Below are positions 1 to 64,000 of a stretch of DNA of 64,000 bases, one piece after another. Each line of letters opens with the position of its first letter. Within the stretch, counting starts at the first letter, position 1. The stretch is from Mycobacterium intracellulare ATCC 13950 (lineage in GTDB: Bacteria > Actinomycetota > Actinomycetes > Mycobacteriales > Mycobacteriaceae). The position numbers and the translations under genes are program-made. The stretch spans positions 5,270,001 to 5,334,000 of the forward strand of contig NC_016946.1 of NCBI RefSeq assembly GCF_000277125.1, read 5' to 3'. The notes below the pieces were generated by a model. That model saw nothing but the letters and a program-made list of their open reading frames with translations, did no database searches and was not told the DNA's origin.

Positions 1-719
1 CCGGTCACCGAGCAGGATTCGTGCGCGAGCCAACCCACCACGGGCGCAACGAGTTCCGGTCCCATCGGCGGGTAGGCGGAGGTGTCGATGCCGTCCGCCA
101 TGCGCGTCACCGCCGCCGGCACGATCACGTTGCAGCGGACGCCCTCGGCGGCGCCCTCGAGCGCGGCGACATTGGACAACCCGATGACGCCCGCCTTGGC
201 GGCCGCGTAGTTGGCCACGTCGCGGTTTCCGTACAGGCCGCCGATCGACGACGTCAGCACGATGCGGCCGTAGCCCGCCCCGCACATGAGCGGGAACGCC
301 GGGCGCACGACGTTGAACGCGCCGCGCAGGTGCACATCGAGCACGGCGTCGAAGTCCCCGTAGCTCATCTCCTTCAGCGAGCCGCGGCGGACGTTGCCGG
401 CGTTGTGCACCAGGATGTCGACGCGGCCATAGTGCTCGAGCGCGGTCGCGATGATCGCGTCGCCGCCCGCTGCGGTCGCGACCGAAGCGCTGCACGCGAC
501 GGCCTGTCCGCCGGCCGCGGTGATCTCGGCGACGACCCGCTCCGCCGGACCGGCGTCGACCCCTTCGCCGTCGAGGCCGCCGCCGACGTCGTTGACGACC
601 ACCTTCGCCCCACGCGCGGCCAGCAGCTGCGCGTAGGCGCGACCCAACCCGCGGCCGCCCCCGGTCACCACGGCGACGCGGCCGTCGAATCGTAGTTGCT
701 CTGCAGGGGTTTCGCTCAA
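1..719 (-). CDS. SDR family oxidoreductase (C-terminus cut by window edge)
   Basis: NAD(P)-dependent short-chain dehydrogenase, last gene of the leftward Rieske/BVMO operon. The reading frame starts with TTG at 719 (LSETPAEQLRFDGRVAVVTG), and this TTG overlaps the TGA of the monooxygenase gene in a TTGA arrangement, which implies translational coupling. It stays open to position 1. Seen: the Rossmann motif TGGGRGLG near residue 22, an HNAG motif, and the catalytic Ser plus YAAAK tetrad (residues around 170-185). About 239 residues are present; the usual length is 250-300, so little is missing. In context it probably oxidises a hydroxyl made by the operon's oxygenases or after ring opening; the substrate is unknown. 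Confidence 0.9.
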   Translation of the reverse strand, partial: MSETPAEQLRFDGRVAVVTGGGRGLGRAYAQLLAARGAKVVVNDVGGGLDGEGVDAGPAERVVAEITAAGGQAVACSASVATAAGGDAIIATALEHYGRVDILVHNAGNVRRGSLKEMSYGDFDAVLDVHLRGAFNVVRPAFPLMCGAGYGRIVLTSSIGGLYGNRDVANYAAAKAGVIGLSNVAALEGAAEGVRCNVIVPAAVTRMADGIDTSAYPPMGPELVAPVVGWLAHESCSVT

Positions 720-2563
720 GTGCCGAGCACCAACCCGTCCAAGTCGCCCTTGTCACGCCACACGCGCAGCAAGTCCTCGAACGCGTAAAAGCCGGGGCCG
801 TACGGTTCGCCCAGGTGTGACCGGATGCCCTCTCCCCCGCCGCCGCCTTCGTTGTTGTAGTAGCCGGGTGTGCACTGGGCGTCGAACGCCGAGTTGTCGA
901 CGGCGGTTTCCCGGATCGTCGCGCACCACTGCTCCTGGGCCGCCGCGCTGGGCTCCACGGTGGTCGCGCCCCGCTTCAACGCCTCGGCGATGATGTAGGC
1001 GATGTGCTCGCCCTGCAGCTCGTAGTTGGCGGCGATGTTGGCGGAGATGCCGACCTGGGTAAAACCGGTATAGAACTGGTTCGGGAAGCCGCGGCTGGTC
1101 ATCCCGTGCAGCGTCTTGTAGCCGTCGCGCCAGTGGTCGAACAGCGACAGCCCGTCGCGGCCCTCGATCGTCTCCATGGAATAGCGGCGGCTGATCTCGG
1201 TGGTGATCTCGAAGCCGCTGGCATAGATGATGCAGTCGACCTCGTACTCGACGCCGCCCGCCACCAGCCCCTTTTCGGTGATCCGTTCAACCCCTTTGGA
1301 ATCGGAGACGTCGACGAGGGTGACGTTGGGCCGGTTGAACATCGGCAGGTACTCGTCGTTGGACAGTGGCCGCTTGCACAGGAACCGGTAGTAGGGCTTG
1401 AGTGCCTCGGCGGTCTGCGCGTCCTCGACGATCACGTCGATGCGGCGGCGCAGCCGCTCCATCAGCTTGTAATCCTCTTCCTCGCGGATCGCCATGAACT
1501 GCTCGGGCGTCAGCGACGCGGGGTCGTCCAGCGCGAGCACCCGGGCCGCGGTGTTGCGCCCGAGTTCGGTCCAGAAGTCGCACACCAGGTCCGGCTGACC
1601 CAGCGCCATGCCCTCGAAGGTCCAGGAGTGGAAGTTGCGTTGCCGTTCCCGCTGCCAGCCCGGCCGCAACGATTTCACCCACTCCGGGTCGGTCGGCGCG
1701 TTGTTGCGTTCGTCGACGGTCGAAGGGGTGCGCTGAAAGACGTAGAGGTGCTGGGCGTCTCGGGCCAGGAACGGGACGATCTGGATCGCGGTGGCGCCGG
1801 TGCCGATGACGGCGACCCTCTTGTCGGCGAGCTTGTGCAGGTTGCCGCCGCTGTCCCCGCCGGTGTAGTCGTAGTCCCACCGCGACGAGTGGAACGCGTG
1901 GCCCTTGAAGTCCTTGATCCCAGGAATGCCGGGCAGTTTGGGCCGGTGGAAGGGGCCCGACGCCAGCACCACGAACCGGGCGCGGATGTCGTCGCCGCGG
2001 TTGGTGCCGATTCGCCAGCGCCTGATCTCCTCGTCCCAACGCAGGTCGCGCACCTGGGTGGAGAAGATCGCCGAATCGTAGAGGCCGAAATGCTTGCCGA
2101 TGTTGCGACAGTGCTGGTAAATCTCGGCGCCGTCGGCGAACTTCTTCGACGGCATGAAATCGAGCTCTTCGAGAAGCGGGATGTAGCAGTAGGATTCGTT
2201 GTCGCACTGGATGCCCGGGTACCGGTTCCAGTACCAGACACCGCCGAAGTCGCCGCCGAGTTCGATCACGCGTACGTCGTCGACGCCCGCCTTCTTCAGG
2301 TGCGCTGCCGACAGCAATCCACCGAAGCCGCCACCGAGGACCGCGACGTCGATGTCCTCCGAAATCGGGTCGCGTGGCGCGGCCGGGGTGTAGGGATCGA
2401 CCTCGTAGTACCCGGCGAAGTCGTCCTCCAGTTCGATGTACTGCTTGGAACCTTCCTTGCGCAGCCGCTTTTCGCGTTCCAGCCGGTACTTCTCGCGCAG
2501 CGCGGCGATGTCGACGTCGTCGGGCGTCTGGGTGGGCCCGCAGCTGTCCTGGTGCATGGTCAT
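716..2563 (-). CDS. Baeyer-Villiger monooxygenase (FAD/NADPH)
   Basis: Flavoprotein monooxygenase of 615 residues that would insert oxygen next to a ketone to give an ester or lactone. Seen: the first dinucleotide-binding motif GGGFGG (residues 77-82), the BVMO fingerprint FxGxxxHxxxW as FKGHAFHSSRW (219-229), and the second nucleotide-binding motif GTGATA near 254-259. The long N-terminal extension before the FAD motif (about 75 residues) resembles cyclohexanone/phenylacetone/steroid type I BVMOs. The start ATG overlaps the stop of the Rieske gene (ATGA), and its own stop overlaps the next SDR start, so the genes are coupled. Family is certain; the cyclic-ketone substrate is inferred from neighbours. 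Confidence 0.95.
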   Translation of the reverse strand: MTMHQDSCGPTQTPDDVDIAALREKYRLEREKRLRKEGSKQYIELEDDFAGYYEVDPYTPAAPRDPISEDIDVAVLGGGFGGLLSAAHLKKAGVDDVRVIELGGDFGGVWYWNRYPGIQCDNESYCYIPLLEELDFMPSKKFADGAEIYQHCRNIGKHFGLYDSAIFSTQVRDLRWDEEIRRWRIGTNRGDDIRARFVVLASGPFHRPKLPGIPGIKDFKGHAFHSSRWDYDYTGGDSGGNLHKLADKRVAVIGTGATAIQIVPFLARDAQHLYVFQRTPSTVDERNNAPTDPEWVKSLRPGWQRERQRNFHSWTFEGMALGQPDLVCDFWTELGRNTAARVLALDDPASLTPEQFMAIREEEDYKLMERLRRRIDVIVEDAQTAEALKPYYRFLCKRPLSNDEYLPMFNRPNVTLVDVSDSKGVERITEKGLVAGGVEYEVDCIIYASGFEITTEISRRYSMETIEGRDGLSLFDHWRDGYKTLHGMTSRGFPNQFYTGFTQVGISANIAANYELQGEHIAYIIAEALKRGATTVEPSAAAQEQWCATIRETAVDNSAFDAQCTPGYYNNEGGGGGEGIRSHLGEPYGPGFYAFEDLLRVWRDKGDLDGLVLGT

Positions 2564-3960
2564 GCCGATGGTGACTCCTTGCGTGACAGTTCCTGGGGCT
2601 CACCGGTACCCATGTATCTCGACAATTGGTAGTGCAGGTTGACGGTGCTGCGTTCGCGGTACGGGTTGGGCTTGGTGCCGGCGAAGCCGAGTGACTTCAT
2701 CCCCTGCTGCACGGCCGCCATGTTGGAGAAGTCCTGCGGTAGGACCGACCGCCAACGGGGATCCCCGACCGGGGTGTACTCCCACTCGGTCTGGGGCTCT
2801 TGGCCTTTCGGGTACAGCTCGAACACCGACACCTCGAAGATGCACTTGTCGGGGTTGTAGCTGGGGTGCGGTCGCGCGCCGTAACACAGCGCGCTGGTCA
2901 GGCCCTGTCCGATCTGGAAGTTCGGAAAGATCTGCCACGCGGTGCCGGCCTGCCCGAGGATGTCGGCGGGGATCGTCGGCCAGACGACGCCACGGGCCTC
3001 GTCGTCGCGGCGCGCCGATGCCAGCCAGTGCTCGAGGACCTTGTCGGCCGGCGTCCCCTCGGGCAACTCGTCGACGAGTCGCTTGGCCGCGTTCACCAGC
3101 GTCTGGGTGGTGGTGGCGTTGGTCTCCTCCATCGTGTACACCTGCATCTCCGCGGTGGACACCCGCGGGTCGGCGCCGATGCCGAGGCGGATCTTGGACT
3201 TGGTGGCCTCCATGTCCTCTGGGGCGTCGTAGCCGATGTTGCTGTGTCTGCCTTGGGCTTTCGCCCACCCCTTGAACTCGCCGAACTTGTTGAACTCGGG
3301 GTGCGTGGTGTAGACGTGGTAGGTCTCGTTGAACGCTTCCAGCGCGACCTTCCAGTTGCAGTCAAATTCAAGCCATTTGCGCCACTTGTAGCGCATGTTC
3401 TCACACCCGAACGGGTCGAGGATCTTCGCGGCGGGGAACAGGTAATCGGCCAGCGGCTCGCAGTCGGGGTCCATGTTGATCCACAACCAGCCGCCCCAGG
3501 TGTCGACCCGAACCGGTCGAAGGTGGGTGTTGTCCGGGGTGAGCGCTCCCTGCCAGTCCTGTTGCTCGCGGATGTGCGTGCACGCCCCGTCCAAGCCATA
3601 GGTCCAACCGTGAAAGCCGCAGACGAACGACTTTCGGGTGCGGGCACAGGCGTTCTTGGCGCCCTCGGGGGTGTCGATCAGCCGGCGGCCGCGGTGCATG
3701 CACACGTTGTGGTGCGCGTGAAATTCGTTGTGGCCGGTGCGCACCACGATGATCGAGTCGTCGAGGATGTCGTAGGTCAAATAGCTGCCCACCTCGGGTA
3801 ATTCCTCGACGCGGCCGACCTGCTGCCAGACCCGCCGCCACAGCCTGTCGCGCTCGGCGCGGGCGTAGTCCTCGGAGATGTATGCCTCGACGCCGATCGT
3901 CATCGGGGACGAGAGTTCCTCGGCCCCAGCGGAATTCGTGCCCTTGGCGAGATCGGTCAT
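2560..3960 (-). CDS. Rieske-type ring-hydroxylating oxygenase, alpha subunit
   Basis: Catalytic subunit of a Rieske non-haem iron oxygenase (466 residues), which hydroxylates rings or C-H bonds using electrons from a separate reductase. Seen: Rieske cluster ligands CMH (C87, H89) and CGFH (C114, H117), and the mononuclear iron motif NETYHVYTTH (H215, H220). The spacing between the two halves of the Rieske motif is 24 residues, longer than the usual 15-17. ATG 3960 is preferred over GTG 3963 because AGGAGG lies 5 nt before it. It overlaps the upstream SDR stop by 1 nt (TGATG). No beta subunit, ferredoxin or reductase is in the window, so electron donors must come from elsewhere. Confidence 0.94.
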   Translation of the reverse strand: MTDLAKGTNSAGAEELSSPMTIGVEAYISEDYARAERDRLWRRVWQQVGRVEELPEVGSYLTYDILDDSIIVVRTGHNEFHAHHNVCMHRGRRLIDTPEGAKNACARTRKSFVCGFHGWTYGLDGACTHIREQQDWQGALTPDNTHLRPVRVDTWGGWLWINMDPDCEPLADYLFPAAKILDPFGCENMRYKWRKWLEFDCNWKVALEAFNETYHVYTTHPEFNKFGEFKGWAKAQGRHSNIGYDAPEDMEATKSKIRLGIGADPRVSTAEMQVYTMEETNATTTQTLVNAAKRLVDELPEGTPADKVLEHWLASARRDDEARGVVWPTIPADILGQAGTAWQIFPNFQIGQGLTSALCYGARPHPSYNPDKCIFEVSVFELYPKGQEPQTEWEYTPVGDPRWRSVLPQDFSNMAAVQQGMKSLGFAGTKPNPYRERSTVNLHYQLSRYMGTGEPQELSRKESPSA

Positions 3961-4814
3961 CACATCCTCCTAATGGCCGCGCGGAAGGATTCGTCACGCA
4001 AGAAGAGCGACGTGTTGTCGGCGCCGAGATGGCTCCATTTGAGGTCCAGGCCGCCGTCGACCAACAGCGTCTGGCCGGTGATATAGCTCGACATCTCCGA
4101 GAGCAGAAACAGGATGGCGCCGGCCTGCTCCTCGGGCCGGCCCCGCCGTCCCATGGCGATCGCCTGCCGATCCCGTTCGGGGTCCTCGTCGACGTAGGTG
4201 CGCGAGGCCGCCGTCTCGGTGACGCCGGGCGCGACGGCGTTGACCCGGACTCCGGCCTGCGCCAACTCGAGGGCCATCGTGCGGGTCATCGCGGTGATCG
4301 CGGCCTTGGCGGTCCCGTAGGCGATGTGAAACGGCGCGGTGTTCATGCCGCTGATCGACGAGATCGACACGATGGACCCCGGCAGTCTTTGCGCGACGAG
4401 CTCGGCCGCCACGGCCTGGCTCATGAAGAACGCCGTCTCGAGGTTGTCGGCGAAGATCTTGCGCCAGTCGCCGCGGGTCACGCGCGTCGACGGCATCCAC
4501 GTCGACGGCTCGGCGCCGCCGGCGACATTGACCAGCCCGTACAAGCTTCCGTCGGCGCGGCGCGCGTGGTCGATCACCGCGGCGATGCCCTCGTCGGTGG
4601 ACGCGTCGGCCGCGACGGGCACCACGGCCAGGCCGTGGGCGGCCAGCGGGGCGATGTGCTCGTCGAGGTTTTCCTTCGATCGGCTCACCGCGATCACGGT
4701 GGCCCCGGCCCGGGCGGTCACGGCTGTGACGGTGGTGCCGATGCCGCCTCCGCCGGCGCCGGAGACCACCACGACGCGACCATCAAGCCTGAGGTGCCCG
4801 AATTGATCGTCCAT
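3960..4814 (-). CDS. SDR family oxidoreductase, first gene of leftward operon
   Basis: Short-chain dehydrogenase of about 284 residues. The cofactor loop is unusual (SGAGGGGIG instead of TGxxxGxG) and NNAG is replaced by VNVAGG; the catalytic Ser (SISSISG) and YGTAK are present, and it ends with the typical ITGQTLLVDGG. I chose ATG 4814 because a weak AGCAGG precedes it and the protein then begins MDDQFGHLRLDG like relatives; a longer start at 4862 would run into the promoter area. It leads the operon SDR, Rieske oxygenase, BVMO, SDR. Likely role: oxidation of the alcohol made by the Rieske enzyme to the ketone that the BVMO uses (inference). Confidence 0.93.
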   Translation of the reverse strand: MDDQFGHLRLDGRVVVVSGAGGGGIGTTVTAVTARAGATVIAVSRSKENLDEHIAPLAAHGLAVVPVAADASTDEGIAAVIDHARRADGSLYGLVNVAGGAEPSTWMPSTRVTRGDWRKIFADNLETAFFMSQAVAAELVAQRLPGSIVSISSISGMNTAPFHIAYGTAKAAITAMTRTMALELAQAGVRVNAVAPGVTETAASRTYVDEDPERDRQAIAMGRRGRPEEQAGAILFLLSEMSSYITGQTLLVDGGLDLKWSHLGADNTSLFLRDESFRAAIRRM

Positions 4815-4872
4815 GACCTGCTTTCGGCCGCCGACGGCGCCGTCCCGCGCCGGCCGCGACATTCGCTACCAG

Positions 4873-4886
4873 TTTGTCCGGACAAA
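4873..4886. promoter_or_regulatory. Perfect 14-bp palindrome, candidate GntR operator
   Basis: TTTGTCCGGACAAA is a perfect palindrome in the divergent promoter, about 60 bp before the leftward SDR start. GntR regulators of the HutC/UTRA type usually bind short GT-rich/AC-rich palindromes of this kind, and one is encoded at 6651. Binding is inferred. Confidence 0.6.
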
Positions 4887-4969
4887 ATATGGCGTTCTGT
4901 CCTTGGGAGAACACTATTCCGACCGGCGGACTTCGCTGTCAAGATCGAGCCGAGACACCGTCGTGGCTA

Positions 4970-4981
4970 TTGTCTGGACTA
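4970..4981. promoter_or_regulatory. Second, degenerate copy of the TTGTCC box
   Basis: TTGTCTGGACTA shares TTGTCyGGAC with the perfect palindrome about 97 bp upstream. It lies about 55 bp before the SMP-30 gene, so each divergent operon has its own box. Confidence 0.45.
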
Positions 4982-5034
4982 GGAGGAATTGATAACGTCC
5001 AGCCCAACCGGCTGACGGAAGGACCTCGGCGAGC

Positions 5035-6651
5035 ATGTCCATTTCAAGGGCCCTCTCAACGCAGCCCTCGCGGTACGCAGTCCCGGACGCGATCGACGTC
5101 GCTCCGGGCTGGGAACTCGACCGGTTGACCGCGCCGAGCCGGCTGTTCGGGGCCAACGGGCTGCGCACCGGCCCCGACGGCCGCATCTACATCGCGCAGG
5201 TGACCGGCAGTCAGATCAGCGCGCTGGACCACCGCACCGGGGAACTGGTGACCGCCAGCCCCAAGGGCGGCGACATCGTGGCACCCGACGACGTCGCGTT
5301 CGATCCCCGCGGCAACCTGTACGCGACCGAGGTGATGGACGGCCGGGTCAGCGTGCGCGAGACCAACGGCCGGACGCGGGTGCTGCGCGACGACGTGCCG
5401 TCGGCCAACGGCATCACGTTCCATGACGGCCGGTTGTTCATCGGTGAATGCCGGGAGGGTGGGCGGCTGCTGGAATTCGACCTGTCGGGCGGCCCGCCAC
5501 GGGTGCTCTTGGAGAACGTGCCCTCGCCGAACGCGATGGAGGTCGGTCCCGACGGCCTGCTGTACTTCCCGGTGATGGGCGCCAACGAGATCTGGCGCGT
5601 CGACCCCGACGGCGGCGAGCCACACTGTGTCGCAAAAGATCTCGGCGTGCCCGACTCGGTGAAGTTCGACGCCCGGGGCTACCTCGTCTCCACCCAGGTG
5701 GCCAGCGGGCAGGTGCTGCGCATCGATCCCCGCAGCGGCGAACGTCGCCTGCTCGCCCAGCTGAATCCGGGGCTGGACAACTGCACCTTCGTCGGCGACC
5801 GGCTGTTCGTCTCCAACTTCAGTGGCGAGATCACCGAGATCTCGCCCGACGGCGCAACGACATCGGTGTTGCCGGGCGGACTCAACTGGCCGCTGGACCT
5901 GGCCGTGGGCCAGGACGGGCAGCTCTACATTGCCGACGGCACGTACTTCTATGTCGCCCTGCCCGACGGGTCCCTGCAGACCGCGGGAATGTTGTTCAGC
6001 CCCGGCTATCCCGGGTTCCTGCGCGGCCTCGCCGCAGGCGCGCCCGGCGAGTTCGTCGTCACCACCTCTGGCGGCCAGGTCGCCCGCTACCGGCCCGAAG
6101 CCGGCGAAACCGAGGTGCTGGCCGACGGTTTCGACCAGCTCTACGGTGTCGCGGTGACCCCAGGCGGTGTGGTGGTTGCGGAGTTGGGGACCGGGCGGGT
6201 GTTGTCGCTGCGGTCCGGAGGTGTCGACGTGCTGGCGACCGATCTGCGCGAGCCTGTCGGGGTCGCGATCGACGCCGACGGAGCCCCGCTGGTGGCGGAG
6301 GCGGGCGCGGGCAGGGTGGTCCGGCCGGCCGGGTCGCGGGCCGACACCGTCGTGGCCGATCTGCAACGGCCGCAGGGCATTCTGGTCCGCGACGGTGTGC
6401 TCTACGTGGTCGATGCCGGCGCCAAGGAACTGATCGCCTTCGACCTCGCCGGCCACGGTCGCCGGACGATCGCGTCCGGGCTGCCGGTCGGTCCCCCGCC
6501 GGGCGTGACTGCCAAGCCACTGCGCGGCATGCCGCCGTTTTCGGGGCCACAGGGTCCGTTCGCCGGCATCACGGCCGCGGCCGATGGGACGCTGTACATC
6601 TCGGCCGACGGCGAGGGCAGCGTGCTCGCCCTGCGCCCCACGGGCCACTGA
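5035..6651 (+). CDS. SMP-30/gluconolactonase-like double beta-propeller protein
   Basis: A 538-residue protein of the SMP-30/gluconolactonase/NHL class, whose members are Ca- or Zn-dependent lactonases or sugar-ester hydrolases. Seen: repeated blade motifs such as GPDGRIYIA, DPRGNLYAT, GPDGLLYFP and GQDGQLYIAD, with Asn/Asp-rich loops (PSANGITF, SPNAMEV, PDSVKF) that match metal-ligand positions in the first half. The length is nearly twice the usual 300: residues 15-320 look like the SMP-30 propeller and 330-530 like a second NHL-type propeller. No signal peptide is visible. A GGAAGGAC precedes ATG 5035. In this operon a lactonase would open the lactone made by the BVMO (inference). Its stop overlaps the next start (TGATG). 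Confidence 0.88.
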   Translation: MSISRALSTQPSRYAVPDAIDVAPGWELDRLTAPSRLFGANGLRTGPDGRIYIAQVTGSQISALDHRTGELVTASPKGGDIVAPDDVAFDPRGNLYATEVMDGRVSVRETNGRTRVLRDDVPSANGITFHDGRLFIGECREGGRLLEFDLSGGPPRVLLENVPSPNAMEVGPDGLLYFPVMGANEIWRVDPDGGEPHCVAKDLGVPDSVKFDARGYLVSTQVASGQVLRIDPRSGERRLLAQLNPGLDNCTFVGDRLFVSNFSGEITEISPDGATTSVLPGGLNWPLDLAVGQDGQLYIADGTYFYVALPDGSLQTAGMLFSPGYPGFLRGLAAGAPGEFVVTTSGGQVARYRPEAGETEVLADGFDQLYGVAVTPGGVVVAELGTGRVLSLRSGGVDVLATDLREPVGVAIDADGAPLVAEAGAGRVVRPAGSRADTVVADLQRPQGILVRDGVLYVVDAGAKELIAFDLAGHGRRTIASGLPVGPPPGVTAKPLRGMPPFSGPQGPFAGITAAADGTLYISADGEGSVLALRPTGH

Positions 6652-7400
6652 TGTCCCAGGCCATCGCGGGCGACCACCGCTACCTGCAGATCGCCCGCAC
6701 GCTGCGCAAGGAGATCGTCGACGGGGTCTACCCGGTGGGGTCGCAGCTGCCGACCGAGCACCAACTGTGTGAGCGCTTCGCGGTGAGCCGCTACACCGTT
6801 CGCGAAGCGTTGCGCCGGCTCCGCGAGGACAACCTGGTCGCCTCCCGGCCGCGGGCGGGCACCCGGGTGGTACCCCGCCCGGCGTCGAGTTCCTATGCCC
6901 AGGACGCGATGTCGATCGACGACCTGCTCGCGTTCGCCGCCGGCGCCCAGCTGACCATCGAATCCAACGCGATGGTGACGATCGACGACGACCTCGCCGC
7001 CCGGACCGGACTCGAGCCCGGCACCCAGTGGCTCTCGGTGCGTGGCTACCGGCAGGCCGACGGCGCGTCGGTGCCGATGTGCCGGACGGAGTACTACATC
7101 AGCCGCAGTTTCGCCGCGGTGGGCAGGCTGCTGCAACGCCATGCCGGCCCGATCTTCCCGTTGATCGAGGATCTTTTCGGCGTGAGCGTCGCCCAGTTGC
7201 ACCAGGAGATCGCGGCCGTCCTGCTCTCCCCGGAACTGGCCGACGGCCTCGGCGTGGAAGCGGGAACGGCCGCACTGCAGATGCGGCGCACCTACACGAC
7301 CTCCGACGGCGAGGTGGCCCAGGTGACGATCAACACCCACCTGTCGTCGAGGTTTCGGTATGCGATGACCATGCGTCGCGTCACCGGTCAGGCCGGCTGA
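6651..7400 (+). CDS. GntR-family regulator with UTRA domain
   Basis: Transcription factor of 249 residues: an N-terminal winged helix (residues 10-75, with TEHQLCERFAVSRYTVREAL as recognition helices) and a C-terminal UTRA ligand-binding domain (about 95-240), i.e. the HutC subfamily. Such proteins usually repress their own catabolic operon until an intermediate of the pathway binds the UTRA domain. ATG 6651 overlaps the previous stop by one base. It sits inside the rightward catabolic operon and probably acts on the two TTGTCC-type boxes at 4873 and 4970. The ligand is unknown. Confidence 0.94.
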   Translation: MSQAIAGDHRYLQIARTLRKEIVDGVYPVGSQLPTEHQLCERFAVSRYTVREALRRLREDNLVASRPRAGTRVVPRPASSSYAQDAMSIDDLLAFAAGAQLTIESNAMVTIDDDLAARTGLEPGTQWLSVRGYRQADGASVPMCRTEYYISRSFAAVGRLLQRHAGPIFPLIEDLFGVSVAQLHQEIAAVLLSPELADGLGVEAGTAALQMRRTYTTSDGEVAQVTINTHLSSRFRYAMTMRRVTGQAG

Positions 7401-7401
7401 G

Positions 7402-9024
7402 TTGCTCGCCCGGGCCCGCCACGACGCGGCGCATGCGTCAGAGGCCTACCGGCGCGGACTGTGGGTGCACACCACGCTCGCCGATTCCCTGCGCGCGGCC
7501 GCGCAGACGTCGCCGCACCGAACAGTGTTGGTGGACAAGGATGTTCGGCTGGACTGCGCCACACTGCACGCGCAGGCCGGCGCGCTGGCCGCGGCGATGC
7601 TGGCGCGCATGCCCACCAACAGCGTCGTGTCCTTCATGCTGCCGAACTGGCATGAGACCGCCGTCATCTATCTGGCCGCGACGCTCGCCGGCATGGTGGT
7701 GAACCCGATCCTTCCGTCGCTGCGCGACCACGACCTGCGCTTCATTCTCGAAGACGCCGGCACCGCAATGCTATTCGCCCCGCACCGATTCGGCGGCCAC
7801 GACTACGCGGCGATGCTCGAACGGGTGACGGCCGCGATGGGCAACGCGCCCGAGGTCGTGGTGTTGCGCGAAACCGGGCACGCCGGTCCGCACACCCCCT
7901 ATCCGGACCTGCTCGACCATGCGCCGGACCCCGCGACGCTTCCGGCGCTCGATCCCGACGCCGCGCGGATGATCCTGTACACCTCGGGGACCACCAGCCG
8001 CCCGAAAGGCGTCCTGCACACCCACAATTCGCTGCACGCCCTGATCCGCCAGCTCCGCGAGCACTGGAGCATCGAGCCCGGCGACACGTTCCTGGTCCCG
8101 TCGCCGGTCGCCCATATCGGCGGCTCGATCTATGCCTTCGAATGCCCGCTGCTGCTGGGCACCACCGCGGTGCTGATGGACCGGTGGGATCCGGCGCAGG
8201 CGGTCGCGCTGATGAACGCCGAACGGTGCACCCACATGGCGGGGGCCACGCCGTTTCTGCAGCAGCTGCTGTCCGCCGCCGAAGGCCTCGGCACCCGCCT
8301 GCCCGACCTGAAGGTGTTCATCTGCGGCGGCGCGTCGGTATCGCCGTCGCTGATCCGGAGCGCCGCAGACTATTTCGACCGCGCGGTGGTCACCCGGGTG
8401 TACGGCTGCACCGAGGTTCCCGTCGCGACCGTCGGCGCGCCCCGGCCCGACGAAGCCGACAGCGCCGCGGATACCGACGGCAGGGCCGGCATCGCCGAGA
8501 TCAAGCTCGTCCCCCACGGTGCCGCACCCGCGGGTGACGGAGAAATCTACCTGCGCGGGCCGCAGATGCTACTGGGCTACCGCCATCCCGAAGACGATTC
8601 CTTCGATGCCGATGGGTTTTTCCGCACCGGGGATCTCGGGCGCTGGGTCTCGACCGGTTCCGGAGACCGGTACCTCGTCGTGACGGGACGGGCCAAGGAC
8701 GTCATCATCCGCAGCGGCGAGAACATCTCGGCCAAGGAGGTCGAGGACCTGCTCGCCGACCATCCCGGCATCGCCGAGATCGCTGTGGTCGGGCTGCCCG
8801 ACGAGCGCACCGGGGAGCGGGCCTGCGCGGTGATCGTCCCCGCGGGCGCGCAGCGCCCGGACGTCGCGAGTTTGCTTGCGCTGCTGGTGAGCAAGGGCGT
8901 CGCCAAATTCAAGGCGCCCGAACAGGTCGTGATCTGGGATGCCCTGCCGAAGAACGACGCTGGCAAGGTGCTCAAGCATCGGGTCCGGGCGGCGCTCACG
9001 CGGGTGGAGACTAAGGATGGGTGA
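7402..9024 (+). CDS. AMP-forming acyl-CoA synthetase
   Basis: ANL-superfamily ligase (540 residues) that would activate a carboxylic acid through an acyl-adenylate and transfer it to CoA. Seen: P-loop [12 protein letters not shown] (around residue 193), FRTGDLGRW, the hinge region [14 protein letters not shown], and the C-terminal catalytic lysine motif [14 protein letters not shown] 7402 is one base after the GntR stop; the next in-frame candidates lie too far inside. The gene belongs to the GntR-controlled rightward operon and overlaps the following SDR. The acid is most likely a ring-opening product of the pathway; FadD-like chain length cannot be told. Confidence 0.93.
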
Positions 9025-9799
9025 GATGCAGGTCGCAATCGTCACGGGCGCAAGCAGCGGCATCGGCCTGGGCTGCGCCACGAAACTCGCCGAGATGGGC
9101 ATGGCGGTCCTGGGCACGGGCCGCGACCAGGACCGGCTGGCCGAACTGCACACGGCCATCGGCGATCCGGATCGCGTTGCCACACTTGCCGTCGACCTGA
9201 CCGACGACGACGCGCCGCGACGCATCGTGGACCTCGCCGTGCAGCGATGGGGCCACATCGACTTCCTGATCAACAACGCCGGAGTCGGCAGCCCCAAGCC
9301 GCTGCACGAAACCGACGACGAAACCCTGGACTACTTCCTGGGTTTGATGCTACGGGCACCGTTTCGGCTCGCGCGTGACGTGCTGCCCCACATGGGACCC
9401 GGCTCGGCGATCATCAACGTGACATCGACGTTCGCGGTCGTCGGCGGCCTGCGGGGCGGGGCCTACTCCGCGGCCAAGGGCGGGCTGACCGCGCTGACCA
9501 CCCACATCGCCTGCCAGTACGGCGCGTCCGGCATCCGTTGCAACGCCGTCGCGCCGGGCGTCACGGTCACACCGATGGTCGAGAAGCGCTTGCAGGACGA
9601 GCGATTCCGCAAGATCAACACCGAGATGACGCCGCACCCGCGGTTGGGCCGCGTCGACGACATCGCCAGCACGGTCGCGTTCTTGTGCTCGCCGGGCGGA
9701 AGTTTCATCAACGGCCAGACGATCGTGGTCGACGGCGGATGGAGTTCGACGAAGTATCTGTCGGAGTTCGCCTTGTCCTCGCGGTGGACGGAGCGGTGA
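9017..9799 (+). CDS. SDR family oxidoreductase
   Basis: Classical SDR of 260 residues with [12 protein letters not shown], catalytic YSAAK and a terminal [14 protein letters not shown] 9017 has GGAG seven bases upstream and overlaps the synthetase by 8 bp; ATG 9026 with AAGG nine bases upstream is an equally good start (three residues shorter). It lies between two acyl-CoA synthetases, so it may act on a hydroxyacyl intermediate, as 3-hydroxyacyl-CoA-type SDRs do, but this is inferred from position only. Confidence 0.93.
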
Positions 9800-11313
9800 A
9801 CCTGTTCGCGATGCTCGATCAGGCCGCGAGCCGACACCCCCACCGCGGCGCGATGTATCACGGCACCCGGCGCCTGTACACCTGGATCGAGCTGCGCGAC
9901 AGGGCCTTACGCCTGGCCGCGTCGATCCGAAAACAGCACGCCGCCGGCGCCCGCCTCGCGATCGCGACCCACAACCGTCCCGAGATCATCGAGTTGATGT
10001 TCGCGATCTGGGCCGCCGAGTGCGTCGTCGTCCCCATCAACTACAAGCTGCATCCGCGCGAGATGGCCGAGATCCTCGACGACGCGGGCGCGGCGCGGGT
10101 GTTCGCCTCCACGGCGATTGCCGGCGAACTGGCGCCGATCACCACGACACCGATGGAAACCTTTGAGTCGCAGGACTACTCGCGGCGGGTCACCGTCGCC
10201 CCGTCGGCGAAGCCGCGCACCGATCCGTCGGCGCTCGCCTGGCTGTTCTACACCAGCGGGACCACCGGCCGATCGAAGGGCGCGATGCTGTCGCACCGCA
10301 ACCTGACCGCGATGACCGTGGCCCACCTCGCCGACATCGACGACCCGGACGAACGGTGCAGCCTCCTGCACGCGGCGCCCATGTCGCACGGCTCGGGGCT
10401 CTACGTCCTGCCGTACGTGCTGCGCGCCGCCCGCCAGGTGGTGCCCGCCTCGGGCGCATTCGACCCCGACGAGTTCCTCGATCTGTGCGAGCATCACCCC
10501 GGCGGCAGCGCGTTTCTCGCCCCGACGATGGTGCAGCGCCTGGTGGGCACGGGCCGCGCCCGCCCGGCCAACCTGAAGTCGATCGTCTACGGCGGCGGCC
10601 CGATGTATGTCGAAAGCCTGCGCAAGGCGATTGCGGCGTTCGGCCCGATCTTCGCCCAGATCTACGGGCAGGGCGAGTCACCGATGACCATCACCGGGCT
10701 GCGCCGCGCCGACCACGAATCCGGCGACGACGCAATCCTGGGATCGGTCGGCTATGCGCGGTCCGGGATGGACGTCGGGGTGCTGCGCGCCGGCGGCGAC
10801 CCGGCGCCCGTCGATGAGATCGGCGAGATCGTCTGCCGCGGCGACGCGGTCATGTCCGGCTACTGGCGCAACCCCGATGCCACCCGCGCCACGCTCAAAG
10901 AGGGCTGGCTGTACACCGGCGACATGGGCTCGTTCGACGCGCGCGGTTTCCTCACGCTGCGCGATCGGTCGAAGGACGTCGTCATCAGCGGCGGCAGCAA
11001 CATCTACCCGCGCGAGGTCGAGGAGGTCCTGCTCGAGCACCCCGCGGTCGCGGAGGCGTGCGTGGTCGGCACCCCCGACGCCGAGTGGGGCGAGGTGGTG
11101 GTCGCATTCGTCGTCGGCACAGGCGATCCCGTCGACGCCGCGGCGCTCGACGCGCACCTGCTGACGCGCATCGCCCGGTTCAAACGTCCCAAGCGCTACG
11201 AATTCGTCGACGAGCTACCAAAAAACAGCTACGGCAAGGTGCTCAAGCGGGAACTGCGGGCCCGCCTGGCGCCGCTGCGGGAATGTCATGAGACATCAGG
11301 GAGGTCGCAATGA
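9796..11313 (+). CDS. AMP-forming acyl-CoA synthetase
   Basis: Second ANL-superfamily ligase of the operon, 505 residues from GTG 9796, which overlaps the SDR stop in a GTGA junction and has GGACGGAG upstream. A longer reading frame runs upstream inside the SDR but has no signal there. Seen: [45 protein letters not shown] and [13 protein letters not shown]. The two synthetases of this operon are clearly different proteins, so the pathway may release two acids or activate one acid at two stages. Its stop overlaps the ADH start (ATGA). Confidence 0.93.
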
Positions 11314-12470
11314 AGTGTCGCGCCGCTGTGATCCGCGGGGTCGGCCAGGACTGGGAGATCCGCGAGATCGAGCTGGATCCGCCCCGCGGCGGTGAAGTCC
11401 TGGTGCGCATGGCCGTTGCCGGGATCTGCCACTCCGACGATCATCTGTTCACCGGCGATGTGGTGCCGACCCCCGAGGCGCTGGCCGCGAGCGGCCAGCC
11501 GGCGCCGGACTGGTTCCCGCTGCTCGGCGGTCACGAGGGAGCCGGCGTCGTTGAAGAAATCGGGCCAGGCGTGACCTCGGTGCGTCCGGGAGACCACGTG
11601 GCGCTCTCCTTCATCCCCGCGTGCGGCAGCTGCCGGTTCTGTGTCAACGGCCAGAGCTACATCTGCGACATCGGTGCGAGCCTGTTCGTGCGGGAGATGC
11701 CCACCGACGGCACCTGCCGGCGCCACCTCGGTGACGAAAACCTGTTGGCCTACGGGCAACTCGGCACGTTCGCCGAATACGCGGTGCTATCGGAACGCTC
11801 CGTCATCAAGATCGACGACGCGATCCCGTTCCATGCCGCCTCGCTGGTGTCGTGCGGGGTGAGCACCGGCTGGGGGTCCGCGACGATCTCGGCGGGCACC
11901 GAACCCGGCGACACCGTCGTCGTCATCGGCGCGGGCGGCGTCGGGATGAACGCCCTGCAGGGCGCGCGCGCCGTGGGCGCCAAATACGTCGTCGCGGTGG
12001 ATCCTGTTGAGTCCAAGCGCGATTCGGCCAAGGTCTTCGGCGCCACGCACACCGCCGCCTCCGCCGAGGACGCGATACCTCTGGTCAGGGAGATCACCGC
12101 CGGCCTGATGGCCGACCGCGTCGTCGTCTGCCCCGGCGTGGTGCGCGTGGACCTGCTTCCGTTGGCGATGGCGCTGCTTCGCAAAGGCGGGATCTGCGTG
12201 CTCACCGGCATCACCCCGTTCACCGAACCCCCGGTCCCGTTGGTCCTGCAGGAGATGACGCTGTCGGCCAAACAGCTCAGGGGCGCGCTCTACGGCGGCA
12301 TGAATCCGCGCACCAGCGTGCCGATGCTGCTGTCGTTGTATCAGGCGGGCGCGGTGAAACTCGACGAGTTGGTCACCCGCCACTACCGGCTCGACCAGAT
12401 CAACGAGGCGTTCGTGGATCTGCGCGAGGGCCGCAACATTCGCGGTGTCATCGATTTCGCGGGTGCGTGA
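11310..12470 (+). CDS. Zinc-dependent alcohol dehydrogenase, NDMA-dependent (mycofactocin-type) class
   Basis: Medium-chain dehydrogenase of 386 residues. Seen: catalytic zinc site GICHSDDH and GGHEGAG, structural zinc cysteines CGSCRFCVNGQSYIC, and the cofactor motif GAGGVG (around residue 208). Length and motifs fit the actinobacterial NDMA-dependent ADH family, whose members hold their nicotinamide tightly and pass electrons to mycofactocin. ATGA overlap couples it to the upstream synthetase. As last gene of the GntR operon it probably oxidises an alcohol freed by lactone opening. Assignment to the NDMA subclass is likely, not proven. Confidence 0.92.
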   Translation: MKCRAAVIRGVGQDWEIREIELDPPRGGEVLVRMAVAGICHSDDHLFTGDVVPTPEALAASGQPAPDWFPLLGGHEGAGVVEEIGPGVTSVRPGDHVALSFIPACGSCRFCVNGQSYICDIGASLFVREMPTDGTCRRHLGDENLLAYGQLGTFAEYAVLSERSVIKIDDAIPFHAASLVSCGVSTGWGSATISAGTEPGDTVVVIGAGGVGMNALQGARAVGAKYVVAVDPVESKRDSAKVFGATHTAASAEDAIPLVREITAGLMADRVVVCPGVVRVDLLPLAMALLRKGGICVLTGITPFTEPPVPLVLQEMTLSAKQLRGALYGGMNPRTSVPMLLSLYQAGAVKLDELVTRHYRLDQINEAFVDLREGRNIRGVIDFAGA

Positions 12471-12945
12471 CTTCGAAGTGCCTGCGGATGCCGGCCAGCA
12501 TCTCGGCGTGCGCCTTGACCGCCTCGCGGACGGTCACCCCGGCCAGGAGCCGCGGCGCGGAGATCCGGATGCGCTCGGTGACCCGGGTGCCGCCGTCGTC
12601 GGGCACGAAACTCACCGTGCCGCGTAACCGCACCCCGGGTGACTGGGCGGCCTCCGTCAGCACGTCACCGGCGGCCGGCACTCGCAGCCGGGCGCGATAG
12701 ACGGTACGGATGGTGAACGGCCCCAAGGGGATTCGATCGACCACCCGATAGCTCTGCTGGTAGCCCTCCGGGGTTTCGCCGCGGGACAACGTTTCCACTG
12801 ACACGATCAGCGGGTGCACGAGCCTGATGTTGTCCAGGTCCACGTAGAAGCCGCGCACCGCATCGGGCGGCGCGGGCACGCGCTCGGACAGCGTCCGGTC
12901 GGCGTGCACGAAAAGCAGCGACCGGGCCCGCGCATGTAACGCCAC
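12448..12945 (-). CDS. SRPBCC family protein
   Basis: A 165-residue START/Bet v1-like (SRPBCC) protein, a fold that binds hydrophobic ligands; no enzymatic residues can be named. Seen: the typical SERVPAPPDAVRGFYVDLDN start of the fold, central beta strands with alternating hydrophobics, and a C-terminal helix (VREAVKAHAEMLAGIRRHF). It overlaps the end of the ADH gene by 23 bp on the opposite strand. GTG 12945 lies inside the left arm of a palindromic element (12936-12986); a shorter start at GTG 12909 is possible. Confidence 0.85.
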   Translation of the reverse strand: MALHARARSLLFVHADRTLSERVPAPPDAVRGFYVDLDNIRLVHPLIVSVETLSRGETPEGYQQSYRVVDRIPLGPFTIRTVYRARLRVPAAGDVLTEAAQSPGVRLRGTVSFVPDDGGTRVTERIRISAPRLLAGVTVREAVKAHAEMLAGIRRHFEVTHPRNR

Positions 12946-12986
12946 GGCGACATTCTGCCGGTTTTTCCGCCGCAGCGTTACGCTCG
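12936..12986. repeat. Palindromic intergenic element, copy A
   Basis: GTAACGCCACGGCG, an 18-nt loop, then CGCCGCAGCGTTACGCTCG. The same 14+18+19 layout occurs at 61048-61098, with all but two of the 33 arm positions identical. In this copy the arms carry two mismatches. It lies in the divergent gap before the NTF2-like gene and covers the GTG start of the SRPBCC gene. Confidence 0.7.
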
Positions 12987-13019
12987 GCGCAATGCCAGGA
13001 GCGCGGGAGCGGAGGCGTG

Positions 13020-13400
13020 ATGGGCGACGCGGCGGAAGGTCAAGCGGTCGAGCGTTACCTGCAATGCCTGACCGATCACGACTGGGACGGACTGGCCGGC
13101 ACCCTCGCCGAGGACGGCCTGACCCGGGAGGGTCCGTTCTGCGACGTCGTCGAGGGCAAGGCGCACTACGTCGCCTACCTGCGCAAGGTATGCACCGCTC
13201 TGCAGGGCCACCGGTTGCAGGTGCGGCGGATCTCGCACGTCGACGCCCGAACCTCCTACGCCGAGCTGTCCGAGACGTTCGAGATCGATGGCGTCGCGAC
13301 CACGTGGCCCGAATGCATCCTCTTCGAGCGGGACGACGACGGATTGATCGTTCACGTCAGCGTGTTCTTCAAGCAGCGCCAGGCCGGCGCCGCCACGTAG
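13020..13400 (+). CDS. NTF2-like (SnoaL-type) protein
   Basis: A small cone-fold protein (126 residues) of the NTF2/SnoaL/limonene-epoxide-hydrolase superfamily: a helical start (VERYLQCLTDHDWDGLAGTLAEDGL), the conserved FCDVVEGKAHYVAYL segment, then beta strands ending in HVSVFFKQR. ATG 13020 has GGAGG four bases upstream; GTG 13017 is too close to it. Function unknown; members can be small hydrolases, isomerases or ligand binders. Confidence 0.85.
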   Translation: MGDAAEGQAVERYLQCLTDHDWDGLAGTLAEDGLTREGPFCDVVEGKAHYVAYLRKVCTALQGHRLQVRRISHVDARTSYAELSETFEIDGVATTWPECILFERDDDGLIVHVSVFFKQRQAGAAT

Positions 13401-13434
13401 CGGTCTATTCCCTCGCTTGCGGAATTGACCTAAC

Positions 13435-13665
13435 GTGTCATGGATGGAGGCAGATGGAACTCCGGAGTCGGTGCCGGTCGAGAAATTGCACTCGGGCGAC
13501 CCGATCACCGATTGTGGTCAGCGGTACATAGTTCTCGAATCGAAGGCGCTCAGCGACTGCGTGGTCCTCGAGCTCGAATCCCGGGTGGATCACCAACTGC
13601 AGGTCATCGAGAAATCGTTCCCCACCGGCTACCAGGTCGGCAGGGCGAACCACCGAATTTTATAG
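13435..13665 (+). CDS. Small conserved-looking protein of unknown function
   Basis: A 76-residue reading frame (GTG 13435, or ATG 13444) with coding-like third positions and a mixed, acidic composition; it contains PVEKLHSGDPITDCGQ and a strand-rich middle. I do not recognise the family. It is followed 22 bp later by a strong terminator hairpin, which supports a real transcribed unit. No signal peptide or membrane segment. Confidence 0.6.
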   Translation: MSWMEADGTPESVPVEKLHSGDPITDCGQRYIVLESKALSDCVVLELESRVDHQLQVIEKSFPTGYQVGRANHRIL

Positions 13666-13687
13666 CCGACGAATTCTCGGCGGAACA

Positions 13688-13732
13688 AATGCGCGAGTAG
13701 CCGTTCGACGGCTACCGCGCATTCGTGTTTTT
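13688..13732 (+). terminator. Rho-independent terminator
   Basis: Arms AATGCGCG-A-GTAGCCGT and ACGGCTACCGCGCATT pair over 16 bp with one bulged A and a TCG loop, followed by CGTGTTTTT. This ends the small gene at 13435; the convergent DUF899 gene may also use the hairpin, though its T-run on that strand is weak. Confidence 0.85.
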
Positions 13733-13758
13733 GGGCCGCGCCAAACAGCCTGTGCCAC

Positions 13759-14493
13759 TTAGCTCTTCGGTGGCCGGATGTCGTTGGGGTTGTTCGGGTC
13801 GGGGTCACCGAACCAGCGTGAGGGCTCGTGCTCGCCGTACGCGTCGTGCCAGTCCCACCACTCGTAGGGAGCGGTCTGCGGATAGCCCTCCGGCGAATCC
13901 TCCCAGGTTTCCTGGCGTCCGAGCGCGGTCATGTCCAGGAAGCTCCAGGTGGTCCCCAGCGCCTCGTCGCCGCGGTTGTTGATGAAGTAGGTGCGAAACA
14001 CCCGATCGCCGTCACGGATGAAGGCGTTGGTGCCGTGCCATTCGTCCACGCCGAAATCCGCGTCGAAGCCGTCGGTGATCGTGTACCAGGGCATCTTCCA
14101 GTCCATCCGCTTCTTCAGGCGCGCGATGTCGGCCTGCGGCGCGCGTGAGGCGAACACCAGCGTGGTGTCGCGGGCGTTCAGGTGGGCCAGGTTGCCGACG
14201 TGGTCGGCCATCATCGAGCAGCCCCGGCAACCGCGCTCGGGCCAGCCGTCGATGTCGGGCCCGTAGAACGCGCGGTAGACGATGAGTTGGCGCCTGCCGC
14301 CGAACAGGCCCGCCAGGTTGACCGTGCCCTCGGGTCCCTCGAACCGGTAGTCGGAGTCCACCTCCGTCCAGGGCATCCGGCGCCGCCGGGCCGCGAGCGC
14401 GTCACGGGCCCGGGTGAGCTTCTTCTCCTCTTCCAGCAGCTCTCGATGCGCGCTCGCCCACTCCTGGGCCGTCACGATCGGGGGTGTGTTCAT
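13759..14493 (-). CDS. DUF899 family thioredoxin-like protein
   Basis: A 244-residue member of the DUF899 family, which has a thioredoxin-like fold without a proven function. Seen: ARDALAARRRRMPWTEVDSDYRFEG at the start (family hallmark MPW), QLIVYRAFYGP, the paired cysteines RGCRGCSMMADHVGN, and WHGTNAF near the end. ATG 14493 is 29 bp after the upstream SDR, with which it likely forms an operon. Divergent from an ECF sigma factor, a context consistent with stress-linked control. Confidence 0.9.
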   Translation of the reverse strand: MNTPPIVTAQEWASAHRELLEEEKKLTRARDALAARRRRMPWTEVDSDYRFEGPEGTVNLAGLFGGRRQLIVYRAFYGPDIDGWPERGCRGCSMMADHVGNLAHLNARDTTLVFASRAPQADIARLKKRMDWKMPWYTITDGFDADFGVDEWHGTNAFIRDGDRVFRTYFINNRGDEALGTTWSFLDMTALGRQETWEDSPEGYPQTAPYEWWDWHDAYGEHEPSRWFGDPDPNNPNDIRPPKS

Positions 14494-14522
14494 CGTTGTG
14501 CGCCTTTCGAACTCGGGTGTTT

Positions 14523-15290
14523 TCAGGTCAGCGGCGACAGGCCGGCGGAGGTGAGCAGGTAGGCGTCGTGGTCCGGGCCGGCGGTGGCGATCTCGAGCAC
14601 CGACTTGCCCACCTGTTCGGCGGTGAGCGCGGGCCCGGCGGCCTGTAAGAAGGTGTCGACGTCGACGCCTTGGCGCTCGGCGTAGGCGGCGACGGCGGCC
14701 GCGCCCAGGCCGGTGGCCGGGGTCAACCGCGGCAGCACGGCGGTGAAGCCGATCCCGAGCCCGGCGCGTTGCGATTCGAGGGCGGCATAGCCGGCGAGGA
14801 ACCGTACGGTCGCCTTGGCGCCCGCGTAGCCACCGGACAGCGGTGATCCGGCCAGGGCGGCACCGCTGGACATCACGATCACCGAGCTGCCCGGCGCCAG
14901 CGGGCGCCGCAGCGCGTCACGAACCCAGTGAAACGCCTGCGCGACGTCGGAGTTCCAGTTGTCGCTGAACGACTCCCAGGTCTGATCCTGCAGCGGCGCC
15001 ATCCGCGGCGCCGCCCCGGCGCACAGCACCAGGGTGCGCGGCCGGTGCCGGTCGATGAGCCGGCCGGGAGTCGCCGGATCGGCGGCGTCGGCCACCACCG
15101 GGGTGAAGGTGTCGCCTAGTTGGGCGCGCACCTCCTCGAGCTGCGATCGGGTGCGCGCGACGCCGACGACCTCGGCGCCGGCGGTCGCCAACGCGGTGGC
15201 GATCGCGCGGCCGAAGCCGCGGCCGGCCCCGGTCACGATCGCGGTGCTGCCGGCGAACCCGTCGGCGCCGGGGTTTGGGGTCTGGTTCAT
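14523..15290 (-). CDS. SDR family oxidoreductase
   Basis: SDR of 255 residues with TGAGRGFG and YAGAK, but NNAG is changed to LCAGAAP and the C-terminal VDGG is absent, so it belongs to a divergent group. It is the first gene of an SDR-DUF899 operon and reads away from a sigma-factor gene across a 156-bp gap that holds a large inverted repeat. Substrate unknown; co-regulation with the sigma factor is an inference. Confidence 0.9.
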   Translation of the reverse strand: MNQTPNPGADGFAGSTAIVTGAGRGFGRAIATALATAGAEVVGVARTRSQLEEVRAQLGDTFTPVVADAADPATPGRLIDRHRPRTLVLCAGAAPRMAPLQDQTWESFSDNWNSDVAQAFHWVRDALRRPLAPGSSVIVMSSGAALAGSPLSGGYAGAKATVRFLAGYAALESQRAGLGIGFTAVLPRLTPATGLGAAAVAAYAERQGVDVDTFLQAAGPALTAEQVGKSVLEIATAGPDHDAYLLTSAGLSPLT

Positions 15291-15358
15291 GTCGTGCTCG
15301 CTTCCTCGCGTGGACTGCGGCCGTGCCGCGACTTCACTAATTGAGATACGGCGGGGCG

Positions 15359-15393
15359 GCCGAATTCATCGCTGCCGGCCGATGAATTTCGGC
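15359..15393. promoter_or_regulatory. Large inverted repeat between SDR and sigma gene
   Basis: GCCGAATTCATCG and CGATGAATTTCGGC are inverted repeats (13 and 14 nt, one extra A) around an 8-nt centre. They sit in the divergent promoter, 54 bp before the sigma-factor TTG. No T-run follows, so an operator is more likely than a terminator. Confidence 0.55.
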
Positions 15394-15446
15394 GGCCGGA
15401 TGTCTCTACAGGAGTAGGTTCACCACGCGGCCGAGAGGAGAGGGCA

Positions 15447-16400
15447 TTGCCGGCGCAGGAGGAGTTCGTCGAGCGGGCGGCGCCGTTTCGTGCCGAGCTG
15501 ATCGCGCATTGCTACCGCATGCTGGGCTCGGTGCACGACGCCGAAGACCTCGTGCAGGAGACGTATCTGCGGGGCTGGCGGGGCTATCAGGCCTTCGAGG
15601 AACGCGCGGCGTTGAAGACCTGGCTGTACCGGATCGCGACGACGGCCTGTCTGCGCGCGCTGGAAAACCGCGCCCGCCGCGTGCTGCCGGCCGGGCTGGG
15701 CGAGGGCTCGATGGACCCGGACGCCGACCTCGGTGCGGCGGGCGCGCACGCGTGGCTCGAACCCATCCCGGACGACATGATGTTCAAGAGCCCCGAGGAG
15801 GACTTCACCGCGAAGCAGAGCGTGCGGCTGGCCGTGATGACCGCCCTTCAGGAGCTTCCGGCGCGCCAGCGCGCGGTGCTGATCCTGCGCGACGTCGTGC
15901 AGTTCAGCGCCGCCGAGGTCGCCGAGCTTCTGGAGACCACGCCGGCCGCGGTCAACAGTTCGCTACAGCGCGCCCGGGCCCACCTCGCCGAGCTGTCCCC
16001 CAGCGAGGAACAGATGGCCGAGCCGGGCGACGCCCGGCGGCGCGAACTGCTCGACCGGTATTGCGCGGCATTCGAAAACGCGGACATGGCGGCGCTGACC
16101 GCGCTGCTGCAGGCGGACGTCAAACTCGAAATGCCGCCCCTCCCAGTGTGGTTCGCCGGCCGGGACACGGTGCTGAAGTTCCTTGCCGAGCGTGCCGTGG
16201 CGCAGCCCGGCGATATCGCGATGGTTCCGACCGCCGCGAACGCGCAACCCGCCGTCGCCGAGTACCGCCGCGCCGCCGATCACGTGTTGCGGGCCCATTC
16301 GATCCACGTCTTGACCCCCGGTCGCGACGGGATCGCCGGCATCACCGTCTTTCTCGACCCCGACTTGTTCAGCGCGTTTGGTTTGTCTTCAACCCGGTAA
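15447..16400 (+). CDS. ECF sigma factor with C-terminal SnoaL-like domain (SigG-like)
   Basis: Sigma-70 family factor of 317 residues. Region 2 (about 10-80) has ELIAHCYRMLGSVHDAEDLVQETYLRGW; region 4 (about 125-185) has RAVLILRDVVQFSAAEVAELLETTPAAVNSSLQRAR; residues 195-310 form an NTF2/SnoaL-like domain. This is the layout of mycobacterial SigG and other ECF sigmas that carry a fused regulatory tail instead of a separate anti-sigma factor. No anti-sigma gene is next to it. TTG 15447 has a strong GAGAGGAGAGGG upstream. Targets are unknown; the divergent SDR-DUF899 pair is a candidate. Confidence 0.93.
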   Translation: MPAQEEFVERAAPFRAELIAHCYRMLGSVHDAEDLVQETYLRGWRGYQAFEERAALKTWLYRIATTACLRALENRARRVLPAGLGEGSMDPDADLGAAGAHAWLEPIPDDMMFKSPEEDFTAKQSVRLAVMTALQELPARQRAVLILRDVVQFSAAEVAELLETTPAAVNSSLQRARAHLAELSPSEEQMAEPGDARRRELLDRYCAAFENADMAALTALLQADVKLEMPPLPVWFAGRDTVLKFLAERAVAQPGDIAMVPTAANAQPAVAEYRRAADHVLRAHSIHVLTPGRDGIAGITVFLDPDLFSAFGLSSTR

Positions 16401-16571
16401 TGTTTGTCCCAGGGACGTGATCGCAGCCCTTGCCATCTTGGGAAGCCCGACCTGCATCGACCCGCATCGTCATCGATGTCGTCGGACGGTTTACCTTCCC
16501 GCCCCACGTGTGGACAGGTCCTTCACACGCCAGGATCATTAGGCGCGGGAGACGTAGTTGAAGGGTGACGA

Positions 16572-19500
16572 GTGAAGATTCCCGGCGTTTCCGACGTCGT
16601 CGCCGGTGTGGCCGGCGGAGCCGCGCAGGTGGTGCGGGCAGGCGTGTCGACTGCGGCGGGGGCCGCTGGCGCGCTGCAGACGTTGGCCGGCCCGGTCGCC
16701 GAGCTCGCGGGCCCCGTCCTGCAATCGGTGGTTCAAACCACGGGCCGGGCAATCGGTGCGGACACGTCCACCGACAACGCCGCCGCCCCGATCACGCCGC
16801 CGGTGCGCTGGCACAGCGGGCAACGCGTGCACCTGGACCTGGACCCGTTGCTGCCGTTCCCCCGCTGGGGCGAGTACGCGCCCGCCGTCGAGGAGCCGGT
16901 GCGCCGAATCCCGGGCGTGGCCGAGGCGCACGTCGAGGGTGCGTTGGGCCGGTTGGTGGTTGAACTGTCCGACGGCACGGACCACGACGCCGTCTTGGAC
17001 GAGGTGCGCTCGACCGTCGCATCCATCGCCGCCGACATCACCTGGTCGAAGTCGGAGGCGGCGACGCCGTCCGCGCCCTTCGCCGACCCGGGCAACCCCC
17101 TGGCGATTCTGGTGCCTCTCACCGCGGCGGCACTGGATCTGATCGCGATGGGCGCCGCGGTGACCGGATGGGTGACCCGGCTGCCCGCGGCGCCGCAGAC
17201 CACCCGGGCCGCGGCCGCGCTCATCAACCATCAACCGCGCATGGTCTCGATCCTCGAGGAGCGGCTGGGCCGGGTGGGCACCGACATCGCACTGGCCGCC
17301 ACGACGGCCGCCGCCCACGGCCTGACGCAGTCGTTCGGCACGCCGATGCTCGACCTGACCCAGCGCACCCTGCAGGTCTCCGAGGCGGCGGCGCACCGCC
17401 GAGTGTGGCGGGACCGGGAACCCCACCTGGCCTCGCCGCAACGGCCACAGGCCCCGGTGGTCCCGGTCATCTCGTCCGCCAAGTCGGAGGTGCCCCGGCA
17501 CAGCTGGGCGGCCGCGGCGGCCGGCGAGGCTTCGCACGTCGTGGTCGGGGGAACCATCGACGCGGCGATGGACAAGGCGAAGGGCTCGATGGCCGGGCCG
17601 GTGGAGAGCTACGTCGATTCCGCGGCGAACGGCTCGCTGATCGCCGCGGTCAGCGCGCTGGTGGCCGGCGGCGGCACCGACGACGCGGCCGCGGCCATCG
17701 AAGCCGGGGTGCCGCGGGCCGCGCACATGGGCCGGCAGGCGTTCGCGGCGATTTTGGGCCGCGGGCTCGCCAATTCCGGGCAGCTGGTTCTCGACCCGGG
17801 CGCGCTGCGCCGCCTGGATCGGGTGAAGGTGGTCGTCATCGACGGCGCCGCCCTGCGCGGCGACCATCGCGCGGTCCTGCGGGTCCGCGGCGACGCGCCC
17901 GGCTGGGACGACGACCGGGTCTACGAGGTCGCCGACGCCCTGCTGCACGGCGAACAGGCGCCCGAGCCCGACCCGGACGAGTTGCCGGCGACCGGCGCAC
18001 GACTGAAATGGGTTCGCAATCAAGGGCCTTCGGCCACGCCCGCGCAGGGCCTGGAAAGCGCCGACCTGATCGTCGACGGCGAATGCGTCGGCAGCGTCGA
18101 CGTGGGCTGGGAGGTCGACCCGTACGCGATCCCGCTGTTCCAGACCGCGCACCGCACCGGAGCGCGGGTGGTGCTCCGCCACGTCGCGGGGACCGAAGAC
18201 CTGACCGCCAGCGTCGGCGCGACGCACCCGCCCGGCACCCCGCTGTTGAACGTGGTCCGCGAGCTGCGGGCCGATCGCGGGCCGGTGCTGCTGATCACCG
18301 CGCTGCACCGCGACTTCGCGTCGACCGACACCCTGGCCGCGCTCGCGATCGCCGATGTCGGTGTGGCGCTTGATGATCCGCGCGCCGCCACGGCGTGGAC
18401 CGCGGACATCATCACCGGTACCGACCTGGCCGACGCGGTGCGGATCCTCTCGGCGATCCCGGTGGCCCGATCGGCCAGCGAGTCGGCGGTGCACCTGGCC
18501 CAGGGCGGCACCACGTTGGCCGGGCTGCTGCTGGTCACCGGTGAGCAGGAGAAGACCACCAACCCGGTGAGCTTTCGGCGCTGGCTCAACCCGGTCAACG
18601 CCGCGGCGGCCACGGCCCTGGTGGCCGGAACGTTCTCGGCCACCCGGGTGCTGCGGCTGCCCGACCCGACCCCCCAACCGCTGACCGCCTGGCACGCACT
18701 GGATCCCGAGATCGTCTATTCGCGGCTCGCCGGCGGCGCGCGGCCGCTGGCCGTCGAGACCGAACCCTCGTGGCGGCGCCGTCTCGACGACCTGTCCTAC
18801 AGCCCGGGCCTGGCGCCCCTGCGCAAGCCGCTGCACAACATGGCCCGGCTGGCGTCGGCGACCCGGACCGAGCTCGCCGATCCGCTGACCCCGATCCTGG
18901 CCGTCGGGGCGGCCGCGTCGGCGATCGTCGGCAGCAACATCGACGCGCTGCTGGTCGCGGGAGTCATGACCGTCAACGCGATAACCGGTGGGGCGCAACG
19001 GCTGCGGGCCGAATCCGCGGCCGCCGAGCTGTTCGCCGAGCAGGACCAGATGGTGCGCCGGGTGGTCGTCCCCGCGGTCGCGACGACGCGCCGCCGGCTC
19101 GAGGCCGCCAAGCACGCCACCCGCACGGCGACGGTGTCCGCGAAGTCGCTGCGGCCCGGCGACGTCATCGATCTGGCCGCCCCCGAGGTGGTGCCGGCCG
19201 ACGCCCGCCTGTTGGTGGCCGAGGACCTCGAGGTCGACGAGTCCCTGCTCACCGGCGAGTCGCTGCCGGTGGACAAGCAGGTGGACCCCGTCGCCGTCAA
19301 CGACCCCGACCGGGCCAGCATGCTCTTCGAGGGGAGCACCATCGTGGCCGGCCACGCCCGGGCGATCGTGGTGGCCACCGGCGTCGGGACCGCCGCGCAC
19401 CGCGCGATTTCGGCGGTCGCCGACGTCGAGACGGCGGCCGGAATCCAGGCGCGGCTGCGGGAACTCACCAGCAAGGTGCTGCCGCTGACGCTGGCCGGAG

Positions 19501-21404
19501 GTGCGACGGTGTCGGCGTTGGCGCTGCTGCGCCGCGCCCCGCTGCGCCAGGCGGTGGCCGACGGCGTCGCGATCGCGGTGGCCGCCGTGCCGGAGGGGCT
19601 GCCCCTGGTGGCCACCCTGTCCCAGCTCTCTGCCGCCCAGCGGCTGACGGCCCGCGGCGCGCTGGTCCGCGCGCCGCGCACCATCGAAGCGCTGGGCCGC
19701 GTCGACACCATCTGTTTCGACAAGACCGGCACGCTCACCGAGAACCGGCTACGCGTGGTGTGCGCCGTGCCGGTCGGGGTCGACCCGCACGACCCGCTGC
19801 CCCAACTGACCGATCCGCAATCGGCGGGGCTGCTGCGGGCCGCCGCGCGGGCGTCCGCCCAGCCGCAGGACGGCCAGGGCCATGCCCACGCCACCGACGA
19901 GGCTATCCTCACCGCCGCGAATTCGCTGAACGGCCATGGCGATTCGGACTGGACGATGATCGCGGAGGTGCCCTTCGAGTCCAGTCGCGGCTTCGCCGCC
20001 GCGATCGGCGCGCTGGGTAGCTCCAACGGGCATCCCGCCGACGCGCCGGTGCTGATCCTCAAGGGCGCGCCCGAGGTCATCCTGCCGCGCTGCCGGTTCG
20101 CCGACCCGCAGGCCGACCAGGAACGGGCCGAGGGCGTCGTCCGCGGTCTCGCCGAACAGGGCCTGCGGGTGCTCGCGGTGGCGCAGCGCGGTTGGAAGCA
20201 CGAGACCGACGACGACGACACCGACGCCGACGCCGTGGACGCCGCGGCCGAGGACCTCGAGCTGCTCGGCTACGTGGGCTTGGCGGACACCGCCCGGGCG
20301 TCGGCGCGCCCGTTGATCGAGGCGCTCACCGACGCCGACCGCGACGTCGTGCTGATCACCGGCGACCACCCCATCACCGCGCGGGCGATCGCCCGGCAGC
20401 TGGGCCTGCCCGCGGACGCGCGCGTGATCACCGGCGCCGAACTCGCCGGGCTCGACGAGGACGCGTGCTCCAAGATGGTCGCCGACGTGCAGGTCTTCGC
20501 GCGCGTCAGCCCGGAGCAGAAGGTGCAGATCGTGGCCGCGCTGCAACGCTGCGGGCGGGTGACCGCGATGGTCGGCGACGGCGCCAACGACGCCGCGGCG
20601 ATCCGGATGGCCGACGTGGGGATCGGGGTGAGCGGGCGGGGTTCGTCGGCCGCCCGCGGCGCCGCGGACATCGTCTTGACCGATGAGGATCTGGGCGTGC
20701 TGATGGACGCCCTGGTCGAGGGCCGCAGCATGTGGGCGGGCGTCCGGGACGCCGTGACGATTCTGGTCGGCGGCAACGTCGGTGAAGTGCTGTTCACCAT
20801 CATCGGCACCGCCTTCGGCGCCGGCCGCGCACCGGTGGGCACCCGCCAGCTGCTGCTGGTCAACCTGCTCACCGACATGTTCCCCGCGCTCGCGGTGGCG
20901 GTCACGTCGCAATACGTCGAACCCGACGAAGCCGAGTACGCGTCGCCCGAGGAGGCCGAGGAGGCGCGCCGGCAGCACCGGCGCGCGGTGCTGACCGGGC
21001 CCACGCCCTCCCTCGACGCGCCGCTGATGCGCCAGATCGTCACCCGCGGCGCGGTGACCGCGGCCGGGGCGACGGCGGCCTGGGCCATCGGGCGCTGGAC
21101 GCCGGGCACCGAACGCCGCACGGCGACAATGGGTTTGACCGCCCTGGTGACGACGCAGCTGGCGCAGACGCTGCTGACCCGCCGGCACAGCCCGCTGGTG
21201 ATCGCGACCGCGCTGGGCAGCGCCGGTGTGCTGGTCGGCATCGTGCAGACCCCGGTGCTCAGCCAGTTCTTCGGCTGCACGCCCCTGGGTCCGGTCGCCT
21301 GGTCGGGGGTGCTGGGTTCCACCGCGGGCGCCACCGTGATCTCGGCGCTGGCGCCCAACTGGCTGGCCAAGCAGGTCGCCGCGTTGGAGCCCGCCGAGGA
21401 GTGA
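16572..21404 (+). CDS. ctpI: Giant cation-transporting P-type ATPase, CtpI-like
   Basis: A 1610-residue P-type ATPase, the size of M. tuberculosis CtpI and about twice a normal pump. Seen: actuator LTGESLPVDKQ (about 894), membrane PEGLPL, phosphorylation site FDKTGTLTEN (D1050), TGDHPITARAIA, and hinge GDGANDAAAIRMADVGIGV (about 1335), then a C-terminal membrane bundle. PEGLPL and the absence of CPC point to a P2-like transporter rather than a heavy-metal P1B pump. The first 800 residues are poorly conserved, with an HMA-like fold lacking CxxC near 115-160 and a second, degenerate ATPase-like half. GTG 16572 has AAGGG upstream. The transported ion is unknown. Confidence 0.92.
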   Translation: MKIPGVSDVVAGVAGGAAQVVRAGVSTAAGAAGALQTLAGPVAELAGPVLQSVVQTTGRAIGADTSTDNAAAPITPPVRWHSGQRVHLDLDPLLPFPRWGEYAPAVEEPVRRIPGVAEAHVEGALGRLVVELSDGTDHDAVLDEVRSTVASIAADITWSKSEAATPSAPFADPGNPLAILVPLTAAALDLIAMGAAVTGWVTRLPAAPQTTRAAAALINHQPRMVSILEERLGRVGTDIALAATTAAAHGLTQSFGTPMLDLTQRTLQVSEAAAHRRVWRDREPHLASPQRPQAPVVPVISSAKSEVPRHSWAAAAAGEASHVVVGGTIDAAMDKAKGSMAGPVESYVDSAANGSLIAAVSALVAGGGTDDAAAAIEAGVPRAAHMGRQAFAAILGRGLANSGQLVLDPGALRRLDRVKVVVIDGAALRGDHRAVLRVRGDAPGWDDDRVYEVADALLHGEQAPEPDPDELPATGARLKWVRNQGPSATPAQGLESADLIVDGECVGSVDVGWEVDPYAIPLFQTAHRTGARVVLRHVAGTEDLTASVGATHPPGTPLLNVVRELRADRGPVLLITALHRDFASTDTLAALAIADVGVALDDPRAATAWTADIITGTDLADAVRILSAIPVARSASESAVHLAQGGTTLAGLLLVTGEQEKTTNPVSFRRWLNPVNAAAATALVAGTFSATRVLRLPDPTPQPLTAWHALDPEIVYSRLAGGARPLAVETEPSWRRRLDDLSYSPGLAPLRKPLHNMARLASATRTELADPLTPILAVGAAASAIVGSNIDALLVAGVMTVNAITGGAQRLRAESAAAELFAEQDQMVRRVVVPAVATTRRRLEAAKHATRTATVSAKSLRPGDVIDLAAPEVVPADARLLVAEDLEVDESLLTGESLPVDKQVDPVAVNDPDRASMLFEGSTIVAGHARAIVVATGVGTAAHRAISAVADVETAAGIQARLRELTSKVLPLTLAGGATVSALALLRRAPLRQAVADGVAIAVAAVPEGLPLVATLSQLSAAQRLTARGALVRAPRTIEALGRVDTICFDKTGTLTENRLRVVCAVPVGVDPHDPLPQLTDPQSAGLLRAAARASAQPQDGQGHAHATDEAILTAANSLNGHGDSDWTMIAEVPFESSRGFAAAIGALGSSNGHPADAPVLILKGAPEVILPRCRFADPQADQERAEGVVRGLAEQGLRVLAVAQRGWKHETDDDDTDADAVDAAAEDLELLGYVGLADTARASARPLIEALTDADRDVVLITGDHPITARAIARQLGLPADARVITGAELAGLDEDACSKMVADVQVFARVSPEQKVQIVAALQRCGRVTAMVGDGANDAAAIRMADVGIGVSGRGSSAARGAADIVLTDEDLGVLMDALVEGRSMWAGVRDAVTILVGGNVGEVLFTIIGTAFGAGRAPVGTRQLLLVNLLTDMFPALAVAVTSQYVEPDEAEYASPEEAEEARRQHRRAVLTGPTPSLDAPLMRQIVTRGAVTAAGATAAWAIGRWTPGTERRTATMGLTALVTTQLAQTLLTRRHSPLVIATALGSAGVLVGIVQTPVLSQFFGCTPLGPVAWSGVLGSTAGATVISALAPNWLAKQVAALEPAEE

Positions 21405-21467
21405 TCGCGCGGTCCGGCGACGGCGAGCGCCGTGGAGCGGCGCGAGTAAGGAGCCGGACGATCCTGT

Positions 21468-23039
21468 TCAGCCGGACAGCTCCCTGCGCAGCACCTTGCC
21501 GGTCGGATTGCGCGGGATGCGGTCTACGACGTTGATGTCGCGGGGTTGTTCGAAGCGCGAGACGCGGCTCTTCAAGTACTCCCGGAGCTCCGGCACGTCG
21601 ATGTCGGTGCCCGGCCGCGCCACCACGAACGCCACCAACCGTTGGCCGAACCGCTCGTCGGGGACGCCGATCACCACGTTGTCGGCGACGGCGGGGTGGC
21701 GGGCGAGCGCGTTTTCGACCGCGCGCGGATAGACGTTCTCGCCGCCCGAGATGATCATGTCGTCTTCGCGGCCGACGATGAACAGGCGGCCGGCGTTGTC
21801 GAGGTAGCCCATGTCGCCGGTGCTCGTCATGCCGTCGACGACGGCCTTGGCTTCCCCGGCGCCTTCGGTGTAGCCCTTGCCGGCCAGGTCGCCGCCGACG
21901 AAGATGCGTCCGGTCACCCGCGGCCCCACCGGTCGGTCGCTCTTGTTGAGGATCCGCACCGGGCAGCCCGCCACCGGCCGCCCGACGGTTTCGGGGGCCT
22001 CGCGCAGGTCCGCGGGCGTCGCCAGGGATCCGATGCCGACCTCGGTGGAGCCGTAGCCGTTGTAGAGGATCTCCCCGTAGGTGTCCATGAATCGCTGCCC
22101 CAGCGTGGGATCCAGGCGGTCGCCGCTGGACATCACCACGCGCAGGTGCGGCACCGGGTTGCGCGCCCGCACCCGCTCGGGCAGCTCGAGGATGCGCGCG
22201 AGGACGACGGGCACCGCGGTGAAGGCGTCGGCGCGGTGCAGCGACGCCTGGGCGAGCGCGGCCTCGGCGTCGAACTGGCGATGCGTGAGCACGGTGCCGC
22301 CGAGGGCGATCGTCAGCATCAGCATGCCGAGCCCCAGGCCGTGAAACATCGGCATTGCCACCGAGATTCGCGAACCGGTACGCAACCGGGTGCGGTCGAG
22401 GATGGTTACCCAGACCCCCACGGCGGAGCGCAGCTGCGGTGCGCGCGGCACCCCTTTGGGTTTGCCGGTGGTGCCCGACGTCAGCAGCACGATACGTCCG
22501 GGCGCGGCCACCCGCGGCCGCCGGGCGCCCTCCTCGGCGGTGACCGTGGCCGGGTCGACCGTGACGACCGATTCGTCGGCGGCCCTTATCCGCTCGGCGA
22601 ATTCGTTGTCGGCGACCATCGTTGAGATGCGGTGGGCTTGCACGGCGGCCGCCAGCGCGTCGCTGCGGAACTCCGTACTGACCGGGACGACGTCGGCGCC
22701 CAGCACCGCGGCGGCGAAGACACCGGCGACGAAGCCGCGCCCGTTGCGGCACATGACCCCGACCGCCCGGCCGGGCGCGACCCCGTCCGCGGCCAACCGT
22801 CGCGCCAGGGACTCGGTTTCGCGTTGCAGCTCGCGGTAGCTCAGGGCGCCGTCGTCGTCGACGATCGCCGTGCGGTCGGGCCACCGGGCCGCCGTGACCG
22901 CCAGCAGCGTGTAGGGGTTCGTGCCGCCCCGGCGCGCCTCGCGAAGCAGCCGCACGCCCGCCGTGGGCGACGGCGGGGTGAGCAGGCCGGAGTGCACCAG
23001 GGCGCGGGCGGCGGTGGTGGCGACGCGGTCAGTGGTCAC
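21468..23039 (-). CDS. AMP-forming acyl-CoA synthetase (FadD-type)
   Basis: ANL ligase of 523 residues from GTG 23039, which overlaps the upstream SDR by 11 nt; a longer frame to 23207 lies wholly inside the SDR and is not credible. Seen: LLTSGTTGKPKGVPRAP, YNGYGSTEVG, STGDMGYLD, GREDDMIISGGENVYP and RNPTGKVLRREL. The pair SDR plus synthetase suggests fatty-acid or lipid modification, as in several mycobacterial fadD loci. The gene converges on the CtpI-like ATPase with 63 bp between them. Confidence 0.93.
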   Translation of the reverse strand: MTTDRVATTAARALVHSGLLTPPSPTAGVRLLREARRGGTNPYTLLAVTAARWPDRTAIVDDDGALSYRELQRETESLARRLAADGVAPGRAVGVMCRNGRGFVAGVFAAAVLGADVVPVSTEFRSDALAAAVQAHRISTMVADNEFAERIRAADESVVTVDPATVTAEEGARRPRVAAPGRIVLLTSGTTGKPKGVPRAPQLRSAVGVWVTILDRTRLRTGSRISVAMPMFHGLGLGMLMLTIALGGTVLTHRQFDAEAALAQASLHRADAFTAVPVVLARILELPERVRARNPVPHLRVVMSSGDRLDPTLGQRFMDTYGEILYNGYGSTEVGIGSLATPADLREAPETVGRPVAGCPVRILNKSDRPVGPRVTGRIFVGGDLAGKGYTEGAGEAKAVVDGMTSTGDMGYLDNAGRLFIVGREDDMIISGGENVYPRAVENALARHPAVADNVVIGVPDERFGQRLVAFVVARPGTDIDVPELREYLKSRVSRFEQPRDINVVDRIPRNPTGKVLRRELSG

Positions 23040-23949
23040 GGTCGCCCCCGTCGGAATCGGTGAGGAATCGGCGGTGCCATAGCCGGGCGGCGTGGTCGGC
23101 CGGCCCGGCCAACAGCACCGAGGCAAACTCGGCCGGCAGCACCCAGGGCGGCTCCAGGGTGCGGGGCCGCTCGATGACCGCTTTCGCGATGACGTCGGCG
23201 GCGTCATCCGGTGACAGGCCGGGGAACCGGCCGAGCAGGGGCGTGGGCGCGATCATGCGGGTGCGGACCAGCGCGAAGTAGATGGTCGTGACGTCGACGC
23301 CGTCGGCGTGCAGTTCCGGAGCCACGCTGCGCAGCCAGCGGTCGAACGCCCCCTTCGATGCCTGATAGGCGCCCCACTGCGGGCCCGGCGCCACCCGCAC
23401 GCCGACGCTGGACACGTTCACGATGTGCCCGCTGCCGTTGTCGCGCATCGCGGGCACGAGTCCCAGCAGCAGCCGCACGGGCCCCAGGTAGTTGATGTCG
23501 ATGGTGCGCTGGAAGTCGTGCGGGCGGTCGTACTGGTGGTGCAGCGAGCGGCGCAGCGACTTGCCGGCGTTGCTCACCACGATGTCGAGCGGGCCGTGCT
23601 CCTCGGTGATCTGCTTGGCCAGGCCGCTCACCGCGGATTCGTCGGTGAGGTCGGTCGGGTAGGCGACCGCGTGCCCGCCGCCGGCGTTGATCGACGCCGT
23701 CAGGTCTCCGAGCCTTCCCTCGGACCGGGCGACCGCCAGCACGGTCGCGCCGGCGGCCGCGAGCCTGCGCGCGGTCGCCTCGCCGATGCCGTAGGAGGCG
23801 CCGGTCACCAACGCGGTCTTGCCGGAGGTGGCGGCGCGCAGCTTGTCGGGATCCGACACCCGCGCTGGATTTGCCACGTGGTCGCCCGCCGCGGTGAGGA
23901 CCGCGTTGAGGGCCTGGGCTACTGCGTTCAACATCGCTGCCGCATTCAT
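23029..23949 (-). CDS. SDR family oxidoreductase
   Basis: SDR of 306 residues with an N-terminal extension of about 40 residues before the TGASYGIG motif, SNAGKS in place of NNAG, YQASK as active site, and a C-terminal part rich in hydrophobics (WVLPAEFASVLLAGPADHAARLW) that may contact membrane lipids. This layout is common in mycobacterial lipid-acting SDRs. ATG 23949 or 23934. It is coupled to the downstream acyl-CoA synthetase by an 11-nt overlap. Confidence 0.9.
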   Translation of the reverse strand: MNAAAMLNAVAQALNAVLTAAGDHVANPARVSDPDKLRAATSGKTALVTGASYGIGEATARRLAAAGATVLAVARSEGRLGDLTASINAGGGHAVAYPTDLTDESAVSGLAKQITEEHGPLDIVVSNAGKSLRRSLHHQYDRPHDFQRTIDINYLGPVRLLLGLVPAMRDNGSGHIVNVSSVGVRVAPGPQWGAYQASKGAFDRWLRSVAPELHADGVDVTTIYFALVRTRMIAPTPLLGRFPGLSPDDAADVIAKAVIERPRTLEPPWVLPAEFASVLLAGPADHAARLWHRRFLTDSDGGDRDH

Positions 23950-24160
23950 TCGAGCCGCTGGCCGGGACGTGGCTGCTGCTCAACCGTGTCCCGACCCGTA
24001 ACTACAAGTAGCAGACCACATTGCGGCCCGGGTCCGCGCTTCGGCCCGGCCGAGACGAGCCGGTGGCACTCGCAATGAGGGGCGGGACGCAAGGTGCCGG
24101 GGCGCTCACGCCGGATGAGCGCCGCGCACAACCGATCTCGCTCCGACCGCAGCAGCGGCG

Positions 24161-24176
24161 GTTCTTTTATGAGAAC
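24161..24176. promoter_or_regulatory. Inverted repeat GTTCT-N6-AGAAC before the cutinase
   Basis: A 16-bp dyad, about 60 bp upstream of the cutinase ATG, in an otherwise featureless 285-bp gap (23950-24234). Arms are only 5 bp, so this is a weak operator candidate. Confidence 0.3.
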
Positions 24177-24234
24177 ACGGTAATTTCGGCGTTTCCATTG
24201 TTTAGGCCGCGTGTCGAATGGGCACAATGGCGGC

Positions 24235-24978
24235 ATGTTTGCGCGTCACATGGTTCGTTCCGTTGGTCCAGCAGTAGTTATCGCCGCATCGGGCATGGCC
24301 GCCTCGGCCGTCTCCGGTTCCCTCATCCCCACCGCCGCCGCCCAATGTCCCGACGTGCAAGTGGTCTTCGCCCGCGGCACCGGCGAAGAACCCGGCGTCG
24401 GCCCCACCGGCCAAGCCTTCGTCGACGCCCTGCACCAACGCGTCGGCGACCGCTCCTTCGACGTCTACCCCGTCAACTACCCCGCCACCGACCAATGGGA
24501 CACCGGCATCGACGGCATCCGCGACGCCGGCGCCCACGTCGTCTCCATGGCCCATGACTGCCCCAACACCAAAATGGTCCTCGGCGGCTACTCCCAAGGC
24601 GCCGCCGTCATGGGCTTTGTCACCTCCGCCGCCGTCCCCGAAGGCATCGACCCCGCCACCGTCCCCAAACCCCTGTCCCCCGACGTCGCCAACCACGTCT
24701 CCTCAGTCGTGCTCTTCGGCATGCCCAACGTGCGCGCCATGAACTTCCTCGGCGAACCCCCCGTCGTCATCGGACCCGCCTACCAAGACAAAACCCTCAA
24801 AGTCTGCGCCACCGAAGACCCCGTCTGCTCCGACGGCATGAACTTCGCCGCCCACAACACCTACGCCGACGACGGCTCCATCATCGACAAAGGCGTCGCC
24901 TTCGCCTCCAGCCACCTCGGCATGGGTAGCCCCGGCGCGATGTCGGTCGCGTCGCCGCACGGCGGTTTTGGAGAGTGA
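24235..24978 (+). CDS. Secreted cutinase-family serine esterase (Culp-type)
   Basis: Exported esterase of 247 residues. Seen: a signal peptide (MFARHMVRSV... with cleavage after TAAA, residue 36), nucleophile GYSQG (S120), conserved CATEDPVCSDG with the catalytic Asp, HNTY with the His, and paired cysteines, all as in mycobacterial cutinase-like proteins, which hydrolyse lipid or ester substrates outside the cell. I use ATG 24235 rather than GTG 24211 because the signal peptide then begins normally. Codon use is unlike the neighbours: all 7 Gln are CAA, all 5 Lys AAA and Ala nearly always GCC, except at the two ends of the gene. Confidence 0.93.
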   Translation: MFARHMVRSVGPAVVIAASGMAASAVSGSLIPTAAAQCPDVQVVFARGTGEEPGVGPTGQAFVDALHQRVGDRSFDVYPVNYPATDQWDTGIDGIRDAGAHVVSMAHDCPNTKMVLGGYSQGAAVMGFVTSAAVPEGIDPATVPKPLSPDVANHVSSVVLFGMPNVRAMNFLGEPPVVIGPAYQDKTLKVCATEDPVCSDGMNFAAHNTYADDGSIIDKGVAFASSHLGMGSPGAMSVASPHGGFGE

Positions 24979-24984
24979 GCGGCT

Positions 24985-25003
24985 AACCCGCTGGCGGGGT
25001 TTT
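24985..25003 (+). terminator. Probable terminator after the cutinase
   Basis: AACCCGC and GCGGGGTT form a short stem (one bulge) followed by TTTTAT, 6 bp after the cutinase stop and between convergent genes. Confidence 0.6.
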
Positions 25004-25053
25004 ATCGCCCTGTGTCACACGGGATCTCGGCCCGCGCCCCGCGGGCGGCGGCG

Positions 25054-25818
25054 CTAGCTGCCGAACATGGCGGTGATCGTCTCGTTGAACCGCGGATAGA
25101 TGTCGTCGTAGGTGCCGTCACGCTCGGCGTAGCGGAACATCTTGACGCGCTCCACCACGATCTCGTTGGCCTGTGGCTGCGTCTGCAGCAGCGTCATCGT
25201 CTCGGTGATGTACTCGTCGAGCGGCATCGCCCGGGGATCGAATCCCCGCTCGCCCTGCAGGGCGGTGCGCACGTGCGGGGGGATGATCTCGATCACCTGG
25301 ACCGAGGTGTCGCGCAGCTGGAAGCGCAGCGATTCGGTGTAGGAGTGCAGCGCGGCCTTGGAGGCGCAGTAGGTGGGGGTGAGCGCGCTGGGCATGAACG
25401 CCAGGCCCGACGTGACGTTGAGGATGGTGGCGTGCGACTTGCGCAGCAGCGCCGGTAGCAACGACGCGGTCAGCCGCATGGGGCCCAGCAGATTGATGGC
25501 GACGGACTGCTCGGCCAGGCCGACATTGCCGCTGGTGAGGTCCTCGACCCGCTGGATGCCGGCGTTGTTGATCAGCACATTGAGGTCCGGGTAGTGGTCG
25601 GTCACCTCGGTGGCGAACCGCCGGATGTCGGCGGCGTCGCCCTGATCGAGCGACAGGGTTTGGATGCCCGGGTTGGCCTCTGCGACGGCCCGTAGCTGGT
25701 CGCTGCGTCGGGCGGCGATGATCACCTGGTTGCCCAGCCGGTGAAAAGATTCGGCCAGACCGCGGCCGATTCCGCTACCACCGCCGGTGACCAGAACCGT
25801 ATTGCCCGTCATTTGCAT
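25054..25818 (-). CDS. SDR family oxidoreductase (DltE-like)
   Basis: SDR of 254 residues with TGGGSGIG, NNAGIQ and YCASK. The C-terminal half (MPLDEYITETMTLLQTQPQANEIVVERVKMFRYAERDGTYDDIYPRFNE-type region) is that of the DltE-like subgroup. ATG 25818 is chosen because AGGAGA lies seven bases upstream; frames running to 25851 lack a ribosome site. Single gene, convergent with the cutinase. Substrate unknown. Confidence 0.92.
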   Translation of the reverse strand: MQMTGNTVLVTGGGSGIGRGLAESFHRLGNQVIIAARRSDQLRAVAEANPGIQTLSLDQGDAADIRRFATEVTDHYPDLNVLINNAGIQRVEDLTSGNVGLAEQSVAINLLGPMRLTASLLPALLRKSHATILNVTSGLAFMPSALTPTYCASKAALHSYTESLRFQLRDTSVQVIEIIPPHVRTALQGERGFDPRAMPLDEYITETMTLLQTQPQANEIVVERVKMFRYAERDGTYDDIYPRFNETITAMFGS

Positions 25819-25964
25819 CGCGGTTCTCCTTCGGATTCGCTCGACCGGCATACCCGACCGACGCAGCGGAATGCCCCGTTGTGAAGCCGGCTAACCACGA
25901 TGCCCTATCCACCCGCGCGATGTCACGGTCGGCACCCTGGGAGGGCGGGCCGCCGGAGGCGGGA

Positions 25965-26939
25965 TTATGCCGCGGCGGCCCGGTTGTGCAACTTCCGCGG
26001 GTCGACGCCGGCGCGGGCCCACGCCCGGGCCGCCCAAGGGGTGTAGAGCGCCTTGACGGGGAGCCGGTTGATCAGCGGGTTGAGCGCCCGGATGACCGCG
26101 GCGAAGCGCTGGAATCGCTTCTCCTTCTTGGCATCCCAGTGCAGCTGGCACACCTCGCGCATCTGCGGCGGCAGCGTTCCGACGACGACCAGCCGGGTAT
26201 AGGCGTTCAGCGGAGCCGACACCACGTTCCAGATCGGCTTGGGCATCCAGCGCGGGCCCGGGATGCCCTTGCGGATGTAGCCGGTGCCGTACAGCACGGT
26301 CTTGTGCGGGACGAACCGGTCCAGCATCTCGTCCCAGTAGGCCACGAAGTCGTCGTAGGTCTGCGGCTGGCCGCGGTCGCTGACGCCGTAGAGGCTGTAC
26401 CAGATCTTGCCCTCGTTGAAGATCTGCTCCTTCTCGGCGCGCGACAGCCGCCGGATGAAGGTGTCGGTGTTGTAGATGACCTGGTCGACGAAGCTGGCGT
26501 GGGCCCAGTAGAACAGCTCCGGGTTCAACGCGTGATACCGCGAGCCGTCGCTGATCGTGCCCTTGATGGTCTTGTGGAAGTCCCGCACCTTTCGCCCCCA
26601 CTCGCGGGGATCCTCGGAGTAGACCGTGTTCATCAGCGGAGGCGCGGTCCGCTTGGCCCGGCCCAGCGTGTCGCTGAAGATCACGGAGTGGTCCAGCACG
26701 CCCTGCGCGAGCTGCTCGATGCAGTTCTCGACCCCGGCGGTGCGCTGGAATCCGAACAGCTGGGTTCGGTTGTCTCCGTAGAACTTCCAGATCAACGAAT
26801 CGGGTCCCAGGCGCGGTGACGTGTCGTCGGTGGCCGACCAGTCGGGGCCGTCGGTGGGCATGGGCACGGCCTCGCGCACGCCGCTGTCGAAACGCGATCC
26901 CGCGCTCGGGGCGGCGAGTTCGTCGTTCTGGGCGGTCAT
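25965..26939 (-). CDS. MpaB-like oxygenase family protein (DUF2236)
   Basis: A 324-residue protein of the DUF2236/MpaB family, which includes haem-dependent latex-clearing oxygenase relatives. Seen: the conserved start LIWKFYGDNRTQLFGFQRTA, WGRKVRDFHKTIKG and the histidine-containing ALNPELFYWAHASFVD, which match the conserved haem-ligand region. ATG 26939 has a perfect GAGGAGG upstream. Divergent from a TetR gene across 173 bp with a 26-bp palindrome, so TetR control is likely. Substrate unknown; mycobacterial paralogues are many. Confidence 0.9.
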   Translation of the reverse strand: MTAQNDELAAPSAGSRFDSGVREAVPMPTDGPDWSATDDTSPRLGPDSLIWKFYGDNRTQLFGFQRTAGVENCIEQLAQGVLDHSVIFSDTLGRAKRTAPPLMNTVYSEDPREWGRKVRDFHKTIKGTISDGSRYHALNPELFYWAHASFVDQVIYNTDTFIRRLSRAEKEQIFNEGKIWYSLYGVSDRGQPQTYDDFVAYWDEMLDRFVPHKTVLYGTGYIRKGIPGPRWMPKPIWNVVSAPLNAYTRLVVVGTLPPQMREVCQLHWDAKKEKRFQRFAAVIRALNPLINRLPVKALYTPWAARAWARAGVDPRKLHNRAAAA

Positions 26940-26987
26940 GCCCACCTCCTCATGCACGCGCTGAGCCGGCCACGCGTTGTGAACCAG

Positions 26988-27013
26988 TGACACAAAGTCG
27001 TATCTTTGTTTCA
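26988..27013. promoter_or_regulatory. 26-bp palindrome, candidate TetR operator
   Basis: TGACACAAAG, 6 nt (TCGTAT), CTTTGTTTCA: arms match at 9 of 10 positions. It lies between the MpaB-like gene and the TetR gene at 27113, the classic position for an autoregulating TetR. Confidence 0.65.
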
Positions 27014-27112
27014 GAGCCTAGCAGCCGTCCCGCGGCCCCGCACATCGCCGCTGGGCCGCGCCGCTTCCTCGCGCCGAAAAGCGCCGGTGAACCGTGCCGG
27101 GGAGTTGATACG

Positions 27113-27730
27113 ATGCCGCCAATCATGCAGTCCGAACCGGGCTCGGCCTCTCACTCCGCTTCCGCCGAGGCGCTGACCGATCTCGATCGCACCATCCTGG
27201 ACACCGCGCGCGGCGTGTTCGAGACCTACGGCGTGCGTCGGGCCAACATCGACGACGTCGCCACCCGGGCCGGTGTCAGCCGCAGCACCATCTATCGCCG
27301 CTTTCCGACCAAGGAGAAGCTGTTCGGGCAGGTGGTGCGGCGCGAGGCCGAGCTGTTCTTCAGCACGCTCGATCAGGCCACGGCGGGGTGTGATCCGCGG
27401 GAGGCCGTGGTCGAGGCGTTCGCGCTCGGGGTGCGCCTGGTGCAGGACTCGCCGCTGTATTCGCGGATCGCCGAAAGCGAGCCGGAGCTGTTCGGGATGT
27501 TCTCCCGGTCGCACGTGTTCCCGATCCGCCAGTTCGCCGACGGGATCGCCCATACCCTGCGGCGGTGCGGCGCCGAGATGTCCGGGACCGACCTGGACAA
27601 CGTCGCCGACATCCTGCTGCGCGTCGCGCTCGGCATAATCGTCTTTCCCACCGATCGGCTCGACACCTCGGACCCGGCGGCGGTGCGCGAGTACGCCGCC
27701 CGCTATCTGGTTCCGATCATCGGCCCCTGA
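27113..27730 (+). CDS. TetR-family regulator
   Basis: Repressor of 205 residues: helix-turn-helix at about 25-70 ([29 protein letters not shown]) and an alpha-helical ligand domain. ATG 27113 has GGGGAG upstream; the frame also extends further into the promoter without a start signal. It is divergent from the MpaB-like gene and probably controls it through the palindrome at 26988. Ligand unknown. Confidence 0.93.
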
Positions 27731-27770
27731 AGGCCGTTGCGGTGTCGGTGCCCTGAACTACGCTCGACCC

Positions 27771-29156
27771 GTGGCTGGGAGTTCTGCGGCTCCACGGACC
27801 CGGTATGCCAGTTGCGGCGAGATCGACATCGCCTATCAGGTCTTCGGCGATGGCCCGATCGACCTGCTCGTGCTGCCGGGCCCGTTCATCCCCATCGACT
27901 GCGTCGACAGCGAGCCGTCGATGTACCGCTTTCATCGGCGCCTGGCGTCCTTCTGCCGGGTGATCCGCTTCGACCAACGCGGGATCGGGCTGTCCTCCCG
28001 GGTCCCGTCGCTGGACATGATCGGCGCGGAATCCTGGGCCAACGACGCGATCGCGGTCATGAACGCGGTCGGATGCGAGCGCGCGACGATCTTGGCTCCG
28101 AGCTTCACGTCGCTGGCCGGGGTGGTTCTCGCCGCCGATTTCCCCGAGCGGGTGAACAGCCTGGTGATCGTGAACGGCCAGGCGCGCACGCTGCGCGCCC
28201 CCGACTACCCGTTCGGCTCCGATCTCGCCGAGGCCGACCCCTACACCACCGTCGCCATCGAGCCGGACGCCGTCGAGCGGGGCTTCGACATCCTCGGCAT
28301 CATCGCCCCCAGCGTCGCGCACGACGACGCGTTCCGGTCGTGGTGGGACATGGCCGGCAACCGGGCGGCGTCGCCCAGCATGGCGCGCGCGTTCATCGGC
28401 AAGATCCGCGAGGGCGACGTGCGCGACCGGCTGGACCGGGTCGGCGTGCCGACGCTGATCCTGCACCGGGACAACCCGCGGTTCAGCCCCGTCGGGCACG
28501 CGCGCTACCTCGCCGAGCGCATCCCCGGGTCGCGCCTGGTCGAGCTCCCCGGCGAAGACGTCCTGTACTGGGTGGGCGACACCGGGCCGATGCTGGACGA
28601 GATCGAGGAGTTCATCACCGGGATCCGCGGCGCCTCTGACGCCGAGCGGCTGCTCACGACCATCGTGTTCACCGACATCGTCGGGTCGACCGAGCGCGCC
28701 GCCGAGCTCGGCGATTACCGCTGGCGCGACCTGCTGGACAACCACGACAGGATCGTGCGGCACGAACTGCAGCGCTTCGGCGGCCGCGAGGTCAACACCG
28801 CCGGGGACGGATTCGTCGCGACGTTCAGCAGCCCGAGCGCCGCGCTCGCCTGCGCCGACGCTCTCGTGGACGCGGTGCAAGTGCTGGGCATCGAGGTGCG
28901 GGTCGGCATCCACGCCGGCGAAGTCGAGGTGCGCGGCGCCGGCAAGGACGATATCGCCGGCATGGCCGTGCACATCGGCGCGCGGGTGGCGGCCCTCGCC
29001 GGGCCGAGCGAGGTCTTGGTGTCCTCGACGCTGCGCGACATCGTCACCGGATCGCGGCACCGCTTCGGCGACCGGGGCGAGTCCGCCCTCAAGGGCGTGC
29101 CGGGCTACTGGCGCCTCTACGCCCTCGTCCGCGAGCACGCCGCCGTCCGCCGGTAA
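27771..29156 (+). CDS. lipJ: Alpha/beta hydrolase-adenylate cyclase fusion (LipJ-like)
   Basis: A 461-residue fusion: residues 1-285 are an alpha/beta-hydrolase fold and 297-455 a class III nucleotide cyclase. This is the size and order of M. tuberculosis Rv1900c (LipJ). Cyclase motifs: [19 protein letters not shown] with the first metal Asp, and [11 protein letters not shown] with the second. The hydrolase nucleophile elbow reads [11 protein letters not shown], i.e. a Ser without the usual flanking glycines, so esterase activity is doubtful and the domain may instead sense a ligand. GTG 27771, 40 bp after TetR, possibly co-transcribed. The symbol is by similarity from memory. Confidence 0.88.
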
Positions 29157-29253
29157 CCCCGCGCGCGGCGTAGGCTGCCCAACGGGGGAATCTTCGCCAG
29201 CCCACTGTGCGATTTGGCGTCCAGCTCGGGGCTGCCGCCCGAAGGAGTTACGC

Positions 29254-30000
29254 ATGACCGACGTGGACATCACGCTGCCTCCCGCGCTGCGGCGGGCGCT
29301 GGACCTGCTCATCGATCCGCCGGCCGATCCCGACGTCAGTCACGGCTATCTCGACCTGCTCGGCTCCGGTTCGGCCGGCGACGACGGCGTGGGGAAGAAC
29401 ACCGGCCCGATCCAGGCCGCGTGGGCGTCACGAGTCGGGTCGATGCTCTACGACAACGCCCAGGCCTTCGCTCGCCAGTGGATCAGCGCCTGGCAGCTGC
29501 CGCTCGAGTGGTTGCAAATCCCGCCCGGCGGTATCGCGCTGGACGTCGGCTCGGGACCGGGCAACGTCACCGCGTCGCTGGCGCGGGCCGCCGGACCCGA
29601 CGGGCTGGCCCTCGGCGTCGACATCTCCGAGCCGATGCTCGCCCGCGCCGTCCGCAATGAGGCGGGGCCCCAGGTCGGCTTCATCAAGGCCGATGCGCAG
29701 CGACTTCCGCTGCGCGACAACACCTTCGACGCGGCGGTGTCGACCGCCGTGCTGCAACTGGTTCCGGACCCGAAGGCCGCGCTCGCCGAGATCGCGCGGG
29801 TGCTGCGGCCCGGGGGCAGGGTGGCGATCATGGTCCCGACGGCCGGGCGGCTGGCCCGCTATTGGCAGCTGCTGCCCAACGTCGGGGCGCACGCGTTCGA
29901 CGACGACGAGATCGGCGACACCTTGGAAGACAACGGATTTAGCAGCGTTCGGGTCAAGAACGTCGGCACCTTCCAGTGGGTGCGCGCCAAGCTGGGCTGA
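29254..30000 (+). CDS. Class I SAM-dependent methyltransferase
   Basis: Methyltransferase of 248 residues. Seen: motif I ALDVGSGPGN (around residue 98), acidic LGVDISEPML, the FIKADAQRLPL motif II and VLRPGGRVAIMVP motif III, as in the UbiE/MenG-like group. GAAGGAGTTACGC gives a strong ribosome site for ATG 29254. Single rightward gene after a 97-bp gap; substrate not predictable. Confidence 0.93.
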   Translation: MTDVDITLPPALRRALDLLIDPPADPDVSHGYLDLLGSGSAGDDGVGKNTGPIQAAWASRVGSMLYDNAQAFARQWISAWQLPLEWLQIPPGGIALDVGSGPGNVTASLARAAGPDGLALGVDISEPMLARAVRNEAGPQVGFIKADAQRLPLRDNTFDAAVSTAVLQLVPDPKAALAEIARVLRPGGRVAIMVPTAGRLARYWQLLPNVGAHAFDDDEIGDTLEDNGFSSVRVKNVGTFQWVRAKLG

Positions 30001-30017
30001 CTTTTCGGGGCGGCTTG

Positions 30018-30470
30018 TTATTCGGCGCTCTGCGCCAGCGCGGCGAGCCGATCCATCGACTCGCGCAGCATGTCCGTCGTCGTCGCGCGGGCGCGCTCGA
30101 GGCGGGTGGCGTCGGTCAGCTCCGTCCAGTCGTACGTGTGGGTCACCGTGGTCAGCTCGGCGTTGACCGGGCTGAGCTCCCAGCGCCACAGGTGACCGGG
30201 CGGCTGCTTGCCGGGTTCGGCTGGGCGCCAAGCGATTTTGCTGCCCTCGACGAACTCGGTGACATGGTTCTCCCGCACCGCGCCGTTGGTCAGCGTGGTC
30301 TTGAACACGTCACCCACTGCGCGCACGCGCTGACCGGGCGCCGATGACGCCAGATTGCCGTTGCCGTCCCAGCTCGGCTGGCGCGACGGGTCGGCGATCA
30401 GTTCGAAGATCCGCGCGACGTTGGCCGACATGACCCGGGTGGCGGTCACGATGCGTTCGGTATCGGACAT
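30018..30470 (-). CDS. SRPBCC family protein
   Basis: SRPBCC/polyketide-cyclase-like protein of 150 residues: FELIADPSRQPSWDGNGNLA near the start, WRPAEPGKQPPGHLWRWEL in the middle and a C-terminal helix. ATG 30470 is preferred to TTG 30482 because it starts directly before the fold. Downstream of the SDR at 30529 on the same strand (58 bp), so possibly one transcript. Function unknown. Confidence 0.88.
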   Translation of the reverse strand: MSDTERIVTATRVMSANVARIFELIADPSRQPSWDGNGNLASSAPGQRVRAVGDVFKTTLTNGAVRENHVTEFVEGSKIAWRPAEPGKQPPGHLWRWELSPVNAELTTVTHTYDWTELTDATRLERARATTTDMLRESMDRLAALAQSAE

Positions 30471-30528
30471 ACCGCTATCCAAACACGGAGCGCCGCCCGC
30501 CGCGCCGGGCCACGTCGAGCCGGGCGGT

Positions 30529-31224
30529 TCACGGCATCCGGGGCAGCGCCTCGACCGGTCCGGCCAGCGCCGCCTTCACGTAGCGGGTGTCGTCGTCGGC
30601 CAGCACCTCCTTGTCGTCCGCCTCGATGCCGTCGACGATCGCGCGTGCCACCTGGCGCGGGTCGTTCTTGGGCGCGTCGAAGCCGGAGGTCATGTCGGTG
30701 TCGGTGAAGCTGAGATGCGCGGCAATGACCAGGGTGCCCTGCTTCTCCAGTTCGGCACGCAGGGAATTCGTCATCGACCACAGGGCGGCCTTGGAGTCGC
30801 CGTACCCACCGGATCCGGGCATCCAGGACAGGATCGAGGCGATGTCGACGAGGGCACCACCGCCGTTGTCGGCCAGGACGGGTGCGAATGCCTTGGCGAC
30901 GCGCAGCGCGCCGAAGTAGTTCGTCTCGAAGACCGCTCGCACCTGTTCGATGTCGCTGTCGAGCAGGGTCCGGGCGCCGAGAACGCCGGCATTGTTGATG
31001 ACGATGTCCGCGTCGGCCGCCGTCGTCGCCAGCGCGGCCACCGAGTCCGGCCGGGTGACGTCCAATTCGACGGCGATCACGCGGGGGTCCTCACTGGGCT
31101 TCGGCACCCGCGCCGTCGCGTAGATCTTCGCCGCGCCCCTGTCCAACAACTCGGCCACGATGGCCTTGCCGAGACCGCGCTGCCCGCCGGTGACCACCAC
31201 GGCCGCTCCGTTGACGTTGACCAT
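30529..31224 (-). CDS. SDR family oxidoreductase
   Basis: SDR of 231 residues with TGGQRGLG, NNAGVL, ASILSW and YGDSK. Short C-terminus without VDGG, as in the group annotated as SDRs with unknown small-molecule substrates. Divergent from the CGNR-type regulator at 31310, with two palindromes in the 85-bp gap; control by that regulator is the simplest reading. Confidence 0.92.
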   Translation of the reverse strand: MVNVNGAAVVVTGGQRGLGKAIVAELLDRGAAKIYATARVPKPSEDPRVIAVELDVTRPDSVAALATTAADADIVINNAGVLGARTLLDSDIEQVRAVFETNYFGALRVAKAFAPVLADNGGGALVDIASILSWMPGSGGYGDSKAALWSMTNSLRAELEKQGTLVIAAHLSFTDTDMTSGFDAPKNDPRQVARAIVDGIEADDKEVLADDDTRYVKAALAGPVEALPRMP

Positions 31225-31236
31225 GATCCTGCTCCT

Positions 31237-31269
31237 TTGACTGAGGCAAAATTGCTTTGCTTACGTCAA
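31237..31269. promoter_or_regulatory. Inverted repeat TTGAC-N4-GCAAA / TTTGC-N4-GTCAA
   Basis: Two 14-nt arms separated by ATTGC, just upstream of the SDR start and in the gap shared with the CGNR regulator. Parts of the left arm (TTGACT, AGGCAAA) reappear inverted at 31291 and 31303 next to the regulator start. Confidence 0.5.
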
Positions 31270-31276
31270 GCTAGTT

Positions 31277-31288
31277 GTCGCTAGCGAC
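31277..31288. promoter_or_regulatory. Perfect 12-bp palindrome GTCGCTAGCGAC
   Basis: Perfect palindrome in the same SDR/CGNR divergent gap, about 22 bp from the regulator start. Candidate operator or core promoter overlap. Confidence 0.4.
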
Positions 31289-31309
31289 GCAGTCAAGTAG
31301 TATTTGCCT

Positions 31310-31918
31310 ATGTCTTCATCGTGGATTGCGTCACAGCGATACGGCTGCGCCGCGGCGCCTGGAGGCCTGGGCTTGGTCCAGGACTTCCTCAACACGAGGG
31401 GCGTCGACGGGTACGGACCGGACCTGCTGGCCGACCCGGGCCAGGCGCGCGAGTGGGCGGACGCCGCGGTGCGGGCCTGGTCGTCCGCGCGCGGCGTGGA
31501 CGTGTCGCCACCGGAGCTGGGTGAGGCGGATTTAGGCAGGCTTCGCGCGGTGCGGTCCACCATCGAGCGGATGGTGGACGGCGAACCGCCGAGGTCTCGG
31601 GGCGCCCACGGTGTCGTCGCGTCCTTCGGGCTGTCCGATGCCGGTGAGGTGCGGCTTGATCCCAGCGGCAGCGGGTGGCGCTGGTTGGCCTCGGCGTTGT
31701 GGGGCGAAATCCTGCTGAGCCAGCACGCCGACACCTGGCGGCGGATCAAGCGCTGCCACAACCACCGGTGCGGGTCGACGTTCTACGACCGCTCGAAGAA
31801 CAACAGCGGGGTCTGGCACGACGTCAAGACGTGCGGCAACGCCGTCAACCTGCGGGCGTCCCGGGCGCGCCGGCGCGAACGCGAAAAGGCAACGCGCTCA
31901 GCGGTTTCGCCACAGTAG
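31310..31918 (+). CDS. CGNR zinc-finger/ABATE-domain regulator
   Basis: A 202-residue protein with an N-terminal ABATE-like domain (LGLVQDFLNTRGVDG at the start) and a C-terminal CGNR zinc finger: RCHNHRCGSTFYDRS then WHDVKTCGNAVNLRASRAR, giving the four cysteines and the CGN signature. Members are presumed stress-linked transcription factors. ATG 31310 is preferred to TTG 31304. It ends overlapping the convergent methyltransferase by 21 bp. Confidence 0.92.
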   Translation: MSSSWIASQRYGCAAAPGGLGLVQDFLNTRGVDGYGPDLLADPGQAREWADAAVRAWSSARGVDVSPPELGEADLGRLRAVRSTIERMVDGEPPRSRGAHGVVASFGLSDAGEVRLDPSGSGWRWLASALWGEILLSQHADTWRRIKRCHNHRCGSTFYDRSKNNSGVWHDVKTCGNAVNLRASRARRREREKATRSAVSPQ

Positions 31919-32509
31919 GCGGTAACGGTAATAGAGGCCCCGCCGGATGGCGGCCCCGGGTAAGACGTCGGCGGCGACACGCCGGATCTCGTCGAGGCCC
32001 TCCCGGGGATCGGCAACGGGCACCCCGATGTCGCGGGTCTCCCGATGCAGTAACCCGCCGACGCGCGCCCCCGGCACGCACAGGCCGGCCCACACCCAGT
32101 CGGCGATGCTCTTGTTGGCGGACAGCCCGACGACGGCCAGTTGCCCGGCGGGCCGCAGCATTTGACGCGCTTTGTGCAGGGCATCGCGCAGCGGCAGGTG
32201 ATGCAGACTGGCCACAAAGGTGATCAGGTCGTAGCGCCGCTCGGCCTCATCGAGGTCCTCGAACCGCCCATGTTCCACCGACGCGTTGCCGATGGACTGC
32301 AATCGCTGCGCCGCGCGCCACACCGAGACCGGGTCGGCATCGAGGCCGACAACGCTGCGGGACACCGGGGCCAACCGCTGGGCCAGCAGCCCTTCGCCGC
32401 ACCCGACGTCCAGGACATCGCCGTGCCGCCGCGCGGCGAGGCCGACCAGCCACGGGTGATAGGCGGAATTGTGGTTCCAGTAGTCGTCGTGCTTCGCGTA
32501 TTCAGGCAC
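31898..32509 (-). CDS. Class I SAM-dependent methyltransferase
   Basis: Methyltransferase of 203 residues from GTG 32509. Seen: the opening AKHDDYWNHNSAYHPWLV, motif I VLDVGCGEGLLA, VVGLDADP, and FVASLHHLPL post-I region. It follows a 54-residue gene by 25 bp on the same strand, and the two probably share a transcript. Substrate unknown; related proteins methylate small molecules. Confidence 0.9.
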   Translation of the reverse strand: MPEYAKHDDYWNHNSAYHPWLVGLAARRHGDVLDVGCGEGLLAQRLAPVSRSVVGLDADPVSVWRAAQRLQSIGNASVEHGRFEDLDEAERRYDLITFVASLHHLPLRDALHKARQMLRPAGQLAVVGLSANKSIADWVWAGLCVPGARVGGLLHRETRDIGVPVADPREGLDEIRRVAADVLPGAAIRRGLYYRYRLLWRNR

Positions 32510-32534
32510 CGTTGACCAGTCTGACCGACGGGCG

Positions 32535-32699
32535 TCAGCAGCGTTCGACGCCCCTGGGCATGATGCGCGGGGCGGTGGCCCCCGGGCGCCGCTTGCTGCC
32601 GAGGACCGCGTACAGCGCGTCGCAGGCGCGCGCCTTCAGGGGCGCGACCACGTCGAGGTTGGCGGAGCCCTGGCTGACCCAGGGCGGAAGAGTGGTCAC
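32535..32699 (-). CDS. Small 54-residue protein, unknown
   Basis: GTG 32699 with AAAGGA seven bases upstream opens a frame of 55 codons: MTTLPPWVSQGSANLDVV, then a basic region (GSKRRPGATAPR) and a C-terminal GVERC. Third positions are almost all G or C, as in real genes here, and the start has a proper ribosome site. No family is recognised. It precedes a methyltransferase by 25 bp, so it could be a small partner, regulator or precursor peptide; that last idea is speculation. Confidence 0.5.
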   Translation of the reverse strand: MTTLPPWVSQGSANLDVVAPLKARACDALYAVLGSKRRPGATAPRIMPRGVERC

Positions 32700-32851
32700 A
32701 GTTGATCCTTTGTTTTTCGGCCGTGCGCCGATTCATTCAATTGCACCACAGCCGTTTTGCGGGGACGCCGCGCCGAGGTAAACGTCACGAAAAGCCAGGC
32801 TGTGGGATAGCGCACATTCCCGGTGTATCGAAAGGCGCGCAACAGCAGGAT

Positions 32852-33697
32852 TTATGGAAAGGCCCTGAACCGGCGCAGGTACCCGAACAATCGGCCTACC
32901 GGCACGGCCTTCGGCCAGTCGTCGGACCGGAAATAGGCATCGGTGCCGCCGTCGACGAATATGACTGTGCCGCACAGGAAGTCGGCTGCGTCCGACAACA
33001 TGAAGCACATCCACTCGGCCATCTGCCCCGGGTCGCCGAAACCACCGACCGGGACCGGAAACGATTCGACGGCCTTGGCCTGCCGTGGGTCCGACAACTG
33101 TTCGGCCAGAAGCGGAGTCATGATCGCACCCGGCGCCAGGGCGTTGAGGCGCACGCCGGACCCGGCCCACTCGGGCAGCACCGCATGCCGCCGCATCCAA
33201 CGGCTGACAGCGATTTTCGAGGCCGCGTACATCATGGTCGGCGCGGCCGGTCCGAACAGCCGCACCGAGCGCAACGCCTTGTCGGCGTCGTGTGCGAGCA
33301 GGGACCTCACGGCCCGGCGGGGCACCGCGGGCACGGTCGTCGTCGAATTACTCGCGACGACAACGGCTTTGGCGCGCCCGGAGGCCGCCAGCGCCGCCCG
33401 CCAGGCGGTCAGTAAGTCGACGACCCCGAAATAGTTGACCTGGGCGATCTGGCGAAGGCGATCCGGCCCGGGACTGGGCCCGAGTCCGGCCGCAAGCACG
33501 GCGCCGTCGAGCCTGCCGCCCGATGCCGCCAGGACGCGCTCGACGGCCTCGCTACGCCCGTGTGGCGTCGACAGATCGGCGACGACGTCGGCGTCCTTGA
33601 TGTCGACTCCGATGACGGTGTGCCCGCCGTCCCGGAGGCGCTGGGCGGTCTCGCGCCCCATCCCGGACGCCGATCCGGTGATCGCGTAGGTCCCCAT
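32852..33697 (-). CDS. SDR family oxidoreductase (3-alpha-HSD-like)
   Basis: SDR of 281 residues with TGSASGMG, YAASK and VDGGTDAYF. The insertion between Ser and Tyr (about residues 140-175) and the short strand after the first helix are like bacterial 3-alpha-hydroxysteroid dehydrogenases. ATG 33697 has AAGGAGG six bases upstream, which settles the start; the frame stays open far beyond it. Divergent from the thioesterase gene at 33791. Steroid specificity is not proven. Confidence 0.93.
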   Translation of the reverse strand: MGTYAITGSASGMGRETAQRLRDGGHTVIGVDIKDADVVADLSTPHGRSEAVERVLAASGGRLDGAVLAAGLGPSPGPDRLRQIAQVNYFGVVDLLTAWRAALAASGRAKAVVVASNSTTTVPAVPRRAVRSLLAHDADKALRSVRLFGPAAPTMMYAASKIAVSRWMRRHAVLPEWAGSGVRLNALAPGAIMTPLLAEQLSDPRQAKAVESFPVPVGGFGDPGQMAEWMCFMLSDAADFLCGTVIFVDGGTDAYFRSDDWPKAVPVGRLFGYLRRFRAFP

Positions 33698-33790
33698 CGA
33701 GGTCCTCCTTCCCCAGGCAGTATGCCCGGCCCGCCGGACGCTTCCGAGGGGCGCCGCCCGCTGGGTGGACACCTGAGTTAAGTTGCGAAG

Positions 33791-34405
33791 ATGCATGACC
33801 AAACGCCCTGCATCGACTTCGGCGAGCTCGAGTCGGTCTACGCGCCGCTGGCCGAATCGCTTCGCCGGCTCATCGATATCAGCATCCGCACCGAGGCCGG
33901 CGCCGCGGCGGTGGCGGCGGCCACGTCCAAGATCGACAGTGCGGCAGCTGAATTGAGCGGGGCGTTGAAGCCCGGGCCGTTCGGCGTGCACCGCAATCCC
34001 GATGGCCAGACCATCGCGTGGGGCAACGCGGTGGTGGGCCTGCGCAACCCGATCGCACCGCCGCTGGTCATCCATCACGAACCCGACGGACTGGTGTGGT
34101 CGGAGTTCGTGCTGGGCGCCGCCTACGAGGGCCCGCCGGACACCGTGCACGGCGGCGTGTGCGCGCTGGTGCTCGATCATGTGCTGGGCGCGACCGCGCA
34201 CCAGCCCGACAAGCCCGCGTTCACCGGCACGCTCACGCTGCGGTACCGGCGCCCCACGGCGCTGGGACGGCCACTACGGGCCCAGGCTCATGTCGAGCGT
34301 GTGGAGGGCGTCAAGACGTTCGCCGTCGGTCACCTGGCCGACGAGCACGGCGTCACGGTGGAGGCCGAGGGTATTTTCATTCATCCCAGACCGGCGGCGG
34401 AATAG
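33791..34405 (+). CDS. PaaI-type hotdog thioesterase
   Basis: Hotdog-fold protein of 204 residues. The second half carries the 4HBT/PaaI signature: DTVHGGVCALVLDHVLG with the HGG and acidic helix, then FTGTLTLRYRRPTALGRPL. The N-terminal 70 residues are a helical extension. Such enzymes release acids from acyl-CoA. Divergent from the 3-alpha-HSD-like SDR; a CoA-ester substrate is likely but unidentified. Confidence 0.9.
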   Translation: MHDQTPCIDFGELESVYAPLAESLRRLIDISIRTEAGAAAVAAATSKIDSAAAELSGALKPGPFGVHRNPDGQTIAWGNAVVGLRNPIAPPLVIHHEPDGLVWSEFVLGAAYEGPPDTVHGGVCALVLDHVLGATAHQPDKPAFTGTLTLRYRRPTALGRPLRAQAHVERVEGVKTFAVGHLADEHGVTVEAEGIFIHPRPAAE

Positions 34406-34422
34406 CGGACCGCGCCGCAGAT

Positions 34423-35187
34423 TCAGGTCCTGGCCGCGGCCCGCTCGACGTCGAGCAGCTGCTCGCCGCGCCGTTCCTCGTCGTAGGCCTTGCGCCCGCC
34501 GCGCAGGCCGAACAGACGTTTGGAGATCAGCAGATAGATCACCGCGGCGACGTTGATGGTGAACGTCACCACCCGCGTCATCGTGATGCCCTTGGCCAGG
34601 TCGTGGATCTCCAGCGGTAGGAAGACCGAGGTGGCGATCACCGCGAAGTATTCGCCCCAGCGTTTCAGCAGCCACAGGCCGACGCCCTCGACGACCTCCA
34701 GCAGTGCATAGGCCGCCAGCATCAGGGTCAGCAACGCCAGGGTGGACGGCTTGGCGGCCAACGCCTTTTCCAGTTCGTGCACGATGGTCATCTGATCGAC
34801 CTTGAAACCGGCGGCGCGGAAGATCGGCAGGTCCCGGTCGAGGGTGGCCTGAATGGCGCCCCGCGCTCCGCGAAACTTCCACACCGCATAGGCCGCCAGG
34901 ACGATCACCACCGCGCGGAACAGGCGTTCCACCGCCAGGGCGCGAATGATGATGGCCTGGCGTAAGGCCTTGCCGCGCATGATCATCGGCGCGTCCTCGG
35001 CGTGACCGCGTCCGTGCGGCGGGCCGACGGTGAATTCACCGCACCGCAGACAGCGCCATACCTCACCCAGACCGGTGGTGCCGCTCAGCCGCTGCGCGAG
35101 CGCGTGATCGTCGGGCGCATAGGTGACGTGTCCCGCGAGCGCGCAGGTAACCAGCTCCCACCGATTGAGGCCACGTTCTTTGGGCAT
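34423..35187 (-). CDS. DUF2127 integral membrane protein
   Basis: Membrane protein of 254 residues. The cytosolic start has a CLRCGEF pair of cysteines like a zinc ribbon and the histidine-rich GPPHGRGHAEDAP. Four hydrophobic helices follow (about 85-100, 150-170, 178-200, 208-225), with FRAVVIVLAAYAVWKF and VVTFTINVAAVIYLLI, the DUF2127 layout. Function unknown. It lies 46 bp downstream of the next leftward gene region and ends 17 bp from the thioesterase. Confidence 0.85.
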   Translation of the reverse strand: MPKERGLNRWELVTCALAGHVTYAPDDHALAQRLSGTTGLGEVWRCLRCGEFTVGPPHGRGHAEDAPMIMRGKALRQAIIIRALAVERLFRAVVIVLAAYAVWKFRGARGAIQATLDRDLPIFRAAGFKVDQMTIVHELEKALAAKPSTLALLTLMLAAYALLEVVEGVGLWLLKRWGEYFAVIATSVFLPLEIHDLAKGITMTRVVTFTINVAAVIYLLISKRLFGLRGGRKAYDEERRGEQLLDVERAAART

Positions 35188-35233
35188 GGCCGATCATCGA
35201 CCGCGCGTGCCCGGACGCGCAAGGGGGCGCGCG

Positions 35234-36640
35234 TCAGAAGCGCGGCCCGGTGCGCGGACGCCGGGCGGTGGGGCTCACGGCGCCGAGCAGTCCGGTGAGC
35301 GTGGCGACGGGAATCTCGTCGAGCCGTGCGACCGCCGCGATGATCTCGTCACCCAGCGCCCGCTCGCAAAAGGGCCCGGCGAGCCACCAGAACTTGTCCA
35401 CGACACGATCCCAGGACATCGGACGGGTGGGTGATCCCTCGTAATCGTCCTGCTCGCGGCTGAATTCGCGTCCGTCGTGCGTCCTGAGGTGCACCCGCGC
35501 CTCCGTGCGCTGCGGATAGCCCGCGGTCAGATCGTCGGCCGCCGTGACGTCCACCCGCGACAAGAGGTCCTGAACGTCGGCGCGCAGAACCCGTTCGGTC
35601 TCAAGCTGTTCGGGACCGACTCCCCCGTCGATCAGGGCGACCGCGCTCAGGTATTTGAGATTGTAGTCGGCCTGCTCCTTGGTGCGCGGGTGCTCCTTGT
35701 TGCCGTACGCACCGCCGCCGGCGATGTCGAATGCGCCCTGAAAGACCTCGAGGCCGACCCGCGCGACGTCCTCGCCGCGCAGACTGTTCTCGGCACCCAG
35801 CGCCAGGACCGCGTCGATCACCACCTGGCCGTGGATGAGCGAACAGTACTGCTTCAGATAGGTCTGCTCGACGCAGGACAGTGCCCGGTCGGCGGTGTGG
35901 AAATCGATTCGCTGACCGAATAATTGGACCAGTCCGTGAGGGCCGTCGAACAGCGACTTGGGACCGGTGACTCCGCGCGCCGCCAGCATCGTCGTGTAGA
36001 CGGCGCGCATGCCGGTGCTGGCCGGGGAGACGCCCTTCCAGTGGGAAACCGGTTCGGCATGCACGCCCGCCAGCGACACATTGTCGGCGGCGGCGGCCGC
36101 GATGGCGTTGGCGGTCTGTTCGGCACTGAGCCCGAGCAGTTTCGCGGTGCCCGCGGCCACCGACATCGCCAGTTGCAGCGCATGGTTGAGTCCGCGTGCC
36201 ATCACGGGAACCTGTGCGCTGAAACGACATTGGACCTCGTAGGCGACCGCCAGTGCCAGCAGGAAGTCGGCGCCGCCGGCGCCGGTGTGCTCGGCCACCG
36301 CCAGCACGGCACCGAAGTTGTCGGCGGGATGGCACAGGCCTCCCACGGTCAGGTAGGTGTCGAGCAGATCGGGGTAGCGCACCAGCACCGCATTGAAGAA
36401 CGCGGCCTGGTCCACCGATGCCCGGCCTCCGCCGACCAGTGTTGCCGTCGGGTCTCCGCTGAATTGGGCGGTGTGTTCACGGACCGTCGCGATGAGCTCC
36501 CCGTTCAACGAACCGACGGCGCACGCGACGCTGTCGAGCACGTTGCGCGTCAACAGCGCACGGGGCCGCCCGGTCAGGTCAGACGCCTGCGCGCCGACGA
36601 CGAATTGGGCCAGCTCGTCCACAAGGTAGTTCTCTGCCAT
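35234..36640 (-). CDS. MmgE/PrpD family protein
   Basis: A 468-residue member of the MmgE/PrpD family (2-methylcitrate dehydratase and relatives). Seen: the N-terminal DELAQFVVGAQ... RALLTRNVLDSVACAVG, catalytic-region HPADNFGAVLAVAEH, YEVQCRFS, and WKGVSPASTG. Family members are cofactor-free dehydratases or isomerases of carboxylic acids. ATG 36640 has GGAGGCGAAAAGTC before it; the open frame beyond lies over IclR. It follows the IclR gene by 23 bp, so the two form an operon. Actual substrate unknown; propionate methylcitrate role is not supported by neighbours. Confidence 0.92.
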   Translation of the reverse strand: MAENYLVDELAQFVVGAQASDLTGRPRALLTRNVLDSVACAVGSLNGELIATVREHTAQFSGDPTATLVGGGRASVDQAAFFNAVLVRYPDLLDTYLTVGGLCHPADNFGAVLAVAEHTGAGGADFLLALAVAYEVQCRFSAQVPVMARGLNHALQLAMSVAAGTAKLLGLSAEQTANAIAAAAADNVSLAGVHAEPVSHWKGVSPASTGMRAVYTTMLAARGVTGPKSLFDGPHGLVQLFGQRIDFHTADRALSCVEQTYLKQYCSLIHGQVVIDAVLALGAENSLRGEDVARVGLEVFQGAFDIAGGGAYGNKEHPRTKEQADYNLKYLSAVALIDGGVGPEQLETERVLRADVQDLLSRVDVTAADDLTAGYPQRTEARVHLRTHDGREFSREQDDYEGSPTRPMSWDRVVDKFWWLAGPFCERALGDEIIAAVARLDEIPVATLTGLLGAVSPTARRPRTGPRF

Positions 36641-36663
36641 GACTTTTCGCCTCCGGGGCGAGG

Positions 36664-37512
36664 CTACCCGGCTGATGCTGGTAATCCGCTCAGTGCCGTC
36701 GTCTCGTCCGTCAGATGCGCCCCGATGTCCCGGATCTGCCGCGCGCTCAGCGGGCACAACGGGTGCACGGCCACCATCAGGGAAACGCGGCCCCGGTCGT
36801 CGAAGACCGGTGCGGCGATCGTCACCACGGGTTGCTTCCGACGCCCGGGGTTGTCGTCGGAAAGGAACCCGATGGTGGTGAATTCGACAAGCAGTTGGTC
36901 CATGATGTGCCGCACGGGTGTCGGCATCTCATTGCTGTCCAAGGTGCCGACCACCTGGACGGCCTGGGCCAGTGCGGGTGTCGTCCAGTCGATGTCGAAT
37001 CCCCGTTCCCGCGTCCGTGCGAGGACCTGTTGCAGGCGCTGCGTGCGATCGGCATTGCTGCCCGCGCCGCGGCGGATCCAGGCGCGTTGTTCCTCGTCGG
37101 TGTCCCAGGCCGCCATCGCCACCCCGAAGGGTGGTGCGTAGGGGATGCGGTCGCCCGGTATGCCCGACGGCTGGGTGGCGGGTTCGCCCTCAAATGCGGT
37201 GACCACCAGGGAGTCTCCGAACTTCTCGACCACCGAACAGGCGTAGCCGACTTCACCGGACAGGCGCAGCGCGGCCGAGCGCGCCGCGTGGGCCAGCGGG
37301 CGGGCGGTGTCCGTGCGGGCGGCCACCACGGCGAGCGCCGGCCCCAGCGCGAATGTCTTCGCGATCGGATCGCGACTGGCCCAGCCGCGGTCGCACAAGG
37401 TCTTGAGGATGGCGTGCGCCGTCGCCTGCGTGAGATCGAGCTCGCGCACCACGTCGGAGAACCGCAGCCGCGCGCTTCCGGACCGCGCAAGGAGCTCGAC
37501 GACATCGAGCAC
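36664..37512 (-). CDS. IclR-family regulator (N-terminus probably longer)
   Basis: Transcription factor of at least 282 residues: winged helix at the start (VRELDLTQATAHAILKTLCDRGW) and the IclR ligand domain (about 80-260). GTG 37512 is the last canonical start, but the frame continues upstream as SAPTAR before VLDVVELL, which is the usual IclR beginning. Between it and a stop there is no ATG, GTG or TTG; an ATT at 37545 with GGAGG nine bases upstream is the best-placed initiator. It is divergent from the dehydrogenase at 37628 and probably controls both units. Confidence 0.9.
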   Translation of the reverse strand: MLDVVELLARSGSARLRFSDVVRELDLTQATAHAILKTLCDRGWASRDPIAKTFALGPALAVVAARTDTARPLAHAARSAALRLSGEVGYACSVVEKFGDSLVVTAFEGEPATQPSGIPGDRIPYAPPFGVAMAAWDTDEEQRAWIRRGAGSNADRTQRLQQVLARTRERGFDIDWTTPALAQAVQVVGTLDSNEMPTPVRHIMDQLLVEFTTIGFLSDDNPGRRKQPVVTIAAPVFDDRGRVSLMVAVHPLCPLSARQIRDIGAHLTDETTALSGLPASAG

Positions 37513-37587
37513 CCGCGCGGTCGGCGCTGACGTCGATCCGCGAATCGCTTGACTCCTCCGCTACGCGATTTTTACAGTTGTACGAAC

Positions 37588-37616
37588 ATTCGAGATCTTA
37601 TGTCGATTATTCGAGA
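37588..37616. promoter_or_regulatory. Direct repeats ATTCGAGA, 21 bp apart
   Basis: ATTCGAGA at 37588-37595 and 37609-37616, two helical turns apart, in the IclR/dehydrogenase divergent gap. The second copy ends 11 bp from the dehydrogenase start. Preceded by GTT-N5-AAC at 37577. A dimer or tetramer regulator such as IclR would fit. Confidence 0.45.
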
Positions 37617-37627
37617 AAGCTACCGTA

Positions 37628-38680
37628 TTGCGCGCAGTGGTGTTGCGAGACGGTCGGCTGCAGGTCCGCGAGACCGCGGACCCCATCCCCGGCCGGGGCG
37701 AGTTGTTGCTGCGCACGTTGAGCACCGCGATCTGCGCTTCCGACGTGCATTTCATGGACCACCCGGAACTCGCCATCGACGACCCGACCGGCCGCTCGCT
37801 GTATGACACCGAGCGCGACATCGTGCTCGGTCACGAATTCGTGGGTGAGGTCATCGGGCACGGTCCCGGTTGCACCGACCAGTTCGCCGCCGGCACGCGC
37901 GTGACCGCCATGCCGGTGCGGCTGGTCGACGGCGGCGCGGGCGGAATGCGCATCATCGGTCAGCATCCCGAGGCGCAGGGCAGTTTCGGTGAGCTGTTGG
38001 TGGTTTCGGAGGTCGCGGCCAAGCGCGTCCCGGGTGACGTGCCCAGCGACGCCGTCGCCTTGACCGACGCGTTCGCGGTCGGCGAGTTCTACGTGCGGTC
38101 GGCGCGGTTGGGACAGGGTGAGGTCGCGATCGTCATCGGCGCGGGGGCGATCGGGCTTTCGGCCGTCGCCGCGCTGGCCGCCCGCGGCGTCGAGCCCATC
38201 ATCGTGGCGGACTACAAATCCGACCGGCGCGAGCTGGCCCGCGACCGCTTCGGTGCCCATGTCGTGGTCGACCCGTCCGAGAAGTCCCCGTTCGGGGCCT
38301 TCAACGAGGTCCGTGCGCGGCGCGGATTGCCCGGGCCGGCCGTCGTATTCGAATGCGTCGGCGCCCCGGGGTTGATCCAGAAGCTGGTCGAATCCGCCGA
38401 GATGGGCACCCGAATCTATTGTGCGGGTGGCTGGTACACCGGCGACACCCTCGACATCACCACCGCCACCCGCCAGGGCGTGACCATTCAGTTCGGCGGC
38501 GGCCCGCACCCGCAGGACTGGTACGGCACACTCGACGCGATCGCCTCGGGGCGGCTGAACCCGCTACCGAGCGTCGGCAAGATCATCGGCCTCGACGAGG
38601 TACCCGACGCCCTCGAGCTGGCCCGCAGGTCCGACGGTCCGCCGCGGATCATCGTCCGCCCGAATGGAGATCGCCCGTGA
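37628..38680 (+). CDS. Zinc-binding medium-chain dehydrogenase
   Basis: MDR-family dehydrogenase of 350 residues. Seen: catalytic zinc Cys in AICASDVHF, GHEFVGEV, cofactor motif GAGAIG (about 172), and substrate-side FECVGAPG. The four-cysteine structural zinc loop is missing, which marks sorbitol/threonine-dehydrogenase-like or non-classical members. TTG 37628 is supported by GAGAAAG upstream and the family's MRAVVL beginning. First of three coupled genes; its stop overlaps the next start (GTGA). Confidence 0.92.
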   Translation: MRAVVLRDGRLQVRETADPIPGRGELLLRTLSTAICASDVHFMDHPELAIDDPTGRSLYDTERDIVLGHEFVGEVIGHGPGCTDQFAAGTRVTAMPVRLVDGGAGGMRIIGQHPEAQGSFGELLVVSEVAAKRVPGDVPSDAVALTDAFAVGEFYVRSARLGQGEVAIVIGAGAIGLSAVAALAARGVEPIIVADYKSDRRELARDRFGAHVVVDPSEKSPFGAFNEVRARRGLPGPAVVFECVGAPGLIQKLVESAEMGTRIYCAGGWYTGDTLDITTATRQGVTIQFGGGPHPQDWYGTLDAIASGRLNPLPSVGKIIGLDEVPDALELARRSDGPPRIIVRPNGDRP

Positions 38681-39090
38681 GCGAAAGAGAAGACCGGCAA
38701 GACATTTCGGACCTGCTGGTGCGTTACGCCACCGGCATCGACAGGCGCGACTGGCCGCTGTTTCGCAGCGTGTTCACCGACGACTGCGAGCTCGACTACG
38801 GCGAGATCGGCCGCTGGAGCGGTGTGGACGAAGTCACCGACTTCATGGACAAGACGCACGCGATGGCGGGCCACACCCTGCATCGGCTATCCAACCAGGT
38901 CATCGCCGTCGAAGGCGACAATGCCACTGCCCGAACCTATGTCGACGCGGTGATCATGTTCGGTGACAACCAGGCCGGCGTCAACGCGTGGGGCTTCTAC
39001 GACGACGAGATCGTGCGGACCGGCGAGGGATGGCGCATCGCGCGGCGCCGCTTCACTCAGGTGCGCGTCGCTACGTTCGGGGCCCCGTAG
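38677..39090 (+). CDS. SnoaL/NTF2-like protein
   Basis: A 137-residue NTF2-fold protein, from GTG 38677 overlapping the previous stop. Seen: DISDLLVRYATGIDRRDWPLF with the family's Asp/Tyr entrance residues, ELDYGEIGRWSG, and the final RTGEGWRIARRRF. Homologues include dehydratases and isomerases of catabolic operons as well as ligand binders. Coupled to dehydrogenase and SDR genes, so it probably acts on an intermediate of the same pathway. Confidence 0.9.
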   Translation: MSEREDRQDISDLLVRYATGIDRRDWPLFRSVFTDDCELDYGEIGRWSGVDEVTDFMDKTHAMAGHTLHRLSNQVIAVEGDNATARTYVDAVIMFGDNQAGVNAWGFYDDEIVRTGEGWRIARRRFTQVRVATFGAP

Positions 39091-39909
39091 ATGACGTTCG
39101 CGACGAAGTACGGGCCGTGGGCGTTGGTGGCCGGCGCGTCCGACGGTGTGGGGGCGGCGTTCGCCGAAGGACTGGCCGAACGCGGTGTCAACGTGGTGCT
39201 GCTCGCCCGGCGGCAAAGCGTTCTCGACCGCGTCGCGGCCGAGATCGAGAACAAGACGTCGGCGCAAACCCGCACTGTCGCTATAGATCTCGCGCAGCCC
39301 GGCGCCGCGGCGGCGATCGCCGCCGCCACCGGCGACCTGGAGATCGGGATGCTGGTCTACTGCGCCGGCGCCGACCCGAACTTCACACCGTTCCTTGCCA
39401 ATTCGATCGAGGCCGCCGAGGCGATGGTGCAGCGCAACTGCATGGTGCCCATGCAGCTGTGCCACCACTTCGCGCCCGCGATGGTCCGGCGAGGCAGCGG
39501 CGGCATCGTCCTCTTCGGCTCCGGTGCCGGGTTGGCCGGCGGGCCCAACATGGTCGCCTACGGCGCCTCCAAGGCTTTCGACATGGTGTTCGCCGAGGCG
39601 CTCTGGTCCGAACTGCAACCCAAGGGCGTCGACGTCCTGGGCCTCATCCTCGGCAAGACCGATACGCCGGCCCTGCGCGCGCTCGAATACAGCCGCGGTC
39701 AGATCGGCTCGCCCGACGAGGCGCCGGCCGACGCGGCCGCCGTCTCCGAGGTCATCGCCGAGGCCTTCGAGAACCTGGGCAACGGCCCGACGCTGATGGT
39801 GGGCGACACCATGCGCGCCGCCGCGCAGCTGCTGGCGTCGCTGAGCCGCAATCAGGCCGTCGAGCTTTTCGCCCAGGCCGCCGCCGCGGCCATGGGGCCG
39901 GACCACTAG
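39091..39909 (+). CDS. SDR family oxidoreductase
   Basis: SDR of 272 residues with AGASDGVG (Ala replacing the usual Thr), CAGAD, and YGASK; GKTDTPALRALEYSRGQIG in the substrate loop. Its ATG follows the previous stop TAG with no gap, completing the IclR-controlled triplet. Possibly oxidises or reduces a hydroxyl/keto group of the same compound as the MDR enzyme; substrate unknown. Confidence 0.92.
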   Translation: MTFATKYGPWALVAGASDGVGAAFAEGLAERGVNVVLLARRQSVLDRVAAEIENKTSAQTRTVAIDLAQPGAAAAIAAATGDLEIGMLVYCAGADPNFTPFLANSIEAAEAMVQRNCMVPMQLCHHFAPAMVRRGSGGIVLFGSGAGLAGGPNMVAYGASKAFDMVFAEALWSELQPKGVDVLGLILGKTDTPALRALEYSRGQIGSPDEAPADAAAVSEVIAEAFENLGNGPTLMVGDTMRAAAQLLASLSRNQAVELFAQAAAAAMGPDH

Positions 39910-40153
39910 TGGGAACCCGAACCGTTCGCTGCGCGTCGAACCAGTCGTGGCGAGGTTTGCCAAAGTTCGAAATCAGGGCTGCCTAACTTTCGCTTCCGTA
40001 GGCCCCTGTACAGCAAATATGTGCTTGGGCACGTCACCGACTTTGCCCACCCACCGCGTTGCTGACGGTGTGGGCGACGGGTAGCTTGGGTAATCAGTTC
40101 GTCACGGCAACCGAGCCGAAGTACCACCACCCGATCGCCGCCTCCCGCGAAGG
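39910..40153. other. Intergenic region before the exchanger gene
   Basis: 244 bp without a gene. It contains AATCAGG-GCTG-CCTAACT (39970-39987), an imperfect dyad with TTAGG-like half-sites that recalls DtxR/IdeR-type boxes but does not match their spacing. Nothing else stands out. Confidence 0.3.
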
Positions 40154-41446
40154 ATGACGATGCTCGCCATAGACAGGCCCGCTGCCGACGTCGCGATGAC
40201 GGCCCAATGGCGGCGCCGCACCCTGACGCGTTCCGGGCTGATCACCGGGGCATTCGTCGCGCCGGCCGTGGCCATCCGGATTGCCGGGCTGCACGTGGGC
40301 GCCGTGCCCGCGCTGCTGATCTTCGGCGCAGCGGTGGTGGCGGCCAGCTTCTTGCTGGCGTGGGCCGCCGAGGCCGCCCAGGTCGATGTGTCCGGGGGCC
40401 TGGCGACGGCGCTGCTCGCCTTGATCGCGGTCCTGCCCGAATACGCGGTCGACCTGTACTACGCGTACGTCTCCGGCCACAACGCCGAATACACGCAGTA
40501 CGCGGCCGCCAACATGACCGGGTCCAACCGGCTGCTGATGGGGCTGGGTTGGCCGGTCGTGGTGCTGGTCAGCATCGTGGTGGCGCGCAGGTCCGGATCC
40601 GGGAAACCCACCGGGCTGACGCTGGAGCCAGCAAACCGCGTCGAACTGGGATTCCTGTTGATCGCCGGCGTCATCGCGTTCGCGGTGCCGGTGGCCGGCG
40701 AGATTCATTTCGGGCTGGGGCTGGCGTTGCTGGCCTGGTTCGGGTTCTACCTGTACAAGCTGAGCCACGGCGAGGTCGAGGAGCCCGACCTGATCGGTAC
40801 CGCCGCCGCGCTGGGCGAACTGCCCGACGTCCGTCGTCGCGTCGCCGTGGTCGGCCTCTTCGCCGCCTCGGGCGCGGTGATTCTGCTGTGCGCCAAGCCG
40901 TTTGCCGACAACCTGGTGGCCGCGGGTACCGAACTGGGCGTCAACCGCTTCCTGCTGGTTCAGTGGCTGGCCCCGCTGGCGTCGGAGGCCCCGGAGTTCA
41001 TCATCGCGACCATCTTCGCCACCCGCGGCAAGGGCACGGCGGCCATCGCCACGCTGATCTCTTCCAAGGTCAACCAGTGGACCCTGCTGATCGGCTCGCT
41101 GCCCATCTCCCACCTGCTCGGTGGCGGCGGGTTCGCCCTGCACCTCGACTCCCGCCAGGTGGAGGAGATGCTGCTCACGGCGACCCAGACGATGATGGGC
41201 GTGGCGCTGATCCTGGCGCTGCGCTTCCACCGGGGCGCGGCGCTGGCGCTCTTGGGAATGTTCGTCGTGCAGTTCCCGATCGCCTCGACGCACGGCCGCC
41301 TGCTGCTCTGCGGCGTCTACGCGGCGGTGGCCGTCGTCGCGCTGATCCGCTACCGGCGCCACCTGCCCGCCACGGTCCGGGCGCCGTTCTTCGGGACGGC
41401 CGTCCGCCACACCGGCCACCCGTTACATCCAGTGCCAGACCCGTAA
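40154..41446 (+). CDS. Sodium/calcium exchanger family membrane protein
   Basis: Cation/Ca2+ antiporter of 430 residues with 10-11 hydrophobic segments. The two internal alpha-repeats are visible: LPEYAVDLYYAYVSG...AANMTGSN (about residues 95-125) and LASEAPEFIIATIFATRGKG...LISSKVNQW (about 275-310), each with the acidic residue and N/S motif that bind ions. It exchanges Ca2+ or another cation against Na+ or H+; direction is unknown. An ATG at 40160 is a possible second start. Confidence 0.9.
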   Translation: MTMLAIDRPAADVAMTAQWRRRTLTRSGLITGAFVAPAVAIRIAGLHVGAVPALLIFGAAVVAASFLLAWAAEAAQVDVSGGLATALLALIAVLPEYAVDLYYAYVSGHNAEYTQYAAANMTGSNRLLMGLGWPVVVLVSIVVARRSGSGKPTGLTLEPANRVELGFLLIAGVIAFAVPVAGEIHFGLGLALLAWFGFYLYKLSHGEVEEPDLIGTAAALGELPDVRRRVAVVGLFAASGAVILLCAKPFADNLVAAGTELGVNRFLLVQWLAPLASEAPEFIIATIFATRGKGTAAIATLISSKVNQWTLLIGSLPISHLLGGGGFALHLDSRQVEEMLLTATQTMMGVALILALRFHRGAALALLGMFVVQFPIASTHGRLLLCGVYAAVAVVALIRYRRHLPATVRAPFFGTAVRHTGHPLHPVPDP

Positions 41447-41480
41447 CGTCCCGCGATCGCGCGCCGTATACCGTCCAGGT

Positions 41481-42323
41481 ATGAATCGAGTGTCCGTAAT
41501 CACAGGCGGCGCGGGTGGCATGGGCCTGGCCACCGCGAAGATCGTCGGGCGCGACCACACGGTGGTGCTCTGCGACGTCCGGCAGGACCGGCTGACGACC
41601 GCCGCCGCCACGCTGCAAGAGCTCGGGATCAACCCCACCGTCGTGAACTGCGACGTCACCGACCGGCGAGCCGTCGCGGACCTGCTCGGCACCGCCACGA
41701 ACCTCGGATCGGTCGTCTCGGTCATCCATACCGCGGGCGTGAGCCCGAGCATGGGACCCGCCGATTACGTCATGCGGACCAATGCGGTCGGCACCGTCAA
41801 CGTCGACGAGGAGTTCTACGCGGTCGCCGGCGAGGGCGCGGTGATCGTCAATGTGGCCTCGATGGCGGCGCACATGCTGCCCGCGGAGATCATTCCGACA
41901 GGCCAATTCCCGCTCGCGCTCGACGACGCCGACGCCTTCATGGGCGCCATGATGACCGCGTGCGACATCGCCCCCGAGGAGGCGCGGTCCGGTCTCGCGT
42001 ACGCCCTGAGCAAGAGCTTCGTGAAGTGGTACAGCCAGTCACAGGCGGAGCGCTTCAACGCGCGCGGACTGCGCATCGTCTCGGTGTCCCCCGGTTCGAT
42101 CGACACCGAGATGGGCAGGCTGGAGGAGCAGGCGGGGGCGGGCGCGATGGTGGCCGACGCCGCGGTCCCGCGGTGGGGCAAGCCGGAGGAAATGGCGGAG
42201 CTGCTCGCCTTCTGCGCCAGCGAGAAGGCCGGCTACCTCACCGGCACCGACATCCTCAACGACGGCGGGGTGATCGCCTCGATGACCGAGCGGGCGAGGG
42301 CGGCCGCCGCCAGCTCAGCCTGA
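41481..42323 (+). CDS. SDR family oxidoreductase
   Basis: SDR of 280 residues with TGGAGGMG, HTAGVS in place of NNAG, VASMAAHM and YALSK, the last preceded by an insertion of about 30 residues (PTGQFPLALDDADAFM). Ends LTGTDILNDGG. Starts 34 bp after the exchanger; overlaps the convergent monooxygenase by 9 bp. Substrate unknown. Confidence 0.92.
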   Translation: MNRVSVITGGAGGMGLATAKIVGRDHTVVLCDVRQDRLTTAAATLQELGINPTVVNCDVTDRRAVADLLGTATNLGSVVSVIHTAGVSPSMGPADYVMRTNAVGTVNVDEEFYAVAGEGAVIVNVASMAAHMLPAEIIPTGQFPLALDDADAFMGAMMTACDIAPEEARSGLAYALSKSFVKWYSQSQAERFNARGLRIVSVSPGSIDTEMGRLEEQAGAGAMVADAAVPRWGKPEEMAELLAFCASEKAGYLTGTDILNDGGVIASMTERARAAAASSA

Positions 42324-43901
42324 AGGTGCTGGCGCACACCGTGTTTCACCATCGACCGGGCGCGCGTCATCCCGCGGTGGCGCGCCGCAGCGGTGGATCC
42401 AATCTCGGCGTCGCAGCCGCCAGGTCCGGCGGGCGTAGTCCAGCTCGGTATAGGGCCATTGGGTGACGATGCGGCCGGTGGGCGAACGGAAATAGCTGTC
42501 GCACTGCGTCCAGATGGTCCGCGCCAGGTCGGCGGAAAGCTGGTCGTTGTATCGCCTTTCGGCCTCGGGACGCACGTCGAGGTAGCCGCCACGGCGCGCC
42601 AGGCGGCTCACCGCGCTGGCGACCAGCCGCGCCGCGGACTCGAGGATGTAGACGATCGAGTTGCCGCCCTGGTTGGTGTTGGGGCCGTACAGCATGAAGA
42701 AGTTCGGGAATCCGCTGACCGCTACACCCAGGTAGGCGCACGGATCGTCACCCCAGTGCTCGTGTAATCGGCGGCCACCCGTTCCGGTGACGTCGATGCC
42801 GGACAGGTAGCGGGACGTCTCGAAGCCGGTGGCGAGCACGATCGCGTCGCTGGCGATTTCGCGGCCCGACGCGGTGATCACCGACGTCTCGCCGACCCGC
42901 GCGATGGGCTCGGTGACCAATTCGACGTTGTCCCGCTGCAGGGCCCGGTAATAGTCGTCGCCCAGCAACACTCGCTTGCACCGGAACGGATAGTCCGGGG
43001 TCAGCGCTCGGCGCAACGGCTCGTCGTCGACGGTGCGGTCCAGGAACGACGTCGCGATCTGCGTGCGCGCGGCCACCACGGGATCGTCGGCGAACGTCGC
43101 GGTGTTGTCGTGCTGGAATTTCCAGATCTTCCACCGGGTGCGGCGCAGCGCGACCGGGCTGCGCCTGAACCGCGCCAATTCGCTTGCGCTGTACGGGCGG
43201 TCGTCCTTGGGCACCATCCACGGCGGGGTCCGCTGGAAGACCGTGACGTGTCCGGCGGTCTTCGCCAGCTCCGGCACCAACTGCACCCCGCTGGCGCCGG
43301 TCCCGATCACCGCCACGTCGCGCCCCGCCAGGTCGAGCTGGTGATCCCACTGCGCGGTATGCAGCACCGGTCCGGCGAACCCCGTCAGCCCGTCGATGTC
43401 GGGCAGCTTGGCCGAACCGAACAGCCCGACCGTGCACACGACGACGTCGGCGACCAACGTGGCGGACTCGCCGTTGCGGTCCACTCGGCACTCCCACGTC
43501 CCGGCGCCCGGGTTCCAGTGCAGGGACCGCACGGTCGTGTCGAGCATGAGGTGGCGTCGCAGATCGAAATCGTCGGCGACCGATTCGAGGTAGGCCAGGA
43601 TCTCGGGCTGCCGGGCGTACGTGCGGGTCCAGGATGCGTTGGGCGCAAAGGAAAATGAGTACAGATGGCTCTGGATGTCGCAGGCGGCGCCGGGATAGGT
43701 GTTGCGGCGCCAGGTGCCGCCGACGCCGTCGGCGCCCTCGATGATCACCAGGTCGTCGATGCCGGCGCGGCGCAGCGCGACGGCGGCACCGAGACCGCCG
43801 AAGCCCGCGCCGATGATCGCCACCCGCGGCGATCGCCCGCGCCGCGTCGTCGCGCGCAGCCGCCCAACGGCATAGAGCCAGCGGGCTTTTCGGCTGGTCA
43901 C
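42315..43901 (-). CDS. Baeyer-Villiger/flavin-containing monooxygenase
   Basis: Second FAD/NADPH monooxygenase of the window, 528 residues from GTG 43901. Seen: GAGFGG (31-36), GGTWRRNTYPGAACD, the BVMO fingerprint FAGPVLHTAQW (175-185), second nucleotide motif GTGASG near 200, and LATGFETSRYL. It lacks the 75-residue N-terminal extension of the BVMO at 716 and belongs to the shorter EtaA-like group. Substrates of mycobacterial members include ketones and thioamide drugs; its own is unknown. A 28-codon frame ends at its start codon. Confidence 0.93.
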   Translation of the reverse strand: MTSRKARWLYAVGRLRATTRRGRSPRVAIIGAGFGGLGAAVALRRAGIDDLVIIEGADGVGGTWRRNTYPGAACDIQSHLYSFSFAPNASWTRTYARQPEILAYLESVADDFDLRRHLMLDTTVRSLHWNPGAGTWECRVDRNGESATLVADVVVCTVGLFGSAKLPDIDGLTGFAGPVLHTAQWDHQLDLAGRDVAVIGTGASGVQLVPELAKTAGHVTVFQRTPPWMVPKDDRPYSASELARFRRSPVALRRTRWKIWKFQHDNTATFADDPVVAARTQIATSFLDRTVDDEPLRRALTPDYPFRCKRVLLGDDYYRALQRDNVELVTEPIARVGETSVITASGREIASDAIVLATGFETSRYLSGIDVTGTGGRRLHEHWGDDPCAYLGVAVSGFPNFFMLYGPNTNQGGNSIVYILESAARLVASAVSRLARRGGYLDVRPEAERRYNDQLSADLARTIWTQCDSYFRSPTGRIVTQWPYTELDYARRTWRLRRRDWIHRCGAPPRDDARPVDGETRCAPAPSG

Positions 43902-44020
43902 GGGCCGCCCTGCGCGCGGCGTTCTTCGGCGTGCCCGCGTCGTCGCGCGTCGACGCCTATCTCCTGGCCAACGGTCTCGGTCACGGCCTCGGCTTCCTCT
44001 CCGTGGCCACGACTATATAG

Positions 44021-44497
44021 TCACTCGCTGCGGGCGGGATACGGCCGTGCGGTGACGCCGCCCGCGGACAGCGAGTCGCCCAGCGTCCACACGGCGACCC
44101 CGAGCAATACCAGGTCCTTGAGCAGAAACTGGCCGGGCAGCGCCGAGAGCACCGGCACGCCGTGGGCATGGGTTGCGATGACGCCGGGGGTGGTGACCAG
44201 GAAACTCACCGTGCCCAGGAACAGCACCACCGCCAGCGCGCTGCCCGCCGCCGAGACCCGCGGCCACCATGGCCGCAGCGCGATGAGCAGGGCCGCAACG
44301 ATTTCCATCGTTCCGAGCGCCCGTGCGACGAAGGTGACGCTGAAGACGTCGTAGAGCCAGCTCATCAGGGGGCTGTGCTCGATGAGCACGCGCGATTCCA
44401 TCTTCACGTACTTGCCCACTCCGATCCACACCAGCACCACCACCAGGCCATAGCGGCCCACGAGTTGACCCCAGCGGCTCAGCGTGTTTGCGATCAT
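44021..44497 (-). CDS. YkgB/RclC-like (DUF417) membrane protein
   Basis: Inner-membrane protein of 158 residues with four hydrophobic helices (VVVLVWIGVGKY, IVAALLIALRPW, AVVLFLGTVSFLV, LVLLGVAVWTLG). The order and the MESRVLIEHSPLMSWLYDVF segment fit the YkgB family, whose E. coli member RclC is linked to reactive chlorine resistance. It lies 61 bp downstream of a TetR gene on the same strand. Role in oxidative stress is only suggested by family. Confidence 0.85.
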   Translation of the reverse strand: MIANTLSRWGQLVGRYGLVVVLVWIGVGKYVKMESRVLIEHSPLMSWLYDVFSVTFVARALGTMEIVAALLIALRPWWPRVSAAGSALAVVLFLGTVSFLVTTPGVIATHAHGVPVLSALPGQFLLKDLVLLGVAVWTLGDSLSAGGVTARPYPARSE

Positions 44498-44558
44498 CGA
44501 GCGGTGTCCTTTCGGGCGCGGTCATCCACCCAAGCCACGGTTGGCGCCGCGAAAACGT

Positions 44559-45224
44559 TCACTCGCGCAGTCGTTCGAGCCCGGAGACGATGAGCCGCAA
44601 CCCAAAAGCGAACTCGTCGGCCAGCGGAACGGGAAGCTCGTCGGTGACGGTGACGGTCGCGGGATAGCGCGACGGATCGAGCCGGTGAAACGCCGCCGAC
44701 AGTTCCGCTTCACCGCCCCCATCCGTCGCTCCGGGCAGTTGTAGCGCGAAACCCAAGACGTAACGGGCCAGCGTGGCGTAGGCGTGGGCCGCGACCGCGG
44801 GCGCAAAGCCGTTGTCCAGCAGGATCACCAGGCAGCGCTCGCGATTGGCCAACGCGCTCGGCCCCGTCGGCGTGTATTCGATCAACAGCGGCGCGACATT
44901 GCCATGCCGGCGCAGCGCGTCAAACATGTGTTGCGCGAACGTGATACACGCCTGCTGCCACGGTAGGTCCGCCAGCGCCCGCGCATCGAGGTCGACTTCG
45001 CCCAGTATGTGGTCGATCACCTGCGACACCAGTTCGGATCGATTGGAGAAGTGGCGGTACAGCGTGGCGGTGCCCGATCCCAGGCGCTGGGCAAGCGACC
45101 GCATCGACAACGCGTCCGCCCCCTCCGCGTCGAGGAGTTCGACGGCCGCGCCCAGGATGCGGTCCATCGGCAGGGCCGGGCGGCCGCGGGACCGCCGCGG
45201 CCCCCGGTTGACATCGTCACGCAT
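44559..45224 (-). CDS. TetR-family regulator
   Basis: Repressor of 221 residues: RGRPALPMDRILGAAVELLDAEGADALSMRSLAQRLGSGTATLYRHFSNRSELV gives the helix-turn-helix in full, followed by a TetR-like C-terminal domain. ATG 45224 overlaps the first base pairs of a 25-bp near-perfect palindrome, so the protein most likely represses its own gene and the divergent oxidase. The downstream YkgB-like gene is probably in the same transcript. Confidence 0.94.
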   Translation of the reverse strand: MRDDVNRGPRRSRGRPALPMDRILGAAVELLDAEGADALSMRSLAQRLGSGTATLYRHFSNRSELVSQVIDHILGEVDLDARALADLPWQQACITFAQHMFDALRRHGNVAPLLIEYTPTGPSALANRERCLVILLDNGFAPAVAAHAYATLARYVLGFALQLPGATDGGGEAELSAAFHRLDPSRYPATVTVTDELPVPLADEFAFGLRLIVSGLERLRE

Positions 45225-45247
45225 TACGGAGACACTGTATCCGTAAT
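45223..45247. promoter_or_regulatory. 25-bp near-perfect palindrome, TetR operator
   Basis: ATTACGGA, GACACTGTA, TCCGTAAT: outer 8-bp arms are perfect and the inner 9 nt are symmetric except for one pair and the centre. It overlaps the TetR start codon and lies 43 bp before the oxidase. Confidence 0.75.
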
Positions 45248-45289
45248 TATCGCGCGGATCAACCCCGTTGACAGCAAGGAAAATTCGTC

Positions 45290-45850
45290 ATGCTCCTCCC
45301 CCTGGCGGCAGAGCCCTTCACCGCTCCGGCCGACCGCGACATGCTTCCCTCCGAACGACGGGAATTCGTGCGCACGCATCGCACGTGCGTGTTCGGCTAC
45401 CGTCGCCGCCACGACGGCCCCGCCATGTCGGTCGTGTACTACATCCCCACCGACACCGACGACTTGCTCGTCTCCACGATGGCCGGCAGGGGCAAAGCCC
45501 GGATCGTTCAGCGCGACGGCAAGGTGAGCCTGTGCGTCCTTGACGAGCGATGGCCCTTCGCCTACCTGCAGGTCTACGCCGACGCCGCCGTCGAGGACGA
45601 CCGGGATCTGGCGATCGACGTGATGACGGCGGTTGCCGGCCGAATGTCCGGCCAGCCACTCGGTGACGACGCGCGCCCGCACATCGAGGCGATGTGCGAA
45701 CGCGAGAACCGCGTCGTCATTCGGTGCCGGCCCTACTCCACCTACGCGACGCCTCCACGCCATCTGCACCGCAACGACCAGGCCTCGGAACTGAGCCACT
45801 GGGTGTCCGGCGTGATGCCCTGGGACGCAGCCGATCCGGTGGCGAACTGA
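45290..45850 (+). CDS. PNPOx-like (PPOX/F420-type) oxidoreductase
   Basis: A split-barrel flavin/F420-fold protein of 186 residues. Seen: ERREFVRTHRTCVFGYRRR at the start, VVYYIPTDTDDLLVSTMAGRGKARIVQRDGKVSLCVLD (barrel core typical of the PPOX class), WPFAYLQVYADA and RPYSTYATPPRH. Mycobacterial members bind F420 or FMN and reduce quinones or unsaturated lactones. Divergent from TetR with its operator, so it is likely the main target. Stop abuts the SRPBCC stop. Confidence 0.88.
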   Translation: MLLPLAAEPFTAPADRDMLPSERREFVRTHRTCVFGYRRRHDGPAMSVVYYIPTDTDDLLVSTMAGRGKARIVQRDGKVSLCVLDERWPFAYLQVYADAAVEDDRDLAIDVMTAVAGRMSGQPLGDDARPHIEAMCERENRVVIRCRPYSTYATPPRHLHRNDQASELSHWVSGVMPWDAADPVAN

Positions 45851-46321
45851 TCACCCAGCGTAGCGATCCCGCAGTTTGGTCAGCGTCGCCTCGATGCCCG
45901 AGGCGTTCGCCTTGGCGAAGCCCATCCGCTCGTAGTACTTCAGTTTGTTCTTCAGCGCACCGGCGTCGCGGTAGTCGAACGTCTCGGTGACCTGCGTCAG
46001 GTTCGGTGACAGCGCCTCGAATTCCCACCGCCAGCGATGACCCAGCGGGTGGCGCCATTCGACCACTTCGTTCGGCGTCAGCGCGGTGATCGTGCTGGTG
46101 ATGCGGTAGGGCACGCCGAACATCTTCATGCTCGTCGAAAACTTCGAGCCCTCAAGGAGTTGCGGCGGCATGGTGATGTTGTCGCGCACCGTGCCCGACC
46201 CGTCGAGTTCGTGGTGACGCCGCGGATCGGCGACGATGGCGTACAGCTCGGCCGCCGGCGCGGCCACTTCGACTCTGCGGCTCACCTGGCGGGGCCCCCG
46301 GTCGACAACGGTGACGGTCAT
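45851..46321 (-). CDS. SRPBCC family protein
   Basis: SRPBCC protein of 156 residues: [32 protein letters not shown], then [13 protein letters not shown] and [13 protein letters not shown], a layout very close to the SRPBCC protein at 30018, though not recent duplicates. ATG 46321 has AAAGGAGA. Its stop touches that of the oxidase on the other strand. Ligand unknown. Confidence 0.9.
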
Positions 46322-46360
46322 TGCGAATCTCCTTTCCGCTAACCGGCAGCGTAATCCCGT

Positions 46361-47326
46361 TCAGTTCCGCGGCTCGGGGATGTTGGGGTCCCATACCGGT
46401 GACGGCTCGAAACGCGCCGGCCAGAAGCCGGATTTGGTCAACCGCGCCACCTCTTCGCGCAACACGATGCCGATCTTCGCCGCGAATTCGCGGGGCAGTT
46501 CCAGCGCCGCGGTGGCGGCCACGCCGAGTTGTTGGTCGATCGGGGGTTCGTGGATCGACGTCCACCGCAGCCGCCCCGCCTCCACATCGGCGCCGCACGC
46601 CGCCATCGGCAGCACCGCATAGCTGAGCCCCGCGGCGACCAGATGCTTGGCCACCTCCACCGAATCGGTCGAAAAGCGGGCCGTGATCGCAACTTTGAGC
46701 CGCAGCGCGGTGTTCTCCAGGGTGTTTCGAATGCCGGTCAGCCCGCTGGGCATGACCAGCGGGAGCTTGGCGAGATCGGTGAAGCGGATCGGGCTGGCGG
46801 GCGAGAGCTCCGACGCGGGCCCCCCGACCAGCACGAGGTCCTCGGTCACCAGGTGCCGGTGGAAGAGCCGGTCATCGGAGACCGGGTTGATCACCGCGAG
46901 GTCGATCGCGCCCTTGAGGAGGCGCTCCACCAGGTCGTCGGTCTCGGCCACGGCGACGTGGAAATGGACATTCGGGAACGCGGCGCCCACGCTTGCCGCC
47001 AGCGGCGCGGCCAGGACGCCGGCGGCGGTCGGCACGATCCCGAACAGCAGCCCGCGCTCGATGCGCGCCAACGGCGATCCCGCATACCGGACCGCGAGCT
47101 CGAGCTGACGCAGCGGCGCGGCGGTCGAGGAGCGCAGCCGTTCGCCCTCCTCGGTGAGGTGCACGCCCCGGCGGGTCCGCTCGAACAGCGTGATGCCGAG
47201 GTCCTCCTCCAGCAGCCGGATCTGGCGACTCAGCGCCGGCTGGGCGATGCCCAACACCGCGGCCGCGCGGGTGATCGAGCCTTCCTCCGCGATCCGCAGG
47301 AAGTACTTGAGCCGGTGGGTGTCCAT
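46361..47326 (-). CDS. LysR-family regulator
   Basis: Regulator of 321 residues: MDTHRLKYFLRIAEEGSITRAAAVLGIAQPALSRQI is the standard LysR helix-turn-helix, followed by the LysR substrate-binding domain (about 95-300). ATG 47326 gives the usual family start; GTG 47335 is an alternative because GGAGG lies very close to the ATG. Divergent from the five-gene SDR/sulfotransferase operon, which it probably activates with a small-molecule coinducer. Confidence 0.93.
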   Translation of the reverse strand: MDTHRLKYFLRIAEEGSITRAAAVLGIAQPALSRQIRLLEEDLGITLFERTRRGVHLTEEGERLRSSTAAPLRQLELAVRYAGSPLARIERGLLFGIVPTAAGVLAAPLAASVGAAFPNVHFHVAVAETDDLVERLLKGAIDLAVINPVSDDRLFHRHLVTEDLVLVGGPASELSPASPIRFTDLAKLPLVMPSGLTGIRNTLENTALRLKVAITARFSTDSVEVAKHLVAAGLSYAVLPMAACGADVEAGRLRWTSIHEPPIDQQLGVAATAALELPREFAAKIGIVLREEVARLTKSGFWPARFEPSPVWDPNIPEPRN

Positions 47327-47465
47327 CGCCTCCACATCTACCAGCCATATAAATGCGGCATGACTGGTTTCCCGAATTGGTATTACCTGCTGGCCGTGAG
47401 GCCGTCATATCGTCAGCGAGGTGGGGCGGCGATGCCGTCCCGGTCTGGCTGAGGAGGGGTCGACG

Positions 47466-48341
47466 ATGACGGTTCAGGACGACCAGGACTGGGTGCAGCT
47501 GCTCGGGTTGGACCGCCTACCGGAGCACATCGTCGGCAAGCGCGTGACCGAGCTGATGGACCTGTCCGGCAAGAAGGCCTTCGTCACCGGAGCCGGCGGC
47601 GACGGCCTGGGGCAGGCGATCGCCAACCGGCTGGCCGGCTGCGGCGCCGAGGTCGCGCTCATCGGCCGCACCTTCGAGAAGGTCGAACGCCGGGCCGAGG
47701 AAGTCGAGCGGCGCTGGGGCGTGCGGGCCATCCCGGTCAAGGCCGACATGTCCGACTGGGACCAGGTGCACGGCGCGGTGCGGCAGGCTCACCACGAGCT
47801 CGGCGGCCTCGACATCATGGTGAACAACCCGGTGATGGTGGCCGCGGGTCCGTTCGAGAAGCAGACGAAAGAGGACATCGACTACACGGTGCTGGGCAGC
47901 CTGACGATGATGATGTACGGGGCGCACGCCGCGCTGGCGTACATGCTCGACCAGGGTTCGGGGAAGATCATCAACATCGGGTCGGTCGGCGGCCGCATTC
48001 AGCAGCGCGGCCTGGTCGTCTACAACGCGTGCAAGGCCGGCGTCATCGGGTTCACGCGCAACCTCGCCCACGAGGTCGCGCTGCGCGGTGTCAACGTGTT
48101 GGGCGTGGCGCCGGGCATCATGATCAAACCGGAGATGCGGCAGTACCTGCTCGATCCTCAGGACGACAAGCAGCGCGCCGGCCGCGGCGCCATCCAGGAA
48201 GCGATCACCCACCAGGTCCAGCTGGGTCGCGCGTCGTTGCCCGAGGAGGCCGCCAACATGGTCGCATTCCTGGCCTCCGAGGCCGCCGACTACCTGTGCG
48301 GTCAGACCATCGACGTCGCCGGCGGGCAGTGGATGGGTTGA
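47466..48341 (+). CDS. SDR family oxidoreductase
   Basis: SDR of 291 residues with a 30-residue lead (MTVQDDQDWVQLLGLDRLPE), TGAGGDGLG, NNPVMV in place of NNAG, and YNACK. The C-terminus ends LCGQTIDVAGGQWMG. ATG 47466 follows GAGGAGGGG, which fixes the start inside a longer frame. First gene of the LysR-adjacent operon; the unusual cofactor loop may change nucleotide preference. Confidence 0.92.
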   Translation: MTVQDDQDWVQLLGLDRLPEHIVGKRVTELMDLSGKKAFVTGAGGDGLGQAIANRLAGCGAEVALIGRTFEKVERRAEEVERRWGVRAIPVKADMSDWDQVHGAVRQAHHELGGLDIMVNNPVMVAAGPFEKQTKEDIDYTVLGSLTMMMYGAHAALAYMLDQGSGKIINIGSVGGRIQQRGLVVYNACKAGVIGFTRNLAHEVALRGVNVLGVAPGIMIKPEMRQYLLDPQDDKQRAGRGAIQEAITHQVQLGRASLPEEAANMVAFLASEAADYLCGQTIDVAGGQWMG

Positions 48342-48375
48342 GCGCCGCCGCAAGGACTTTGATCGAGGAGACGCC

Positions 48376-49536
48376 GTGCTGACATCCGGTGAGCTGATGG
48401 AGGAGGCCGCGGCGCAGACCGGGCTCACCGACTTCGGCGACGACTCCTTCACCGAGGGCCTGAACGTCCTGTTGTCGGCGTTGCGCGACGAGGCCCACCT
48501 GAACGAGCGCGGGGAAGCCTTTCTGCGCCAACGCATCGCGGGCTATCTCTCGCAACGGCTGCAGGTCGAGGACTGGTTTCGGCGGCACCCGGAGATCGGC
48601 GACGTGCCCATCCGCGAACCGCTGGTCGGCCTGGGATTGCCCCGGACCGGATCCACCGCCCTGTCCATGCTGCTGGCCCAGGATCCCGAGGTGCGCTACC
48701 TGCGCCGGTGGGAGTCGACGCAACCGTGCCCCCCGCCCTCGACGGTGCACGGCGTCGATCCCCGCGTCCCGGCCGACCGGGGCGAGATGGTCGGCACCCG
48801 CCGCCACGTTCCCGGCGACACCCACGGGCCCATGGAGTGCCACGAGCTGATGGCGCTCGACTTCAAGTCGCACATCTTTCAGTCGTTCGCCGAAATCCCC
48901 TCGTACTCAACGTGGCTCGTGCACCACGCCGACCTCACCCCGACGTTTCGCTATCAGCGGCGGGTGATGCAGCTGCTGCAGTGGGGCGAGCCTGAGCGGC
49001 CGTGGCGGCTGAAGTGCCCGTCCCATGTGTTGTGGCTCGACGCGCTGGACGCGGTGTTCCCGGACGCCCGATTCGTGATGACCCATCGCGATCCCACCGA
49101 CGTCCTGTTGTCGGTGGCCGACCTGTACGCCGACATCATCGGGTCGTTCAACACCCGGATCGACCGCCGCTACATCGGCCGGCTCAACGTCGAGCATTGG
49201 TCGCTGGGCATGGAGCGGGCGCTGCGGTTCCGCGCGGCCGGTGCCGACGATCGGTTCTACGACATCGACTTTCGGGCCATGCAGGCCGACCCGGTCGGCG
49301 AGGTCGCCGGGCTGTACGCCTGGCTCGGGGCCCCGGTGTCCGACGAGTTCGAAGCGCGGATGCACAGTTGGTGGGAGCACGCCGCCGCGCAGCGCGAGCC
49401 GAGCTCGCACGCCGACCCGGTGGAGTTCGGCATCGATCTCGACGAGGTTCGGCCCCGGTTCGCGCGCTATGTGGACAGCGCGCGGCGGTGGACGCGGCAT
49501 CCAAAGGTAAGGAGCGAGGAAAGCAATGGCGGTTGA
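48376..49536 (+). CDS. PAPS-dependent sulfotransferase family protein
   Basis: Sulfotransferase of 386 residues. Seen: the 5'-phosphosulfate loop GLPRTGSTALSMLL (about 83-96) and the 3'-phosphate motif FVMTHRDPTDVLLSVADLY (about 233-251), plus an N-terminal helical region (LMEEAAAQTGL). Enzymes of this mycobacterial group sulfate lipids, sterols or small alcohols. GTG 48376 has GAGGAG six bases upstream. Coupled to the next gene by an 11-bp overlap. Substrate unknown. Confidence 0.93.
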   Translation: MLTSGELMEEAAAQTGLTDFGDDSFTEGLNVLLSALRDEAHLNERGEAFLRQRIAGYLSQRLQVEDWFRRHPEIGDVPIREPLVGLGLPRTGSTALSMLLAQDPEVRYLRRWESTQPCPPPSTVHGVDPRVPADRGEMVGTRRHVPGDTHGPMECHELMALDFKSHIFQSFAEIPSYSTWLVHHADLTPTFRYQRRVMQLLQWGEPERPWRLKCPSHVLWLDALDAVFPDARFVMTHRDPTDVLLSVADLYADIIGSFNTRIDRRYIGRLNVEHWSLGMERALRFRAAGADDRFYDIDFRAMQADPVGEVAGLYAWLGAPVSDEFEARMHSWWEHAAAQREPSSHADPVEFGIDLDEVRPRFARYVDSARRWTRHPKVRSEESNGG

Positions 49537-50590
49537 TCTCACCGGCGGCATCGACCCGTCGCGCGAGTACGTGCTGGCGCAGCGCCCCGAGGATCCGGAG
49601 ATGCGGGACTCGGTCAGTTTCTGGGTGGTCGACGACCGCGGCGAGATCGGCCTGCCCCGCGTGGGAATCGAGGCGGTGGGCGCCAATTGGGACTCCCACG
49701 ACATTCAGGTCAATGCCGCGTTTCCCGACGGGCGCGTCTACCGGCTGCGCACCAACGGGCCGTCGCTGCCGGCTCGCGGCGCCGACGGGCGGCCCACCGT
49801 GCTCGGCGCCGGCGGCCTGGCATTCCAGTGCCTCGAACCCTTCGACACCTGGACGATGTCCTACGACGGGCCGGCCGTGCAGACCTCGTCGGTCGACCTG
49901 GTGGCGGGCAGGAAGGACGGCCCGACGACCAACATCGGCTTCCACGTCGAGACGAGGATGGCCGTGCCCCCGTGGGTCCAGGGCGCGCTACAGGCCGACG
50001 CGGGCACGCAGCTCCAAACGACGTCTGTCGGGGCCATCATGGGCGGGCCCCGCTACGAGCAATTGTTCACCGCCACAGGGGAATTCCGATTTGGGGATGA
50101 ACGCCACACCTTCACCGGGAGCGGCCTGCGGATCCGTCGCACCGGGGTGCGCAAGCTCGCCGGCTTCTGGGGACACTGCTGGCAGTCGGCCGTGTTCGGC
50201 AGCGGCCGCGCCTTCGGCTACATCGCCTATCCGCCGCGCCCCGACGGCCAGCCCACCTTCAACGAGGGATTCGTCTTCACCGGCGACGGCGGCCTGGTCC
50301 CGGCGCGGGCGGTGCGGGCGCCGTGGCTGACACGCCTGCGGCCACTCGGCGAGGATGCCTCGCTGGTGCTGGAGACCGCCGACGGGCTAGTCGAAATCGC
50401 CGGCGAGACAGTGTTTTCCACGCACGACGTGCACCACGACGACGACATGTACTCCATGCACGCCCTCAAAGAGGAGATGGCCGAGTTCCCCGCCGTCCAG
50501 CAGGCCGGCGTGCGCTACCGATGGGACGGCGAAGAAGCGTACGGCATGCTGGAACGCTCCAACCCGCTCGACAAGCTCGCGCGCGACTGA
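49526..50590 (+). CDS. Lipocalin-like protein of unknown function (DUF7064/AttH-like)
   Basis: A 354-residue protein with two beta-rich halves, resembling the AttH/hydroxyneurosporene-synthase-like fold often annotated DUF7064. Seen: repeated beta strands, GHCWQSAVFGSGRAFGYIAYPP in the second half, and a HDVHHDDD cluster. ATG 49526 with GAGGAAAGCA upstream overlaps the sulfotransferase end by 11 bp. Such proteins accompany lipid or terpenoid catabolic genes; a ligand-binding or hydratase-like job is possible but unproven. Confidence 0.8.
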   Translation: MAVDLTGGIDPSREYVLAQRPEDPEMRDSVSFWVVDDRGEIGLPRVGIEAVGANWDSHDIQVNAAFPDGRVYRLRTNGPSLPARGADGRPTVLGAGGLAFQCLEPFDTWTMSYDGPAVQTSSVDLVAGRKDGPTTNIGFHVETRMAVPPWVQGALQADAGTQLQTTSVGAIMGGPRYEQLFTATGEFRFGDERHTFTGSGLRIRRTGVRKLAGFWGHCWQSAVFGSGRAFGYIAYPPRPDGQPTFNEGFVFTGDGGLVPARAVRAPWLTRLRPLGEDASLVLETADGLVEIAGETVFSTHDVHHDDDMYSMHALKEEMAEFPAVQQAGVRYRWDGEEAYGMLERSNPLDKLARD

Positions 50591-50608
50591 AAGGAACCCA
50601 GACCACAC

Positions 50609-51430
50609 ATGAGCCAGTCACTCTCGGGAAAGGTCGCGCTGATCACCGGCGCCGCGCGCGGGCAGGGCCGGGCACACGCCGTGCGTCTTGCGGCCGAGGG
50701 CGCCGACATCATCGCGGTCGATCTCGCCGGGCCGCTGCCGCCGAGCGTCCCCTACGACTCGCCGACGTCCGACGATCTGGCCGAAACCGCACGGCTGGTG
50801 AGCGAAGGCGGCCGGCGGGTCGTCACCGCCGAGGCCGACATCCGCGATCTTGACGCGCTGTCCGCCGCCGTGGACAAGGGGGTCGGCGAGCTGGGCCGGC
50901 TCGACGTCATCGTCGCCAACGCCGGGATCTGCAGCCCCGCGCCCTGGGATCAGATCACCGCGCAGGCGTTCCGAGACACCATCGACACCAACGTGATCGG
51001 CACCTGGAACACCGTGATGGCGGGGGTGCGGCACATCATTGACGGCGGCCGCGGCGGCTCGATCATCCTCATCGGTTCGGCGGCCGGCATCAAGATGCAG
51101 TCGTTCATGATCCATTACACCGCAAGCAAACACGCGGTCGTGGGGATGGCGCGGGCGTTCGCCGCCGAGCTCGGCCGGTACAACATCCGCGTCAACAGCC
51201 TCAACCCCGGCGCCGTCGCCACCCCGATGGGCACCGGCCGGATGCGGGAAGCGTTACAGGCCGCCGCCGACGACTACCCACACCTGCGGGGCATGCACAA
51301 ACCGCTGCTGCCCGAGGGCATCGCGCAGCCCGAGGACATCGCCGACGCCGTGGCCTGGCTGGCCTCCGACCAATCCAGATTGGTGACCGCGACCCAGGTG
51401 TCGGTCGACATCGGCGTCGGGTACGTGTGA
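50609..51430 (+). CDS. Mycofactocin-type SDR
   Basis: SDR of 273 residues with [22 protein letters not shown], the extended insert after the second strand ([20 protein letters not shown]) and YTASK, the signature of the mycofactocin-coupled SDR family, which keeps its NAD bound and hands electrons to mycofactocin. No mycofactocin biosynthesis genes lie in the window. Stop overlaps the next ATG by one base (TGATG). Confidence 0.93.
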
Positions 51431-52200
51431 TGCGCGGCCTGACCGGCAAGACATTTGTGGTCGCCGGGGGCGCCACCGGGATCGGCGCGGCCACCGCCGA
51501 ACGCCTCGCCACCGAAGGCGCCCGTGTTGCCATCGGCGACAACAACATTGCGGGCGCCGCCGCCACCGCGCAGCGCATCGTGTCGGCCGGCGGCCGCGCG
51601 ATCGCCGTCGAGTTCGACCTCGCCGACGAGCAGTCGGTGCGGCGCCTCGTCGAGACGACGCTCGACGAGTTCGGGGCCATCGACGGCCTGCACAACGTGG
51701 GCGCCGATCTGTCCGAGGGAAACCTGGGACGCGACACCACGATTCTCGACACCGACATGGACGTCTGGCAGCGCACGCTCGACGTCAACCTGCTCGGGTA
51801 CGTCCGCACGATCCGCGCGGTCCTGCCGCACCTGCTCGCCCGGGGTGGGGGCAGCATCGTGAACACCTCGTCGGGCGCCGCGCTGGGCAGCGACCCCATG
51901 CACGTCGCCTACGGCGCCTCGAAGGCGGCGGTGAACCACCTGACCCGGCACGTGGCCGTCAACTGGGGCAAACACAACATCCGCAGCAACGGGGTCATGC
52001 CGGGCCTGGTGATGGGCGAGACCCAGGAGCGCCAAAACGACGTCGCGCTCCAGCAGGCCTTCCTGACGTTCGGCAAGACCAGCCGGCTGGGCAAGCCGGA
52101 CGACCTCGCGGCGATCACCGCGTTCCTGCTGTCCGACGAGGCCGAGTGGATCACCGGCCAGGTGTGGTACATCGGCGGCGGGTCGCACCTGCGGCAGTAG
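51430..52200 (+). CDS. SDR family oxidoreductase
   Basis: SDR of 256 residues with [14 protein letters not shown] in place of [12 protein letters not shown] and YGASK; C-terminus [13 protein letters not shown]. Coupled to the mycofactocin-type SDR and last gene of the LysR-adjacent operon. Two or three different dehydrogenases in one operon indicate stepwise oxidation of one compound (inference). Confidence 0.92.
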
Positions 52201-52263
52201 CCCGAACCCCCCGGCAGGCAGAATGGTGGGGTCAAGTCCGCGGCGGGATCGAGAAGGAGCGGC

Positions 52264-52476
52264 ATGCCCACCAGCGAATATCGGGTGAGCGGGATGAGCT
52301 GCGCGCACTGCGAGGCCGCCGTCCAGGGCGAGGTCGCCGGGATTCCCGGCGTCGACGGCGTGACGGTCAGCGCCGACACCGGCCGGCTCGTCGTCACCAG
52401 CGCGGTGCCCATCGACGCGGAAGCCGTCCTCGCCGCGGTCGACGAGGCGGGCTTCCAGGCCGTCCTGGTCGCATGA
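52264..52476 (+). CDS. CopZ-like metal chaperone (HMA domain)
   Basis: A 70-residue heavy-metal-associated domain protein with [11 protein letters not shown], the CxxC copper-binding loop, and the beta-alpha-beta-beta-alpha pattern. Such proteins pass Cu(I) to a membrane ATPase; the partner is encoded directly downstream with an ATGA overlap. GAGAAGGAGC before ATG 52264 is a good ribosome site. No CsoR-like repressor is visible nearby. Confidence 0.94.
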
Positions 52477-54743
52477 GCACGCCCCCGCGAAACATCGACG
52501 AGGGCACCCTGCCCAAGGACACGCCGGCCGCCGCACCCCCCATCGAGCTCGAGATCACCGGGATGACCTGCGCCTCCTGCGCCGCCCGGATCGAAAGAAA
52601 GCTCAACAAGCTCGCCGGCGTCTCGGCCACCGTCAACTATGCGACCGAGACGGCCGCCGTCAGCGCCCCCGCCGGGTACGACCCACGGATCCTGATCGCC
52701 GAGGTCGAAAAGGCCGGTTACGCGGCCGCCCTGCCGCGACGTTCGCCGGTGCGCGACGCCGAGCTGACTTCGCTGCGCCGGCGGCTGATCGCCGCCGCCG
52801 TGCTGGCCGGCCCGGTGATCGCCATGGCCATGGTTCCCGCGTGGCAGTTTCACCACTGGCACTGGGCGTCGCTGGCGCTGACGGCGCCGGTCGTCCTGTG
52901 GTGCGGGCTGCCCTTCCACGCGGCCGCCTGGGCCAACCTCAAACACGGCGTCGCCACCATGGACACCCTGGTCTCGATCGGGACCCTGGCCGCGTTCCTG
53001 TGGTCGCTCTACGCGCTGTTCCTCGGGACAGCCGCCCAGCCGGGCATGCAGCACGACTTCGAGCTCACGGTCGGGCGCGATGACGCCCCGTGCCACGTCT
53101 ACTTCGAGGTGGCCGCCGGCGTCACGCTGTTCGTCCTGGCCGGCCGTTATTTCGAGAAGCGGGCCAAGCGGTCCGCCGGCGACGCGCTGCGCGCGCTGGT
53201 GGCGCTGGGCGCCAAGGACGTCGGGGTCTTGCGTGACGGCACCGAGACCCGGCTCCCGATCGAGCGGCTCGCGGTGGGTGACCAGTTCGTGGTGCGTCCC
53301 GGGGAACGGATCGCGACCGACGGGGTCGTCGTCACGGGTTCCTCGGCGGTCGACGCATCGATGCTGACCGGCGAGTCGGTGCCCGTCGAGGTCGGAGCGG
53401 GCGACGCCGTCACCGGCGGCACCGTCAACGCCGGGGGCCGGCTTGTCGTCCGGGCCACCGGGATTGGCGACGACACCCAGCTGGCGCAGATGGCCAAGCT
53501 CGTCGAACGGGCCCAATCGGGCAAGGCACGGGTGCAGCGCCTCGCGGACCGGGTCTCCGGCGTGTTCGTTCCCGTCGTCCTGGCGCTCGCGGTGGCGACC
53601 CTGGGCGGCTGGCTCGCGGCGGGCTTCTCGGCCACCACCGCGCTGACGGCCGCCGTCGCGGTGCTCATCATCGCCTGCCCGTGCGCGATGGGCCTCGCGA
53701 CTCCGACCGCCCTACTGGTCGGCACCGGCCGCGCGGCCCAGCTCGGCGTCCTCATCCAGGGGCCCGAAGTGCTGGAGTCCACCCGCAGGATCGACACGAT
53801 CGTGCTCGACAAGACCGGCACCGTCACCACCGGCCGAATGGCCCTGGTCGACGTGGTCGCCGGGGCGGGAACCGATCGCGCCACGCTGTTGCGCTACGCC
53901 GGTGCCCTGGAGGCCGCCTCCGAACATCCGGTCGCGCAGGCCATCGCCCGGGCCGCTGCGGCGCAGCTCGGCGCGCTCCCCACGCCCGCCGATTTCGCGG
54001 GTGTCCACGGCATGGGCGTGCACGGCACGGTCGACGGCCACGCCGTCGTCGTCGGGCGCGCGAGCCTGATGGACGAGCGCGGTGCGCGCCTCGACGCCGC
54101 GCTCGCCGCGGCCAAATCCCGCGCGGAGGGCGACGGCAAGACGGCCGTCGTCGTCGGCTGGGACGGCGCGGCGCGGGGGCTCCTGGTGCTCGCCGACACC
54201 GTCAAGCCGTCCAGCGGCGACGCCGTGCGCCAGTTGCAGCGACTCGGCCTGACCCCGGTGCTGCTCACCGGCGACAACCACACCGTCGCCGCCCGCATCG
54301 CCGCCGAACTCGGCATCGCCGAGGTGATCGCCGAGGCGATGCCCGACGACAAGGTCGCGGCCGTCAAGCGTCTGCAAGCCGAGGGCAAGGTGGTCGCCAT
54401 GGTCGGCGACGGCGTCAACGACGCCGCCGCGCTGGCCGCCGCCGATCTGGGTCTGGCCATGGGCGCGGGCACCGATGTCGCGATCGAGGCGGCCGACCTC
54501 ACCGTGATCCGCGACGACCTGCGGGCGGCCGTGGACGCGATCCGGCTCTCCCGCCGGACGCTGGCCACCATCAAGACCAACCTGGTGTGGGCGTTCGGCT
54601 ACAACCTCGCCGCGATCCCCCTCGCCGCGCTCGGCATGCTCAACCCGATGCTGGCCGGCGCCGCCATGGCGCTCTCCAGCGTTCTCGTCGTCGGCAACAG
54701 CCTGCGGCTGCGCTCATTCACCAGCGTCGTCACGGACACGTGA
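52473..54743 (+). CDS. Cu(I)-exporting P1B-type ATPase (CtpA/CtpV-like)
   Basis: Heavy-metal P-type ATPase of 756 residues. Seen: N-terminal HMA motif GMTCASC (about 31), actuator LTGESVPVE, transmembrane metal site CPC (402-404), phosphorylation site DKTGTVTTG (D446), the P1B SEHPVAQA, and [10 protein letters not shown]. In the last helices FGYNLAAIP and MALSSVLVV supply the YN and MxxSS residues of Cu(I) pumps. Longer frames upstream overlap the chaperone gene; ATG 52473 is coupled to it. Which M. tuberculosis Ctp protein is the ortholog cannot be settled here. Confidence 0.95.
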
Positions 54744-54888
54744 ACCCGGCGAAGCGTAGGCCGGCGGGCCGCGATCGTATGGGATAGTGAGTCCGGCCAC
54801 CGGCCGCCGAGACGCCGCCCGGCCCCTTGACGATCACGACAATCACCGCACCCTCGCGCAGCGATCGATCTAGCAAAGGTCACGACCG

Positions 54889-56277
54889 TTGGAGCAGTTC
54901 TTCGGGCAACTGTCCCTGCTGCATGGCTGGTTTCCGCCCGCCGTTCAGGGCCTCGCGTTGCTCGTGCTGATCGTCGCGATCCAATGGCGCGCGCGAAGTT
55001 GGCTCAAGCGAGTGCTGCCCGTGGCGCTGATCGCGGCCGTCGCGGTGACCGCGCTGTCGCGCTGGTACATCACCTCGCTCGGGGTGGCCGGGGATCCCGC
55101 GCCGACGACGCTGTGGTTGTGGATCGCGATGAGCGGCCTGGCCGCCGCGGTGTTCCTGGTGGGCTGGCGGGGCGCGCGCTGGTGGCGCCGCGGGGTGGCC
55201 GTGCTGTCGATACCGCTGTGCGTCCTGTGCGCGGGCATGGCGCTCAACGGCTGGGTGGGCTACTTCCCCACGGCGCTGGCCGCGTGGAACCAGCTGACCT
55301 CGGTGCCGTTGCCCGACCAGGTCGACCGCCTGCGCGTCACCGAGATGCAGATCGCGGGAACGAGGCCCACCAAGGGCGTCGTGGTGCCGGTCGACATCGA
55401 CTCCTCGGCCTCCCATTTCGCCCACCGGCGGGAATTGGTCTATCTGCCACCGGCATGGTTCAACAGCAATCCCCCGCCCCGGCTGCCGGCCGTCATGATG
55501 ATCAGCTCGGCCTTCAACACCCCGGCGGATTGGCTGGGTCCGGGCGGCGCCTTCACCGCCATCGACAACTTCGCCGCCGCGCATCACGGTTTCTCGCCGG
55601 TGCTGGTGTTCGTCGATCCGACCGGGTCGTTCGACAACGACACCGAGTGCGTCAACGGCCCCCGCGGCAACGCCGCCGACCACCTTTCCAAAGACGTCAT
55701 CCCGTTCACGGTGTCGAACTTCGGCGTCAGCGCCGATCGGGCCAACTGGGGCGTCGCCGGCTGGTCGATGGGCGGTACCTGCGCCGTCGACCTGGCCGTC
55801 ATGCACCCGGAGCTGTTCAGCGCGTTCGTGGACATCGCGGGCGACCGCGGTCCCAACGTCGGCTCCAAGGACCAGTCCGTCGCGCGGCTGTTCGGCGGGG
55901 ATCAGGCCGCGTGGGCCGCCTTCGACCCGGTCACCGTGATGACCAAGCACGGTCACTACGCCGGCCTGTCCGGATGGTTCGACGTGCCCGTCTCCTCGGG
56001 GCCCGGCAACGTCGCCGAACAGGCCAGTCCGACCCTCGTCGCGTCCAGCGATCCCGCCGCCAACCCCGAGGGCCAGGACGCCGCCGCGAGGTCGCTGTGT
56101 GCGGTCGGCACCGCGCACGGCATCGCCTGTGCGGTGGTCACCCAGGAGGGCAAGCACGACTGGCCGTTTGCCGCCCAGGCGTTTGCCACCGCCCTGCCGT
56201 GGCTGGCTTTTACGCTTGGAACTCCCGCCGCCGAACCCGTGCAATTGCCGCAACGCGGCGCCGGCGAACCGCATTGA
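54889..56277 (+). CDS. Membrane-anchored esterase of the mycolyltransferase-like alpha/beta hydrolase group
   Basis: A 462-residue protein: three to four transmembrane helices in residues 15-125 (LALLVLIVAIQW, VLPVALIAAVAVTAL, LWIAMSGLAAAVFLVGW), then an alpha/beta hydrolase domain with nucleophile GWSMGG (about residue 293) and a late His in EGKHDWPFA. The order matches mycobacterial proteins such as Rv0519c and Rv0774c, related to esterase D and antigen 85. The domain should face the periplasm. TTG 54889 has AAAGG nine bases upstream. Acyl-transfer or esterase activity on envelope lipids is inferred. Confidence 0.88.
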   Translation: MEQFFGQLSLLHGWFPPAVQGLALLVLIVAIQWRARSWLKRVLPVALIAAVAVTALSRWYITSLGVAGDPAPTTLWLWIAMSGLAAAVFLVGWRGARWWRRGVAVLSIPLCVLCAGMALNGWVGYFPTALAAWNQLTSVPLPDQVDRLRVTEMQIAGTRPTKGVVVPVDIDSSASHFAHRRELVYLPPAWFNSNPPPRLPAVMMISSAFNTPADWLGPGGAFTAIDNFAAAHHGFSPVLVFVDPTGSFDNDTECVNGPRGNAADHLSKDVIPFTVSNFGVSADRANWGVAGWSMGGTCAVDLAVMHPELFSAFVDIAGDRGPNVGSKDQSVARLFGGDQAAWAAFDPVTVMTKHGHYAGLSGWFDVPVSSGPGNVAEQASPTLVASSDPAANPEGQDAAARSLCAVGTAHGIACAVVTQEGKHDWPFAAQAFATALPWLAFTLGTPAAEPVQLPQRGAGEPH

Positions 56278-56415
56278 TCCTCGCTGGTCGGGTCGCCGTC
56301 AGCGGCCGCGATGTCCGCCGAGAGAATTCACAGCTGACCCTCCCGTAACGCAGCCGACTATTTGGGCCTTTGAATGGTACGGTTCGCTGCTGTGGCCTCG
56401 GTGTTTTGCGCGAAC

Positions 56416-56438
56416 GGCGGTCCCTGCGGGGACCCGCC
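56416..56438. other. GC-rich hairpin in the leader before the deacetylase gene
   Basis: GGCGGTCCC, loop TGCG, GGGACCCGCC: 9-bp stem with one bulge, in the 257-bp gap 56278-56534. No T-run follows, so it is not a standard terminator. Confidence 0.35.
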
Positions 56439-56534
56439 CGGTACGCAACGCGCCGCCATCCGTTTCCGAATGACCGGGCTGAATTCTCCTTTTCTGCGCC
56501 CATCCCTTTTGATCGACGTCGCCCCTTCGCAGCC

Positions 56535-57344
56535 ATGAACCGCCGCCAGTTTCTTGGATCGCTCGCCGCGTCGGTGGTTGCCGGCGTCGGGACGGCGCGG
56601 CTCATCGTCGACCCGCAGCCGCGCACGTTCGCCCAGACGCCCGGCGTCGACATACCGACTTCGGGCCCGACCGCCCCGCAGGCCCTGCTGCCGCCCCCGC
56701 CGCTCAGCGCCCGCATCCCCCTGCCCGGCGGCGGCGCATTGATGAAGCTCCCGGGCGAAGGCGACCTGCTCGCGCTGACCGTCGACGACGGCGTGAACAG
56801 CGAAGTGGTCCGTGCCTACACGCAGTTCGCCAGGGACACCGGCGTGCGGCTGACGTACTTCGTGAACGGGATCTACGACTCGTGGACCGAAAACTCCGAG
56901 CTGCTCCGGCCGTTGGTCGACAGCGGGCAGATCCAACTCGGCAACCACACCTGGTCACACCCGGACCTGACCACACTGACCAAAGAGCAAGTCGCCGAAC
57001 AGCTCACACGAAACGACACGTTCTTGAAGAAGACGTACGGCATCGGCGCGAAACCCTATTGGCGCCCGCCCTACGCCAAGCGCAACGCCGCCGTGGATGC
57101 CGTGGCCGCCGACCTCGGTTACAAGGTGCCCACCTTGTGGTCGGGTTCGCTGTCGGATTCGACGTTGATCACCGAGGACTACATCGTGCAGATGGCCGAC
57201 CAGTACTTCACGCCGCAGGCCATCGTGATCGGGCACCTCAATCATCTGCCGGTGACGCACGTCTATCCGCAGCTCGTCGACATCATCCGCGACCGCAACC
57301 TGCGCACCGTCACGCTCAACGACGTGTTCCTCAAGACACCCTGA
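56535..57344 (+). CDS. Exported polysaccharide deacetylase, Tat signal
   Basis: A 269-residue protein beginning MNRRQFLGSLAASVVAGVGT, a twin-arginine (Tat) signal. A proline-rich linker (to about 65) leads to a NodB-type deacetylase domain: LTVDDGVNSE (metal Asp pair, Val instead of the usual Phe), GNHTWSHPDL (two metal His), RPPYAKRN and a late GHLNH. Such enzymes remove acetyl groups from peptidoglycan or glycans outside the cell. ATG 56535 is chosen for the signal peptide; the upstream frame has no support and no ribosome site is obvious. Confidence 0.9.
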   Translation: MNRRQFLGSLAASVVAGVGTARLIVDPQPRTFAQTPGVDIPTSGPTAPQALLPPPPLSARIPLPGGGALMKLPGEGDLLALTVDDGVNSEVVRAYTQFARDTGVRLTYFVNGIYDSWTENSELLRPLVDSGQIQLGNHTWSHPDLTTLTKEQVAEQLTRNDTFLKKTYGIGAKPYWRPPYAKRNAAVDAVAADLGYKVPTLWSGSLSDSTLITEDYIVQMADQYFTPQAIVIGHLNHLPVTHVYPQLVDIIRDRNLRTVTLNDVFLKTP

Positions 57345-57498
57345 CGGCGGCTACCGCCGGCGCCGGGCGCGGACTCGTTGGCCGACAACGTCTTCGACGT
57401 CTCGCGTGGATCCCCCAGTCGGCGCTCGCGCAGAAGCCGCGCTCCGGTGAGCCGAGCCCCTGGGCGGAAGAGGCGGCCGGAATTCCGTTAACCGCGAG

Positions 57499-57518
57499 AT
57501 CTCTAAAAAATTAGAGAT
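57499..57518. other. AT-rich perfect hairpin before the lipase gene
   Basis: ATCTCTAA, AAAA, TTAGAGAT: perfect 8-bp arms with a 4-nt centre, an isolated AT-rich patch in GC-rich DNA, about 42 bp before the lipase ATG. Operator or promoter element more likely than terminator. Confidence 0.45.
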
Positions 57519-57559
57519 TGCTCTTCCGCTGGCGGGCGGTCCATTGTTACCGTTCCGTA

Positions 57560-58849
57560 ATGCATCGGGCCGGGGGAGTATTCACAGTACTGCTGATAAT
57601 TGCTTCGGCTCTGGTGGGCACCGGAATTGCGCGCGCCGACGGCGGGGACGAGCCGCAGTATGCGGACTTTTATGCCGCGCCGGATCCGCTGCCGCCCGGT
57701 AAACCCGGCGACCTGATCCGCACCGAACCGTCGCGGCTGGTGCTGGAGCCCTCCGGCCAGCTGGGCGCGATCATGGCGACCGGCACGCGAATCATGTACC
57801 GCAGCACCGACACCCGGGGCAACCCGATCGCGGTGACGGGCACCTATTTCGAGCCCTACAACGACTGGCCGGGCGCCGGGCCGCGCCCGTTGATCAGTTA
57901 CGCGCCGGGTACCCAGGGGCAGGGCAATCAGTGTGCGCCGTCGCGAATGTTCAACCAGGGCATTCACTATTCGGGTGGCTGGGACATCATGTTCAACTAC
58001 GAGGAACTGTTCGTCGCCACCATGGTCGCGCGCGGCTTCGCCATTGTGATGACCGACTACGAGGGCCTGGGCACCGCGCCGATGCACACGTATGTGGGGC
58101 GGGTGGCCGAGGGACAGGCGGTGCTCGATGCCGCCCGCGCCGCCATGCGCCTACCCGGCACGTCGCTGGATCCGCATGGGCCCGTGGCGTTTTGGGGCTA
58201 TTCGCAGGGCGGCGGCGCGACCGCGTCGGCGGCCGAGCTCGCCTCGCAATACGCCCCCGACCTTCACATCGTGGGCACCTACGCCGGGGCGCCACCCGCC
58301 GACCTCAAGGAGCTGTTGCCCTACGCCGACGGCAGCGCGCTGGTCGGCGTCGTCGGGTACGCGCTCAACAGCGTCATGGCCGCCTATCCCGAGTTCGCCG
58401 ACATCATTCGCTCCAAGATGACGCCGCGCGGGTTGGCGATGCTGGAATCGGTGTCACGCCAATGCGTCGGACAGACGTTGCTGGACTTCATGTTTCGTCA
58501 CATACAGCCCTACTTCACCGAGGACATCAATCAGCTGGTGAACGAGGAGCCGTTCAACAGCCTGTTCGAGGCGCAACGGCTCGGCCGCTTCAAACCGAAC
58601 GCGCCGGTGATGATCGACAGCAATCGCTACGACCCGCTGGTGCCGTGGACCGCGGCCAACCAGCTCGGGCGCGACTGGTGTGCCCAGGACGCCGACGTCG
58701 AATTCCGCACCAACGAAGAGCCGCCGTTCCTCAACAAGCTCGTCATCAACCACGCGCTGCCGATGCTGGTCGACGGCGAACCGGCGATGCAATGGATCGC
58801 CGCCCGCTTCAACGGCGAGCCCACCACGCCGAACTGCGGCCAGTTCTAA
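57560..58849 (+). CDS. Secreted lipase (LIP family, alpha/beta hydrolase)
   Basis: Exported lipase of 429 residues. Seen: signal peptide MHRAGGVFTVLLIIASALVG ending ARA-DGG, YAPGTQGQGNQCAPS (oxyanion region), nucleophile GYSQGGGATASAAE (about residue 217), DSNRYDPLVPW with the Asp and INHALPM with the His, all as in secretory lipases of PF03583. ATG 57560 gives a normal signal peptide; a TTG 14 codons upstream overlaps the AT-rich hairpin. Probable role: hydrolysis of host or envelope acylglycerols. Confidence 0.92.
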   Translation: MHRAGGVFTVLLIIASALVGTGIARADGGDEPQYADFYAAPDPLPPGKPGDLIRTEPSRLVLEPSGQLGAIMATGTRIMYRSTDTRGNPIAVTGTYFEPYNDWPGAGPRPLISYAPGTQGQGNQCAPSRMFNQGIHYSGGWDIMFNYEELFVATMVARGFAIVMTDYEGLGTAPMHTYVGRVAEGQAVLDAARAAMRLPGTSLDPHGPVAFWGYSQGGGATASAAELASQYAPDLHIVGTYAGAPPADLKELLPYADGSALVGVVGYALNSVMAAYPEFADIIRSKMTPRGLAMLESVSRQCVGQTLLDFMFRHIQPYFTEDINQLVNEEPFNSLFEAQRLGRFKPNAPVMIDSNRYDPLVPWTAANQLGRDWCAQDADVEFRTNEEPPFLNKLVINHALPMLVDGEPAMQWIAARFNGEPTTPNCGQF

Positions 58850-58885
58850 AGCGCGGGCTAAGTCGGCGCCGATAAACTGGGGCGC

Positions 58886-59512
58886 ATCGCTGCACGCAGA
58901 AAGCACAACGCGCCCGAGCGGCGCCGCCAACTCGCCGACGCCGCGATCGAATTGCTGGGCAGCAACGGGGTGCACGGGGTCAGTCACCCGAAAGTCGACG
59001 ACCACGCGGGCGTGCCGGCCGGCACCACATCGTTTTATTTCCGGACCCGCCGGGCGCTGGTGCACGCCATCGCCACCCGGCTGGCCGAACTCGACGTCGC
59101 CGACTTTTCGATGATGGCCGAACTGGCCGAGGATCACGCCACCCAGTTCACCGGCACCGCCGGCCTGGCCCGCATCGTCATGTACGTCAACAGCGAACCC
59201 TGGCTCACCCGCGCCAAGGCCCGCTACGAGCTGGCGCTGCTGGCCGGCCGGGACCCGGAACTGGCCGCGGCCCTTAGTGAGTCGGCGGACCGGCTCTACG
59301 CCCTGGCCCGCGACGTCGTCACCCAGTGGCACCCCGAGGGCAGCGCGCCGGATCCGGCATTGGTCGACGACCAGGCGACCGCCACCCTGGCCTTCATCAA
59401 CGGGATCATGCTGACCTTCGTCGCGGGCCAGCCGGCCGTCGACGACCCCGAGCACCTCGACCGGCTCATCCAGGGCGTCATCGCCGGCGTCGCGCACGTG
59501 CGCGGTGACTGA
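58886..59512 (+). CDS. TetR-family regulator with no canonical start codon
   Basis: A TetR repressor whose helix-turn-helix is complete (RRRQLADAAIELLGSNGVHGVSHPKV... TTSFYFRTRRALVHA), followed by a ligand domain. Upstream of TTG 58952, which would delete the first helix, the frame is open back to a TAA at 58859 but has no ATG, GTG or TTG. ATC 58886 would give the family-typical beginning (M)AARRKHNAPERRRQ and 208 residues; CTG 58877 is the other option. Thus it either uses a rare start or is annotated short. It follows the lipase by 36 bp and may control it. Confidence 0.8.
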   Translation: MAARRKHNAPERRRQLADAAIELLGSNGVHGVSHPKVDDHAGVPAGTTSFYFRTRRALVHAIATRLAELDVADFSMMAELAEDHATQFTGTAGLARIVMYVNSEPWLTRAKARYELALLAGRDPELAAALSESADRLYALARDVVTQWHPEGSAPDPALVDDQATATLAFINGIMLTFVAGQPAVDDPEHLDRLIQGVIAGVAHVRGD

Positions 59513-59520
59513 CCGCCTCG

Positions 59521-60129
59521 TCAGCGCGCGTCGAACATCCCGTCGATGAGCCGGTGCAGCACTTCCCGGGTCTCGTCGCGCGTGCGGTCCGGGTCATCGG
59601 CGGTGGCGATGACCATCGCGGCCTCGTCGAGCGCGCCGATGAGCACGTGCGCCAGCGGCCGCACCGGCTGCTCGGCCAACTCGCCGGCCCGGATCGCCTC
59701 GGTGAGCATCTGCTCGGTCATGCCCAGGCTGTACCGCTGTGCGACGTCGCGGAATCCCGCCCAGCCGAGCACGCTCGGCGCGTCCAGCAGGATCAGTTGC
59801 CGCACTTCGGGATCGGCGGACACCTCGAGCCAGGCGTCGACCGCGCCCCGGACCGCGGCCGTCGGCGTCGCCGCCCCCGACTCGGCGACCACCACGGCCA
59901 TCCGCGCCATCACATCATGCTCGACGACCTCGACGACCTCACGGAACAGCGCCGCCTTGTCGGCGAATTGGTGATACATCGCGCCGCGGGTGACCCCGGC
60001 GGCCGAGGCGATTTCGGGCGTCCCCACGTCGGCGTATCCCCGCAGGCCCCAGAGTTTGCGGGCAGCCGCGATCAGCGCCTCGCGGGTGGCCGCGGAGCGC
60101 TCCTCCTGGGTGCGTCTCTTGCTTTCCAT
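59521..60129 (-). CDS. TetR-family regulator
   Basis: Repressor of 202 residues: EERSAATREALIAAARKLWGLRGYADVGTPEIASAAGVTRGAMYHQFADKAALFREV is a complete TetR DNA-binding domain, followed by a helical ligand domain. ATG 60129. Divergent from the alpha/beta hydrolase at 60198; the 68-bp gap carries three alternating half-sites, so it should repress both genes. Ligand unknown. Confidence 0.94.
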   Translation of the reverse strand: MESKRRTQEERSAATREALIAAARKLWGLRGYADVGTPEIASAAGVTRGAMYHQFADKAALFREVVEVVEHDVMARMAVVVAESGAATPTAAVRGAVDAWLEVSADPEVRQLILLDAPSVLGWAGFRDVAQRYSLGMTEQMLTEAIRAGELAEQPVRPLAHVLIGALDEAAMVIATADDPDRTRDETREVLHRLIDGMFDAR

Positions 60130-60134
60130 ACAAC

Positions 60135-60172
60135 CTGTTGGTAACTTACGAACAGACAGCCTGTTTGTAAGT
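60135..60172. promoter_or_regulatory. Three alternating half-sites, TetR operator
   Basis: CTGTTGGTAA (60135), TTACGAACAG (60146) and CTGTTTGTAA (60161) form two overlapping palindromes; the second, ACTTACGAACAG to CTGTTTGTAAGT, has one mismatch in 12 bp. Confidence 0.75.
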
Positions 60173-60197
60173 GTATCTCTGACGTAGGAGTCCTCAT

Positions 60198-61028
60198 ATG
60201 TCGACGATCGACATTAGTGCCGGAACCATCCATTACGAAGCAACCGGACCCGAGAACGGCAGGCCCGTGGTCTTCGTGCACGGTTACATGATGGGCGGCC
60301 AACTGTGGCGCCAGGTCAGCGAACGGCTGGCCGCCCGCGGATTGCGGTGCATCGCCCCGACCTGGCCGCTGGGCGCGCACCCCGAGCCGCTGCGCCGCGG
60401 CGCCGATCGCACCATCACCGGCGTGGCGGCCATGGTCGCCGAGGCGCTCGCCGCGCTCAACCTCGAGGACGTGGTGCTGGTCGGCAACGACACCGGCGGC
60501 GTCATCACCCAGTTGGTCGCCGTGCACCACCGCGAGCGGCTGGGCGCGCTGGTGCTCACGAGTTGCGATGCGTTCGAACACTTTCCACCGCCGATCCTCA
60601 AACCGGTGATCCTGGCGGCCAAGTCGAAGACGACGTTCCGGGCCGTCGCCCAGGCCATGCGGGTGCCCACGGTGCGCAAGCGCGCGTTCGACGGCCTGAC
60701 GCACCGCAACATCGACGACCTCACCGAGCTCTGGGTGCGCCCGGCGCAGTCGCTGCCGGCGGTCGCCGAGGACCTGCGCCAGTTCACCCTTTCCATGCGC
60801 CCCGAGGTGACGACGACGGTGGCGGCCAGGCTGTACGACTTCGACAAGCCGACGCTCGTCGCGTGGTCGGCCGACGACCTGTTCTTCGAGCAGGAGGACG
60901 GCGCCCGGCTGGCGGCGACCATCCCCAACGCCCGCCTCGAGGTGATCGCCGGGGCGCGGACGTTCTCCATGGTCGACCAGCCGGACCGCCTGGCCGATCT
61001 GCTGTCGACGGTCGCGGTGCGCGCGTAA
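60198..61028 (+). CDS. Alpha/beta hydrolase with Asp nucleophile elbow
   Basis: Hydrolase of 276 residues: HGYMMGG oxyanion region, nucleophile elbow VGNDTGG with Asp98 in place of Ser, SADDLFF for the acidic residue. An Asp nucleophile is typical of haloalkane dehalogenases and epoxide hydrolases. The C-terminal segment reads GARTFSMVDQPDRLA, where relatives normally have a His, so the catalytic base may be missing or displaced. ATG 60198 has GTAGGAGTCCTC upstream. Under the divergent TetR gene. Substrate unknown. Confidence 0.9.
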   Translation: MSTIDISAGTIHYEATGPENGRPVVFVHGYMMGGQLWRQVSERLAARGLRCIAPTWPLGAHPEPLRRGADRTITGVAAMVAEALAALNLEDVVLVGNDTGGVITQLVAVHHRERLGALVLTSCDAFEHFPPPILKPVILAAKSKTTFRAVAQAMRVPTVRKRAFDGLTHRNIDDLTELWVRPAQSLPAVAEDLRQFTLSMRPEVTTTVAARLYDFDKPTLVAWSADDLFFEQEDGARLAATIPNARLEVIAGARTFSMVDQPDRLADLLSTVAVRA

Positions 61029-61047
61029 CGCATTCTGCTTCGCGGTC

Positions 61048-61098
61048 GTAACGCCACGGCGGAGATCCGAGCGGGATTTCGCCGTGGCGTTACGCTCG
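61048..61098. repeat. Palindromic intergenic element, copy B
   Basis: GTAACGCCACGGCG, an 18-nt loop, CGCCGTGGCGTTACGCTCG. Arms pair perfectly over 15 bp (61047-61061 with 61080-61094). It ends 5 bp before the SDR start at 61104 and matches copy A at 12936 in layout and arm sequence. Confidence 0.75.
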
Positions 61099-61103
61099 CG
61101 GGC

Positions 61104-61865
61104 ATGGAACATGTCCTGCAGGGCCGGCGGATCCTGGTGACCGGCGCCGCCACCGGCATCGGCGCCGCCGCGGTAGGGGTCCTGATCGAGGCGGGCGCCG
61201 AGGTGGCCGCGACCTATCACCGGACGCCGCCACCGGAGGGCCTCGCCGCCAAGTGGTTTCAGTGCGACGCGCGTGATCCCGACGGCGTCTCGGCGACGGT
61301 CACGGACGCGGCGCACCACCTGGGCGGGCTCGACGTGCTGGTGAACGCCGCGGGGCTCTGGCAGGCCGGCATCCCCGGCTATATCGGCGCCGACGACATC
61401 TCGTTCCTGTTGGACACCAACGTCAAGGCAACCATCCTCACCAACCAGGCCGCCTACGCCGTCATGAGGGACCAGGACCCCAAGGGCGGACGGATCATCA
61501 ACTTCGGCTCGTCGGAAGCCGTTATGGGCAGCCCGATCTCGGCCGTCTACGCCGCGACCAAGGGCGCGGTGCAGGCGTGGACGCGGTCGGCCGCCAAGGC
61601 CTGGGCCGCCGACAACGTCACCGTCAACGCCCTGGCTCCCGCCGTGCAGACGCCGGGTGCCGACCGGCTGCGCGACTTCCTCGGCCCCGACGCCGCCGCC
61701 CTGATCGATCAGCAGATGAAGATGATGATCCCGCTGGGCGGGACGCTGGGGGACCCCACCCGCGACCTCGGGCCGATGCTGGTGTTTCTGGCCGGTCCCG
61801 GCTCGGGCTTCATCACTGGGCAACTGCTGGCGGTGGACGGCGGCCTGATGATGGTGGGTGGATAG
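61104..61865 (+). CDS. SDR family oxidoreductase
   Basis: SDR of 253 residues with TGAATGIG, VNAAG, SSEAVMGS, YAATK and ITGQLLAVDGG. The start ATG lies only 5 bp after the palindromic element at 61048 and has no clear ribosome site, so translation may be leaderless or influenced by the hairpin. Co-directional with the hydrolase upstream (75 bp). Substrate unknown. Confidence 0.92.
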   Translation: MEHVLQGRRILVTGAATGIGAAAVGVLIEAGAEVAATYHRTPPPEGLAAKWFQCDARDPDGVSATVTDAAHHLGGLDVLVNAAGLWQAGIPGYIGADDISFLLDTNVKATILTNQAAYAVMRDQDPKGGRIINFGSSEAVMGSPISAVYAATKGAVQAWTRSAAKAWAADNVTVNALAPAVQTPGADRLRDFLGPDAAALIDQQMKMMIPLGGTLGDPTRDLGPMLVFLAGPGSGFITGQLLAVDGGLMMVGG

Positions 61866-61898
61866 GCGGCACGCCGACCGCCGCCGGCCGCTACTATA

Positions 61899-61911
61899 AG
61901 ACGGACCGTCT
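61899..61911. promoter_or_regulatory. Palindrome AGACGG-A-CCGTCT
   Basis: A perfect 13-bp dyad right after TATA, framed by CTAC and GTAG, 40 bp before the acyl-CoA synthetase. The form is common for TetR operators; no regulator is next to it except those at 58886 and 59521. Confidence 0.5.
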
Positions 61912-61950
61912 CGTCTCGTAGGGCAGGCAGAGTGAGGGTGAATCGGACCG

Positions 61951-63582
61951 ATGGCTGACGACACGATTCAAGCGCTGCTGCGCAAGCGCCTATCCGATTC
62001 ATCGATCGCGGTGAAATACGGTGATGCGCAATGGAGTTGGCGCCAGTATCTGGAGGGCTCGACGGCGCGGGCCGCGGCCCTGCTGGCCGCCGCCGATCCG
62101 TCCCGGCCGGTGCACGTCGGCGCCCTGCTGGGAAACACCCCCGAGATGCTGAGCCAGATGGCGGCGGCCGGGCTCGGCGGCTACGTGCTGTGCGGCCTGA
62201 ACACCACCCGCCGTGGCGAGGCGCTGGCCGCCGACATCCGCCGCGCGGACTGCCAGTTCGTGGTGACCGACGCCGAGCACCGCCCGCTGCTGGACGGCCT
62301 GGACCTGGCGAACACGCGCGTCCTCGACACCTCGACGCCGCAGTGGGCCGAGCTCATCGACTCCGCCGGCGAGCTGACGCCGCATCGGCAGGTCACCGCG
62401 ATGGACGCCTTCATGATGATCTTCACGTCGGGAACGAGCGGAAATCCCAAGGCGGTGCAGGTATCTCACTTCATGGCCACGGTCGCCGGGCTCAGCCTGG
62501 CCGAGCGATTCACCCTCACCGACCAGGACACCTGTTACGTGTCGATGCCGCTGTTTCATTCCAACGCGGTGGTCGCGGGATGGGCGCCGGCGGTGTGCTC
62601 GGGTGCCGCGATCGTGCCGGCGAAATTCTCGGCGAGCAACTTCCTCGACGACATCCGCCGCCACGGCGCCACCTACATGAACTACGTCGGCAAGCCGCTG
62701 GCCTACATCCTGGCCACCGCCGAACGCGACGACGACGCCGACAATCCGCTGCGGGTGGCGTTCGGCAACGAGGCCAACGATAAGGACATCGAGGAGTTCG
62801 CGCGCCGGTTCGGTGTGCAGGTCGAGGACGGCTTCGGGTCGACCGAGAACGCCGTCATCGTGATCCGCGAACCCGGCACGCCCAAGGGCTCCATCGGACG
62901 GGGCGCCGACGGGGTGGCCATCTACCACAGCGATACCGTCACCGAATGCGCGGTCGCCCGGTTCGACGCCGACGGGGCACTCGTCAACGCCGACGAAGCG
63001 GTGGGCGAGCTGGTGAACACGGCCGGCTCGGGTTTCTTCACCGGCTACTACAACGACCCGGACGCCAACGCCGAGCGCATGCGCCACGGCATGTACTGGT
63101 CCGGAGACCTGGCCTACCGCGACTCCGACGGCTGGATCTACCTGGCCGGCCGCACCGCCGACTGGATGCGGGTCGACGGCGAGAACCTGGCCGCCGCGCC
63201 CATCGAACGGATCCTGTTGCGCCACAGCGCGATCAACCGGGTCGCGGTCTACGCCGTCGCGGACGGCCATGTCGGCGATCAAGTGATGGCGGCCGTCGTG
63301 CTCAACGACGGCCACACGCTGGCGCCCGACGAATTCGAGGCGTTCCTCGACACCCAGCCCGACCTGTCCCCCAAGGCGCGCCCACGCTACGTCCGCATCG
63401 CCGCCGACCTGCCCAGCACCGCCACCCACAAGGTGCTCAAGCGCCAGTTGATCGCCCAGGGAACCGCGATCGGGCAGGGAGAAATGTTGTGGGAGCGCGA
63501 ATCCCGCGGGACAGCCTATGCGGTCACGGGCTCCGGGGCGCCCTCCGGCGGATCTGCCCCTTCGACCGTCGCACCCGTTTGA
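61951..63582 (+). CDS. AMP-forming acyl-CoA synthetase (FadD1/FadD17-like)
   Basis: ANL ligase of 543 residues: MIFTSGTSGNPKAVQVSH, EDGFGSTENAV, SGDLAYRDSDGWIYLAGRTADWMRVDGENLAAAPIER and THKVLKRQL. The Asp in DWMRVDGEN and EDGFGSTE match FadD1/FadD17-like mycobacterial ligases, as far as I can recall. The last 20 residues overlap the convergent PadR gene by 59 bp, which is long. A TetR-type palindrome sits upstream. Probable role: activation of a lipid or branched acid. Confidence 0.92.
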   Translation: MADDTIQALLRKRLSDSSIAVKYGDAQWSWRQYLEGSTARAAALLAAADPSRPVHVGALLGNTPEMLSQMAAAGLGGYVLCGLNTTRRGEALAADIRRADCQFVVTDAEHRPLLDGLDLANTRVLDTSTPQWAELIDSAGELTPHRQVTAMDAFMMIFTSGTSGNPKAVQVSHFMATVAGLSLAERFTLTDQDTCYVSMPLFHSNAVVAGWAPAVCSGAAIVPAKFSASNFLDDIRRHGATYMNYVGKPLAYILATAERDDDADNPLRVAFGNEANDKDIEEFARRFGVQVEDGFGSTENAVIVIREPGTPKGSIGRGADGVAIYHSDTVTECAVARFDADGALVNADEAVGELVNTAGSGFFTGYYNDPDANAERMRHGMYWSGDLAYRDSDGWIYLAGRTADWMRVDGENLAAAPIERILLRHSAINRVAVYAVADGHVGDQVMAAVVLNDGHTLAPDEFEAFLDTQPDLSPKARPRYVRIAADLPSTATHKVLKRQLIAQGTAIGQGEMLWERESRGTAYAVTGSGAPSGGSAPSTVAPV

Positions 63583-64000
63583 CCGGATCGCGGGTGGTGC
63601 CGGCGGCGATCTCGTCGCGCAGCTGGGAGATGTTGGAGATCTCCGCGTACAGCCCGCGGATCGCGTAGTCCAAAACGGCGAAGGAGTAGCGCTGTTCGGG
63701 GTCGTCGGTGATGCCGAGCTCGCGGGAACGCTGCCGCGACCACAGCGCCTCGTCGAGCCGGGCCCGGGTCGCGTCGAGATGGCGGTCCAGGGTGTCCAGG
63801 ACGTGTTCGGGGTCCTCGCCGCGGGCCAGCCAGGTTTTGAGGATGACGGGGTGTTTGATGACCACTTGGTCCTGCCCCGGGAAGTGCTGCACCCAGCGGC
63901 GCAGCGCGTCGAGCCCGGCCTCGGTGGTCTCGTACAGGGTGATGGCGCGCTTGCCGGACTGGGCGCCGGTCTCGCTGACCATTCCCCGGGCCAGCAGTCT
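63524..64000 (-). CDS. PadR-family regulator (N-terminus outside the window)
   Basis: Partial repressor, at least 158 residues. Seen: LLARGMVSETGAQSGKRAITLYETTEAGLDALRRWV, which is the wing and beta hairpin of PadR winged helices, then the C-terminal alpha-helical dimerisation domain (PadR vir-like, DTLDRHLDATRARLDEAL). The frame is open to position 64000, so the first helices and the start lie beyond the edge. It overlaps the acyl-CoA synthetase tail on the opposite strand by 59 bp. Ends in a basic tail (RRRAPRSP). Confidence 0.9.
   Translation of the reverse strand, partial: RLLARGMVSETGAQSGKRAITLYETTEAGLDALRRWVQHFPGQDQVVIKHPVILKTWLARGEDPEHVLDTLDRHLDATRARLDEALWSRQRSRELGITDDPEQRYSFAVLDYAIRGLYAEISNISQLRDEIAAGTTRDPVKRVRRSKGQIRRRAPRSP

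Follow-up and report, generated by a model that had tools for sequence, protein, structure and literature searches.

Two divergent operons of Mycobacterium intracellulare that may form a GntR-controlled locus for ring-compound catabolism

Known ring-opening systems and the mycobacterial locus

The cyclohexanol/cyclohexanone (chn-type) pathway proceeds from alcohol through ketone and lactone to ring opening and the acid, and its lactone is opened by an alpha/beta-hydrolase. The locus described here, from Mycobacterium intracellulare ATCC 13950, would follow the same order of steps, but it has a Rieske oxygenase at the start, a beta-propeller instead of that hydrolase, and added CoA chemistry with a thiamine-diphosphate (ThDP) enzyme. 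Two further systems bear comparison. In Actinomycetospora, a GntR regulator, a ThDP 2-hydroxyacyl-CoA lyase, a CoA ligase and alcohol/aldehyde dehydrogenases lie in one induced cluster for 2-hydroxyisobutyrate, and 2-hydroxyisobutyryl-CoA lyase activity has been shown (PMC7176365). This likeness concerns gene content only as far as the ThDP enzyme goes; the substrate there is a small branched acid, and the portions of that report used here name no Rieske oxygenase, Baeyer-Villiger monooxygenase (BVMO) or propeller. In the anthraquinone cluster of Sphingobium AntQ-1, as described, a BVMO and a hydrolase are proposed to open the ring of a polycyclic ketone (PMC9836352), which resembles our case at the level of description; the main BVMO there was judged probably type II (luciferase-like), whereas the mycobacterial enzyme is of type I. 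Our search of the titles and abstract openings of open-access papers found no description of the cluster, and the letters of its operator matched only an unrelated Drosophila paper among open-access papers.

The window (the whole stretch of DNA that was analysed) comprises 64,000 nucleotides, positions 5,270,001-5,334,000 of the forward strand of NC_016946.1 (assembly GCF_000277125.1). Genes to its left are numbered on the longer locus record L011, in which position 18001 is window position 1.

L011:13370-14809, minus strand: aldehyde dehydrogenase (ALDH), beyond the window, co-directional with SDR1
L011:14829-16541, minus strand: ThDP enzyme, beyond the window, co-directional with SDR1
L011:16538-17758, minus strand: CaiB-type CoA transferase, beyond the window, co-directional with SDR1
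-249..719 (1..719 in the window; L011:17751-18719), minus strand: SDR1, short-chain dehydrogenase (Pfam adh_short, 2.5e-42); its TTG start overlaps the BVMO stop
716..2563, minus strand: type I BVMO, PtlE/PockeMO-like (Pfam FMO-like/Pyr_redox)
2560..3963, minus strand: Rieske non-haem iron oxygenase alpha subunit (PF00355, PF00848)
3960..4814, minus strand: SDR4 (Pfam adh_short_C2, 3.5e-53)
5035..6651, plus strand: double six-bladed beta-propeller, SMP-30/SGL-like and NHL/Vgb-like, candidate lactonase (Pfam SGL, Vgb_lyase, NHL)
6651..7400, plus strand: GntR regulator with UTRA sensor domain (PF00392, PF07702)
7402..9024, plus strand: ligase 7, AMP-forming CoA ligase-like protein (PF00501, 5e-67; PF13193)
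9017..9799, plus strand: SDR8, start ATG 9017 (PF13561, 1.4e-58; adh_short)
9796..11313, plus strand: ligase 9, AMP-forming CoA ligase-like protein (PF00501, 3.7e-65)
11310..12470, plus strand: NDMA-dependent (mycofactocin-type) zinc alcohol dehydrogenase (ADH_N, ADH_zinc_N; TIGR03989)

The start of SDR4 was set at ATG 4814 from ortholog starts (the open frame extends to 4862); the domain scans took slightly different stretches (SDR4 to 4862, GntR from 6648, SDR8 from 9020), and starts were revised afterwards. All ten genes that the initial annotation had assigned to families carry the corresponding Pfam domains, and the stop/start overlaps it listed are present: TTGA (BVMO/SDR1), ATGA (Rieske/BVMO and ligase 9/alcohol dehydrogenase), TGATG (propeller/GntR) and GTGA (SDR8/ligase 9). 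Its description of the pathway as complete did not hold, because it was read from a left operon cut at the window edge: the CoA transferase, the ThDP enzyme and the ALDH were missed, and so were the likely acyl-CoA dehydrogenases, TauD and ABC transporter of other genomes.

Comparison of synteny across mycobacteria, the check that had been proposed, revealed that both operons are co-conserved. In 66 of the 73 full-length mycobacterial loci a core of nine genes is syntenic, each gene lying on its expected strand; the remaining seven are split Mycolicibacter clusters in which the two operons lie apart. Of 148 genomes of the genus, 113 have an ortholog of the GntR gene, and exactly these have one of the Rieske gene. 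Ligase 9 is present in 51 of the 73 full-length loci. Propeller, SDR4, Rieske, BVMO, SDR1, ThDP and ALDH genes also form one co-directional array on a Rhodococcus plasmid and in G196, which belongs to a different genus; together with the 66 syntenic loci, the Rhodococcus array rules out a chance neighbourhood. Acyl-CoA dehydrogenases, a CoA transferase and an ABC transporter (importer) are annotated alongside the Rhodococcus array, and likely acyl-CoA dehydrogenases, read from translations only, accompany a relative's cluster. The alcohol dehydrogenase had been counted as a mycofactocin-type member of the unit. Its family identity stands (492.3 against a cut-off of 440 for the NCBI NDMA-dependent model TIGR03989, in a genome that carries MftC, 673 against 265), but its place in the conserved unit does not: it directly follows ligase 9 in 18 of the 73 loci, and is, in this cluster, an accessory neighbour rather than a core part.

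Proposed reactions and their enzymes

On balance, we lean towards reading the two divergent GntR/UTRA-controlled operons as a catabolic locus for ring compounds, and the Rieske, SDR, BVMO, propeller and ligase genes fit the ring-opening logic first proposed for them. The Rieske oxygenase would act first, on a polycyclic or terpenoid-like ring compound that exceeds cyclohexanone in size; an SDR would oxidise the hydroxylated product to a ketone, the BVMO would turn this into a lactone, and the propeller would hydrolyse the lactone. The resulting acid would then be activated with CoA by the two ligases and the CaiB-type transferase and oxidised by SDR1, perhaps a 3-hydroxyacyl-CoA dehydrogenase, and the ThDP enzyme and ALDH may remove a one-carbon unit or branch point in an alpha-oxidation-like manner (2-hydroxyacyl-CoA to aldehyde and formyl-CoA). 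Our best guess for the substrate is a polycyclic or terpenoid ketone or ring compound rather than cyclohexanone. Once found, the inducer would reveal on what non-tuberculous mycobacteria feed in soil and water.

The Rieske protein is an alpha subunit by its domains (PF00355, 56.9 bits; PF00848, 58.9 bits). Considered as a possible known aromatic-ring dioxygenase, it scores far below cut-off with the named models, and at 116.2 bits it falls short of the glycine-betaine monooxygenase equivalog NF058607 (cut-off 670). In alignment its NETYH segment falls on the MECYH of carnitine monooxygenase (6y9c/6y8j), and the putative bridging position is thereby presumably occupied by Glu instead of Asp. 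Inspection of translations and Pfam domains recognised no reductase for it in the cluster. Loci with Rieske paralogs that are about 52% identical (L105, L106, L165) offer no clue to the substrate.

The propeller belongs to the SMP-30/SGL family (PF08450, 57.6; cut-off 26.3), and its predicted doubling agrees with an AlphaFold2 model (pLDDT 87.5) whose best Foldseek matches are tandem propellers from LRP6, aligned across about 530 columns at a TM of 0.36 and an rmsd near 20. In superpositions, some single six-bladed propellers cover residues 35-272 and others extend into the second half. The fold is similar to that of lactonases in structure comparison, which makes the protein a candidate for opening the BVMO product; the fold by itself is no proof of a lactonase, because non-enzymatic propellers head both fold lists. 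It is thus conceivable, if on the whole unlikely, that the propeller is a binding or scaffold protein and that the lactone opens by itself or through another hydrolase. Besides the order of the fold lists, this is favoured by a score of 135.9 with the ScyD/ScyE model NF033206 (cut-off 80), to our knowledge not a lactonase family, by residues 364-492, which match designed Pizza propellers best, with PknD listed too, and by a putative metal site whose ligands resist firm assignment. The metal site of SMP-30-type lactonases is Glu/Asn/Asn/Asp; in the propeller, N41, D85, N125, N166, D207 and N249 are invariant, in an ambiguous register without Glu at the first position as read.

The ThDP enzyme stays below the cut-offs of the models that test for 2-hydroxyacyl-CoA lyase or oxalyl-CoA decarboxylase (NF058623, 163.9 against 600; NF006721, 208.7 against 557; TIGR03254, 188.8 against 739.4), and it is no closer to either of them than to acetolactate synthase. 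The CaiB-type enzyme likewise scores 180.1 bits with formyl-CoA transferase (Frc, TIGR03253; cut-off 504.2). Since cyclohexane-1,2-dione hydrolase (2pgn, 1.2e-34) is among the solved relatives of the ThDP enzyme, and the ThDP and ALDH genes are adjacent in the window genome, Rhodococcus and M. branderi, the ThDP enzyme might instead be a second ring cleaver: the Rieske enzyme and an SDR would make a cyclic 1,2-dione, the ThDP enzyme would split it, ALDH would oxidise the aldehyde end, and the BVMO would open another ring or a side chain. We regard this as improbable, as the 2pgn match trails those to oxalyl-CoA decarboxylase and acetolactate synthase by some 18-22 orders of magnitude, and the overlap of the CaiB gene with the ThDP gene suggests a CoA substrate.

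The Baeyer-Villiger monooxygenase and its history

Type I BVMOs are marked by two Rossmann motifs and the fingerprint FxGxxxHxxxW[PD]; the translation carries the fingerprint-type string FKGHAFHSSRWD, FMO-like/Pyr_redox domains were found, and solved BVMOs are among its best matches. The gene has a mosaic history: it exists in two variants, and along the tree built from the other cluster genes there are at least 12-14 switches between them, with breaks near gene boundaries. It seems, from these trees and breaks, to have been exchanged repeatedly between species while its neighbours stayed in place. Loss of one or the other copy after an old duplication, lineage by lineage, would also leave two variants, one slot and many switches; this has little probability in our view, for among the 79 loci that gave a long BVMO hit none holds a second copy, and 12-14 losses would be needed with the survivor always in the same place. 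Exchange of one gene inside a fixed operon would be a natural experiment on the evolution of ring-cleaving specificity, and the paired variants are material for biocatalysis. A bolder model, which we offer as speculation, views the cluster as a modular pathway for opening alicyclic or terpenoid rings, in which the specificity module can be exchanged. GntR, a looped operator pair, the Rieske enzyme, the SDRs, the propeller and the ligases would make up the fixed chassis, and the BVMO in it would be either of two old variants that mycobacterial species trade with the precision of a single gene, even where the partners are closely related and all bear the name M. colombiense. Ring opening would be coupled to the alpha-oxidation-like step, the CaiB enzyme recycling formyl-CoA from the ThDP lyase. 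The ThDP gene also shows a weak identity correlation with other genes (0.27-0.81).

By sequence, the BVMO is nearest to 5mq6 (420 bits), which we take to be PockeMO, and to neopentalenolactone D synthase, being 48% identical to a record annotated as a neopentalenolactone/pentalenolactone D synthase. Cyclohexanone monooxygenases match less well (196-237 bits); we rejected that identity, and the cyclohexanol/cyclohexanone model suggested at first gains no specific support. The substrates of the best relatives are bulkier ketones, and PtlE works in pentalenolactone biosynthesis. The closest NCBI model is indeed PtlE (NF045818, 686.8 bits), and the cluster could accordingly tailor or detoxify a terpenoid, as a PtlE-like biosynthesis or biotransformation, instead of feeding on a ring compound. 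This we hold to be quite improbable: the PtlE equivalog cut-off of 1100 is missed, inspection of the translations around the locus recognised no terpene synthase, and the acyl-CoA dehydrogenase, CoA transferase and importer beside the Rhodococcus array make the setting look catabolic.

Operators and joint control

The catabolic reading includes control of both operons by the internal GntR, whose domains (PF00392, 73.6 bits; PF07702, 60.3 bits; both above cut-off) place it in the HutC/UTRA type. The divergent promoter region contains the following elements:

4874..4885, no strand: operator site 1, TTGTCCGGACAA, a perfect palindrome inside the putative left-operon leader
4908..4943, minus strand: putative left-operon promoter, blocks TTGAC (-35-like) and GGAATAGTGTTCT (-10-like AATAGT)
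4968..4981, no strand: operator site 2, TATTGTCTGGACTA, 96 bp from site 1

The promoter assignment draws on AGAACActATTCC and GTCAAGg, columns that are conserved among 69 anchored sequences, and site 2 may overlap the right promoter's -35 element. Site 2 was found in 74 of 80 loci, always 94-98 bp from site 1, which was exact in 63 of them and had one mismatch in ten and two in one. That the operator is a chance palindrome was considered and rejected: the core pattern TTGTCYGGACWA has two places only in the 5.4-Mb window genome, both in the divergent promoter region, the control pattern count in G000 is 0, and across eight loci the operator motif gave 16 sites with at most two mismatches, where three control motifs gave 4, 2 and 2. 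The exact 12-mer occurs in 85 of the 113 GntR-bearing genomes (missing from 28) versus one of the 35 others (Fisher test, P ~3e-15), and the reversed control pattern in 11 of 148.

Each half of the split clusters in seven Mycolicibacter records retains an operator pair; with the synteny and the conserved two-site operator, this bears out the view of the two operons as one unit. That they are neighbours without joint control, as their separation in Mycolicibacter might suggest, is barely credible given these retained pairs, the coinciding GntR and Rieske gene sets and the strong conservation of the sites. Both operons are thus very probably, judging by these sequence patterns, controlled by the internal GntR, which would bind the two TTGTCyGGACwA palindromes, possibly with a DNA loop between them, and repress rather than activate both promoters until an inducer arrives. 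Operator, regulator and pathway would make a candidate single-locus regulon in about three quarters of the sampled genomes of the genus. A search of the two non-mycobacterial arrays (L103, L109) found no site, and the rearranged clusters of M. celatum, M. kyorinense and M. branderi yielded one site and no pair. Exact sites outside the cluster were seen in G087, G066 and G002 (with second sites in G123 and G132 set aside), and we read these as chance.

Gene content and extent of the two operons

The initial annotation held up in its gene content, as translation and a domain scan recovered all ten genes that it had named, with the domains as named, and confirmed the claimed stop/start overlaps at the gene junctions. 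The source genome of the window (contig positions 5270001-5334000) is a single contig of 5.4 Mb, and its leftward sequence shows that the gene SDR1 extends past the window edge to window position -249. Three further genes lie beyond it on its strand (L011 is the locus extending left of the window, its position 18001 being window position 1).

Revised gene starts and genes beyond the window edge
4814, minus strand, revised start of SDR4
6651, plus strand, revised start of the GntR regulator
9017, plus strand, revised start of SDR8
L011:16538-17758, strand of SDR1 (co-directional), CaiB-type CoA transferase
L011:14829-16541, strand of SDR1, ThDP-dependent enzyme
L011:13370-14809, strand of SDR1, aldehyde dehydrogenase (ALDH)

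The ThDP enzyme is almost equally close to catabolic acetolactate synthase (194.7 bits) and to oxalyl-CoA decarboxylase / 2-hydroxyacyl-CoA lyase-synthase (181 bits), and falls below the cut-off of all of the best 25 of 52 matched NCBI models. With the operon continuing leftward into CaiB, the ThDP enzyme and ALDH, the “complete” ring-cleavage pathway proposed earlier is not established. The analogy with the cyclohexanol pathway is not established either. No description of this cluster was found in the literature searched. About 7 kb past the ALDH gene, L011:2456-6040 encodes a protein of 1194 residues with an adenylation-carrier-reductase layout, which by eye resembles a carboxylic acid reductase.

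Conservation of the cluster

The cluster is real and conserved. The closest relatives of its Rieske oxygenase are found in Mycobacterium sp. WUMAC-067 (98%) and, at 95%, in several others including M. colombiense. We sampled the 80 loci with the closest Rieske relatives, from 421 in the GTDB collection, and counted synteny in the 73 that span at least 20.3 kb. A synteny comparison across mycobacteria had been suggested by the initial annotation, and it bears out the grouping: all nine core genes (CaiB, SDR1, the Baeyer-Villiger monooxygenase BVMO, Rieske, SDR4, the propeller as candidate lactonase, GntR, ligase 7 and SDR8; identity at least 60%) are present on the expected strands in 66 of the 73, the remaining 7 being Mycolicibacter. 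ThDP was detected in 61 of these loci, ligase 9 in 51, ALDH in 48 and the ADH in 36, counts in which non-detection may just reflect a position outside the 10-kb flank. The mycofactocin-type ADH, previously included in the pathway, is peripheral, as it lies on the expected strand in 25 of the 73 loci and immediately after ligase 9 in 18. In the fast grower M. rhodesiae (L059), three acyl-CoA dehydrogenase-like ORFs (by translation) lie between CaiB and ThDP.

In a sample of 396 genomes of the phylum, a strong Rieske match occurs in ten, nine of them in the genus of the window and one outside (G196, 64%). The G196 array runs in a single direction (propeller-SDR4-Rieske-BVMO-SDR1-ThDP-ALDH), and a plasmid of Rhodococcus sp. 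USK13 carries an array of identical gene order, near which an ABC transporter, a ligase, a CoA transferase, an acyl-CoA dehydrogenase and TauD are annotated. M. branderi has a second, plasmid-borne copy of the cluster.

Several neighbouring genes were also observed. Eight loci have a Rieske-BVMO gap of about 1.2-1.3 kb, and the two gaps inspected (L072:11404-12576 and L088:11395-12579) each hold a luciferase-like monooxygenase gene, LLM-type by eye. In Mycolicibacter, BVMO and SDR1 are separated by a gene that looks TauD-like by eye, and close by is a reductase-like gene, a possible partner of the Rieske protein (L056:13197-14027 and L056:16623-17636); relatives of the TauD-like protein (52% and 46%) are encoded elsewhere in the window genome. 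On a plasmid of Sphingobium sp. WTD-1 (L110 14989-20359), a Rieske relative adjoins a BVMO relative whose match covers 66% of the query, with an IS256 transposase immediately past it. Second Rieske genes, about 52% identical, lie at L105:9789-11186, L165:6505-7896 and L106:9348-10736. L105 also has a GntR match at 13949-14671, and a GntR relative stands alongside the second Rieske gene in genomes G117 and G102 (60% and 54%); this combination is a sister system.

A putative operator pair and probable joint regulation

Two palindromes lie between SDR4 and the propeller gene.

Putative GntR operators
4874-4885, site 1, palindrome, TTGTCCGGACAA
4968-4981, site 2, palindrome, TATTGTCTGGACTA

The sequence TTGTCYGGACWA occurs in the window genome only at these two sites. 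Site 2, with T or C allowed at one position, is present in 74 of the 80 loci, the other six being four short contigs and two rearranged loci (L070, L089). In the 74, site 1 is exact in 63 and deviates at one position in 10 and at two positions in 1; the most frequent spacing is 96 bp (47 loci), followed by 97 (12), 95 (9), 98 (5) and 94 (1). The columns beside the sites mostly carry far less information, in an alignment that was anchored on the sites and so favours them. Two more conserved blocks in the intergenic region resemble a promoter, and we read them as the putative promoter of the left operon.

Across the genus, Rieske and GntR orthologs occur in an identical set of 113 of 148 genomes (15 unlisted negatives were derived by elimination). 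The exact 12-mer core of the sites is found in 86 of the 148, that is in 85 of the 113 genomes with GntR and 1 of the 35 without (Fisher P 2.7e-15, uncorrected for relatedness and scored per genome, not by site position); its reversed control pattern is found in 11 of the 148.

The strongest argument comes from the split clusters of Mycolicibacter, a natural test of joint operator control. Here SDR4-Rieske-BVMO-SDR1-ALDH stay together at one place, while propeller-GntR-ligases, divergent from CaiB and with ThDP farther along, occupy another; the operator pair is present at both places in 7 of 7 records, spaced 97-98 bp at the first and 96-97 bp at the second (L125-L131), where its members are one and two mismatches off the 12-mer. 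ThDP-ALDH has been relocated to the front in the clusters of M. celatum and M. kyorinense, where a lone site with one mismatch precedes the new first gene, and the M. branderi plasmid operon has one exact site at its front. No site at up to two mismatches was found in the G196 and Rhodococcus arrays, the Rhodococcus one carrying instead a gene for an FCD-domain protein. In G102, a second propeller-like gene (L164:6130-7560, by translation) has its own pair, at 7811 and 7922, 111 bp apart.

Taken together, operators, co-occurrence and split clusters uphold the earlier grouping of the two operons under GntR control, and the cluster is very probably under joint regulation; we infer that GntR would bind the sites, with repression and looping. 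A GntR-controlled catabolic ring-opening locus of two divergent operons is the explanation we lean towards, somewhat cautiously, our confidence being slightly lowered because loci that depart from the standard arrangement and have a single site or none count against it. New relative to the first reading are the paired operators, including how they behave where the cluster is split, and the exchange of the BVMO.

Operator-like sites were also seen elsewhere. Two precede a cytochrome P450/TauD pair on the M. branderi plasmid (L113:8061-8221), a possible additional regulon member. An exact 12-mer in genome G066 (L163:4130), beside a short GntR-like gene and phosphonate-metabolism-like genes, is probably due to chance or to a different regulator.

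Probable exchange of the BVMO gene

With BVMO and ThDP set aside, pairwise protein identities of the cluster genes covary across species (r 0.60-0.91); correlation with the other cluster genes is 0.27-0.81 for ThDP and 0.05-0.35 for BVMO. Single linkage at 80% divides the BVMOs into two groups of 27 and 41 among the 68 rows with usable BVMO and Rieske ORFs (one or the other was usable in 78 and 71), the window having variant A and the other group being variant B. Among 206 pairs with Rieske proteins at least 93% identical, the BVMOs are at most 80% identical in 98. In 6 of 6 variant-B loci compared, nucleotide identity to the window passes from about 84-94% in Rieske to 58-86% in BVMO and back to 80-93% in SDR1 (200-base bins, resolving boundaries to about 200 bases); a variant-A control (L017) stays at 84-94% throughout BVMO.

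Over the 68 rows, the variant switches 12 times on the Rieske tree versus once on the BVMO tree. When seven other proteins of the cluster are used for the tree (built with FastTree from the 65 rows that have at least 6 of the 7), 14 switches are required, 12 of them forced by well-supported branches, with variants assigned by 80% identity to the window, which differs slightly from the single-linkage grouping; shuffled labels give about 21.6. Because 12-14 changes compare with about 21.6, the variant is somewhat clustered yet has repeatedly switched, also among close relatives: loci named M. colombiense, separate species in the collection, carry different variants (L044 versus L014, L017 and L018). 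None of the 79 loci with a long BVMO match has two copies, and therefore repeated replacement of this single gene is the simplest reading of its history. The M. branderi plasmid BVMO, 78% identical to variant A and 68-74% to variant-B representatives, is another form besides A and B.
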